In this document: in pieces, positions 1 through 64,000 of the stretch
Layout: every line of letters begins with the position of its first letter
Position numbering within the stretch: position 1 is the first letter of the stretch
NCBI GenBank assembly: GCA_021234535.1
Contig: CM037849.1
Location: forward strand, 15,888,274-15,952,273
Source of the DNA: Stichopus chloronotus
Lineage: Eukaryota > Echinodermata > Holothuroidea > Aspidochirotida > Stichopodidae
Direction of reading: 5' to 3'
DNA length: 64,000 nucleotides
Notes under the pieces: generated by a model
What the model saw: only the letters and a program-made list of their open reading frames with translations
Told to the model about the DNA's origin: nothing
The model's database searches: none
Translations under genes and position numbers: made by a program

Positions 1-469
1 TCTACATCTGAAAATAATGCAATAATGCAATAAAGACATTTCACCTTGTACTCATCAGCGCATTCATTCAAGCGTAGCCCTGGTTTTCTGCAAATGAATT
101 AACGTATGGGTGAATTGGGTTTTGTCGCTCAAGCCTAGAAAGCCTCTCAACAATTTCTCTCTGTCTTTGCTTATGTTGGTATGCCTTGAATTTGAATAGC
201 TAATAGAAGCAGATCAAATACTCCCATTGATACTCCCATTGTAGATTAGGATTACAATGAATGTATGAGCTAACAGTGTTGCGGAGTGTGTCCATAATAA
301 GACCAACATAAATTGGTTCTTCTAAAAGGGAAGTATTTAATTTCCACAGACTTATGCTCCACCTCTGCTTACCATGATTTGGAGGGTCAGTGATACAAAT
401 GAATGATCTAAACCGAATAGCGACAAATTAGAGCTTAATGTGTAAGTATGATTAGATTCAATAAAACGT

Positions 470-1360
470 CTAATCTACAATGAATGAAAGCATCAATATT
501 AGAATGCCACGCAAAGGAATTAGAATAAGGATTTCTTTCCCTCCAAATATCATTAAATCAATCCTACTTGTCCTAAACTTTGTTAGTGGAAGTCCACTAG
601 ATACTTCATGATCTAAGTTTAGTACCAGGTTAAAGTCTCTACCCCAAATGACAAAATTCCCATCGTGATGAGTAATATAATTATCAACATTAAAGTGAAT
701 AAGTTGGTCACGCTGCAACATACGTTAATTAACATAAGGTCCACAAAATACAAAAACACACCAGAAAATGACGACTGGCACGGGTCAATGGTTGCCTCTT
801 ACTAAGATCATCACTTGCTGATGTATAAAATTTTCTGTGTCGACTCCAGTCGCTTGGATAAAAATTATGAAGAAGGTTGATATGCAAAACCAAAGTATTA
901 ACTAGATGAATCTCTTAAATTTTCTGACGAAAATAGCAGTTTTGTACCTTGATTGTAAAGTTGGCTTACTTGTGAGCTTCAGTTCCTCTTTTCCAGTCGA
1001 TCTACTTTTGTCAGATCGTTGGATAGTAATGTATGGGTCTTTCTCGAGAGCTCGACGTTGAGATTTAAAGACCATCATTTTATCCTGGTATGCCATGGTG
1101 TGACCTGGTCTCTTGGGGTAAGCCCTTACATCTCGATGAGCTCGTTCAATTCTCACATATGTTACCCCAAGCTTTTTCAAAATGTTACCTTCTTCAGTGT
1201 CAGGGAACCCAACAATTCGAATGATGTTTCGTCTCGAAGACTGTTCCTGAACGTTGAGTTTGTCAGCATAATCAGAGTCAACTTTCTTCAGTTTTAACAG
1301 CACATCTTTCAGGGTTTTGAAGTATAACTGGATTTCGCTTTCCATGATTTTCGAGTTCAT
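470..1360 (-). mobile_element. L1-like LINE remnant, copy 1 (ORF1 and endonuclease start)
   Basis: On the minus strand, 1360-902 is an uninterrupted 152-codon frame like the RRM region of L1-type ORF1 proteins (EQSSRRNIIRIVGFPDTEE, then KKLGV, IERAHR, AYQDKMMVFKSQRRALE). It is followed at 721-470 by the start of an APE-type endonuclease (NFVIWGRDFNLVLNLDHEVSSG, compare the usual GGDFN motif). This ORF1-then-ORF2 order fits a LINE. The reverse transcriptase is missing and the endonuclease breaks off, so the element is dead. A near-identical copy lies at 32805-33633. The family match is from recognised motifs only. Confidence 0.7.
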
Positions 1361-3090
1361 CCGCTATTTTGAAATGAATTAAATTGCTTCATTAAAGTTG
1401 TTTTCCAGTGTCTTAAAAAAATTGTCATACAAACGTGAAAGACCTCTATCGTTATACTAAAATCATAGCTGAGATTTAACTGGTTGTATCTTCAACATCA
1501 GCTACCCGCATAAAGTAATGTGCTTATTAAATTTGTAATTGTCGACAATTTTTTGTGTTGGTGTTTATCTGTGTTACTTTTGGTGTTTATCTGTGACAAT
1601 TCAATTATAAACATATTTGTTTTACTGGAATTTGCATGATCGCAAAAGTGCTAACCACGTGACACGTGATTGCTGAAGTATCATTGTTTGATGAAGTCTT
1701 TGGTGACACCCTTCGGGAGTCTTCATTGGCAGGCGATCCTACGTCAAGAACCATTTTACTCGTTTCTGAACAGTTAGCGTCTTTCTCAACCATGGGAAGT
1801 TTTCAAGAAAGGCAAGTTTGGCCAAATTTTATGAAGAATTTTCTTTGGTGGATTTTTCTGGGATCTGAAATAGTAAGTCTAGTTTTCATATCGTCTATCG
1901 CAACGAATTATTCTAAATGTGAATAAATGGTAATAGTGCATTACTTTCTAAATTTTAAGATCATGATGAAGTATCATCAAATTTATGTTTTTTAATGACT
2001 AATTAAGTAATATAATGTAACAACCTCAAATCTGCGTATATTATTTTTTTATTATTATCATTAATTTCACATCCCCTTTCACAGTACTAAGATAAAAATT
2101 AATTAAACATTCTCTTTATCAGAAGAAATATCATAACGTTGCAAAATAAAATAAATCTTTAGTGCCAAAAATTCAACAATCAAGTATCATTTCATTGATC
2201 ATTGTCTTCAAACAGGCATAAACAGTCTGTTTAGTTTGTTTTGAAGAACTAAGAGAAAAATAAACGCTTAATGTAAGTGTGATTTATTGCAATTTAAGAG
2301 AAATGAACACATTATTGTTCAAAAGTTTGTCGTTACATTTCAACTAGGCCCAAGTTGACTTGAGAACCTTCAACACTTGTAACTATAACTCGCAACCTAT
2401 ATGAGTGCAAAAACAATATAAATTCCTTTTGACCTATAATGTTGGTAACTAAGAATTTACTATATATTGGAGGAATAATTACTGTGTAGTTACATTTACA
2501 TTATAAAACATCTTGCATAATGACAGTCACCCTTTGACCTTGTTCTGTTTTGCAAGTATAATATCTACTTACCAGGTTAATAAAACTGTATAAAAAGTTG
2601 TGAAGTTTAACTTTTATGATAAATGTTTCGCATAAACCACTACTTACTAGAAGTAAACTCACACTTTCAATCAGATTAGCATTCGGAACAACAGTGAACA
2701 ATCAAGACATAAGAAAGAAATTGTTTGTCGTTACTAGAGAGTTCAAAATAAATTTACCCATTAAAGACTTAATAAGCTCTTAAACCTCTCTCTAAAATGC
2801 TCTCCATTTATATCATTAGAACTTTAGGAAATAAATCATTTTCCATGAAGATTATATCCATTTCATTATTTTTATGACACTCACCTCATAACTGAATAGA
2901 TTATCTCCAATTTAATGTGTCTATGTACACAAAGTGCTGTTTAGAAAGCCAGTAAGTGTCTTCTCTATACATACATTTTATCTCAAAATCTACGTTATTA
3001 AGGTTGCTGCTACGTGATGTTATTAATTAGTTGTGTGTTAATTAGATTAAATGAGTAAGTTTGGGGATGTCCGTCTTCAAAACAAACTTA
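1160..3090. repeat. First copy of the direct repeat (partner of 5779-7855)
   Basis: Shares most of its length with 5779-7855 in the same orientation. It begins inside the L1 ORF1 remnant and ends in non-coding AT-rich DNA. The pair flanks relic D. Confidence 0.75.
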
Positions 3091-4985
3091 AAATGTAAAA
3101 TCATACACAAAAATGATCACATCTATAAGCATAACTGTTCACTCCTTCTTTGAATTTTGAAGATAGAATATTGGTTAGGATGTCTAATGATTGAATACGT
3201 TTAAACACCAAATGTACCTCACACTGCTCTTTTATTAAATCATTTTATTTTCACTGTCTTATAAAATGAATAGAAGGAATAGTTACAATAACTAGGGAAG
3301 ATAAATTCTATAAGTAGCGATCGATTTGGTTAAAAGCACATTTGCAACGTTTTATTAATGAAATGAAGGCTCTACTTGAACTGCCTGCCAATGCGCTCAT
3401 TTAATATACGATAAGGTTTTGAAATTGAAAGCAAAATGTTTTCATTTTGCAAAGCTGGTGCGTTCACAGGCGCCCAGAAAAGTGATGTATTGTTGGTTGA
3501 TGCAAAACATCAGTTGCATTACGTTATCATAATGCTGCATAAAAAAATCGTTACAACACATGATATTTATCGAACCAAATACTGATGATAGTCACTGAGG
3601 ACATCAATCGCACGTCATCATGTCGCACATTATACATTTTTCTTGCGCAGTTTTCGTCCCTGAAGATCCCGTGAAGTTGAATTTTTGTATATTGTTCTAC
3701 TGTAATTCTCATACAGAAATGTGGTAGTATTGTCAAGTTACGTTGCATTGGCAATTTGACAGTACTCAGTTCATGGTTGAAAACGTTGCGAAAATACTTC
3801 AAAATTACACAGCCCCAATCATAATATTTACTACATCTGGAAAAGATGTGCTATTTGCTAAATAGAGTTTGACAACTCGAGCAAGAAATGATCTTATCAA
3901 AAGCAAAAGCAAAATCTCAGTAGATGTGAAAGTACTAGGCCGTCTTCGAAATTAAGACATCACTAGGTATTTAAAAATTAAAGATGAAAAGCAACACGTT
4001 AATATAATCACATTTGAAAACCTCAATGTCAAAACTACAACAAGTAAAAAGTCTTTTACTCCATATGCTATGTCCAGTGCTTATTACTCTGGTTTGTTTC
4101 TGTTGTGAATACTTTCTTGAAACTGAAGTTATCGAATAGATTATTATGCCAAAACCCAATGGAGTTCGATCTTTATTTATATTTATTATAATACTGACTG
4201 TAACAAAATCCATTATAGATAATGCTTATTGGAAATCACTTTTCACGAATGAGACTTTTTCTCTAAAACATTTAAGGGTTATGAGCTTAACTTTCAGTAG
4301 TTTTCTGCCTTCCTTCAGATCAGCAAACGTCTCAGTCTCTCTATTATGCCAAGGTTTATTTCATTTGATGAAAGATGTCTTATGATATCGTTCATAGAAC
4401 GTGTAACATACATTTTAAATAGATCTTGCTACGCAGAAAAATTACAAGCATTCGATTGAGAAGAGGAAAACGGACTGCATTTGATGCATTCAACCATGCA
4501 GTAATGATCATACTTAATTTCTGTATGTTAATGTTACGTTAAATTGCAAGCGAAACAGAAGTCGTGGATAAAAGAAAGTTGATATTTCCTAAATTATCGT
4601 AAACCGTAAGACGTATGTTCAATTTTTAACGAAAAACTAAATCTTAATACAGTTTAAGCCAGTGTGATTTGTCTTTCTTCACAAAGACTCTTATCGCGAC
4701 CTCAAGCATGGCGTCAGGTGAGTGGGCATTAGAAAGTTAGCGTTAAGAATGAAAATACTCGTGTAAGAGTATATTAGTGAAGTTGTGCAGCGTGTCATGT
4801 CACGTCAGTGCCCTCTGAAAAAGTTACTGTGTAGAGGCTTAGTACAGCAGACATGTATCCAATATTTGTATCTCAGCATAAGAAGGACTTCAAAAAGAAG
4901 GACTTAAATGAACTTTGCTATGAATGTTATGGAGTTATGTGAAGTGTTTATTAAGATAGTGTAGTATATTGCATTTCCCTAACAG
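3091..4985. other. Non-coding stretch before relic D
   Basis: AT-rich sequence without a recognisable domain. Two possible starts (4146 hydrophobic frame; 4708 short ATG before gtgagt) could be lost first exons of relic D, but neither is supported. Confidence 0.4.
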
Positions 4986-5589
4986 TCTCATCCTATTTTC
5001 TATGGCAACAAGTTGAGTATCCGAGAGATTGTAAAGAAGTACTGATGAGCTGTGAGTTCTTAAATAATACATCTGGAGTGTACATTATTAAACCCGAAGG
5101 ATATCCAGAGCCTTTTGAGGTTTATTGTGACAAAGACCTAGAAACCAGTGGATGGACAGTAAGTATTGTTGTGTTCCATAAATCTCATTCGATATGTTAT
5201 ACATCTTATCTTACAAGAACACTTACGTTTAACTGGAGATTTGATCTTACAAGCAAGAAACATTTATAAGCAAGAAGGGAAGATTATTTGTTTTGTTTTA
5301 ATATCAGACACATTTACTCTGCAGGTATTACAACGACGGTTTACTGGATCTATCAATTTTAATCGAAATTGGGTAGACTTCAAAAACGGATTTGGATATC
5401 TTGGAACACATTTTTGGCTAGGAAATGATAAAATAGCTTTCTTGACTAATCAAAAGCAGTATGAGCTACGACTGGAATTTCAGAATGCTGCAGGGAAGTC
5501 TTATTACATAACTTACCACAACTTCAGAATCTCAGACGAATAAGGAGAGTATTCACTGTCAAGTCTGAAATCTTACAGAGGAACAGGAG
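4986..5589 (+). pseudogene. Relic D: two FREP exons (N-terminal half FReD) with a nonsense codon
   Basis: Exon-3-like 4986-5158 has the same 173-nt length and phase as gene A exon 3 (VEYPRDCKEV, GVYIIKPEGYPEPFEVYC, SGWT then gtaagt). Exon-4-like 5325-5589 follows an acceptor tttactctgcag and reads VLQRRFTGSINFNRNW, GTHFWLGNDKIAFLTNQKQ, then FRISDE followed by an in-frame TAA at 5541-5543 where A and B have Trp. After the stop the frame continues as GEYSLSSL to a phase-1 end. No signal-peptide exon or downstream exons were recognised; an L1-like repeat begins at about 5779. It is most likely a truncated duplicate that lost function recently, since only one disabling change is visible. It could instead be a short truncated isoform of an unseen gene, which is less likely. 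Confidence 0.75.
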
Positions 5590-5778
5590 GTACCTGTGGA
5601 ATACGTTACTTTACGGTTTATTAAGATCATCCTCTAGAATACTTTAGTTAGATTTGTATCAGGTGTTCAGTTTTTCTGTATGAGTGTAAACTGTCTAGTT
5701 TCCTGAACGTATTGTTATCATTATATGTGCAATGGTCCCGTTGATACTGTAAGTTTCACTTTTTCTGTAATTCGTTAT

Positions 5779-7855
5779 TTATGTTACCCCAAGCTTTTTC
5801 AAAATGTTACCTTCTTCAGTGTCAGGGAACCCAACAATTGGAATGATGTTTCGTCTCAAAACTGTTCCTGAACGTTGAGTTTGTCAGCATAATCAGAGTC
5901 AACTTTCTTCAGTTTTAACAGCACATCTTTCAGGGTTTTGAAGTATAACTGGATTTCGCTTTCCATGATTTTCGAGTTCATCCGCTATTTTGAAATGAAT
6001 TAAATTGCTTCATTAAAGTTGTTTTCCAGTGCCTTAAAAAATCGTCATAGAAACGTGAAAGATCTCTATCGTTACAGTAAAATCATAGCTGAGATTAACT
6101 CGTTGTATCTTCAACATAAGCTACCCTCATAAAGGAATGTGTTTATTAAATTTGTAATTGTCGACAATTTTTGTGTGTTGTTGTTCATCTGTGTTATTTT
6201 TGGTGTTTATCTGTGAACATTCAATTCTAAACATATTTGTTTTACTGGCATCTCCATGATAGCAAAAGTGTTTACCACGTGACACATGATTGCTGAAGTA
6301 TCATTGTTTGATGGAATTTTAAGTTTCATCAGAGTCTTATAACTACTTTCATTCTGATAACTCTGATGTACTTGCCAATTAATATTTGAATGTCTTGTTA
6401 GTTAAGATGAATATAGGCGCGTCCTACCTTGAACAAACTCAATCTTTGGTGAAACCCTTCGGGGGTCTTCATTAGCAGGCAATCCTTCGTCAAGAACCAC
6501 TATACTCGTTTCTGAAAAGCGTCTTTCCCAAAGATGGAAGTCTTCAAGAAAGGCAAGTTTGGAAAAATTTTATGACGAATTTTCTTTGGTGGATTTTTCT
6601 GAGATCTATAGTTAGTCTTCTTATCAGACCGTCTATTGCAACGACTTACTCTAAATGCAAAAATAATGAAGGATAAAGTTCTTGCATTACTTTCTAAATT
6701 TTCAGATCATCAAATGTATGTTTTTTGATGAAGAATTAATTAAAATAATGTGACAATCTCAAACATGCTTATAATAAATATTGTTATTTATTATTATTAA
6801 TTTCACATCCTCTTTCACAGTACTAAGATAAATATCAATTAAAAATTCCCGTTATCAGAAGAAATATTATAACGATGCGAAACAAAATAAATCTTTACTG
6901 GCAAAAGTCACCAATCAAATACCCTTTTATTGAATATTGTCTTCACACACAGACATATACAGGAGATAACTTTTAATTTGTATAGTTTGAACTGAAGAAC
7001 TAAAAAAAAAATTAAACGCACACTGTTAGTGTGATTCCTTGCGATTTAAACGAAATGAACACATTGTTGGTCCAAAATTTGTAGTGAACTTTCAACTAAA
7101 CCCAAGTTGAACTGAGAACCTTCAACACTTGTAATTATGACTTGCAACCTATATGAGCTCAAAAACAATATAAGTTATTATTGACTTATAATTTCGGTAA
7201 CTAAGAATTTACTATATATTAGAGGAATATTTGCCTTGTAGGCATTATAAAACATCTTGAACAAAGATATGCATTATTTAACCTTGCTATGTTTTGTAAG
7301 TATAATAACTACTTATCAGTATAATCAAATTTTTAGCACACCGCGTAAGACAGTCAATCCCACGTCATGAATGAGCGAGGGCTTTGAAGTTTAACATTTA
7401 TGATAAATGCTTTTCTTGAACCGTTACTTATTAGAGGAAAACTCACGCTTTCATAGAGATTGGCTTACGGAACAACAGTGAACAATCAAGAAATGACAAC
7501 GAACTTGCTTGTCGGTACTAGAGAGTTCAAAATAAATTCACCGATTAAAGACGTAATAAGCTCTTAAACATCTCTTTCAATTGCACACCGGTTACATTAT
7601 TAAAATTTTTGGAAATGAATTATTATACATGAAGATATATCCATTTCATTATTTTAGAACACTCACTTTAATGCGTCTATATATACAAACTGCTGTTAGT
7701 AAGCCCGTGTCTTCTCTATAGATACATTTTATTTTAGAATCTATATACGTTATTAAGGTTGCTGCGAAGTGATGTTATAAAATAGTTGTGTCTTAATTAG
7801 ATTTAGTGAGTGAGTTTGTTGATGTCCCCTTTCAACATAAAGTTAATCAAATCAA
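5779..7855 (-). repeat. Second copy of the 1160-3090 segment (direct repeat with broken L1 ORF1)
   Basis: The sequence from tatgttaccccaagc at 5779 follows that at about 1158 through to aaggttgctgc (7757; 3001 in copy 1). The ORF1 part is cut at its C-terminal side and carries a 1-base deletion near 5858. It differs by an insertion of about 130 bp at 6311-6441 and one of about 55 bp near 7325-7375. Because the copy extends far beyond the LINE, it is a segmental duplicate and not a separate retrotransposition. Confidence 0.75.
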
Positions 7856-7867
7856 AAGTATATCAAA

Positions 7868-10800
7868 TTATCCGTGACGTCATGAGGTTTTGAATGCTAC
7901 GGTAATGAAATAAAACAGGTGATTTCTCAAGCATATTAACTCAACATTTAGAAACTATTAAAGAATTACAATCATGAAAGTTATTTGTTAAAACATACAA
8001 CATATTATTGATGACCACTTCGGTGTGCAGGGATGTGTAAAAGTAGGAAATTGACTCTTCTTATGAAACGGCTATAAATGTGTTTCCAACAGACTTTGTA
8101 ACATCACTTAGTTATTAGGCAAAATAAAGGGAAATTTGTTGTTATCTCCGTTCCACTGTATTGTATCAGTTTTGTTCCCTTAAATTTCGTAAATGAGTCA
8201 GGTACTCAGCCAATGCAAGACTCAGTTCCGTCCCCATACACACGTGCACCTCAATAAAATAACAGCGTCTCTTCCATTGCGTTTGTCTTTTTAAATATCG
8301 TACATGAGACCTAAAATATCTTTCATTTCCAAAGAGATGCTAGATCAAAGTGTCCACCTACCTTGCTATAATGGAACAGAGAAAGTCTCATTTTGCATCA
8401 TTTAACAAACCGTTGTCCATTACTTGCCAGTCTAGTTCCGCGACATGCATTCGATGAGACTGTCCAGTTTAGGCGAGGATTTAAATGAATGGGTTACGTC
8501 ACCGAATTAACTCAGTGGTTGCTAATAAACTGTACAGTAATCTCTGAAAGTTTAAAAGTGGATGTGTTTTCGTTGAATTATGGTAGCTATTATGTCTTTA
8601 TTTAACATTATTCCAATTACGTTACCGATCTGGAGCCAGGAAATACGGTAGGTGATATTCCACGGTCCTCTTTCATGTGATATGTAATACCGAATTAATT
8701 TATATGGAGCCCACAATTTGCTTACTTTGTCTTTAGAGTGTCATATCTTGATCCGACATACAACGCTAGTTATCTGCCCCTATAACAAACATCGAGTTAG
8801 CTGATACATGAGTGAATGAAGTGACTTTGAGCTGAAGGGTATCAAATCTGAGGGATTTTCGAAAACCAAGTGTGTCGAAAATGAAAGTACAGTGTCAGAA
8901 AATCTGATTGGCTTATCGAATTGTCAGAAGTTTTATACGTTATAGAAAATGTCAATCTGTAATGTATGCAAGACATAACTCTGAGCATCAAGAATCTATC
9001 TGCATGTGACAATAGGCAAAGTGTGTAATGTACAATCCTTGTTTTAAGCCCATCAATTCCAATGGACTGGTACATTTTGCAATCGGGGGATTGGTTCTGT
9101 TCCTTGTAATCAAAAAGGGTGAGGGGGTTACACGAAAAAAAAAAAAAAACAGAGCCATATAAACACAGATTTATGTCACACGAAGCACATTTGAACAAAT
9201 TACATGGAAAAAGTATCTTAGATTGTCCATAGCATGACCACATAACAACAAACTAAAAAAAAAACAAAAAAAAAATGTTGAAAATGTTAGCTGATGTGTC
9301 AGCAGTTGCATGATATAATAATGACGACAAAATAATGCCATCCATAATATTATAAAAGTATGATTGCTGATCTGACTTTACAACTAGGGAGTCTTCACTT
9401 AAGCGATATATAAATAATAGATTTTCTAGAAAATAAGAAGTATCACGTTCTGTAGTGGACACATTCTTACATTCCCGTTTCTTGTCTATGGGTTAATTTT
9501 ACAAAAGCCAGCCTAACTTAGATCGAAAATAATGTATTGCAAAGTTGCAGGATCAAAGGGACTAAATTGCTGGTCTGGCGGACGGGTACAGTGCCAACAT
9601 GCTGGAATAATGACGAGAAAATAGTGACCAAAATATGTTTGCTGAAGTACTCTTCTTTCTCAGTTATGGAAAGAAGATACATGGAGAGATTCACGGAAAA
9701 ATCGGAAAAAAATAAATTCAATGAATAACTAAACATTACAGAACAATCACGTCATAAAGAACAAAGAGACGTGAACCTATCTGCCTTCAAACAAAAGTAA
9801 ATTGCAATTACTGACACTGTTCATGTGGTTCATACATCCGTATTTTCTGTATTAATCCAATCTGATCTTTTTATAAAGAATCAATGACACAGGAGTCTCT
9901 TATATTTATCTCTGACAGTTTCTGGGATAATTGTTGCAATTCGCCGCTAAACAGTATTTGAATGCCATGTGTTGTAGGGCTGTACATGTTAGCTGGATTT
10001 AAACATCAGTATTTATTCACAAAAGGCTCGACGGTTATGTGTATTTTACTAACAAAAAGGAAGGAAGTATTAATTGTGCGATCAATATTTGATTTGAGGC
10101 AATTTAAGCAATTCTGAAGGTTAATTTGGCAAGTTTGTTTTCAGCTACGTTACCTATGTATGAAAAAGTCCTGAAAAGCTACCCCATACAACAATTGGTT
10201 TGTGTCAACGGCTTGTGTAATCACTAATCTAACAATACAGTGCAATGGGTTTACAGAGAACAAGTGTGTTCTCGCAATTGATTTCCATTTTCGTGGTAAA
10301 TAACTCCAATTAGGTATTAACAAATGAGTTCACCAAGACAGATGTGAGTATTTAGTTCGGTAAAACAATAAAACAATTTGCACATACAACAAAAAAGATC
10401 GAACTTCATCTTAAAAAAAACCCAGCGTATTCAATACAATAGAAACAAAGCTCAATGTGTCCATGTGTAGACTTAGTATAATATGACGCCCTTGCCTGAA
10501 CTTCTTACCCAACGTATTCATTTATAGTTAATTTTTGTCACTCGAAAAAAAAAAAAAAATTCCAGTGACAGCTAAAAGTTCTGTTTTCTGCAATTGAATA
10601 TCCACCGTTGTCTAGGCTTACAGCAGATGTTCATACTTGACCAAGAATATTGTACACCTTTGATTACCTACACATATTAAGATGAACACATACTGACAGA
10701 TTTAATTAGGACAGTCACAGATTGTGTATCCACTTCTAATATTCATCACCTGTCTGGTGTGCAAAACATACCACTAGACAAATACGTCATACAATATATC

Positions 10801-11346
10801 AGCATATTATATTTTGATATAGTATAGTGTATACCATAAGATACATAACCTGAAACTGCAACAATATTTTGAGGTGTGTAATTCAATGCATGTTCTTTTT
10901 ATTCCCTGTTGATTGTATTTTCTTTTTGTGGAGTGCGATTTTATTTAACCAAAAATAGTTTTATTTATTGTGCTAATTACTCGAGATTGACTAATATACC
11001 TCTTTCAGGATATAATTGCTGTATCATACTGACGTAAAGCATTTTGTGTAGCTCATTTCGTAATTCCATCAATCCTAAATACAACAGTTTCAATATAGTA
11101 TAAAGAAAATGGTTAGTATTCTTCGCATGATACCATGAATCTAATGATATAAATGTTAACGAAGTAGGTATTACTTCGCATATAGAGTACGTGTGGATTT
11201 TGACTATTGACAGTCTGTTTCAACAGCGCAAGAGCTTCTTCTGTTGGTTTGGACAGGCCATTTAAACGTTGATGTGATTTTTTACGGAAGCCCATTTGAA
11301 ACGTTAAAGTATGACGCGTGGGATGTGAATATTAAAATAGTTCTCA
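7868..11346. other. Upstream region of gene A (non-coding)
   Basis: Closely matches 34848-38575 upstream of gene B. It has poly-A/T runs (for example 9136-9150) and no protein domain. Minus-strand frames near 8842-9462 are also open in unit B but resemble nothing I know. Confidence 0.5.
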
Positions 11347-11350
11347 ACAT

Positions 11351-11419
11351 CACGTGATCAAGACAAGTCTAACTATTTTGCAAGTGATGTGCTTGGACTG
11401 CCATCGGTAATGTCACGTG
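11351..11419. promoter_or_regulatory. Pair of CACGTG E-boxes upstream of gene A
   Basis: Perfect CACGTG palindromes lie at 11351-11356 and 11414-11419, about 220 and 155 bp before the ATG. The same pair with the same 63-bp spacing occurs upstream of gene B. They could bind bHLH factors. They may lie in a 5' UTR intron, because an acceptor-like ttccattttcag directly precedes the ATG. Confidence 0.3.
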
Positions 11420-11546
11420 GCCGATCATTAAATGAAGACAGACGTCGAGTTCAAGCAATGGCAGCAAAAATAAATTTATTCGTCATCACTTTGTCGAAAA
11501 GTAAGAGTCGCCAAAGCTTCAAAGAAGTTAAGCCAAAACTTCTTCA

Positions 11547-11572
11547 CTTTGTCCTTTGTTCCATTTTCAGAA
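11547..11572 (+). other. Acceptor-like site immediately before the start codon (gene A; also B and C)
   Basis: A pyrimidine tract plus CAG ends two bases before the ATG in all three genes (A ttccattttcag, B the same at 38789-38800, C cctcctctttgcag ending at 60462). This suggests a spliced non-coding first exon upstream that I cannot locate. It supports the chosen ATG, which lies in the same place in all three. Confidence 0.5.
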
Positions 11573-14500
11573 ATGGCCGAACTTGCAAAGTCTTGTTACA
11601 TTTTTCCTGCTGTATTATTTTTGGTTTCTTTTGGACGTGAGGTAAGTCTGTTTGAAATATTTATCAGGAAAAAATACTTACAAAGAAAGAAACGACTTTT
11701 AATGGTTTTGAAATTTCAAAGACAAACATAAAGACAATTTCAAGACATGACAGACTTATTTCTTTTTTTTTTCTACATGTTACACGTTAAAATAATATTT
11801 TTTGATATTCTTTTGCTTCTACTTGATTTTAAGTATTTTTAAAAGGCTATTGATATTAGTCAAAGAATGTTGTTACAATGTACTGCATTTGATTTCTTTA
11901 CATTTGCACAGCTATGCATGTACAAACCTTTCAACAGTTGTTCATAGGAAAGACATGAGCATACTGAAATAACATTAAAAAACTAAAGGCAAACTTTCAC
12001 ACTTTGACATAATCTCTAACATTTTAAGTTCATTCTCGATGCTGATGGTAACCCCCTTTGTAGAAGCTCATGTTCAGTCATGCAAATAGTTACATGAAAT
12101 TGAAAAGATTTGCCTTAGTATTATTAACAACCAATAATTCTGCAGACTTAGTTTACTGCTGTATTGGAAAAAATATCGTTGTAAGAAAATACCAACTTGG
12201 AAAGTGGATTCTAACATAGTTCGTCCCGAACAGAAATGCAAACTTTAAAAATACAAATTTCATTTAGTTGTAGTAAGTTCAGTGACAAAAGCAAATTTTG
12301 TAAACGATATACGTATTGATATGCATCTAAATATTATTGATACCTTTTCTCAAGTTGAATCATTTAAATACATTTCCTTGAGTTTGCTTGCGTCTTTCTT
12401 TTTGATAGGTGTATTCAAAGAAAACAAAAACAATTGATCATGCTAGTTTTCCTTACAGCATGACACGCAAAGGTACAAGCTGTAGGTAAAAGAATTCTAA
12501 ATATATTTTTCCTTAAATAATTATGTACTGATGAAAGAATTCCCTTAGTATTATGAGCAACACAACATTATTAGAAGTCGGTTTCCTTGATATTACTACA
12601 ATAAAAGAAATAAAAAAAGGAAAAATAAAATAAGATCAAAGAAAAAGATAGGTAACAAAATACAAGCTGGTACAAGTTTGTAACATAGTTTGTATTTACG
12701 TGGAAGGCAGCTGGGAACATCATTTTGTTCATTTTAGTTGTGTGAAATAGTTTGACCAAAACCGTCAGTAAACATTTTGAAAACAAAACCTCTGTCTGAT
12801 ACAAGATATTGAGACTTTTGATATTCAGCTAAGGCCTTATCAAGTTAGGATAGCTAGACGTTTTGTAAGAAAAATTGTAACGTAAGAAATGAGTTGTTAA
12901 TTGTGATCACTTCACGAATGTATTCACAGAGTAATGCATTCACTTAATCTGAAAAACGTTTTGTAACCTCTGTACATTAAAAAAAATCTCTTCAGTGTAT
13001 CAAATTCGATTAAAATAATTTTGGAATTGGGAGTTAGATTCAAAATGGCATCCAACAATCTTTTGATAAAAAAAACGATCTTTTTCAAAGCACCCTACAA
13101 CAAGGCGAAACATTTTTATCATGTTTATTTTCCGCATCAGAATATTCACTTCGTCTGTTGAAATCTTATTTCGAAGCGACAATATTTTTGTTATTATTAT
13201 TCTCACATTTATCTTGTCTGTCTGTTTTTCAAAGTGAAAAAAAAAAATCATTCACTTTTGTTAAAATAATTATCGAGTTCTCGTTAGGTAAAAATGTCTG
13301 CCAAAAGCGATACAGAGAAAGAATGTAAACTTGGTACACATAAACAAATCGTAGTTATCTCAAGAAAGAAGTTTTTTGACTCTAGGAACACAACATATTC
13401 TGGTAAACAATCTTGGTTAAGATAGACAATGTTAAATTTGAAAGTTGTAAGAGTTACGAAAAAGATTAATAATTAAATGGAAGAGAAGCAAAATAAAATG
13501 CATACTAACAATTTAAGTGTTAATGAATCCATTCCTCTTGAGTCACAGTCAGTTCTTGAAAACCCTTAAAGTGACATTTTTATATATTATTTTGTATCAA
13601 AGTCAATTTTCGTCTCTATTTTCCTCCTAAACTTTCAGTGAAATTGAAACTAAACATTTCACTATGAAAGTGACAATTATACCATGTTTTTTTTCTTCTG
13701 TATATATCTGTAGGGTAGTTGGGATCTCCTAACAATAACGAGTAATGAGGATTGCGTCCAACAGGCAGCTTCCCTAACTAATGCCAATTTTTTTGTGGGC
13801 CAATGTTTAGCATGAGCGTGTTTAGCATGTGCAAAGACTGTATGTGTATTTGTAATTGTAAAGTATTAGCTTTAATTAGAATAGGCAGCAAAAGGCGATT
13901 TATCGCCAGAGAAAAGTCATTTAACTCTGGGCAGCTCCTATTGTGGTCATAAAGTAATGTAATACTTCCACTTGAGACAACCATAAATCGTACTAAAAGT
14001 GATGTTTAACAACAGAAAACTATAAAACAATGGCTAGAGAAATTTTGAACATGATCAATTTCTTAAATAAAACGATGGCTAGAGAAATTTTGAACATGAT
14101 TAATTTCTTAAATAGAGATTGCGAACACACTGCGGTTCAGCAAAGGACATACACGATTTGCACAGTGTTGACTGCACATGATTTCACTTCATTTTAACAA
14201 ATTGTTAGCGTGAACATTTTGTGACAACTAACCACTTACTAAGATTTTGCCCTTGGAATAGTTTCGCTTTAACCTATACAATATTTACATAATCAAAACA
14301 AAATTCTTGAAGTTGTGAGGATCAAGACACGTACAGACGACTCAAAATGCAACATGTAACCTTATATCATGTGGACATCAATTTGCATTTAAAATATGAT
14401 AGGTCACTGTAAAGATTTACTTATGTCAACAACAAAGGCTTAAGCTTTGTACTGACTAAAGAGTATGGGGAAAAGAAGTTTTGGTAGAATTGCAGTTAAT

Positions 14501-17500
14501 TTAAGGTTTTTTTTTTGTAGTTTCAGCTTATAACGAGTCTTTGATGCAACTTTACAGATCTCTGAACTTGTAATGTCACAATTCTTTAAGAAAACTACGT
14601 TTTCCTTGATCCAATTATTCAAAAGAAAAAAGTGCATTAAGTTATTTGGTAACATTTTTTTTTGTTTAATATTTACAATTCACAATAGCATGAAATCTAA
14701 GTGACAACTGTACGTGCTTTACATTTCGATAAAAATCGTCCCTCACGATTTCATTGTGCGTTTGTGTAACTAAGCCAGAAAGAAATGCTTTACTTTAAAT
14801 ACCACCTTAACCGTCACACTTTAATTTTTGACGCTGTGGGATACATATTCAAAATGAATCTGCGAAAGTGCTTTCATGGTTTCATGAAATTCCAGATAAG
14901 TAAGTAACAAAAACAAAAGAGAAAATTGTTATTGAAGAAATGCTCGAATTAGTAAAATATTAAAACTAGATAAGAAGGATACATCTGGTACACGTATATG
15001 CAAACGTATGTGAATTGTTGTGGGAAAATCGACTTATAATTATTGTTTTTCACATTCAGGTAATCTCCGCTAATGAAGACGATATTCAATCACCATCCAG
15101 TGAGTTTAAATTATGTTTTAAGTCTTGTATACAAACATATGCAATGTATCCGGTAATATATTCCTTAGAAGTTCGTTTTCTTACATACGTTTGGGTTTTT
15201 TTTCTATATACCAAATTGTGTTTTGATAAAAGTTGTCACATAATTAAAAATCTTTACATTATGAGGTAAATATCACAGAACTATCGAATTAAAGTACGTT
15301 ATTGTTCTCGTCTATAGAAAGTAATGAAGTAGTTACTTTATTTGTTCGTATAATTAGATATTCGGTATTTTCTGTACCAATCTGCGGAGTACCCACGTGA
15401 CTGTCAAGAAGTGGTCAATCAATGCTCATCTGACAAATCTGTCTCGGGGGTTTACCTCATCAGACCTGTCCAGTATCCAGAACCTTTTGAGGTCTATTGT
15501 GATAACAACGTCACCTTAGGCGGATGGACAGTAAGTTACATATTACACTAAAATAAAGCCTACAGAATGAAATGTACATAATTTATTAATTTTAGAAAAA
15601 GAGAGAACCCCTTTTCTTTCTTACCTACTACATATTATTCGTAATTGTTTTCTTATTGTTCAGGTAATACAACGGCGCTTCGATGGATATATTAATTTTA
15701 ATCGGAGCTGGAACGATTTCAAATTCGGGTTTGGATTTGTGGGAAGTGAATTTTGGATGGGAAATGAAAGACTGGCTCATTTGACAAACCAAAAGAGATA
15801 CAAACTTCGCATTGATCTGGAGAACACTGAAGGACAGTCGTATTACATTGCCTATGACAATTTTCGTATCGCAGATGAGTGGGACAGCTATTCATTATCA
15901 AGTCTTGGCTCTAACGAAAGTTCTGGTAAATAGTAACATTTGTATGGAAACGCCAGTTAATGTCGTCCCATTTTCTTCACCAAGAATAACAATATCTTAT
16001 TACACCTCATAAACTACGTCCACGATTACCTGTCCATTTATTAATTTAAAGTTAATGTCTCGTGTTTGGAAATTTGAACGTAATGTATATTTACTTTTTT
16101 CTGGAATTTCAGATCTACCAATCACTTGGTGTGTTACAAACAAGCATAAAGACAGCCAAAGTATTTGCGAGAGAAGTTGTGAAAATCCAGATCAATGTGT
16201 TCCAGCAAATCCTTCAGAACCAGAAAGATGTGTTTGTGAGGGAAACTACATGGCACATGATGGTAGCTGCATACCAAAGGAGCAGTGTGGGTGTTATGAC
16301 CAAGATAACGATGTGGTAGTAGGGGTACGTTTCAATATGTCATCCAGGCTTATCCTTTCTATATTATATTCGTTTATGTCATTAATAATGAGTCTCTTCC
16401 ATTGAAATTGTTTCCAGGAAGGTGATTCTCTTCTTAAGTCTAGATGTTCGGTACGGATTACCTGTAGCAACAACAGACTCATCAGTGATAATTACAGATG
16501 TGGGGATGACGCAACTTGTGAGGAAACTGACGGTGTCGGGAGATGTATCTGTAACGAGTGGTTTCAAGGAGACGGTGTTACATGTACGCGGAATGGGCCA
16601 AGAGATTGCTACGATCTATACATGGCTAAGAGAAGAATCGACATGACGTACACAATATATCCTGAAGGAAGCTCGGGCTTTGACGTTTATTGTGATATGT
16701 CAGATGGTGGATGGACGGTAAGTTTGAGGTTACCACAGTTAAACATAACATCTATTTTGAACTCTAATTTAATTGAATACTATATTTAACATGTGATATG
16801 ATTGATTTTGTCGTTACGACATGGCTTCGCAAAAAAGTCTCGTTCTGTTACCAAGAACTCACGCTGGATATGGTTTAATTTTGTGTAAACCAAAGTTAAA
16901 TTAATAGCATTTCGACTGTCTCCTCTGGCAGGCAAGAAAAAAAAAAATGTCTGTATGGTGTCATACATACACCTATTAAGAAACAACTTAAAACTATAAT
17001 TGTTCACAAAACCCTGTCATGTTTTTATTTTACATAAACGCAAACCTTCGGTATGTACATGTTAACGGTTAAAATTAGAAAATCTGTAAGTCGTAGAAGT
17101 TCTGACAAGTGGTTGTCTCTGCACTGATTAACTTGCATTATTCAACATTTGCGTTCATTTTCTTTTTAGATTTTGCAAAAACGAACCACTGGGTCCCTTA
17201 ACTTTTATCGTAACTGGGACGAGTACAAGACTGGTTTTGGAAATTCTAATGGAGACCACTGGCTAGGAAATGAAAAGATGCACATACTCACCAAACAGAA
17301 AACATACAAACTAAGAATGGAGAAGACCGATGGAGGGAACTCTCAACGTTACACAGAGTACTCGCATTTCGAAATTGGTAGCGTGGACCAAAAATACGAG
17401 CTTTTGTCTCTGGGTACCTACAGTGGGAACTCTGGTTTGTATTCTAGATTACTTGATTCTTTTTTCGTCCAATATTGAAGTTGCTGTAACACTTCAGAGT

Positions 17501-19031
17501 ATAGGCTTTATTCTGACGTTCAACACGAAATGATGTCTGCAGTGTATTGTATTGATGCATACTGCATTTCAACCCAGTGATCTCGTAACTTAAAAAATGT
17601 AAGATCCTCCTGAGTAGTTTTGGGTAAGCTGATTTTGATTGTTATTCATATTTTTAAGGCTGGACTGGTGATGCGTCTCTCAAACATCATAGTCATCTAG
17701 GAAAGTACCTAAACCAGCGCATTTCTTTAATTCAGTTTATCAGAAATGTACGCAAGGACTGCATTTGGAGAACGATAAAATGAAAGAAAGGGAATTTATA
17801 AAATCCTAATAATATTAAGACGTGATTAGTTTACACAGAGTGTATCATTGACTACTTTACTATTTTGTTTTCATCAGTCTACCCAAGTGTTTTTTTTTTT
17901 TTTTGGTGGATTTATTTATTAGGTTACATGATGGGTCCATCTAATAGCTTACATCATTCTTGCCTTTTATTAACATTAGGTATTTTCCTGGATATTTTCA
18001 ACCGGCATACTAGACATTTGTTACATCTAACTAGACAAAAATAATATGCTATGATCAAAAACAAAATAAAAGACAATTCCTCAGCAAAGGACACACGTGC
18101 AAAGTAAAATGAAAACTTCAAAAACGAAAATGAAGAAAAAGATTTCAGTAACATGAATTCCTCACTACATGAAATGTGAAAAAAAAACGAAAGGGAAATT
18201 AACTTGTTAAAACCGAATATAAAAAAGATCTACAAATAAACAGAAGACAATAAATGCACAGACAAACTAAACTGGAAACTTCAAAGAAATAGATTTCGAA
18301 TCCAAGATATCAATATATCAAACGTGGAAAAACAGGACACTGTGGTAAGCATGATAATAACAATTGCAAAGACAAAGAAAAAATACATTAAAAAATCACT
18401 CAATATGTATGAAGACATGAAGAAAATTGAAACATAGACATCTTGTTGTCATATAATTTTGGCAGGTAACGATGCTATGGCAGCAAGTGTAGGGGCCCAG
18501 TTTAGTACGCATAACGAAGACAATGACGGATCGAGTACCTTCAACTGCGCACAAAAACACCGAGGTGGATGGTGGTTTCCAGACGACAGTAGCACAGGCA
18601 CTACTGAACAATGCTACACATTCAGCAACAGTGTAGCTACTGGCCGTTACGAGACTCAGCACTCTGACTGTGGCTGCTATTACTGTTGTTCCTGTAGTGG
18701 TGGTTGTTATTATTATTGTCATTATTACTATTGCTATTGTTATCATTATTATTGTTATTACTATTATTATTATTATAGTTGTAACAGTCGTCCACATCAC
18801 AAATGCACTAATTGTGACGGATGTTCTGGTAGTAACAACTATAGATGCTGCCGTAACGAGAACCAAGTTGAGATCGTCGAAACAAATTTCTATTTTTGTG
18901 GCGATTCAAATCTAAATGGTGACTATCAGTACAATGATTACCGAGGCATATTCTGGAAGAATCTTCAAGGATCTGATTGCGGTATCACAGCAACAACAAT
19001 GAAAATACATCCAGTATTATCATTAACATAA
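11573..19031 (+). CDS. Gene A: secreted FREP with half-FReD, TIL, EGF and FReD with Tyr/Cys-rich insertion
   Basis: Eight exons: 11573-11641, 15060-15099, 15358-15530, 15664-15925, 16113-16324, 16418-16717, 17170-17434, 18466-19031. All introns are GT-AG and phases close (69, 40, 173, 262, 212, 300, 265 and 566 nt; 1887 nt, 628 aa). Residues 1-23 start with a hydrophobic signal peptide (YIFPAVLFLVSF). Residues about 48-182 are the N-terminal half of a fibrinogen C-terminal domain (VYLIRPVQYPEPFEVYCD, GGWT/VIQRRFDG). Residues 188-240 are a Cys-rich TIL-like module and 268-308 an EGF-like module (GDDATCEETDGVGRC). Residues 316-628 are a second FReD with near-canonical calcium loop (FSTHNEDND), NCA...GGWW, SNLNG and a terminal TTMKIHP. 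A Tyr/Cys-rich segment (509-571) splits its last disulfide loop. The exon 7 donor (gtttgt) is weak. A secreted recognition or adhesive role is inferred from the domain family; the exact function is unknown. The exon structure is strongly supported by gene B. Confidence 0.88.
11642..15059 (+). other. Intron 1 of gene A
   Basis: 3418 bp, gtaagt donor and cattcag acceptor. Matches intron 1 of gene B (38872-42195, 3324 bp) along its length. No nested gene seen. Confidence 0.7.
14030..14114. repeat. 45-bp tandem duplication in intron 1 of gene A
   Basis: atggctagagaaattttgaa...ttcttaaata occurs at 14030 and again at 14075; gene B has it once near 41210. Confidence 0.85.
18669..18857 (+). repeat. 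Coding TAT/TGT trinucleotide tract: Tyr/Cys-rich FReD insertion of gene A
   Basis: The 63 codons encode residues 509-571, of which 20 are Tyr and 16 Cys, including a run of seven Tyr. The DNA is an interrupted TAT, TGT and TAC array, read in the one frame that gives Tyr/Cys instead of Ile/Val or Asn. The flanks TGTTEQCYTFS and CTNCDGCSGS are shared with gene B. In a typical FReD the segment between GGWW(Y/F) and the Cys before SNLNG is only a few residues. Here it spans about 107 residues (478-584). Confidence 0.9.
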
Positions 19032-19354
19032 GAAACTGAAGGGAATCGGGAATCAGAAACTTCTAAACAACATAAAACTCTTTTATATCTTGAAATGTTC
19101 TACATCAAATTGAATAGATAAAAAGCTGTGAATACAAATTTGTTTGCATAATTCGGTCATTATTGTGTATGCTTTACTTCAGACAGCTTATAAATCAACG
19201 GTCAACCAACCACATGAATCAACCAACCGTCTTTTCATTGACCTGTCATCACGTTTCCGCCAATATATAAGTATTTCATGCTACAGTGACAATAGCAATG
19301 CAATCTTACATAGTAGTTTCATTTTGGTAATAACCATTGCAATCTTGACGAAAA

Positions 19355-19410
19355 AATAAAAATACCAAACAGAAAGGGGAAAAATATGTTTGTTTTTAGG
19401 GAGAAATAAA
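19355..19410 (+). other. Candidate polyadenylation signals of gene A
   Basis: AATAAA occurs at 19355-19360 and 19405-19410, about 325-380 bp after the stop codon. Gene B has AATAAA at 46451-46456 at a similar distance. Confidence 0.35.
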
Positions 19411-22400
19411 AATATTTTAACGTAAACAAGGCCAACTTGTCCACATTAGCTTCCTTAGACGTAAATGAGGTAACCCTTTAAATCTTGTGGTTCTCTCGAG
19501 CCTATTTTGTGAGGTTAAATGTGTGGGGCATGAATTTTTAACTTTCAGTAACTTCACACATTCAAAATAAGTACAACTCAATAATACGCAAAGTGCAGAT
19601 GCTTGGGCACAAACTTTAAGTCTGTAGATAAATAGAATCTTGTAAGTTGTGCATGGTGATAACAGACAACACTGGTCAACATAGTGTACTCAAAAGTCAA
19701 TGTCCTAATCTTTGATGACTTAGAGAAGCCTGACCGTCTGATAGAGCGTAATTCGAAACCAGGTAACTCTACCTATGTCCATACAGATTACATGCAATCA
19801 TTTAATTCATAAAATGAGTCATTGCTATGATTAGGCATAGGGGAAAATGAGATTCTGTTATCATTTTCTGTCAGATTAAAACTCTTATTGCTGTAACGGT
19901 TGGTACTGTTCTCTCTTCTACCGACTAGGTCTACTTGTAACTTGTTAGGTCCAAAAACACTAACGCTTTCACTTATTTATAGAGTACGAAAATAAAACAC
20001 AAAGAAAAGACATTTAAACGTGGGGAAAATTTAGAAACACCATAAAAAAATATTTCTGTTTCACCGGGTGGAGATATCCAGCGATAATTCAGTCATAAAT
20101 TTTGCTCATTCTACTCGTTAACTGCAATAAACAAAGCGCACTCGGGGAAAGACACTTAGGTGTCGGGGCTGAGGAACGCACAGAAGGTTATTTATAACAG
20201 TGCAATGTTTTCCTCGTCAGTGATTTAGTACCACTGAATGTGTTCCAAAAGCTGAGAAACTTAGTTGAGAAAATATATGGTAAAATCTTGCACCACTGCA
20301 CAACGCAAGTTTGTTTACTTTTGAACCAACGAAATCAGCAATGAGTTGTAACTGACACTTGGTTCTACAGCTGGAATATTTCCTGAGAGGTGGTCTGTAG
20401 GCTCCTAGGTGAACAGATCGGTGTTTGCAGAGAGGATTATTTTGATCCTTGCATAAAGATAAGCATGCAATGTAATAAATAAATGTAGTCCTATATTAAT
20501 TCCCCATTTTCAGAATTGCTTTACTATTTGCGGCAAAGATAATGCAATACAGAGAAGAAAATTGCATCTTCAAGAAGCAAATAAACTTAATTGCTTGCAA
20601 ATGCATTTACATAGAGGGGCGAATGTGAATTGTCATTTTGTGCGTAGTCATGCAAATGTTTGTGACGCTCTCGACTACATGTAGCTTATGAATTCGATCC
20701 CTTTTAATCTTCGAGGTTGCTTAACTTCGCCGTACAAATGTATCGTATTACCATCCTACTAGCACGAACGTTTTGGCAATCGGTGGTAATCCTGTCCGCA
20801 TCAAAGTTTGCCTTAAAAATCATGTATATATAGGACCGTTTTTAAAACAGTTTTAACAATGTCGGTAAAATCATTGTTACTTGTACTTATATACAAGCCT
20901 ATACCTACAATCGCATATATAGCTACACGCATAAGTAACTGGAATATCTCATCCAGTAATTTACTTGAATAGGGATTCGATAATACGTACCGTAAAGACA
21001 AATTGTGGTGTTTTTTGTTTTTTTACAGGAAACGACTATACTTTCAAAATCAGTGTTTGTGGACATGGAATGATATGTTATTCAAAATAAGGCAGTAAAG
21101 AGGCCTTCTTTTCAGAAAAAAAAAGCTTCTCACAGATAGAAATTCAGTTATTTGTTACTTAAATAAAAATAATTTGTTCACACAAACTTTCCCAAATTCA
21201 AATGATGAATTTTCCGTCATTGTTCACATATATAATTTTTTGAGGAGATGAAGCTGCTACAGATGTTTATTGATGAGACTGAATGTTTCAACAATGATGA
21301 AAATCCTTTTTTTTGTATGCCATCTTGGTGTATTCTAAACGCCCCATTTTCCTTTTAAGATAATCACATCTGCAACTGATGGAGGCAAAGGAAGGAAAGA
21401 AAAAAAAAACAAAGCAAGAAACTCTCGAAAGAATTAACGTAAAAAGAAAGAACATTGACAAGTTCATCATATCTTGTCATTCTTTGTAGACAACAGTATG
21501 AGTTTAGAACAACTACGCTTCTTTTTTGTATGCCATCTTCAGCTTGGTGTATTCTAAACGCCCCATTTCCCTTTAAAGATAATCACATCTGAAACGGATG
21601 GAGGGAAAAGAAGGAAAGAAAAAAAAACCAAAAAAACAAGAAACTCTCGAAAGAATTAACGTAAAAAGAAAGAACATTCACAAGTTTATCATATCTTGTC
21701 ATTCTTCGTAGACAACAGTATGAGTTTAGAACAACTACCCTTCTCGACGGCTAATACGAATTTAAGTTTGTGCAAAAAAATGAATAAAGTATTTACAATA
21801 ATGAGAACCAAAATTGTACGAATGATGCAGCAGTAGATTGTAACCAGAGAAAAAGTCAGATTTAGAAAACTTAATTCTCCGCCAAAAAGGTGTTGTTCTG
21901 TGTCTAAAAGGAATGAGGGCGTATGGGGATAGCTCCAGAACAGATGTACTATTATTTCAATTTCAACTTTACAAAAATTCACAATTTGGCGACTCAACTT
22001 TGTTCATGGCTAACAGCAATTTATTAGTGGCTAAATTCTATGTAGAAAAAAAAAAAATGAAAACATGGAAGTGTATAAATGTTAACGACGTCAGACAGAG
22101 TGGCACAAAAAACTGGAAAACTTTTATGGTAGTCGTCCTCAGTGAAATTGTAAGAGTCATTCTATTTAACAATAAAATTTAGGCCCAAAACTATTTTATT
22201 AACGAGCTTACAATTGGCAAAATTCGTACTACTGGGGCAGTTGAGGGCAGTACTGTACAAAGAAAAAGAATTGTCGTTCAAGTTAAACTGTTGTAGTTTC
22301 CAATCTGCAGGAATTGAGCCCGACAACCGTAAAAGAGTGAAAGGATAACAATGAATTGCAAACTCCGAGCATAAATAAAGGTATGACATCACGCCACCAT

Positions 22401-25084
22401 CGTCATTAAATACGTGTTTAACGTAAATAAGACGGGCATCATGTAACTTTTTCCAAGATGTCGTTTTCCATTGACCATTATATCATGGTTGCTCCAGAAA
22501 TTTGTTTCTTATAATTATTCGTGGGGGTGGTGAAATGTAAGGAACTCCAAGTCTGGCAAACTTGCTTTATAAAAGAATTTTCACATACTCTCTCTTGCTC
22601 TCCTATTCATAACTCCAGAGGTAGGAGAGTTCATCACTTTGGTCCCACACTTGCTATCCATAAATTACAACAAATCCCTTTGAGAGACGAAGTGTTATGT
22701 CACTATTAATTTCATTGTAGCTGTCAAAACGGTGATTACGCTTTAATATCTAATGTTCGATCTAATATTCATTGTAGTTTCAACCTGTTTGCTGAGCCAA
22801 ATATACCAAGAAGTACGTGTTGAAGCTAATTATGTCTGGATATGATTTGGGTGCATTGTGAAAAACATAATGTAAATGCTTCATAGACTTGTGTATGAAA
22901 CGTAATTCAAAGAAATGTACATTTTCTTAGTGGTTTCTAATTTTGTTATATCAACAGGTCTTAAAAAGTTCATTCACTCTATTCATTACCTGTTCTGCTT
23001 CGCTGTTTGCGAACAATACCCCTAAATACCAAATACACCAAAACCTGACATTTTACAAACAGGCAGGATTAGTACTCATGTATGATACCGAGAGGCGAGT
23101 CTGGAGAAGACTTTTTTTCATAGTAAAATAAAATGTGATAACCAGACATCCTATCAGCTTGAGGATGTGTCCTCCCGAGAAGGTATGAACATATCAAATG
23201 AATACGTCAGAATTAGGATGTATCTGTTACTTTGCGCGTAGAACAAGTGTTGATCATAGCACACTCACTAGCCATCTGTTTTATTAAGCAAGTGACTCGT
23301 ATGCACACTGGCGATGGACTTACAGCCAGTAATACGATTGCTGAACGGATGCTTACTACATTGTGAATAATACAACGATGCTGTAGATCACGACATAGGG
23401 ATAACCCCTTCGTAAATAATGGGGTCAGTAAAATCTCATTGCACCTTTTCAGTGAAGTAATTTGTGAAATCATAAATTTATCACCGTCTGATTTTAAATT
23501 GAAGGTGGGGAAAGTGGAATTTGTTCTTATTTCAGATTTAACATCATACTATAGATTTAAAAGATGTGCAGTCGAAATAAAGTCAATAATTAAACGTTAA
23601 TGAAAAGTCACAAAATATCATACGATTTCGACAACGAAAGAAATAGTAAACTCTCACTAATTATGTAACAGTCCGTCGTGACAATTTTAAGCAGTACTTC
23701 AATAATGAAACAAATTCTTGTTTGTTTACTACTGTTAATAGTAAGGAAGAATGAGATAAGTTCATAGGTGTTCTGTAAGCGTTTGTAAATCCGTAGAATT
23801 AACACAATGGGAAGCTGTAAGTTAACATTTTTAGTGTGTTTGATCACAATTACATCTTTCTTTGTTAGTCTCATAACTGGGAGGGAACCTTACTATGGCC
23901 TTTCTTATTGTAACGTGATGATTTTTTAGTCGATAGTTTCCATAAAAGTAATAACGAATAAGTAGATCAATCGGCCAGTAATGCTATGCAAAGGTAGAGA
24001 CGTGTCAGTATCTTGTGGATACAAAGCAAAATTAAAGAACCGACAAAAATGATAAGAATACATAAACGAAACACGTTTGAATATAGGTAGGTAACTTAAT
24101 GAATTGCAGACCTAAAGTCTAATCGTCAACGTTTGTGCCTGCTGTTATACTCTTAACAATCCATGTACTCCTTTAAAGTTTGACGAAAAACGTACTGGTA
24201 GTAATCGTTAATTCGTTAACTGCTTATTTCTATAAAGTGAGTATTGTGTGAAAACAACATAGAGTCGTGTATGAACGTTTAAACAATCAAAGTTTCAAAC
24301 ATGTTCACAAATAAAGATGTCAACAACATGTTATGCTGTTCTTGTAAATAACCACATTATGCGCTAAATTAATAAAAAAGCTTCAATAATAACACAGACA
24401 CACACACTCCCATTCAAAATGGTTCACAGAAAACTTTACCTTCCATAAAATCAACATGTCAAACAGTTCTGCGTAACATAATTAACCATGTGTTTCATCG
24501 AATCAGGTGTTTCCATTTGTCTAGGTTCGTTTCATTGGAAAAATCTTTCTTTAAATGGTGGAAGAGTTGAATGTATCTTGGTGCAGTTAAACGCTGTAGT
24601 CCTGCATTTGTAACGACAATATTAATAACGGTGAAAATAGTAATGAGTCCACTACTACAGCAGGAATTCGACCGACGTAAAGATGGAAAAGTTGTTTGTA
24701 TAACACTGTCACATCACATTTGGAGAGGTTAGTATGATAAACACTTAGTAATTACACATTTTTAAGGTTATTAAAAAGGTTTGACTGAAACTGGTTAACT
24801 TTTCTACAATGCTTATGCTTTCAATGAGTAAATGAATTTATCATGAACGGCAAGTCTGATTTTATAGACCCAACAACATTGTTTCACAAACGTTTGTTTT
24901 GTGGAAACGGGCTTCTTCTCTCTTAATGAAAGTAGTCCAAAACGAGTTCTAATCTATCAGTTCTATCAGTTCTAATGTAAATGTTTGCAAAATATTATTG
25001 GCTACCATACTTACTTAAAAGACCAATCAATGCCGGCTATTTATATAAAGTTATTAATTTTTGATAAGTTTTGGATGACAAGCC
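19411..25084. other. Spacer between gene A and relic E
   Basis: Up to about 19930 it still aligns with unit B; beyond that no partner was found. It contains the 21.3-21.7 kb tandem duplication. I recognise no coding exon; short frames lack domain motifs and splice support. Confidence 0.45.
21306..21743. repeat. Tandem duplication, two units of about 215 bp
   Basis: Units 21306-21521 and 21522-21743 share gtatgccatctt, gtgtattctaaacgccccat, gaaactctcgaaagaattaa and gacaacagtatgagtttaga. They differ by small indels, including a short cag insertion in unit 2. Confidence 0.85.
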
Positions 25085-25600
25085 CACATCACAGATGGCT
25101 GGGATAACTATGCATTATCCATTATTTGTTTTAATAATAAAACTTCAGGTAACATTCAATGCATAATTAAAGAATGTGAAAATTCAAATACTTGTGCTCC
25201 ATCAATTATTTTCGAACCGGAAAGATGATTCTACCAGGGAACTACATGATGCACAAAGATATCTGCAAACCCATGGAGCCTCGAAGCTGTTATGACCAAG
25301 ATAAGAATGTCGTGCTTGAAAGCTTTATTTTGTCAATTTAATTCATCTATACGAGGGGTATAGCTCAATTATTTGATTGCCATGTTCATTCGTCTCCTCA
25401 GGAAAGTGTATCATTCCTGAACATGGGCTGTTCCATACAAACTACTTGCAGCAATAACGTATTCATCACTGACGGTTACAAATGTAGATAGGACACAACT
25501 TGTGAAACGACTGGTGCTGTCAATAGATTAAGTCTAATGAGTCGTGTACAAGAAATGGACCACCACGGATTGCCATAGCGAAATTGAAATGGACAGTAGG
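25085..25600 (+). pseudogene. Relic E: decayed FREP exons 4 (tail), 5 (TIL) and 6 (EGF)
   Basis: The end of exon 4 is recognisable at about 25090-25125 (DGWDNYALS, compare DEWDSYSLS in gene A). An exon-5-like TIL piece follows acceptor ttcag at 25149-25322 (KECENSNTCAPS, QGNYMMHKDICKP, CYDQDKNVV) with a frameshift after EPER. An exon-6-like EGF piece starts at 25402 after ctcctcag (TTCSNNVFITDGYKC, then a stop, DTTCETTGAVN, further stops). No exon 7 or 8 match was found downstream to 26 kb. Order and spacing match genes A and B, so this is a degraded gene copy and not a processed one. It is clearly non-functional. Confidence 0.7.
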
Positions 25601-28600
25601 TCAAAAGTGATAATTTGCTGATTGATGTCTTTTAGTTGTTTGATTGACCACAAAAAACAATGTCTCAAACTTCATATGAACTAACGTCGTATTAATTATT
25701 AGGACAATGTGGAGCAGCTCAAAAGAAATGTATATTGCCATGTACTGTGCTTTCAAAGTTCCAAGAAATGTTTAATGATGGCGTTATCACAAACAAAGAA
25801 CAGAAGTGACGATAGATTGACAATTCCAGAAATTCAATGTGCTACAGCTCAACATGAAAAGATTTCTTTAATATTCTACCTGGTATGAATTTTATCACTT
25901 TAGTACGGTTGAATACAATGGTTACTAATGAAGATAGGAGGAGTCCAATTTCCAACCACCTCTGGAACGTAGAAATTTGTTTTGGAAAGACACATTTTTA
26001 TCGTCAGCAAAATTTGTCGGCAAAATACAAATTGTCTGAATTTTGTCATTGTAGCAAAATTCAGAAAAACGACATTGTCCAAAATTTGGCCAAATTTGAC
26101 AAATTTATGAAATTGCCAAATTTCAGATTTTGACCAGTTAATTTAACTCGTCCAAAGCCAACTTTTCGAAAATTTGTTATGTTCCCGAGATGGATATATA
26201 TTTTTTTTTTTATGGATTTCCCTTGCACGCTCCCTACAAAACCGTTCCACATTTACTAAAGTTAAGGAAGCATTGATTAAATGGGAAATCAGGGTTTATT
26301 TTCACAATTTATTTAACTAAAACTCCCCACCGGTATCGTAAAATGAATTATAACTAACAAATATGATCAAGATTATCTCAAAACATGTGGACAATTTCGA
26401 GAAATCAGTCAAATTCGCAAAAAATCGGTGAAGAACATCGAAAGTCTGTAACATCCATAGTCATGGAATCAAATATGAATGTTCAATACCATCGCCTATT
26501 CAAGGTATGAGGAGGTGTGGCTGAACCGTTTCATAGGTAGCCTACGTGTGCTGTATGTATCATCAACTATTAATAAACTCTTGCTTACTTAGCATTGCAC
26601 AATGCACGAACAGCCTGGGAACCGTAAACATTCGGTTTTGGTTATTCATATAACGTCATCTCAGTCTAACGCTGTGATTTGTCATCGTATAGAAGAGGCT
26701 GTCTTGTACATGAACGTTTATTTTTTTGTACCCGACAAATATTAAGAGTTCCCATTCAACAGTAATTAACCAGATAATTACCGTTTCTTCTACCTTCAAA
26801 CACCTCCCCAACGCCTCTTTATTTCGGTGAACAATCAGTTAAGAAAGAAAAATCAACTACAGGTGAGTTTTCTCAGTCAAACTCTGATTTCCCCTTTAAG
26901 AAAGAATCTCTAAGAAGTAATAATAAAGTGAACTTTTAATTTGCGACGTGTATAATGAAAGTAAACTCTACATCATTTCCATGTTTCTGTCATGTCATAA
27001 ATAATATTGTCCGTGTAGACATTTTGCTCAAAGAGGAAAACATTTCAAAGCGACAATCATTCAGGTATATTTGATTCATCTGAAACGACCCTAGTTATAA
27101 AAAGTACTTGTAGTGGTCCACAACCAGAGTTAGTTTTTCCTTTATCGGAATTCTTTAGGGACACTGATTTAACACTGGCAGTGAGTGTTAAAAAAAAGAA
27201 AAGTCTTAAAGACATCAAACATTTAAGATTTTTCAGGAGAGAGTCTTGCCCAATTTGTTCTGTCTCACAGTACTTAATTCAAATTGATGATCAGTGGAAA
27301 GAAAATTTCCCCCCCAAAAATAAGGGATTGTTATGAAATAAGTTCACAGACAATTCTTTCAATGCTTTGTGAAATAGTCAACTCATGACAATTTAAAACA
27401 GCTAAAATATGTTTTTTGTACCAGCAATTGCAGGGAATGACTTGAGAGGTTTACTTCTTGATTGAAGTAAGGACGCCAATGTTTTATCAAACTGCTTTGG
27501 TCTTAACTTTGTTAATCATTGTTTTATATTTTTTTTAGCATTGCATTGAAAATACTTGTGATACATTAATACTTTATTATATTTTTCCAAAAAAAAAAAT
27601 TGTCAATGAATATGGAATGTACATCTGTGAAGTTACCACATAATAGAGTCAATTAGTAAACTGCACTATCATAAACGACATGCATAACTTAAAATAGCAA
27701 GAGAGTATTAAGTTTGAGGCTCAACTACGTATTGAGTAAAAAATAGACATGCATACGTTGAAATAGAAAACTATCAGATTTGAAGTTCAATCAACTATCA
27801 TATAACAACATAGATATGAATAACCCTATCAAGGAAGGCCATTATATCACAAATTCCGACATGTATATAAATCGCGATTATCGTGATGGTACCTTCGAAC
27901 ACTTTGATCGTGCATTTGCCAGGAAGAAAAAACGCCTTAAAATGGCCTAAAGTGTGACTCCTTGTCGGAAAGAGTCTTTAAACATAAGAGAACAGTAGCT
28001 ATGTATTCTATAACATCATGTATTTGAAAAAATACTAGTAAGAATGCCGTACTATTTGTAAATTTAAAGATCAGTAACACCCCAAGGTTAGATTTTTCTC
28101 TTTTATCTGAGCTGGTCATTGTGCAAATGTCCTACATTCTATTGACTATGCTACATAACATAAGTGATGGCAACAACATAGCAAGCGTTACGAACTACAT
28201 AACTTTATTCAACAGACGAGATTTAATGAATGTATTCTTTCTCTATGAGAAAAATGGAAAAATTTTCTTACCTTTGAGGTATTTCTAACGCCACCAAAAA
28301 CGAGCAGCATGTGTCAAATGAAAACATGAAGCAGACATTTCATAATCACTATAAAGGAAATGAAATTATCGTTCCTTTCAATCCAGGAATAGATTGCTAT
28401 ACAATTAGTTCCCAAACGAAATCTTATCTCAGGAATAAGATAATCGAAGACGTATTGTTTTCAGGTCACCTTGATTAACTGTCTGATTACTGTAGCAATC
28501 TGCATTACTTTCAACTGCTAAAATAAATATTGGCATCGTTAAAGTAAGAATTATGAACATTAGAAATAAAGTTCAACAAAACAGAAAGGAAACTCCAATA

Positions 28601-29204
28601 TTGATCTAAAATGTTTAAATCATTCCAAGCTAAAGCCGTTGATGCAAAGTTTGATCAATGGATTAGATAACGCTAATGGTGTCATGAATTCTTCTTTGTC
28701 TTTCATTTACTATGACGTGAGTAATTGAACAAAGAAACAAGAGTGGCATCATGCCAAATGGGAAAGGTGACCAAAATTGCGTTTGTAAAATAAGATATAA
28801 ACGTTGAGCTTTAAATATTCTCTGCAGTTTCTCCGAAAAATGTGGCAACCAGTCAAACGACATGAAAACATCAAATCGCAACGTATCAGTGACATACTCT
28901 CTGTGATATTACTCTTTTGTCACATTCTAGCATAAGCGTTAATCGGAGGGGTACAGAGTAGACATTTCCTCTCCATTCATGTTAAGGTGGGGAACTAACA
29001 ACATTGTTTCCTTTGTTAATCTGTTACTTCATGTGTAATTACTTAGGAGCTTAAGCATTATATCGCTATTAAGGAGTTTATCAAAACCCGTGCGTAAGGA
29101 AAATCTACGGTCAAGGATATTCAAGTTCTGGTGCTAACATACATGTCGGGTGTAATTTATCGTGGTGCTTGCGGGCAACGGAAAGTGGTAACGGTTAAGA
29201 TTGA
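25601..29204. other. Spacer after relic E
   Basis: Non-coding by eye. It contains phased AAATTT tracts at 26081-26123 and poly-A/T runs (26199-26210, 27590-27599). No FREP exon 7 or 8 relic was found. Confidence 0.4.
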
Positions 29205-30115
29205 CTGTTCATATACATACTTGGAAAGAATCCTCAACTCCTATTGGTACATTTCAGTGAGCTGACCGTCGGTTAATCACTGATAATCCAACTAGGTAAA
29301 AAACGGTCAATTACCGGAGGATGAAGACAATAAAACTGTAGATCAACAATGTGTTTTCAGTCTGCTGCATCTTACAAAAGCAATAGCTAATACAGCATTA
29401 CTAGTAATAGACCTACTAGTGAAATAACGTTAGATTTGAAGTTCGTAGATCTAACGTTACCTAGGCAACGCCTAGGACCTAAACCTGCTCAAAAGTAAAA
29501 TTTAAATGTACGTAAATCTACGTTAAAACAGCACAGTATACTGTCAGTGGTCATTCTTTTGACGTACGATAACCTTACCTAAATATCAGAATTGTGTCGG
29601 GTGAAAGTTTCTTCAGTGGATTTTGAACAACTTTGAAAATTTGATAGCCTACTGAAATTAGCTTTCCTTTTATGTCGAATTCTGATGAGATGTTCAAAAA
29701 CAATTCCCTGTGCAAGAAAATCGAAAAGAGGACTAAGGACTGCAATACATCACCATCTTGAAGGGTCTCCATATAACCATAGGATTAATATTCTTACGGA
29801 AAGAGAACTCCACAGCACAACTAATTTTGGCCTATTGAAAGGCCAAATCCCTGCATTCTGAACGAGGCCCTACATTCTGAAATATCTAGTTGTTTGGAGC
29901 AAACTAACCAAAGCAGGGACTGTTGATATGTCAATTGTTATTGTCATTCTTTTTGTCTAAGTGTTACTTTGTGTTTTGAATATTGTTGACATGTTGTAAA
30001 TTTCTCAACATTTTCTCGGGGTTCCTTTTCAATAAAAATGCGGTTAATTAAGTACCAAATTCCCTTTTCTTCGTCCTTTTTCATCAAAATCTCGTTGGTA
30101 TGTATGGAAAAGGTT
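29205..30115 (+). repeat. Dispersed repeat of about 0.9 kb, copy 1
   Basis: Matches 54465-55395 in reverse complement at many blocks: catacttggaaagaatcctc, tagcctactgaaattagctt, the aggcctat/ggcctattgaaaggcc segment, acatgttgtaaatt, and ctttttcatcaaaatctcg. It has no coding frame. It may be a non-autonomous transposon; the ends are not sharply defined by eye. Confidence 0.7.
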
Positions 30116-30339
30116 AATCATCTTTGGACTGTAGTATAATGTAGTATAATGCTGTATAATGTTGTATGTGTTTCATTAATCATTAAAACAATTTGTGAAT
30201 GTTGTAAAAGAATGACACTGTGTTGTAGATAGTAATGGTTCTCTTTTGCTAACGACGTGGAAGATGGTGCTCGGTACATTTCCAAAGTCACTGGTAAGTG
30301 TTATTGTTTGTAATATGAGATTTGAAAAGTACTATTTGA

Positions 30340-30452
30340 TTTATTTAAATTGATTAATAGATTAATATATTAATTTGATTTTTATATTAATTGATTATTG
30401 CATTATATATTAATTGATTAGTTTATAAAATAATTGATTCATATATTAATTT
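30340..30452. repeat. Degenerate attaattgatta AT-rich repeat
   Basis: Irregular repeats of ttaattgatta and atatattaat give about 110 bp of almost pure A/T with scattered G. Confidence 0.75.
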
Positions 30453-32249
30453 AAGCCCCCTCCCTTGATAGTGTTCACTGTTACCTACTACGTCATGTTT
30501 GCAGTTAAGTCAAGTGTCAGTTGGTATTGACATAGACAACATCATCAGGAATTGCTATCATCCTTGACTTTTGGTATTGCAAAAAAAGAATTTTGGTACT
30601 GGAAAAAAAAAAAAAATCCAAAACGTACCATGTTGATAGGGCTACGTCTCTTCCGGAACAAATGGAGGGAGATTTGAAACTGGTCTTGCAAAGACGATCT
30701 CAAAATTAAGTCAAAACAAATATTAAATATTACAATCACATCTCACTGTGACATTAGCAGTTTCAAATGAATATGCTCGCTGCACAGGTCTGACCTTAAC
30801 AACTTGATGAACGCAGTGCTGCGGGGGGGGGGGGGGGGCACTAAGTGTAAAACCGCAACATACACAGAGTTAAACACGTATGCCTGGAATTGACGAGACG
30901 TCAGAGACGAAGTGGATGTCGAACACTTCTGATGGTCTTTATAGTAGTTATTGTCTTTCAGCCAACTCTTTATCTCCATATATGGTGTAATTTCACAGAT
31001 GTCTGGCCGTCCTTGTTTTTGCAAACTGGCTCAAAGGCGAGACCACAACGTGACATGTGCTTTGTCACAATAATGATCACAGGCACACCTTGATCAAATT
31101 CACAGGACAATGACGTTCGCCATGTTGGTTATGATAATTAACCTCTTTCTTCTTCATTTCTGCAATGTTTTGTTTGTCCTCAAGTTCAGTCAAGAATCAC
31201 ATCCATCGATATTTGTTTATGTTATTAACATCCAGTAGTACAAACACATTAGGCCAAAAACTTGCTTTCTTTTATCTTACTCCAAAACAGACGTCTCTGC
31301 CAGGACATTTAAGATTTTTGCTTGTAGTTAAGTACAGTTGCAACGTATGAATGTTCAGAATGTATGTATGCTGTTCTCCAGATTGAAAATTGTCGATGGC
31401 AGTATTTCCAATGATTTAGAGAGATTACAAAGAGGTCAGCAGCAGTAGCCTCTTATATGATCTTTGACCCCAGATAAACACTTAATACATTTAGATGGAT
31501 CATTGTAGCTAATTGATTACGTTCAATGTTCGTAATGTATCCCGTAGCTGTGTAAGTGTATTATTGAGTTGAATGAAAATGATGTATTACGCAGAATGCC
31601 AGTAGGGTTTAGTTTACGTTTTACATTTTTATCTACATTTAATTTATTTTCACTGAAGCTTAAACGAGTAAAGTGCATTTACTGTGCAATTAAACTGGCA
31701 TTTAACGCAGCAATTCTTCACAATACATGTAACTCTAGCGACTACCTCCATGACTCTCACTCGTGATCTTCGTCAGCTCAAGTAACTAAAGTATGTAAAG
31801 TATATTTCTGTCATCTTTCACTAAGACAGGAATGAAACAATGGAAAGATGGCACCGACAATTTCTAAGAATGTAATGAAAAAAAAAGGAATGACAAAATG
31901 GAATGAACAAAGTCCCAGTGTTCCTTCACAGCATACTTTTTTGAAATAAACTTGGGTGTTAATAAAAAAAAAAAAAAAAACGACAACCATGTAGGAATGT
32001 TATGATTCTGGACTCGTTTAATTCATTAAGTCGTTTAATTTTCCAACTTTAACATGTGTTGTTGTTACTTTGTTTTGGCAAGGTTTAAAAGAATGAATCG
32101 TTTTTCGTAATAAATTATTTAATCATATAAACATCATGTGACAGTTTGACCATCTTACATTTTAACTGTAATATATCGTTATACTTTCATTCATAGTCAT
32201 TCATAGTTTATTTCTTTTCATTATTCATGAATATCATATTACATGACGC
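30453..32249. other. Spacer before unit B
   Basis: Contains the poly-G run and a poly-A run near 31963-31980. No coding exon recognised. Confidence 0.4.
30823..30838. repeat. Poly-G run
   Basis: Sixteen consecutive G in an AT-rich region. Length may be affected by sequencing or assembly. Confidence 0.85.
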
Positions 32250-32804
32250 TCTACATCTGAAAATAATGCAATGATAACATTTCACCTTGTACTCATCAGC
32301 GCATTCATTCAAGCGTAGCCCTGGTTTTCTGCAAATGAAATAACGTATGGGTGAATTAGGTTTTGTCGCTCAAGCCTAGAAAGCCTCTCAACAATTCCTC
32401 TGTGTCTTTGCTTATGTTGGTATGCCTTGGATTTGAATAGCTAATAGAAGCAGATCAAATACTCCCATAGAGACTCCCATTGTAGACTAGGATTACAATG
32501 AATGTATGAGCTAACAGTGTTGCTGAGTGTGTCCATAATAAGACCAACATAAATTGGTTCTTCTAAAAGGGAAGTATTCAGTTTTCACAGACTTATGCTC
32601 CACCTCTGCTTACCATGATTTGGAGGGTCAGTGATACAAATGAATGATCTAAACCGAATAGCGACAAATTAGAGCTTAATGTGTAAGTATCTTTTAAATG
32701 ATTAGATTCTATAAAAAGTATAATCTACAATGAATTAAGGCATCACTATTAGAATGCCCTGCAAAGGAATTAGAATAAGGATTTCTTTCCCTCAAAATAT
32801 CGAT

Positions 32805-33633
32805 TTAATCATGATGAGTCATAATGTCAATCCTACGGGCCCTAAAATTTGTTTGTGGAAGTCCACTAGGTACTTCATGATATAAGTTCAATACCAGGTT
32901 AAAGTCTCTACCCCAAATGACAAAATTCGCTTCATGATGAGTAATATAATTATCAACGTTAAAGTGGATAAGTTGGTCACGCTGCAACATACGTTAACTA
33001 ACATAAGGTCCACAAAATACAAAAACACACCAGAAAATGACGGCTGGCTCGGGTGAATGGTTCCCTCTTACTAGGATCATCACTTGCTGATGTATAAAAT
33101 TAGGTTTTCTGTGTCGACTCCAGTCGCTTCTATAAAAAATATGAAGAAGGTTGATATGCAAAAGAAAGTGTGAACTAGATGAATCTCTCAAATTTCCTGA
33201 CGAATATATCAGTTTTGTACTTTGATTGTAAAGTTGGCTTACTTGTGAGCTTCATTTCTTCTTTTCCAGTCGATCTACTTTTGTCAGATCGTTGGATAGT
33301 AATGTATGGGTCTTTGTCGAGAGCTCGACGTTGAGATTTAAAGACCATCATTTTATCCTGGTATGCCATGGTGTGACCTGGTCTCTTGGGGTAAGCCCTT
33401 ACATCTCGATGAGCTCGTTCAATTTTCACATATGTTACCCCAAGTTTTTTCAAAATGTTACCTTCTTCAGTGTCAGGGAACCCAACAATTCGAATGATGT
33501 TTCGTCTCGAAGACTGTTCCTGAACGTTGAGTTCGTCAGCATAATCAGAGTCAACTTTCTTCAATTTTAACAGCACATCTTTCAGGGTTTTGAAGTATAA
33601 CTGGATTTCGCTTTTCATGATTTTCGAGTTCAT
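32805..33633 (-). mobile_element. L1-like LINE remnant, copy 2 in unit B
   Basis: The minus-strand frame at 33633-33175 (152 codons) matches the copy-1 ORF1 with only scattered substitutions and no stop. The endonuclease start follows at 32990-32805 (NFVIWGRDFNLVLNLYHEVPSG). It was duplicated with the surrounding unit and did not insert independently, because the flanks also match. Confidence 0.7.
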
Positions 33634-33955
33634 CCGCTATTTTGAAATGAATTAAATTGCTTCATTAAAGTTGTTTTCCAGTGTCTTACAAAATCGTCAT
33701 AGAAACGTGAAAGGTCTCTATCGTTATACTAAAATCATAGCTGAGATTAACTCGTTGTATCTTCAACATAAGCTACCCGCATAAAGTAATGTGTTTATTA
33801 AATTTGTAATTGTCGATAATTTTTGTGTGTTGGTGTTCATCTGTGTTATTTTTGGTGTTTATCTGTGACAATTCAATTGTAAACATATTTGTTTTACTGG
33901 CATCCCCATGATCTCAAAAGTGTTGACCACGTGAGACGTGATTGCCGAAGTGACC

Positions 33956-34847
33956 AGTGAAAAAACACACACACCCATCGAAGTTCCATCATTTTGTTCG
34001 GTTCTCAATTTTCCTGCCTCCAGTTTAAATACTAAGCATTAGTACGATTTAACTTTAAACTACCTTGAAAAAAACATTTCTGTTTCATGTAGATAATCCC
34101 CCCCCCCCAAAAAAAATGTCGCAATCTAAGTAGCGTGGAGACCTTACGTAAGGAATCCGAAACGAAAATTAATAATTGTTGGTTAAAAAATATTTCAGCG
34201 ATACTCCAAAAAGGAAAAGTAAACGTTGATTTGAGAGTTCCGTTACTACTAATTCCACTTCACGTGGTTTAAGGGGTACACGCAGCGAAATGTTTTGGTC
34301 TGTTTTTCCGAGGCATTTTTTGTATATGAGTACGCATATAATTGTAATTATTTTCTTAAGTCCAATGTAAGACTTAATCATGTCTAATGAACTTTGCTTC
34401 GGAGGAATTTTTTTTCGTATTTAATCATTGGGACCAGCTTTATACCCCAATTGTGGAGGATCACTGACGTTATTAAATTTCAGGTGATAATCACGCGCCA
34501 CGCACACCTTCAGGTAGCTACACACTGTTCACCTTTTTTGGTGTACAAATTATCTAAATCAGTAAGTTAAGTGTGGGTAATCCATGTCCACATTACTAGA
34601 GATGAGTACAATTATACCATTGTATTACAGGTTTTCACATCAATACGCCAAAACCTGCCGCAACTATGGACGAGTCACTTATGACGACAAATTGGCTTTG
34701 CATTTGACCCAAAATGTGAAGGGATCGAAGTGCGATGATTGCTGATAGTTTGCTTTTTGAAACATTCACCATTGATACTCTAGTAGTTACACAGTCTATG
34801 TGCAACCACACTGAAAGAGCTTCTTTCTCGTACATTTTATGGCATGA
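33956..34847. other. Unit-B-specific block
   Basis: Replaces about 6.2 kb of unit A between the LINE remnant and the gene upstream region. It contains a C-run (about 34099-34108). A 66-codon minus-strand frame at 34835-34635 has no recognised domain. Confidence 0.5.
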
Positions 34848-37800
34848 AGTTTCGTGACGTCATGAGGTTTTGAATGCTACGGTAATGAAATGAAACAGGT
34901 GATTTCTCAAGCATATTATCTCAACATTTAGAAACTATTAATGGATTACAATCATGAAAGTTATTTGTTAAAACATAGAACATATAATTGATGACCACTT
35001 CCGTGTGCAAGGATGTGTAAAAGTAGGAAATTGACTCTTCTTATGAAACGTCTATAAATGTGTTTCCAACAGACTTTGTAAAACCACTTAGTTATTAGGC
35101 AAAATAAAAGGAAAATATCTCCGTTCCACTGTATTGTATCAGTTTTGTTCCATTAAATTTCGTAAATGAGTCAGGTACTCGGCAAATGTAAGACTCAGTT
35201 CCGTCCCCATACACACGTGCATCTCAATAAAATAACAGCGTCTCTCCATTGTGTTTGTCTTTTTAAATATCTTACATGAGACCTAAAATATCTTTCATTT
35301 CCAAAGAGATGGTAGATCAAAGTGTCCACCTACCTTGCTATAATGGAACAGAGAAAGTCTCATTTTGCATCATTTAACAAACCGTTGTCCATTACTTGCC
35401 AGTCTACTTCCGCGACATGCATTCGATGAGACTGTCCAGTTTAGGCGAGAATTTAAATGAATGGGTTACATCACCTAACTAACTCAGCCGTTGCGAATAA
35501 ACTGTACAGTAATCTTTGAAAGTTTAAAAGTGGATGTGTTTTCGTTGTATTATGGTTGCTATTATGTCTCTTTTTTAACATTATTCCAATTACGTTACCA
35601 ATCTGGAGCGACGAAATAAGGTAGGTGATATTCCATGGTCCTCTTTCATGTGATATGTAATACCGAATTAATTTATATGGAGCCCACAATTTGCTTAGTT
35701 TGTCTTTAGAGTGTCATATCTTGATCAGACATACAACGCTAGTTATCGGCCCCTATAACAAATATCGATTTAGCTGATACATGAGGGAATGAAGTGACTT
35801 TGAGCTGAAGGATATCAAATCTGAGGGATTTTCGAAAACCAAGATTGTCGAAAATGAAAGTGAAGTGTCAGAAAATCTGCCTTGGCTTATCGAATTGTAA
35901 CAAGTTTTATACGTTATAGAAAATGTCAATCTTAAATGTATGCAAGACATAAATCTGAGCATTAAGAATCTATCTGCATGTAAAAATAGGCAAAGTGTGT
36001 ATTGTACAATTCTTGTTTTAAGCCCATCAATTCCAATGGGCTTGTACATTTTGCAATCGGGGGATTGGTTCTGTTCCTTGTAATGAAAAAGGGTGAGGGG
36101 GTTACAAGAAAAAAAAAAGAGAGCCATAGAAACACAGATTTATGTCACACGAAGCACATTTGAACAAATTACATGGAAAAAGTAACTTAGCTTGTCCATA
36201 GCATGACCACATAACAACAAACAAAAAAAAAATGTTGAAAATGTTTGCTGATGTGTCAGCAGTAGCATGATATAATAATGACGACAAAATAATGCCATCC
36301 ATAATATCATAAAAGTATGATTGCTGATGTGACTTTACAACTAGGGAGTCTTCACTTAAGCGATGTATAAATAATAGATCATCCAGAAAATAAGAAGTAT
36401 CACGTTCTGTAGTGCACACATTCTTACATTCCCGTTTCTTGTCTATGGGTTCATTTTACAAAAGCCAGCCTAACTTAGATCGAGACTTGTAAGACTAATG
36501 TATTGCAAAGTTGCAGGATCAAAGGGACTAAATTGCTGGTCTGGCGGACGGGTACAGTGCCAACATGCTGTAATAATGACGAGAAAATAGTGACCAAAAT
36601 ATGTTTGCTGAAGTACTTTTTTTTCTCAGTTATGGAAAGAAGATACATGGAGAAATTCACGGAAAAATCGGAAGAAAATACGGAAAAAATAATTGAATAA
36701 TTCAATGAATAACTAACCATTACAGAACAATTACGTCATACAGAACAAGGAGACGTGAACCTATCTGCCTTCAAACAAAAGTAAATTGCAATTACTGACA
36801 CTGTTTATGTTGTTCATACATCCGTATTTTCTGTAGGTACCCAATCTGGTCTTTTATAAAGAATCAATGACACAGGAGTCTCTTATATTTATCTCTGACA
36901 GTCTCTGGGATAATTGTTGCAATTCGCAGCTAAACAGTATTTGAATGCCATGTGTTGTAGGGCTGTACATCTTAGCTGGATTTTAGACATGGGTATTTCT
37001 TCATAAAAGGATCGACGGTTATGTGTATTTTGCTAACAAAAAGGAAGGAAGTATTAATTGTGCGATCAGTATTTGATTTGAGGCAATTTAAGCAATTCTG
37101 AAGGTTAATTTGGCAAGTTTGTTTTCAGCTACGTTACCTATGTATGAAAAAGTCCTGAAAAGCTACCACATAAAACAATTGGTTTGTGTCAAAGGCTTGT
37201 GTAATCACTACTCTGACAATACAGTACAATAGGTTTACAGAGAACAAGTGTGTTCTGGCAATTGATTTCCATTTTCGTGATAAATAAGTCCAATTAGGTA
37301 TTAACAAATGAGTTCACCAAGACAGATGTGAGTATTTAGTTCGGTAAAACAATAAAACAATTTGCAGATACAACAAAAACTATCATCTTAAAGAAACCAA
37401 CGTATTCAATACAATAGAAACAAAGCTCAATGTGTCCATGTGTAGACTTAGTATAATATGACGCCCTTGCCTGAACTTCTTACCCAACATATTCATTATA
37501 TTTTTGTCACTCGAAAAAAAAACAAAAAAACAACAACAACAAATCCCAGTGACAGCTAAAAATTCTGTTTCTGCAATCGAATATCCACTGTTGTCTGGAC
37601 TTACAGCAGATGTTCATACTTGACAAAGAATATTGTACATCTTTAATTAGCTACACATATTAAGATGAACACATATTGACAGATTTAATTAGGACTGTCA
37701 CAGATTGTGTATCCACTTCTAATATTCATCACCTGTCTGGTGTGCAAAACATACCACTAGACAAATACATCATACAATATATCAGCATATTATATTTTGA

Positions 37801-38040
37801 TATAGTATAGTGTATACCGTAAGATACATAAACTGAAACTGCAACAATATTTTGAGGTGTGTAATTCAATGCATGTTTTTTTTTGCCTGTTGATTGTATT
37901 TTTTTCTGTGGAATGCGATTTTATTTAACCAAAAATAGTTTTATTTACTCTGTTAACTACTCGAGATTGACCAATATGCCTCTTTCAGGATATAATTGCT
38001 GTATCATACTGATGTAAAGCATTTTGTGTAGCTCAGTTCG

Positions 38041-38528
38041 TAATGCCATCAATCCTAAATACAACAATTTCGATATCGTATAAAGAAAATGGTTAGTATT
38101 CTTGGTATGATACCATGCATCTAATGATATAAATGTTAACGAAGTAGGAATTACTTCGCATATGGAGTACGTGTGGATTTTGCAAAGTCTATTGACAGTC
38201 TGTTTCAACAGCGCAAGAGATTCTGTTAGTTTGGACAGGCAATTCAAAAGTTGATGTGATTTTTAACGGATGCCCATTTGCGTGGTAATTCCATCAATCC
38301 TAAATACAACAGTTTCGATATAGTATAAAGAAAATGGCTAGTATTCTTGGCATGATACCATGAATCTAATGATATAAATGTTAACGAAGTAGGTATTACT
38401 TCCCATATAGAGTACGTGTGGATTTTGCAAAGTCTATTGACAGTCTGTTTCAACAGCGTAAGAGCTTCTTCTGTTGGTTTGGACAGGCCATTTAAAAGTT
38501 GATGTGATTTTTAACGGAAGCCCATTTG
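38041..38528. repeat. Tandem duplication of about 245 bp upstream of gene B
   Basis: 38041-38285 and 38286-38528 repeat ccatcaatcctaaatacaac through gatgtgatttttaacgga and cccatttg. Unit A has a single copy (about 11061-11295). It ends about 275 bp before the gene B start codon. Confidence 0.88.
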
Positions 38529-38580
38529 CGACATTAAAGTATGACGCGTGGGATGTGAATATTAAAATAGTTCTCAACAT

Positions 38581-38649
38581 CACGTGATAAGGACAAGTCT
38601 AACTATTTTGCAAGTGATGTGCTTGGACTTCCATCGGCAATGTCACGTG
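38581..38649. promoter_or_regulatory. Pair of CACGTG E-boxes upstream of gene B
   Basis: CACGTG at 38581-38586 and 38644-38649, spaced as in gene A. Conservation is expected from the recent duplication alone, so it is weak evidence of function. Confidence 0.28.
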
Positions 38650-38802
38650 GCCGATCATTAAATGAAGACAGACATTGAGTTCAAGAAATGGCAGCAAAAA
38701 TAAGTTTATTCGTCATCACTTTGTCGAAAAGTAAGAGTCGTCAACGCTTCAAAGAAGTTGAGCCAAAACTTCTTCACTTTGTCCTTTGTTCCATTTTCAG
38801 AA

Positions 38803-41800
38803 ATGACTGAACTTGCAAAGTCTTGTTACATTTTTCCTGCTATTTTATTTTTGGTTTCTTTTGGACTAGAGGTAAGTCTGTTTGAAATATTTATCAGGAA
38901 AAAAATACTTACAAAGAAAGAAACGATTTTCAATGGTTTTGAAATTTCAAAGACAAACATAAAGACAATTTCAAGACATGACAGACTTATTTCTTTTTTT
39001 TCTACATGTTACACGTTAAGATACTATTTTTTGATATTCTTTTGCTTCTACTTGATTGTAAGTATTTATAAAAGGCTATTAATATTAGTTAATGAATGTT
39101 GTTAAAATATACTGCATTTGATTTATTTACATTTGCACAGCTATGCATGTACAAACCTTTCAACAGTTGTTCATAGGAAAGACATGAGCATACTGAAATA
39201 ACATTAAAAAACTAAAGGGAAACTTTCACACATTGACATAGTCTCTAACTTTTTAAGTTCATTCTCGATGCTGATGGTAACTCCCTTTGTAGAAGCTCAT
39301 GTTCAGTCATGCAAATAGTTACATGAAATTGAAAAGATTTGCCTTAGTATTATTAACAACCAATATTTATGCAGACTTAGTTTACTGCTGTATTGGAAAA
39401 AATATCGTTGTAAGAAAATACCAACTTGGAAAGTGGATTCTAACATAGTTCGTCCCAAACAGAAATGCAACTTTTAAAAATACAAATTTCATTTAGTTGT
39501 AGTAAGTTCAGTGACAAATGTAAATTTTGTAAACGATATACGTATTGATATGCATGTAAATATTATTGATACCTTTTCTCAACTTGAATCATTTAAATAC
39601 ATTTCCTTGAGTTTGCTTGCGTCTTTCTTTTTGATAGGAGTATTCAAAGAAGACAAAAACAATTGATCATACTAGTTTTACTTACAGTATGACAAGCAAA
39701 GGTACAAGCTGTAGGTAAAAGAATTCTAAATAACTTTTTCATAAAATAATTATGTACTGATGAAAGAATTCCCTTAGTATTATGAAAAGAACGAAAAAGA
39801 AGGAAAAATTAAATAAAATCAAAGAAAAATGTAGGTAACAAAATACAAGCTGATACAAGTTTGTAACATAGTTTGTATTTACGTGGAAGGCAGCTTGGAA
39901 CATCATTTTGTTCATTTTAGTTGTGTGAAATAGTTTGACCAAAACCGTCAGTAATCATTTTGAAAACAAAACCTCTGTCTGATACAAGATATTGAGACTT
40001 TTGATATTCAGCTGAGGCCTCATCAAGTTAGGATAGCTAGACGTTTTGTAAGAAAAATTGTAACGTAAGAAATGAGTTGTTAATTGTGATCACTTCACGA
40101 ATGTATTCACAGAGTAATGCATTCACTTAATGTGAAAAACGTTTGGTAACCTCTGTACGTTGAAAAAAAATCTCTTCAGTGTATCAAATTCGATTAAAAT
40201 AATTTGGGAATTGGGAGTTAGATTCAAAATGGCAGCCAACAATCTTTTAATAGAAAAAAATGATCTCTTTCAAAGCACCCTACAACAAGGCGAAACATTT
40301 TTATCATGTTTATTTTCCGCATCAGAATATTCACTTCGTCTGTTGAAATCTTATTTCGAAGCGACAATATTTTTGTTATTATTATTCTCCTCTTTATCTT
40401 GTCTGTCTGTTTTTCAAAGTGAAAAAAAAATCATTCACTTTTGTTAAATTAATTATCGAGTTCCCGTTAAGTAAAAATGTCAGCCAAAAGCGATACAGAG
40501 AAAGAATGTAAGCATGGTACACATAAACAAATCGTAGTTATCTCAAGAAGGAAGTTTTTTTACTCTAGGAACACAACATATTCTGGTAAACAATCTTGGT
40601 TAAGATAGACAATGTTAAATTTGAAAGTTGTAAGAGTTACGAAAAAGATTAATAATTAAATGGAGAGAAACAAAATAAAATGCATACTAACAATTGAAGT
40701 GTTAATGAATCCATTCCTCTTGAGTCACAGTCAATTCTTGAAAACCCTTAAAATGACATTTTTATATATTATTTTGTATCAAAGTCAATTTTCGTCTCTA
40801 TTTTCCTCCTAAGCTTTCAATGAAATTGAAACTAAACATTTCATTATGAAAGTGACAATTATACCATGTTTTTTTCCTTCTGTATATATCTGTAGGGTAG
40901 TTGGGATCTGCTAACAATAACGAGTAATGAGAATTGCGTCCAACAGACAGCGTCCCTAACTAATGCCAATGATTTTGTGGGCCAATGTTTATCATGAGCG
41001 TGTTTAGCATGTGCAAAGACTGTATGTGTATTTGTAATTGTAAAGTATTAGCTTAATTAGAATAGGCATAAAAAGGCGATTTATCGCCAGAGAAAAGTCA
41101 TTTGACTCTGGGCAGCTCCTATTATGGTCATAAAGTAATGTAATACTTCCACTTGAGACAACCATAGATCGTACTAAAAGTGATGTTTAACAACAGAAAA
41201 CTATAAAACAATGGCTAGAGAAATTTTGAACATGATCAATTTCTTAAATAGAGATTGCGAACACACTGCGGTTCGGCAAAGGACATACACGATTTGCACA
41301 GTGTTGACTCCACATGATTTCACGTCATTTTAACAAATTGTTAGCTTGAACATTTTATGACAACTAACCACTTACTAAGATTTTGCCCTTGGAATAGTTT
41401 CGCTTTAACCTATACAATATTTACATAATCAAAACAAAATTCTTGAAGTTGTGAGGATCAAGACACGTACAGACGACTCAAAATGCAACATGTAACCATA
41501 TATCAGGTGGACATCAATTTGCATTTAAAATATGATAGGTGACTGTAAAGATTTACCTATGTCAGCAACAAAGGCTTAAGCTTTGTACTGACTAAAGAGT
41601 ATGGGGAAAAGAAGTTTTGGTAGAATTGCAGTTAATTTTTTTTTTTTTTGTAGTTTCAGCTTATAACGAGTCTTTGATGCAACTTTACAGATCTCTGAAC
41701 TTGTAATGTCACAATTCTTTAAGAAAACTACGTTTTCCTTGATCCAATTATTCAAAAGAAAAAAGTGCATTAAGTTATTTGGTAATTTTTTTGTTTGTTT

Positions 41801-44800
41801 AATATTTACAATTCACAATAGCATGAAATCTAAGTGACAACTGTACGTGCTTTACATGTCGATAAAAATCGTCCCTCACGATTTCATTGTGCGTTTGTGT
41901 AACTAAGCCAGAAAGAAATGCTTTACTTTAAATACCACCTTAACCGTCACATTTTAATTTTTGACTCGGTGGGATACATATTCAAAATGAATCTGCGAAA
42001 GTGCTTTCATGGTTTCATGAAATTCCAGATAAGTAAGTAACAAAAAAAAAAGAAGAGAAAGTTGTTATTAAAGAAATGCTCGAATCAGTAAAATATTAAA
42101 ACTAGATAAGAAGGATACATCTGGTACACGCATATGCAAACGTATGTGAATTGTTGTGGGAAAATCGACTTTTAATTACTGGTGTTTACATGCAGGTAAT
42201 CTCCGCTAATGAAGATGATATTCAATCACCATCCAGTGAGTTCAAATTATGTTTTAAGTCTTGTATACAAACATATGCAATGCATCCGGTAATATATTCT
42301 TTAGCAGTTCGTTTTCTTACATACGTTTGGGTTTTTTTTTCTATATACCCAAATTGTGTTTCCATAAAAGTTGTCACATAATTAAAAATCTTTACATTAT
42401 GAGGTAAATGTCACAGAACTATCGAAGTACGTTATTGTTCCCGTCTATGGAAAGTAATGAAGTAGTTACTTTATTTGATTGTATAATTAGATATTCGGTA
42501 TTTTCTGTACCAATCTGCGGAGTACCCACGTGACTGTCAAGAAGTGGTCAATCAATGCTCATCTGGCAAATCTGTCTCGGTGGTTTACCTCATCAGACCT
42601 GTCCAGTATCCAGAACCTTTTGAGGTCTACTGTGATAACAACGTCACCTTAGGCGGATGGACGGTAAGTTACATATTACACTAAAATAAAGCCTACAGAA
42701 TGAAATGTACATAATTTATTAATTTTAGAAAAAGAGAGAATTCCATTTCCTTCTTACCTACTACATGTTATTCGTAATTGTTTTCTTATTGTTCAGGTAA
42801 TACAACGGCGCTTCGATGGATATATTAATTTTAATCGGAGCTGGAACGATTTCAAATTCGGGTTTGGATTTGTGGGAAGTGAATTTTGGATGGGAAATGA
42901 AAGACTGGCTCATTTGACAAACCAAAAGAGATACAAACTTCGCATTGATCTGGAGAACACTGAAGAACAGTCGAATTACATTGCCTATGACAATTTTCGT
43001 ATCTCAGATGATTGGGACAGCTATTCATTATCAAGTCTTGGCGCTATCGAAAGTTCTGGTAAATAGTAACATATATATGTAAGCCCAAATTAATGCCGTT
43101 CCAGTTTCTTCAACAAGAATAACCATATGTTATTATACCTTTTAAGCTATATCGATGTTTACGTCTTCATTTATTAACGTAATATTTATGTCGCGTGTTT
43201 GGAAATTTGAACCTGACTTATATTTCCTTTTTCTTTCTTCTTTCAGTTCCACTACCAATCACCTGGTGTATTACAAACAAGCATAAAGACAGCCAAAGTA
43301 TTTGCGAGAGAAGTTGTGTGAATCCAGATCAATGTGTTCCAGCAAATCCATCAGAAACAGAAAGATGTATTTGTGAAGGAAACTACAAGGCACATGATGG
43401 TAGCTGCGTACCAAAGGAGCAGTGTGGCTGTTATGACCAAAATAACGATGTGGTAGTAGGGGTGCGTTTCAATATGTCATTCAGAGTTATTGTTTCTGGA
43501 ATGCATTCTTTTATGCTATTAATACTGAGTCTTTTTCATTTATTTGTTTTCAGGAAGGTGAATCCCATCTCAAGTCTAGATGTTTGGTGCGGATTACCTG
43601 TAGCAACAACAGACTCATCAGTGATAATTACAGATGTGGGGATGACGCAACTTGTGAAGAAACTGACGGTGTCGGGAGATGTATCTGCAACGAGTGGTTT
43701 CAAGGAGACGGTGTTACATGTACGCGGAATGGGCCAACAGATTGTTACGATCTATACATGGCTAACAGAACAATCGACATGACGTATACAATATACCCTG
43801 AAGGAAGATCGGGCTTTGACGTTTATTGTGATATGTCAAATGGTGGATGGACGGTAAGTTTGAGGTAACCACAGTTAAACATAGCATCTATGTTGAACAA
43901 TTGAATGCTATTTTTAGTAGGTGATATAATTCATCTTGTCAATACAAGTTCAATTTGCAGAAATGCTGACTCTTTCTATTACAAAGAATGTACGTGGGAT
44001 TTACTCAAGTTATGTATCAAACAAAGTTAGCTGCATTTTGACTGTCTCCACTGGCAGGCAAGGCTACAATCTTTCTGAAAGGTTTCTTACATAATTACAG
44101 CTATGAAAAAAAAAACAACCTCAACTTGAGATTGCTTACAAAACCCCTGTAGTTTGTTCTATTTACTACACCTTGAAATTTTCGGTGTCTACATATGGTT
44201 GTCTCTCCATTGATTAACTTGCATTAGTTAACATTTACTTACACTTTTTTTAGATTTTGCAAAAACGAACAAGTAGCTCCCTTAACTTTTACCGTGACTG
44301 GGACGAGTACAAGACTGGTTTTGGAAATTCTGATGGAGACCACTGGCTAGGAAATGACAAGATACACATACTCACTAATCAGAAAACATATACCCTAAGA
44401 ATAGAGAAGACTAACAGTCAGAGCTCTCAACATTACTCAGAGTACTCGCATTTCCAAATTGGTGACGTGGGCCAAAAATACCAGCTACTGTCTCTGGGTG
44501 CCTACAGCGGAACCTCTGGTTTGTATTCTAAATAATTGGACTTTCTTGCCCATGTTGAAATTTCTGTAACATTTCAGAATATATTCAACAAATGTATTCT
44601 GACTTTCAACACCAAACTACTTCCGCAGTATATCGTATTGATAGATAGTGCATTGCAAATGTAATCCTTCTAAGTAGTTGCCGTGAAACTGATTTTTGAC
44701 TGTTATTCATATATGTAAGGCTGGACTGATGGTCTGCCTTTGGGACATCGTAGTTATATAGGAATGGAGATATGTTATGCACCTAACCCAGTGCATTTTC

Positions 44801-45138
44801 TTCACCCAACACATGATAAATGTATGCAATGACTACATTTTGAAAATGGTAAAGTGAAAGTAAATTTATGCATAAAATAATAATGATAGCAGCATGTGGT
44901 TAGTTTACACACAGAGTATCATTTGACTAGTTTACTACTTTTTGCGTAGTTTTCATCAGTCTAACCAAGTCTTGTGACGGATTCATTTATTAGTATGTAG
45001 ATCGAAATACGTTACTTGATAAATATATCTGTTTACATAGTTTACATAGTTTACATGTTCCTATTAGACATATATGGTATGTCACTAAATTTGAAATATC
45101 ATCCGTAGCTATTAACTTATCTAAGTCATGAACTGAAA

Positions 45139-45183
<45 letters not shown>

Positions 45184-46098
45184 AAGAACACAACAAGGGC
45201 TCACAGGCAAAAATGAAAACTTAAAAAAGTGAAGACCAAGACATCAACAACATGCATTCTTCGTTACACAATATGAAAAAAAAAATGAAAGCTAAACTTA
45301 CCTTGTAAAAACTAAAGGTAAAAAGGAACTACAAATAAACAGAGAAATAACGAACAATGAATACTTAAACTAGAGTTGAACTTGCAGAAAATAGATTTTG
45401 AAATCAAGAAATCAGCAACGTAGTTGCTTGGCTATATCAAATGTGGACTAACAACACACCGGGGTACGTTAGAATAACTCTTGTTACAACAAAGAAGGAA
45501 CTTATTTCAAAAATACTCAAAATATATGAAATATAAAAAGCAAAATGGAATATAACGTTCATCTTGCCATATATTTTTGTCAGGTCACAATGCTATGGCA
45601 GCAAGTGAAGGGGCTCAGTTTAGTACGCATAACGATGACAACGATAGATCGAGTACCTTCAACTGCGCAGAAAAACATCAAGGTGGATGGTGGTATCCAG
45701 ACGAAAGTAACACAGGCACTACTGAGCACTGCTACTCATTCAGCATCAGTGCAGCTACTGGCCGCTATGAGTACTCGGACTGTTACTGTTCCTCTTGTTC
45801 TTCTTCTTCTTATTATTACTATTGTTGTTATTGTCATTATTATTATTGTTATTACTATTGTTCTTGCTATTGTTATTACAAATGTTCGAACTGCGACGGA
45901 TGCTCTGGTTCTCATAGTCATAGACGGTGTCGTAACAAGAATGAAATTTCCGAAACAACTTACTACTCCTGTGGAGACTCGAATTTAAACGGAGATTACC
46001 AGTACAATGATTACCGCGGTATTTTCTGGAAGAATCCTCAGGGATCTGCTTGCCGTATCACAACAACAACAATGAAAATACTCTCAATATCAACCTGA
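38803..46098 (+). CDS. Gene B: tandem paralog of gene A
   Basis: Eight exons: 38803-38871, 42196-42235, 42491-42663, 42797-43058, 43247-43461, 43554-43853, 44254-44518, 45584-46098 (1839 nt, 612 aa). Every boundary and phase matches gene A. Exon 5 is one codon longer (43247 acceptor) and exon 8 is 17 codons shorter. The product has a signal peptide (residues 1 to about 23), half FReD, TIL-like, EGF-like (CEETDGVGRCICN) and full FReD modules in the same order. The last exon carries FSTHNDDND, NCAEKHQGGWWY, then a Tyr/Cys-rich insert at residues 508-559, then CGDSNLNGDY and TTMKI. Exons 1-4 and intron 1 are very similar to gene A; exons 7-8 are clearly more diverged. No stop or frameshift is seen, so it is probably functional. 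It is secreted; the ligand is unknown. Confidence 0.88.
45136..45184. repeat. (CAA)n microsatellite in intron 7 of gene B
   Basis: About fifteen uninterrupted CAA units. The matching place in gene A has no CAA array. Confidence 0.9.
45781..45936 (+). repeat. Coding TAT/TGT trinucleotide tract of gene B
   Basis: The 52 codons encode residues 508-559, with 15 Tyr and 14 Cys, at the same place in the FReD loop as in gene A. The order of Tyr and Cys differs from gene A, a Ser-rich patch (SSCSSSS) is present, and the tract is shorter. The reading frame is preserved on both sides (GRYEYSD before; KNEISETTYYSCGDSNLNG after). Confidence 0.9.
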
Positions 46099-46450
46099 AC
46101 CTGAACGGAGGTGAACGGGAAATCGCAACCTTCGAAAAGAAACAAACAATGTTTTATATATTGAAATATTCTATGTCAACTTGAATAGATAAATAGCTGT
46201 GAATAGAAAGTATGGTTGACTCTGTTATTATTTTGTACTCATACCTCGTAGTCATCTTATATCTGCACATCAGTCAAATGTACTTTTCATTGGCATATTA
46301 TCAAGTTTTCGGCTATATTTGAGTATACCACGCAACGATAACAATAGCAATGTAGTCTCACAAAGTATTTTAATTTTTGCAATGACCAATGTTACCTTGA
46401 CGGAACAAACTCCCCACACAAAAATTAAGAAACAAAATTACCAATCAGGA

Positions 46451-46456
46451 AATAAA
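46451..46456 (+). other. Candidate polyadenylation signal of gene B
   Basis: AATAAA about 350 bp after the gene B stop codon, in a context similar to the 19405 site of gene A. Confidence 0.35.
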
Positions 46457-46908
46457 AATCCTGCTTTTGTCTTTTTCTTTAAAAAGAATTTGAAATAATT
46501 GTCTACCTATCGAAGGGGAGTTTGCCCACAATAGCTCACTTACAGGTAAGATGCTCCTTCAAATGTTGGGGTTCGTTCGAGTCTAATTTATCAGGTTCAA
46601 TGTGAATAACAATTATTTCAACCTTCTGTGACTTCACCAATTAAAAAAAAAGTACGACTCAATAATACACATCGTGCAAATGCGTGGTTACACACTGTAA
46701 GCCAGGAGATAAAAAAAAAACAATGTTGTAACTTGTGTAGGAGAAAACAAGACAACACCGGAGAACATGGTGCAGTTAAAGAGATTGTGTGGTTAGGCAA
46801 AAAAGTAAAAACATTGAAATTTCATCTCCAAAAGTTTGGTTAGGCTCTTAATTACACCATTCAGACAATCTGGGAAATAAATAAATTTTAGTTGGTTCAT
46901 TTTGCCAT

Positions 46909-47018
46909 ATGATCTCCTAAGTAAAAGAACTTAAAATGAAGTTTGATGAAGATTCTGCCGAATCATGTGCTTGCATGAAGGAATTACGTGAGAGCGTGTT
47001 GACTGACTGACTATCATT
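46909..47018. repeat. DIRS terminal repeat and extension, right end of element
   Basis: 46929-46988 is the near-perfect reverse complement of 47101-47160 (gaagtttgat, gcttgcatgaaggaattacg). 46980-47018 is the reverse complement of about 50555-50592 (tacgtgagagcgtgttgact against the other end). Confidence 0.8.
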
Positions 47019-47098
47019 TTTAAACCCTTGTGTTGACAACTGAATCCACCAGGTCAGGGAAGGAAACTAGCCTTCTTAGTTATATTTTAAAGCGGGTG

Positions 47099-47225
47099 GG
47101 ACGTAATTCCTTCATGCAAGCATATGATTCGACAGAATCTTAATCAAACTTCACTTCAAGTTCGTTTAATTAGGAGATTCAATTTCATCACATGCCTTGC
47201 ATTACGGAACTACGTGAGATTTCGA
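47099..47225. repeat. DIRS internal complementary region
   Basis: One half (47101-47179) pairs with 46909-46988. The other half (about 47185-47220) pairs with 50581-50613 (tcacgtagttccg, aatgcaaggcatgtgatga with one mismatch between them). Joining complements of both element ends in one internal place is diagnostic for DIRS-type elements. Confidence 0.8.
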
Positions 47226-47409
47226 AGCAACAAATAGGAACACAATTAAAGACAACTGTGCCCTTGGATTTCTTCTCATGTTCTATTCTTGTTGGTGTCA
47301 ATGATCAACTATCGCAAATGAATCTTTTTGTATACTTTTTGTAATTTAACACAAAGCACCATAAGGATTTTTCCTAGTAATAAACTTTACCCAAAATCAT
47401 TATCATGAC

Positions 47410-48200
47410 TTTCATTTTTCTTCTTGTAAAACATTGCAAACGTCTTGGCATTACTCCAGCCTGCTGTGTTTAATATTTTCTGAACTGGTACACACCTTGT
47501 ACTGGCTGCTGACGTAGATGCTGCACGAGTACTATGTGCTTTTAATATATTAGTGTTTACTCCTGAGGCAGCTAATACTGCCTTTATCCATCTACTGATT
47601 GTTCCTGTACCACCTGGTCCATTTGGCTTTCGGTAACTGATAAGTAAGTTTGATTTATGCCTTAAATTCTTAGTCCTCTCAATATACGCTTCTAATGCTG
47701 AGTAAACACAAAGACGCTCATATTATGGTACTTTGAAAAATTAACCTCTCACCCAACATGTCCTGGTCGGCTTTGCTTGACTTTGTCCACGATGAAGAAA
47801 AGATTTGACTCATCCGTTTTCTTTAAATGTGACAAATCCAAATAACTTTAGGTTTGAACTCGTTGAGCTGAAATCAAGAATAAAAGTCTTCTAAGTTAAA
47901 AACTGAAGTGTTAGGTCAATCTTAGGTACTAATGTTCGTATGTAGTCAAGTACAAGAGAGACGTCCCAGATACTATGATACTTCGGCTGAGGAGTTCTCA
48001 ACTCGAACACTCCCTTCAAAACTTTTTGACAAGAATCGCTTTCCCAGGGTCTCGAGGAACCACAAGACAAGAAGATAGCATACTCCGGGCTATGTAAATA
48101 TTGCTGTAGCCAAGGTCGCTTTCATAAAGATCAACTAAAAACTCTAGGACACTGTTTACAGTGGCCTGCAACGGATCAAATTTCCTCTTGCCACAAAATA
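47410..48200 (-). pseudogene. DIRS tyrosine recombinase, frameshifted but all catalytic boxes visible
   Basis: The N-terminal part begins DPLQATVNSVLEFLVDLYES and continues GYSNIYIARSMLSS. After a frameshift comes KGVFELRTPQPKYHSIWDVS. Box I Arg lies in SAQRVQT (codon about 47860-47862), followed by VDKVKQSRPGHVG. Box II is HSTRAASTSAAS at about 47510-47541 with the HxxR motif. The Tyr is in the TFAMFYKK end. It would cut and rejoin DNA circles during integration. Several frameshifts and stops make it inactive. Confidence 0.85.
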
Positions 48201-48299
48201 AAAGCCATCTCGATAAGTAAACTGAATACTGTTTTCTGGTACTTGGTCTCCAGGCTGCAAGGAGGATTTTGGCTGCTCTGAAGAAACGAATGCCTTTGC

Positions 48300-49190
48300 T
48301 TTAAACGATCCCCTAGAAAACGTCAAAGCCTTTTGCTTATCAAATCCCATATTTCGATAATATAATATACCAAATTCAAAACCTGCAAAATTTGCTACTA
48401 AAATCAGAATAACTTCTGCCAACTCGAGGATCGTAAAACTGGGACGGACAATAAATTCAAACATTTGGCCTTGTTTTTTTTTTTCTTTCTTTTAATGAGA
48501 TGGGGATATCCCCATATTCAGAGAATCAAACTGAAATCCCAAACAGTTGATATGCTGCTTAGGCAGTAATTCTGATTTGGATTTGTGGACAACAAAACCT
48601 AGCTTTTCAAATAAATTTACAACTGCAGCTACTGCTCTTCTGCAGTCTTCCAAAGAATCACCTTGAATGTAGGTATCGTCTATATATTCAATACAGTATG
48701 GCCATTTTGCCTTAACGTTGAAAATATTGGCTTCAGTAGCTTTGTAAACATTCTTGGAGCACAAGCTAGCCCATTCGGTAAACATTTGTATTCATAAACA
48801 TCTTGGTTTCACATAAACCATGAATACGTTCTGTATCTTTGATCAATTGAAACAGAATAATAAGCATCCTGTAAATCTACTGATGCCATAAAGCAACCAG
48901 GTCGTATCAAATCTGCAACAGCCGGTAAACCATCCATTTTGAAATGATGATATTTGACAAATTTGTTGAAGAATTTAAGGTTCAAGATCAACCTGTGACA
49001 TCCGTCGTTCTTGGGGATTAAGAAAGTTGGAGACACTACTTCCCCCTCGGAATTTGAAGTCTTGCAGATAACCCTTTTAAGCAATAATCTTTGAATTTCT
49101 CTATCATGTACCAAATTAAATTCCATAGGATAAACCAAAGAAAGTTGACTTGGGTCCTGACTCAACTCAATTTGCAAGCCCTTCACAATT
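48300..49190 (-). pseudogene. DIRS reverse transcriptase, frameshifted
   Basis: The first part (49186-48809) reads VVSPTFLIPKNDGCHRLILN, YHHFKMDGLPAVADLI and GCFMASVDLQDAYYSV, the fingers and first catalytic Asp. After one stop the same frame gives CLPNGLACAPRMFTKLLKP. A frameshift then leads to YIDDTYIQGD (catalytic YIDD) and LFEKLGFVVHKSKS. The connection segment follows (ELAEVILILVANFAGFEFG, LYYRN). The YIDD-x-x-QGD form and the connection segment are typical of DIRS, not Gypsy, reverse transcriptases. Confidence 0.85.
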
Positions 49191-49339
49191 TGCGAAACCT
49201 CTCTATCTCACGTAATTTCAGTCCACATATCATAAAAATTGAGACAATCTACCAGTTACATTAAGCTCATGAGAAATACATGAATATAAAGATGGGGGTG
49301 TAGAACACACTTCACCTGTAGTCAGGATTTCTTTCCAAA

Positions 49340-50169
49340 ATGATTTTCTAGCTTGTGGTGACGGCTGTCTGGAAAGGCCTCTGCCTCGGCCTAAGAAATG
49401 GCTACCTCCTCGACCACCAGGTCCTCCGAATGACGTTCTACCCCGATAACGGTAGCCTGTGCTAGAGTTACTACTACCCAGTGGCTTTCGCCGCTATTTT
49501 GTTGGCTTCGGCAATTTCTTTTAACTCTTTTAAGATATCATCGCCAAACAAAAGTTTTGTTATCGGCACCTTTTCCGAACATAACGCTTAAAAATTGTTG
49601 TGTAAGTCTCCTCTAATAAATTTCTCTTCGAGCTACATTCAGAGCCAAATTTCCTTGGGTAATTAGCCCTAGAGCATCAAACAGACCATGGATAATTTGC
49701 TTATTTGGAGAGCGCTGACTCTAAAAAAGACTTTGAATTGATACCGCCAATGCAGTCATGCTCTTAATCATGGCCGACTGTGACTTTTGGAATGTTAAGT
49801 CATTGCTTCCCTTTGAGGTCTTTAACTTATTCCAAATTAATTGATTAACTTTAGTAAGTTGCAGCAACTCACAATTTTGAGGTTGAGGATATTTATCCCC
49901 TTTTTCTTTCACTTTTTCCTCAGACAGCTTTTCTGTCTGCATTTTTCTAATGAAACTTTCAATTTTGAAACGTCATCTTCATATCCTTCTGTCTTTTGCC
50001 TCTTGGCTTCTGGCTCAACACCCACGCAAATTTCTTCAGTGGGCGCAGTCGCCTCACAAATAGCCTCTCTAATAAATTTTGATAACTCCGGGGTAATACC
50101 CGCAGGGAGGGAACTTCTTTCTGACCTCCCCGAAGGACCAGGTTCTTCCATATCATTTGGACAATTCAA
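49340..50169 (-). pseudogene. DIRS gag-like region
   Basis: It begins at 50169 with a Pro/Ser/Arg-rich N-terminus (PGPSGRSERSSLPAG). It shifts frame near 49930 to a Lys/Glu-rich stretch and ends near 49340 in an Arg/Gly-rich tail (RGRTSFGGPGGRGG, GRGRGLSRQ). RG-rich tails suggest nucleic-acid binding. Identity rests on position before the reverse transcriptase and on composition. Confidence 0.55.
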
Positions 50170-50554
50170 TCTCTTCTGTAAAATCTAGTTCCTTCTCCAT
50201 CTTGAGCTAAACTTTAGCTCAACTAGTCAACAATTGTATAAAAAAAATATTACGGTCAACAAACCTATATTCATAGGTTGCGTAACTCAGGTGCTTCGCA
50301 ATTATGCCTCTCCTGACATACCGTATATTCGTATTTTCTTTTCTTGTTTGCAAGAAAAATACCCAGATCGTGGGCTATAAACAGCATCCAAATGATGCAC
50401 TAGGGGACAGCCGACAAGGAGCGGCAAGCCCACGTACGTAAATCGTACCACAGGCAAGTCTAGTACATGTGTACAATGAATATAAGTGAAAACTACTGCT
50501 CGGACTCGACCGGAGCACAAAGAAGACGTGATAGTCTCGGCGTCAAACAACACA

Positions 50555-50640
50555 ATCATAGTCCGGCAGTCAACGTGCTCTCACGTAGTTCCGGAATGCA
50601 AGGCATGTGATGAGATAGAATTTCAAATTCTTCTAACGAC
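50555..50640. repeat. DIRS terminal repeat and extension, left end of element
   Basis: Contains cagtcaacgtgctctcacgt, the inverted partner of 46980-47005, then the extension that pairs with the internal complementary region. Confidence 0.75.
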
Positions 50641-52333
50641 AAGAACGTGTAGAATACGATAATGTAGTGGTTGACAGTTTTCATTCAAATCAACGGTGTG
50701 CTTCTTTGAACAAGCCAATGGGAAGTATACTGGTATTGAATATTCCGTTACAACTCACGATCACTGACGCCGTGGGCAAGGTTGTGTTCAGTTCGTAGGG
50801 TATTTGTAAATACAGTGTTTCCTTTCACCAAATACTACAATTCCCGATACCTACCATGGAGCGAAGACTTGAGTAGTATGTTTTTGATACACTAGTGAGA
50901 CCTGTTCTGTTGCATATCCATTATGTAGGCGGTTATAGTAGGAACCGTTAATTTTCAAATATGATTTCTGTTTTTTTACTGTTTTATGCCAATCCCGTTG
51001 GTTTTCGAAGTAGTTACTGTCATTTTCCTTCATTGAAAGACATAGTCCGTTCATGTACAACTTCACGTGTACATTCAAAAATAAAGAAAAAATTAAGATC
51101 AAACATAATCTTACCTTTCTGGTGTTTTTTCAGTACACACGCAATCACTTTAAAAGGCATCGTCCTAATCTTTGTTTATTTAGAACAATGTGAGTATCTG
51201 ATACAATACAGAACTATCTCACCTGTTTTTGCCCATATCGATAAGGCGAAATCATTTAATACGCAAAATGAATCTTGGTCGGAATGGACATAGGGAAATG
51301 AGGGATTCTGTTACTATTTCTTCTCAGATATGCACTCTTATTGCTGTAACGCTTGGTACTGTTTAGACTGCTAAGTTAAAGGCGAAGAACACCCTGAAAA
51401 TATATCCTTCTAAATAAAGCAAAAGTGTTTGACAAATACCTTCTCAAAGTTTCATTCGTAGATACTGTTTCGTATCCAGTTGCAAGTTACACACTTTAAA
51501 TTCAGAGAAGAGTGCTGCCATTTTAGCCGAAGTTGAATGTAAACCAGCTTATGATGTCAACAAGGATATCACATAACCATTGACAGCAGCAGCTTTAATG
51601 AATTTCTCTGTTTCGTTTCCAGGTCTATATGATATCAACCCCGAAACACTTGTACACATTTAGTGATGAATTACTGAGATGTATCATGCAATATTCAAAT
51701 TACTAATACTCTTATTTGAATCTGCACATATCTGTTAAAAATATATTGACAATTAAACAATATAAACAGCAGCAAAAGCTATTCAATCATATGTGGCCCA
51801 GTGATGTCATAACAATCATGTCAAAATGGAAACTTCTTGATTAATTTCTTTTTCTGCTTATTCAAATTGCAATATCTTGGAGGGCAAACAACATACTTAA
51901 ATGAAACTTAGTGATGGCGTTCGCTAAGAGAAGATCTTTTACTACATGAAAACTTCGTGTACTATGATTAATGGAGGGTACTTTCCTTTAACAGTTCCAA
52001 AAGGACCAGCTGTTACCAACTTTGCCAAACTTGAATTGGTCAATTGCAGTGGGAACCGACAGCACATCCATGTAATGCCTTTGTTACTCTGTTGCAAAGT
52101 TAATGCTCATTAGAAAAAGTAGAAGCGTTAACAACACTTGAATGTTTCTACAATATATGTTATTTTATCTGTACGAGAAATATTAATTACATATTACACA
52201 TTTGAGACTTCTTACTGTAGTGCCACCACATGTTTTTGTTGATTTTCTTCTAACCAGAAAGGAGTCTATCCTTACTCATCAACTATCCATTCTCCTTTTT
52301 TTATGTACTATACAGTTTTCTTATTTTGTAATC

Positions 52334-52410
52334 CACACAAACACACACACACATACCCCTACACACACACGCACACACACACGCACCCACACACGCACCC
52401 GCACGGACAC
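52334..52410. repeat. Interrupted (CA)n microsatellite
   Basis: CA/CACG/CACC units run to cacggacac, followed by a GC-richer stretch to about 52560. Confidence 0.9.
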
Positions 52411-52574
52411 ATTTTCATTTATACCACCCAACAGGATCCCCTGTACCCATGGCCACTTTACAATGGGGTGCCCCTGGGGTGTCGCTACTCACCCACTCCA
52501 AGCGTTTCCATGGCAACCATCCTCCCATGGGTGCACAGTACAATATATAGCTCCACTAGTCAAGTGACTACAAT

Positions 52575-52605
52575 ATCTCATCTAGCCCCTATAGGGCGAT
52601 GAGAT
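52575..52605. repeat. 31-bp near-perfect palindrome
   Basis: atctcatctagcccc...gggcgatgagat pairs arm to arm around a ctat centre. It is followed by aataaaac. It could be the end of a transposon or a cruciform-forming site. Confidence 0.6.
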
Positions 52606-53840
52606 AATAAAACAAAATCTGAAATAGAAAGAATAGGAGTAGTATACTCCAACAATTAAGCTGAAATGCAATCATGAAAGTAAAGTGTATCAGGTGTAAT
52701 AATAAACAAGACGCACTCCGGGAATAATTATTGTAACGATAACGGAAATGTCAGAGGAAAAACAGTGAGCCAAGTTTCCGGAAAATATCCTTTTTGAAAC
52801 AGCATACTGTAGATATAGTCAGTCATATTGTACTTCTGTATACCAATTTTACATAACATTTCTCTTATTTTAGGTGTGGTAAATGATTTAAAGATAACTG
52901 ATTACAAACGATATTGTGCAACATGTTGTCTTTCAATCAATGTGGTAGAATCTGCTTATGAGTGTTTAACTTTCCAAGAGGTCGATGGCATTTTAATTGT
53001 GGTAACTGAGCAGAAAGATACATTGAAAGCTGGTGATGTACAATACTAATACAGTGCATCGATATGTCACCTTTTCACTGTTCCCATTTGCGATTCTGTA
53101 GAAATTGTGTTTCAGGTTTAAAAGTATTGGTCATTCACGTGTTAGACCTGAACTCCATAATGTTCTTTCGACTTTCATAGTTAATATACTAACTAATCTA
53201 AGCATGATAAATTGAATTTCAATGAATTGTAATATCACAGATTATACTCCAATTCATATAAAAATATTACCTACAAAATACATATATATAAGCTGGTGAC
53301 ATAATATTCTAACTTACCCTGAACATTCAATGTTCTACATTCCATCATTTTCGTAACATGATTGGTGAGTGCAATATGTTAATGGAGGGCGAAGAACCAA
53401 TTCATTCATACCAAAAACAAATCTAATGTTACAACCTTATTATCATATTTCTGAACTGAGTTCATGAACAAAATTGTTTTTCTTTGGGGATCGTTGATAT
53501 TGTTTTGATTTTTTTAATTGTTTCTTTTTTTCAAAATTTGGAGCAAATTGGAGCAAATTCGCTCTTTTTAGATTTCTTCACATATGGGCATTATCAAAAA
53601 GCTCTCTAATATGTCCAGCAACAAAGGATGCGTAGAACTGTTTTTCGGGGATTGCTGGTTAAGGGTTGATGGATGATGTTATGCTTAATTAACATGTGTC
53701 CATTCATATAGTAAAAATTGTTTCGAAAAATGTAATACGAACACAGTCGTATCCAATGGAGTAACATAGATTGAAAGGCATATTATATATCTTATTTCAA
53801 AATTAAAGTAAAAGGAAAGATATTTGTCTCCTATTTGCAG

Positions 53841-54340
53841 GAAACAACGCAATGGAGGGTAGTTCAGGTTATAAATTTAGTGCACGAAATCAAAATAATG
53901 ATAGATCAAATACATTCGACTGCGTAGGAAAAAAACATCGAGTTGGATGGTGGTATCAAGACGCAAGCAACGCAGGCACTAAGTACTGAACTATGCTTCA
54001 CATTCACCAACAGAGTAGATACTGGCAGCTTCGAGTATTGTTATTCTTCTCTTTATTATTACTATCATTGTTATGATTCTAGAGGTGTATGCTACTATTA
54101 TTATTATTATTAATAACAATATTATTCTTATTATTATTGTGATGACCGTAGTCAATGTAAACCTAATAGTTGTGACGGATGCTCATGGCATGATAATTTG
54201 GATGATGCAGTGACATGAATGCAGTCTGCGAGACAAATGTTTGCTCCTGCGGATACGCAAATTTAACCGGCGACTATCAACACAATGATAACCGTGGTAT
54301 TTTCGGGATGTCTCTTCACGGATCTGATTACTAGAGAGCA
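53841..54340 (+). pseudogene. Relic F: decayed FREP last exon with Tyr/Cys repeat region
   Basis: It begins after acceptor tatttgcag with NNAMEGSSGYKFSARNQNND, then NTFDCVGKKH and VGWWYQDASN, matching the start of exon 8 of A and B. An in-frame TGA follows TKY. Farther on are TAT/TGT/TTA repeats (about 54040-54145), a Cys-rich piece ending in NSCDGCS, and a degenerate ANLTGDY...NDNRGIF with a TAG after GSDY. There are several frame changes. Upstream exons were not found in 51.4-53.8 kb. It shows that the repeat-bearing FReD loop predates this copy. A dispersed repeat begins about 120 bp downstream. Confidence 0.72.
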
Positions 54341-54464
54341 ACAACTACGAAAATATATAATCAAATCTAGACCGTGTATTAGCCGTAGGATAATGCACGA
54401 TCGGGATTAATGCAAGCATTAACCCCCGAGAGTGCCTTACATTCCAATTAATACACAGGTCCAA

Positions 54465-55395
54465 AGTTGATTAACCTTGTTCATACATACTAACAAGATT
54501 TTGATAAAAAAGGACTAAAAAGGAAAGGAATTTGGTTCTTTAATAAAAGCATTTTTATTGGAAAGTAACCCCGAGAAAAGGTAAACAACTTTACAACATG
54601 TCAACAATGTTCATGTGTGAAACAAAAAGTAAGATTTGGACAAAAATAATAACAATAACAATTGACATAGCAAGAATGCAGTGCGTTAGTTTCCTCTTAA
54701 ACAAGTGTACTATTATTGTGCGTGCTGTGGTTCAGTGTACGTGTATTGACTGTGCAATGTGTACGTAACTGCGTGCTACAGATCGTTGTACAGCTATATG
54801 GCCTGATTAATGATTTTGGATAAAAGCACTGACAGATTTATTAAAAACACATTTCGAGAAAAAACTTGGACATGCTTGATGATTTTCCTGTGAGTGTGAG
54901 TGTGTCCAGTCGGCTATGCAACATTTCGGAACTAGAACTAAGTTACTTCAACAAAGAAGAACGATTGCACATGCTCAAAATGTTACTGCCAAAACATTGC
55001 TGTAAGGTCACTATATGGTTGGTTTGCTGGTAACTCATGTCAAGGCCTTTCCTGTTTGTTTATTTATTTTTTTCAACATATAAGGCCTAGGCCTATCAAT
55101 AGGCCTGAATTGGTGCTGTAGAGTTCTCTGTCCTTACGAATATTAGTCCGGTGGTTGTATTCAGTCCTGTTTACGATTTCATTGCATAGGGAATTGTTTT
55201 GAACATCTCAGCAGAATTCTACAAAGAAGGAAAGCTAATTCCTGTAGGCTATCAAACTTTCAAAGAGTTCAAAATATACTGAAGAACTGATTAACCGTGG
55301 TTCAGTAAGTTGGGTTATCATCGATTAACCCATGGTCACTTGACTGAAACGGGCTAATAGGAGTTGAGGATTCTCTCCAAGTATGTATGAACCTA
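54465..55395 (-). repeat. Dispersed repeat of about 0.9 kb, copy 2 (inverted)
   Basis: Inverted partner of 29205-30115. It starts about 120 bp after relic F. Substitutions and small indels are spread along it, so the copies are not recent. Confidence 0.7.
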
Positions 55396-58300
55396 ATATA
55401 ATGAACATATTATATCGATGTTAACGGAGGATAAAATTTGCAACAGTCACTGAAGTAACATTATTTTCCTTGTCGATATTAAAAATATCTTTATAATATA
55501 GTATAAGGAAAATATACATTTGAAAACTGTGAATGAAATGTGTAAACTAAGTTTTATAGTCATTAAAGTACACGCTAAATCCCAGAAATTTAGGCTGAAC
55601 TTGCATCGTTTCACATATCCGGACATACTAAATACCAATACGCTGAATCCTTGTGCCCCAAAATGAAGGAACCATAGAAGCTGGACTACTTGGATACTGT
55701 ATGTACGTGACATTTACGCGTATTTTTGGTGGCATTATTTTAGTAATCATTCCATATTTTGATGAAGAATGTATGAGAAACAAATATGAACCCTTTTTTA
55801 AAAGATGTTGGCATTAGTGTGATTTTCCTTCGGCTTACTATTTATTCAGATTGAACGATTTTTCAGTCAAAAGTACCTTTAAAGTTAATAAAACGACACA
55901 AACTTTGTTCACAGACAATTTAGACAACATTCAATAAACGTGTGAACTCCCAATCATCTCTTCCCTATACGAAATAGACAGAGAGGAGACAATTGCATGG
56001 AAAGCTTGTAACGCATTTGACGGACCTGCCAGAGAACGCGCTATATTTGAGCATTCTAATTGGTTTATATTTTTGGCACTAGCGCAGTATCAATCCAATG
56101 TGCTAGTACATGTTAGTACCTCTTTGCTTAAATTTAATTACCATTCTCCCATATGCTAAAATGAGGATTAATATTGTCTTTACATGAAACCACTATTTCG
56201 GTGAAAACATGATACATATTGTCTGTATTGGTATCTACATATATAAAATCACTGTATGGTTAATGCTTTCTAATTCGTGCAATTATTCTTTAGTCTCAGT
56301 GATTTTCATATGCTGAGCAAGGAGTTACATAATGTTACCCCCAGATGACAAGATATCAATTTCCACAAGGAAATATGTCTTTTGCATCATGGTTTTCCTT
56401 TGTATCAGGTAATTCTTTTGTAACAGGCAACTTATCTGTTGCAATCGGTCATTTACCTGTTGCAACGGGCAGCTGCGAGTAACAAATGTTTTGGATACAA
56501 TACCTTCTAAAACCAGTAAAAATCATAACGTATCTGTTAATTACCTGCTGTTACATGTTAAAAACAGTAAAAATGTTAGCAGGTATCAATTGGAATTTTC
56601 TCCTGGGTCAATATGTTCCTTAGTATGAGATGAAGTGTCAAGGCAAGCTCATAATTACAACAGCACAGTAAGAAAGTAGGTTTTAGTGGTTACAACATGT
56701 TAAATTAAGGGACTACATTATTGGATTTGCATGCAATGTGACTTAGCATTTCAACCTATGCAACCAAGTGTTGAGCTGAGTAATTATGTTTTGATAGCAG
56801 TGTCTCTTTTAGATTCGTTAGTAGAATCTTCTTTCCGTATGAATCATTAATTATGGTATAAATACTAGACAATGATTTGGTGTATTTCCAGTACGGTGCT
56901 TTTCTCTGGGAAATAGAGATCATATATCATAACGCGCTTCTACGAACTGCTAGAAACACCGGTATTGGCGGATATGATCTGATCTGTGGAATTAAATGGA
57001 GAGGAACTATTGTTGCATACAGGAAATAATGATAGTGTTGATAATTCCGGGCTTCAAAACTCAAGCAGGTACAGTAGGCCTATTCGTGCAAAATGTAATG
57101 AAATGTGCAACTTGTATCAGACGTTTACAGCGGAAATATCACAGTGCAAGAAGATAGTACATGCTTAGTCTGGGAAGGGCGATTCCCCCCACTCTAGGAA
57201 GTATTTTGAAATATTTCTGCTGGTATGTACCTCTTTAACTGACGTTGGCGCTTATCCTCATAGATAGTCTTCAAACGCGCCTAAGCAAAAATTTGGGGTA
57301 AGCCAGTAGAAAGAGGCGTACTGTATTGTCATATCACACCGTACCACACTCGTTAGGTCTCGCATCCATGTTCCACCACCAGCAAGAAACAAATTATAGC
57401 TACACTCCTAGCGGCATGCTTTGAGTATCTTGACCCCTCTAAAAACAAGTGTGACACTAAGGATATGTTTACCCCTCTTTTAAAATATGTGCCGAGCGCT
57501 CGAAGAGTATATAAAAAAAACGTATGCCTACTTTTTATGATTCTTGTATCTTTCTAACTCGTTCCATAAGTAATATCATTTCCATAGATTTCGCTTTTCT
57601 GACATTAATATGAAAAATAGCAAACATCAGATCAATATTTCAGGCTCTGCACATTCAGCTTATAACACCCAGGGAGTGTCGTTCCAAGACATCTGGAGAG
57701 TTCGAAAAACCAACATTTTCTTGTACAATCACCCGGCACCCGTTTCTCCTATATTTTTGAAGAGTAGTGAATATACACATTTCACATCGCCCCTAAAAGC
57801 CATTTCGCCCCATCATTAGCTCCATAAAGTAATAGTTGAATCACATTCGTGTTAACACTTTGTAATAGGAAATGATGTTGTATCCTTGAGCATACAGGAG
57901 TATTACGTCTGTTGACAGACCTAAATGATATCTTGTCAGTGATTATCTCACAGTGCACAGTGATACGGTAGTAACATTTTTCCTTGATATTCAAACGTTT
58001 ATCTTGTAAACAGAAACCTTCAACAGGGTGTTACTAATGCAACTTTACCAAAGAATAGAACAATAAATGCATTAGTGTATGCTCTATACTACAAACTAAT
58101 GCAATGAGTTTTAAAATGCTCAGGAAAAGATACGTATTCTCTGGCTGAGAACATTCTACAAATATTTCAGTTCTTGAAATTGGGATGCAAATTCATTTTT
58201 TATCTTATTTCTGCACAACAACATGATGTTAAATTTATATTTGTTCCTTATACGTAGAACAAGTGGAACAAATACTTTCTATTTTAATATGTTAATACAA

Positions 58301-60464
58301 TGACTTTTTTCATTTGAGCCTAACGTACAGCAATCAATATCTTTCAACTTAATACCTTTAATATTACAACTTTAATTTAAAGAAAACATATGGTCCAATA
58401 AATTGCATTAGTACATGAGCTTAATGTTGCCATGCGTGTACTGTGTAGTCTCAGGTATTTCAGTTACGTTGTTTGTCTGTATAAAACAATTGTTATTGAC
58501 AATCCCGTCGATTTACCGTAGGGCGGAAGTGACGTAACATATGCTGAAGCGACATATGTGACGATCCGTTGCACTTTCCCCATTATCCGTATCAAGATTG
58601 TTCTTTCAAATGAATAATTATGCATGTGGAATATCCTGGACAATGAGTTCAGCCAGCAAAAGCGATACATTGTTTTGATGTATCGCTTCATCGACATAGA
58701 CAGTGCAGTATTTTATCTACTAACACAGTTGGTATCACAGGTCTAACTGAAAATTGTACGTGTTTAGACATTCAAACCTAGAGAAGAGAAACCTGCAGCT
58801 AGAATAACCTGGCTAGTTTAAGATCCAGATAAGTCAGGTTATAATTTTCCAGTTGCAAAGACCAAGTAAAATAGACACGTAGGAAACCAGTTCAAACCCA
58901 AACATAAACTTGTCCAAATGTCCGGAGGAAACACAGTCAAATCAACTTGGTAAATTTTGTTGGAAGACACTTGTCTCAGCTAGTTTCGAAAACCAGCTAC
59001 AAAACAAAATGAAAACTAGTCCATACCAGTTAAATAACACTTCAGGAAGTCTATTCTAAAGGCGTGAAATGACGCCGCGCCTGTCTGAGAAATAAAGAAA
59101 TTTAAAATGTTTACTTTGACGCACACGTGATGCATGGGAATATGCTCGTAACTTCCCTATCCGTGTGTGTTATTGACACCTCCGTAGACAAGTGTACTGT
59201 TTAACTATGGGTACGCGTGTACTGTGTATAATGGTCGTTCGATCAAATTCTAGATCCACCATAATACATATGTGTAAAAGAGCTGATGATTATGGACAAG
59301 GATATGGATGAAATGCAACTCCATGGAAATTTTCTTCGATTATATTATTTAATACGGCAAATTTCTCGTTATTAACACCGGCCAAACAAGTGCATGTGGA
59401 CATTGATTAATGGGCAAATAAAACGTGAACAACTTACTCTCAACGCAAAAAACAAAAAACAAAAAAAAAAAAAAAACACTGATATCTTACACTCACCACA
59501 GAACTGAATATTGATAATAAAGTACATTTGTCATGAAGAAAGAAAATACACAACTATAATGGAGACTTTGAAACTGCTCAGCAACAACTTCTTATAATGT
59601 TTATAATAGATTAGAAAAAGTAAAAATATCAAAAGTAGAGATTAAAGTAACTGCAGTTCAAAGCACACTACCACATTGCAATAACTAATCGTTTGCCCCA
59701 ACTATGCCCTGTAGATATCGATGAAACATGTGTATCATTCAAATTTCACATCATCAATTTGCTTCAGGTTAGATTGGAATGCAGGTCATTTGCATCGTGT
59801 TTTATCTCACTCTGCTAAAATCTAATCACAGGTCGTAATGTATGTCTTCCCGAAACTTTTGCCCATACTCTGTGAATAAAAGCGTCTCTTTTTGGGAAAA
59901 TGTGATTGTAGAGCTAAGTGGTGTATTTAATTGTTTAAACGATTACATCTCATACAGTCGAGTTCTTAAAAAATAAATTCACTTTGAGCTCTCTGAAGAA
60001 GAAGTAATATTTTATGACATAAAGAAGATTACGCTCAAGGAATCAAATTATGCTCATTGAATCAAATACGGTACCAGATATAGAGTACCTCATATTCGAT
60101 TTGTACTCTTGGCTACTGCCAATTTCAAGGCAGGTTTATTTTCGATTCCTGTGGAAAGGCAGGATATGAAACCCGCAAACAGACATAATGCTGAAGGATG
60201 CCAATTAGAGACATGTAATACATGAGTATACTATTAATACTGATATATGTCATACCAAAAACAAGTTTTTCAGTAATTGCAAAGTATTAAGATTGAACTT
60301 CCGTAGGTGGCGTCTCATTTAAATTCCCCCATCAAGTTATTTAACTACAGTAACTCGAAAAATGCTATCAGCTTCCATTTGGTTTTCACTCCGATAATAC
60401 ATGAAGGTCTTCGAAAACCAGCGTCTGTGGTGTGTGAAGCATTATTCCTCTCCTCTTTGCAGAA
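55396..60464. other. Spacer before gene C
   Basis: AT-rich, without a recognisable coding exon. Short frames at 55447-55713, 56986-57168 and 58464-58697 show no domain. It holds the 58660 hairpin and a poly-A tract at about 59449-59476. A non-coding first exon of gene C may lie near its end. Confidence 0.4.
58660..58688. repeat. Hairpin with 11-bp perfect stem
   Basis: aagcgatacat, a 7-base loop, then atgtatcgctt. No gene is adjacent and no terminator role is expected in an animal genome. Confidence 0.6.
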
Positions 60465-63400
60465 ATGATGAACCCTGTAAAGTCTCTTCCATTACTTGCC
60501 GTTTTGATTTTGTTTAATTCCTGTGAATCAAAGGTATGCAAATTTTATTTAATCAATAGAGAGACAGTTGTTTCAATTTCAGTGATGTTATTTGCTTTAA
60601 GGTAAATCCACACTTTAAAGTGTGGACTTCACCAAGCATATGAACTATTAGAAATGACAGTCTTAAAAATCACATGTAACTTCAATTGATACTTAGGCTG
60701 TTTTCATCGTTCAAAAAGAAATGCACATACGCGTTTGCTTGCCCTGTATCTCTCTTCTATTACGCACATAAACACTAATTGCCACAATAAGTTTTGATAC
60801 GTCAGGAAGGTCTTTTAAATAATTTGTTTCAGACTCACCAGTTCATAATCATTTTGTAGATGAATACAAGGTCGTTAACTTAATTCACATTTAGCAAGTT
60901 TGTAACGCCGAAATACACGGAACACACGGAATCCTAAATGATCCTGTTTTACTTTTGAGTGCTTCTTCGTAACGTACTTTTCTCTTGATTGCATTATGCT
61001 TCATTTGATAAAAAAGGTATTCAGTAGTGATGCGATGTATCCCAGAAAAGATAGATTTATCTAAATTTTACACATAGATGGAACGAATACTAACGCAACT
61101 TTCAAAATTGCTTTTCTCTATTAACATAAAATTTGTTATTTTTATGTCATTGTAATATTCAAGTAATTATTTGAATAAGAAAAAAAGTCATATATAGTTC
61201 TAAAACTCGTACATATAGTTACCACGTTTGTCAGTTTTTAATCGTCATCTTCATCAGGTAAAGACATCATGTATTTCCCCTCTCTAGAATCGCTAGCTAG
61301 TATAAAGAAGAGAAGCAATAAACTTGCTTTATATTTGAACAAAATATCCAACAAGGAAGGTTTGCATTGTCTTCTTGCAATATGTTCAAGTCGATTACAT
61401 CGATTGAAATTAAACCAAATACTGTTGGAAAAAAAAAGTTATGAGTGTAATCAATTGTGCATACAAATATGCGCATAAAAATAGAACGAAACATTTAAAA
61501 TTAGGTTCCAATACAAGTCAGAGGTGGCAAAAAATGTTTAGAAGTATAAAATCTTATTACCATGTATGTTACTTGCCTTATGTTTAGATGACCCGATTTT
61601 AATAATAAAAGCAGCACTTGCTACTGTTTATCAGTATTCTGTTTATATTAATGGAATGATAATACAAACGACTGCTGGCAGAGAATCATCGACGGTATGT
61701 ATTTGATGACAACCCATGTTTGTTGTTTAGTTGAGCTAATTTCAAGATCGTTTCAATTGTTATATAATAATAACCCTCGCAACTGATATCATATTTACTT
61801 TTCCTTCTGAATATAAAAAAGAAAAAATTATAGTGAATAGTAAATGTATTTCTTGGTATTGTAAAAGCAAATTTCATCACCTGGATCTATGGTCTAAAGT
61901 ATGTGTTTGTGGTTTCAATTTAAGAAAGTTAATTTAAAATTTGTTTCAATTCACTATGCTTTGTAAGTAATAACGTGCACAAACAAGTTTTACTTTGTGA
62001 CAGTATAGATGGCTAGATACATTTAAAAGGTTCCTAGAGCGTTCACAATGCACCAATACAAAATAGAAAGAAAATAACTCTAGTCATATTGAGCTTTTCA
62101 GTCATACAAGTAAATATCGTCAATAGCTTATTTTCCTTCCAACATTATCCATAAGTTGGGAAACATAAGATGTATCATTTAAATGTTAACATATTTGGGT
62201 GAACAATGTTTTTGAGCAACAAATAAGTGAAGTAGAGAAATGGTACACAGCATTTGGTTTTACACGAAACTGTTACTTTCACCTAGCAATTATTGGGTGA
62301 AAACTATTCTTGGATCTTTACATACCTTTGGGAAAAATGAGCAGTTAAAAAAGTACTCAGTTCAAACGATTGGGGGCTTCTTTTAAAGTTTAACGAGACG
62401 CTAATTCATATCAATGAATACACTTTATTTTTATCTAGTGGCTTAGTTGTTAGCTTCCTATTTTAATAAGGATTCCTTTAGTTAAAAAAGAAAATACGTT
62501 GATACATTTTCGTTCCACTAGACAAAATTAAACAGAACTAATTAAATGCCCTTTTACTTGTGGCCGTAAAGCCGTGACTCTCACAATGTTTCTCAACGCT
62601 GACATTAAGCACAACCTAACATCACAGAAATATTCAGAGAAAGTAAAAATGAAACAATATTCCATGTTGACATTAAATAAGCTTACATCTTTTAAATGAT
62701 CAGTAACTTTAACTGTATGATACGTGTAAGTATACGTCTTAAATTGTTATAGTATCATATAAATTACATAAGGTTTAAGATTGATACTTTGAATATTACT
62801 GCTCATCGAAATGTGGAAACTTTGAAGAAGAAATTGTTCTTATAACTCACTCAAAACACGGTGTGTGAAAACTGTAAAAACTTGTGTCAAAACGTGTCGA
62901 ATACCTCAATCTTCATACCTTTTGAATGGATTTGTTTTTATTTTTCTTCAGATGCTTTCCTCGAATAGGTCTTTGACCTTTAAAACTAGTAAGTTGTAAT
63001 TATGCAGCCCAATTAGCATATTTAACGATATGGATTCAGTGTTAGGAGTGTAGTTAAATGTCACATTTACGTCATTTTTATTTATATAAATCTCATGACA
63101 GAACAAAAATATACTTAACTTACTAAAACCTGATCTCAGAATAGCTATGGCAAAACTTTAATGAAAATGTGCATTACTGTTCATATTAAGATTAAGGACT
63201 ATTGGTTGTTTCTCTTTTTCTCTTTTGTTCATGTGATTAGACATTTGGCATTTGGAATATCAACAAGTGGAATACCCACGGGACTGTCAAGACGTATTTA
63301 ATGAATGTTGGTATAAGACGGTTCAATCTGATGTTCACTTGATCAGACCTGTGCAGTACCCAGAGCCGTTTCAGGTATATTGTGAAAAAAACAAAACCTC

Positions 63401-64000
63401 TGGAGGGGGATGGACAGTAAGTTGCATAAGTCATTACAAACGCAGGGAAGATTGATTTTGCGATAATGCATAACAATATGTATGTTTTACTTTTCTTGCT
63501 TTAAAAATAAAAAGAGCATTTTATATGCTTAACAGTTTACTACAAAGGCGAACAAGCATAAGCTATGTACGATAGTGAAGTAAGAAGTATAGATTGTGGA
63601 ATCAATTCCGGAACATTAGGCCATTAACATATTACAACATAAAACAATCAAGTATCGCAAAATATCGGCACGATTTTGACAGTCTGTGTATATTAACTTA
63701 ACTAAATATCAGATGAAGAATGCCATGGCATTTTAAAATATAACTTTCAGGTTGTACAAAGAAGCGTCGATGGTTTCATTAGCTACACTAGACGTTGGAA
63801 CGATTACAAATACGGATTTGGCTTTCTGGGAAGTGAATTCTGGATTGGAAATGAGAGGTTAGCTCACTTGACAAATCAAAAGAGATACCAGCTTCGCATT
63901 GATCTGGAAACTACCACAGAACAGTCGTTTTATGTCACATATGATGATTTTCGTATCTCAGATGAATGGAACAACTATTCCTTGCTCAGTCTCAATGAAT
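60465..64000 (+). CDS. Gene C: third FREP paralog, 5' part only (runs off window)
   Basis: Exon 1 is 60465-60533 (69 nt, as in A and B) and encodes a signal peptide (MMNPVKSLPLLAVLILF). Exon 2 is inferred at 62952-62988 (37 nt, ends phase 1, donor gtaagt). Exon 3 is 63241-63416 and begins the half FReD (EYPRDCQDV, HLIRPVQYPEPFQVYC, GGGWT). Exon 4 runs from 63751 past the window end (VVQRSVDGF, GSEFWIGNERLAHLTNQKR). Exons 1-3 total 282 nt, the same sum as in A and B although exons 2 and 3 differ in length, which supports the model. The sequence is more diverged from A and B than they are from each other. Whether it carries TIL, EGF and the Tyr/Cys insert cannot be seen here. The weakest call is exon 2, which rests on splice sites and phase only. 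Confidence 0.8.
60607..60626. repeat. 20-bp perfect palindrome in intron 1 of gene C
   Basis: tccacactttaaagtgtgga is its own reverse complement. It starts 74 bp after exon 1. Confidence 0.7.

Follow-up and report, generated by a model that had tools for sequence, protein, structure and literature searches.

A tyrosine- and cysteine-rich insert in the disulfide loop of a holothurian fibrinogen-domain family: conserved frames, a hypervariable centre and a possible role as a stapled recognition loop

The window analysed here, a stretch of 64,000 nucleotides from the holothurian Stichopus chloronotus, carries two related genes, A and B, with fibrinogen domains (FReDs), as well as a further, degenerate copy of their last exon. 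The product of gene A begins with a partial first FReD, continues with cysteine-rich modules and ends with a second FReD, whose last exon, exon 8, contains a long Tyr/Cys-rich insert. The features of gene A, several of them defined by alignment with the A. japonicus protein P0001, are as follows.

15060 to 15099, plus strand: gene A exon, N-terminal linker (splice sites, phase)
15358 to 15530, plus strand: gene A exon, start of the first FReD (splice sites, phase, alignment with P0001)
15664 to 15925, plus strand: gene A exon, middle of the first FReD, without a C-terminal subdomain after it (splice sites, phase, alignment)
16113 to 16324, plus strand: gene A exon, cysteine-rich TIL-like module (aligns with P0001; no Pfam match of its own)
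16418 to 16717, plus strand: gene A exon encoding a TILa/EGF-like module and then the beginning of the second FReD (splice sites, phase, alignment with P0001)
17170 to 17434, plus strand: gene A exon 7, middle of the second FReD (splice sites, phase, alignment)
18466 to 19031, plus strand: gene A exon 8, which completes the second FReD and contains the insert; stop codon at 19029-19031 (open frame, splice site)
18576 to 18671, plus strand: gene A insert, left frame FPDDSSTGTTEQCYTFSNSVATGRYETQHSDC (paralogue comparison; pN/pS of left frames 0.33)
18672 to 18800, plus strand: gene A insert, hypervariable Tyr/Cys centre of 43 residues (paralogue comparison)
18801 to 18896, plus strand: gene A insert, right frame KCTNCDGCSG..RCCRNENQVEIVETNFYF (paralogue comparison; pN/pS of right frames 0.46)

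All seven gene A exons read in phase between GT/AG splice sites and encode 605 residues without the signal-peptide exon, for which a search of the upstream DNA gave no convincing candidate. P0001, which is 62% identical to gene A over the 468 residues before the centre, has a hydrophobic, signal-like stretch at its N-terminus. Against PF00147, whose cut-off is 22, the spliced gene reaches 271 bits, which places it among the FReD proteins; the FReD is the only Pfam match of the gene model, from which the signal exon is missing, and exon 8 by itself matches nothing in Pfam. The first FReD ends short of the C-terminal subdomain. As for the cysteine-rich modules that follow it, they are named here after the TILa and EGF_3 matches of P0001, since gene A itself yields neither.

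Exon 8 is open over its whole length (18466-19031), and its junction with exon 7 keeps the phase, the donor being GT and the acceptor AG. A preliminary description of this DNA had put about 107 residues between GGWWF and CGDSNLNG, with a 63-residue core of 20 Tyr and 16 Cys. Measured from GGWW to the Cys of CGDSNLNG, the distance is exactly 107 residues (321 nt), and a recount of the richest 63-residue stretch returned the same 20 Tyr and 16 Cys. The location then given to the insert, within the disulfide loop of the FReD, agrees with its position in the sequence: the Cys pair of the NCA and C..NLNG motifs and the DxDND stretch are both present by alignment, the bond itself being predicted. 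In insert-free FReDs, the gap between WW and C amounts to 3-4 residues.

The remaining copies in the window are these.

42196 to 44518, plus strand: gene B exons before the last, at 42196-42235, 42491-42663, 42797-43058, ~43247-43461, 43554-43853 and 44254-44518
45584 to 46098, plus strand: last exon of gene B, intact, with an insert of 92 residues (45694-45969) and a centre of 32 residues (45784-45879)
about 53828 to 54358, plus strand: third exon copy, degenerate, with stops and a frame change

The end of the fourth exon of gene B was placed by homology only, because joining by motif failed there. The window therefore contains two intact insert-bearing exon copies (starting at 18466 and 45584) and a degenerate one (~53828-54358). 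Genes A and B derive from a tandem duplication (~27-32 kb), in which window positions 1-19138 align with 32250-46209. Up to position 16762, identity in its longer aligned stretches is 92-96%, compared with 82% and 76% for the stretches of exons 7 and 8, and either upstream conversion or fast 3' evolution might have caused this drop at the 3' end. Elsewhere in the window, lone pieces of FReD and TIL/EGF exons, interrupted by stops and perhaps left over from further family members, lie at 4955-5591 and 25127-25527. A broken retrotransposon-like stretch, possibly DIRS-like, occupies 47387-49207 on the minus strand, with a reverse transcriptase match (PF00078) barely above the cut-off and a tyrosine-recombinase-like frame (PF00589) below it. 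The first-FReD exons of another family gene are found at 63270-63993 and continue past the window edge, and beyond the window end lies an insert-bearing exon containing a stop (L066, C21:15957131).

Long Tyr/Cys loops, first described from gene A, turned up well beyond it when they were sought elsewhere, and are thus no peculiarity of this gene: they occur in at least 58 exons of the genome and in proteins of A. japonicus. The 719-Mb genome contains at least 163 FReD matches. The insert-bearing exons were located by a search with gene A exon 8, after which the loci were fetched (two of these, L062 and L067, had no usable exon pair), and an exon was counted when its GGWW-to-Cys gap reached at least 64 residues. 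This gap is divisible by three in 48 of the 58 exons and out of frame in the other 10. Thirty-eight exons, 37 of them distinct, are open, that is, without interruption over the insert, the 38 residues preceding it and the 40 following it, and their inserts measure 77-158 residues; this count includes L035, whose reading is shifted in the flanks and the right frame and which may be degenerate. L042, identical to L041, and L039, nearly identical to L038, were dropped, so that the comparisons below rest on 37 or 36 copies. An AG precedes exon 8 in all 38 open copies, and the exon-7 donor, found by pattern in 28 of them, is GT in every case. Some insert-bearing copies lie on small contigs and may represent other haplotypes of chromosomal copies. 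At one extreme, L063 (C1:277000-280800) is an open exon whose 158-residue insert is made of CHYY repeats and long Tyr runs, and the same locus has a 308-base ATT/ATC repeat outside the exon. In another FReD subfamily, L075 (C3:36770000-36773400) bears an insert of 54 residues composed of almost perfect CYYYY repeats, which looks like a separate Tyr/Cys expansion of the same loop.

Among the matches listed, nine A. japonicus proteins carry the insert, matching 98-99% of the queried FReD2 region at 56-61% identity, and both of its frames are common to twelve A. japonicus gene models (P0001-P0008, P0010, P0168, P0170 and P0217). These sequences are database gene models annotated as uncharacterized or ficolin-like. 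Their frames are as in S. chloronotus, whereas their centres differ, and some of them have a second variable Tyr/Cys stretch downstream of CDGC. Other FReDs of this genome, of A. japonicus and of H. leucospilota have shorter inserts, about 22-54 residues long and often containing Tyr and Cys; two Holothuria leucospilota proteins, P0180 and P0182, have Tyr-rich inserts of 44-45 residues with 3-4 Cys, intermediate between the short and the long ones. Of the measurable inserts longer than 15 residues among the 120 matches listed, those assigned to a species belong to A. japonicus or H. leucospilota. The long insert is absent from each of the sea-star (P0013, P0048) and brittle-star (P0054, P0106) proteins inspected. 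Two further candidates, P0069 and P0118, were rejected as long-insert proteins, their match spanning two FReDs. The literature searched, which left most subscription papers out of reach, yielded no description of the insert. Judged from these comparisons of sequence, the insert is a holothurian family trait rather than an oddity of one gene and, with 58 or more exons, gaps that are mostly in frame and its sharing with A. japonicus, it is more than a chance repeat.

The open copies all divide into three parts. A left frame (consensus YPDDSSTGTTExCYSFSNR.ATGRYEYSDC) is followed by a centre of 17-98 residues, encoded by a TAT/TGT trinucleotide repeat, and by a right frame (consensus KCxNCDGCSG....RxCRNKxxIYETxxYS). 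Pooled over 282 of 666 pairs, with unequal-length pairs skipped for each segment, pN/pS comes to 0.33 for both the N-terminal flank and the left frame, to 0.46 for the right frame and to 0.31 for the C-terminal flank; the frames are under purifying selection and are kept much like the FReD itself. The centre, on the other hand, is hypervariable. In the 53 of 630 pairs whose frame DNA differs by less than 10%, the median protein difference is 29% in the centres and 6.5% in the frames, and 12 of these 53 pairs have centres of equal length. L014 and L016 illustrate this contrast, their frame DNA being identical and their centres 9% apart. Three copies out of 36 may be mosaics; L025 and L028, for example, are 1% apart on the left side of the centre and 21% apart on its right.

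The main rival of the stapled-loop reading given below is itself considered unlikely; it holds that a passive TAT repeat has grown in a tolerant surface loop, where Tyr and Cys are merely what TAT and TGT encode and are merely put up with. Such repeats are indeed at hand, as twelve TAT arrays lie in nearby non-exon DNA; the long repeats in the insert of the open copy L063 and the 10 of 58 inserts that are out of frame would fit passive growth as well. Within the YRY codons of the centres, C is moreover about as frequent at position 1 as at position 3 (108 versus 104), which suggests no constraint on Tyr. Passive growth accounts less readily for the conservation of both frames and their occurrence in A. 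japonicus, and it is weakened further by the rules that the cysteines follow. TGY makes up 18.8% of the centre codons compared with 5.7% of the units in the noncoding arrays, and G stands at the middle position in 26% and 6.9%, respectively, the control (12 TAT arrays, 547 units, in non-exon DNA nearby) being rough and biased because a repeat finder selected its arrays, whose repeats are purer than those of the centres. Of 211 intervals between successive centre cysteines, 144 measure 3-6 residues, where shuffling gives a mean of 82 and none of 2000 shuffles reached the observed value, even though block duplication of codons could account partly for this regularity. In view of these patterns, Cys looks like a component of the centre that is under selection.

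The cysteine totals point the same way. The total of exon 8 is even in 29 of the 37 distinct copies and odd in eight (even in 28 of 36 when L035 is left out), and single-linkage clustering of the copies at a frame difference of 10% yields 16 mostly even clusters, three mostly odd ones and one tie. Even totals are also found in 11 of 12 A. japonicus long-insert proteins, a count that leaves out P0014, P0121, P0127 and P0183, whose sequence ends within the insert, and equally in P0219; P0069 and P0118 were excluded from these parity counts. Evenness alone, though, shows only that cysteines pair, because most insert-free FReDs (57 of 64) and most short-insert ones (49 of 60) have even totals as well. 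More telling is that the parity of the centre cysteines equals that of the other exon cysteines in 28 of 36 copies (Fisher p 0.0014; when each cluster is represented by a single member drawn at random, the median p is 0.004-0.010). All these parity counts are weakened by the relatedness of the copies, which makes them not independent. Since the two parities track each other, the centre cysteines are probably paired within the domain. Among the FReDs displayed, a C-terminal Cys of the DCGI type is present in all five insert-bearing and in none of the seven insert-free ones. Among the chemistries that the preliminary description had offered for the insert, the disulfide knot is the only one favoured by the data, through the parity, spacing and enrichment of Cys in the sequences.

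According to a second alternative, which appears less probable still, the protein would be a matrix or regeneration factor, whose loop would serve self-assembly or bind extracellular matrix while wounds close and tissue regrows, and would recognize nothing foreign. The accessible part of PMC5638244 reports that, in A. japonicus, both mRNA and protein of tandem FREP genes increase during the early and middle stages of visceral regeneration, which would fit a tissue-building role, and that same part gives no word on which members carry the insert. A matrix partner would nonetheless be expected to demand a conserved loop, yet the centre is the most variable part.

What the tyrosines contribute is less clear, and the evidence for their selective maintenance is mixed. 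Of the 1364 centre codons of the 37 copies, 47% encode Tyr and 19% Cys. His codons (CAY) are scarcer in the centres (5.6%) than in the noncoding TAT arrays (10.8%), a shortage that weakly suggests some constraint on Tyr, while the frequency of C at position 1 given above suggests none, and Tyr may largely be the default output of an in-frame TAT repeat. P0219 has the same frames around a Tyr-poor insert, whose 83 residues include nine Tyr and nine Cys, and the insert of P0217 has 10 Tyr in 77. Some holothurians produce adhesive secretions, and an adhesive or cross-linking domain, in which Tyr would form DOPA or dityrosine and Cys would form cysteinyl-DOPA or bind metal, would make use of the high Tyr and Cys content and might favour Tyr over His; it is, however, the weakest option on the present evidence and a very improbable one, given the even Cys totals, which argue against free thiols, the parity association, position-1 changes that are not depleted within centres, the low-Tyr inserts of P0219 and P0217, and a searched literature that gave no link between an insert-bearing FReD and adhesion. 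The dityrosine, DOPA and metal-binding roles first suggested for the insert thus found little or no support, with Tyr evidence that is mixed, P0219 poor in Tyr and Cys totals mostly even, and the proposed change of the FReD from a recognition domain into an adhesive or cross-linking one fares poorly for the same mixed Tyr evidence.

Structure prediction, suggested earlier as a check on gene A, was run instead on its homologue P0010, where it bore out the FReD core and gave no confident shape to the centre. In the AlphaFold2 model, most of the core has pLDDT above 90 and the centre falls below 50, being enclosed by strands 260-266 and 325-331 in a block with pLDDT of about 50-60. A Foldseek search with this model returned FIBCD1 (4m7f) as the best match, with a TM score of 0.89 by target length, followed by angiopoietin-like, tenascin and ficolin domains; a second structure model, with a mean pLDDT of 54, was left unused. 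We take the His after the loop Cys (CHxxNLNG) and the Tyr after WW to have roles in the pocket of acetyl-binding FReD lectins. The insert would accordingly sit beside the ligand pocket, because it is located between GGWW and C..NLNG. The Tyr after WW is present in 36 of the 38 open copies and is replaced by Phe in gene A, and CG stands in place of the CH of FIBCD1 and ficolins in every open copy. From the sequence, it is unlikely that the classical acetyl site works unchanged here.

The reading that we prefer, with moderate confidence, is that the insert may be a germline-diversified, disulfide-stapled recognition loop carried on a FReD, similar to the bovine ultralong CDR H3. Gene A would belong to a large holothurian family with the architecture partial FReD, TIL/TILa/EGF-type modules and FReD, in which the short loop of the second FReD would have become a cysteine-scaffolded mini-domain made of two kept frames and a hypervariable centre. 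The TAT/TGT repeat of the centre would readily change its length, and new loops, many of them still in frame, would arise from this variation. Selection would retain Cys codons at a spacing of 3-6 residues and favour even totals, making pairing possible, while Tyr would occupy much of the remaining centre and provide a generally sticky binding surface. With many gene copies bearing different loops, many different stapled loops would be displayed, and microbes or other variable targets in the body fluids could be recognized. The sequences themselves show the anatomy of the insert, the size of the family, the constraint on the frames, the hypervariability of the centre and the Cys rules. We infer the disulfides, a stalk-and-knob shape, the secretion of the gene A product and the recognition function. 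A more specific version, which we hold only tentatively, would make this system the holothurian counterpart of the cow ultralong loop: a secreted FReD presenting a stapled knob on its binding face, in dozens of copies diversified by slippage of the TAT/TGT repeat and by exchange among the copies, and directed against varied microbial targets. A many-copy FReD whose binding face bears a variable, stapled loop would most likely serve to recognize varied targets.

Published data on holothurian FREPs in general, none of them about the insert in the text available, offer some context for such a recognition loop. FREPs are present in the coelomic fluid, according to the accessible text of PMC12119288. 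In H. glaberrima, one of seven FREP ESTs is described as LPS-induced in the intestine in the part available of PMC2702171; the corresponding portion of PMC4264123 gives a 2.58-fold LPS induction at 4 h for a coelomocyte FREP of A. japonicus, with none stated for H. glaberrima. A FREP-type family is also reported, in the accessible part of PMC5638244, as the most expanded one in the A. japonicus genome. Were the stapled-loop reading true, an animal without rearranging receptors would turn a simple trinucleotide repeat into a whole set of stapled loops, keeping a Cys book-keeping that resembles the one reported for cow antibodies. Part of that most expanded gene family (PMC5638244) would then have a testable function, and disulfide-rich binders would gain a new natural scaffold.

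Among known systems, the closest in fold are FReD lectins of vertebrates and invertebrates, such as the ficolins, FIBCD1 and tachylectin-5A, which likewise have the core NCA...GGWW...C..NLNG and the D-x-D-N-D stretch, and whose fold is common with the predicted model of the homologue P0010. Ordinary FReD lectins nevertheless have a gap of 3-4 residues where the open copies here have 77-158, and CH after the loop where all 38 open copies have CG, although some insert-free FReDs also have no His there. The C-terminal Cys of the insert-bearing FReDs is another difference from lectins of the ficolin/FIBCD1 type.

The FREPs of molluscs combine an N-terminal immunoglobulin-like domain with a FReD. 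No immunoglobulin domain is present among the Pfam matches of gene A, P0001, P0012 and P0017, and, contrary to the mollusc proteins, the variation here sits in a loop of the FReD. Mollusc FREPs are a large, diversified FReD family of recognition proteins, as described in the available part of PMC13428168.

The bovine ultralong CDR H3, with its segment IGHD8-2, belongs to an unrelated fold and is likewise derived from a hypervariable, Tyr/Cys-rich coding repeat; the stapling is what we infer for the holothurian loop, and the diversity, here seen in one assembly, lies among germline gene copies. In the accessible part of PMC7366855, 84% of bovine heavy-chain V regions are reported to have an even Cys total, an odd Cys being matched elsewhere in the domain. 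The Cys-parity rule of the holothurian insert is of the same kind, with odd totals in eight of 37 copies.
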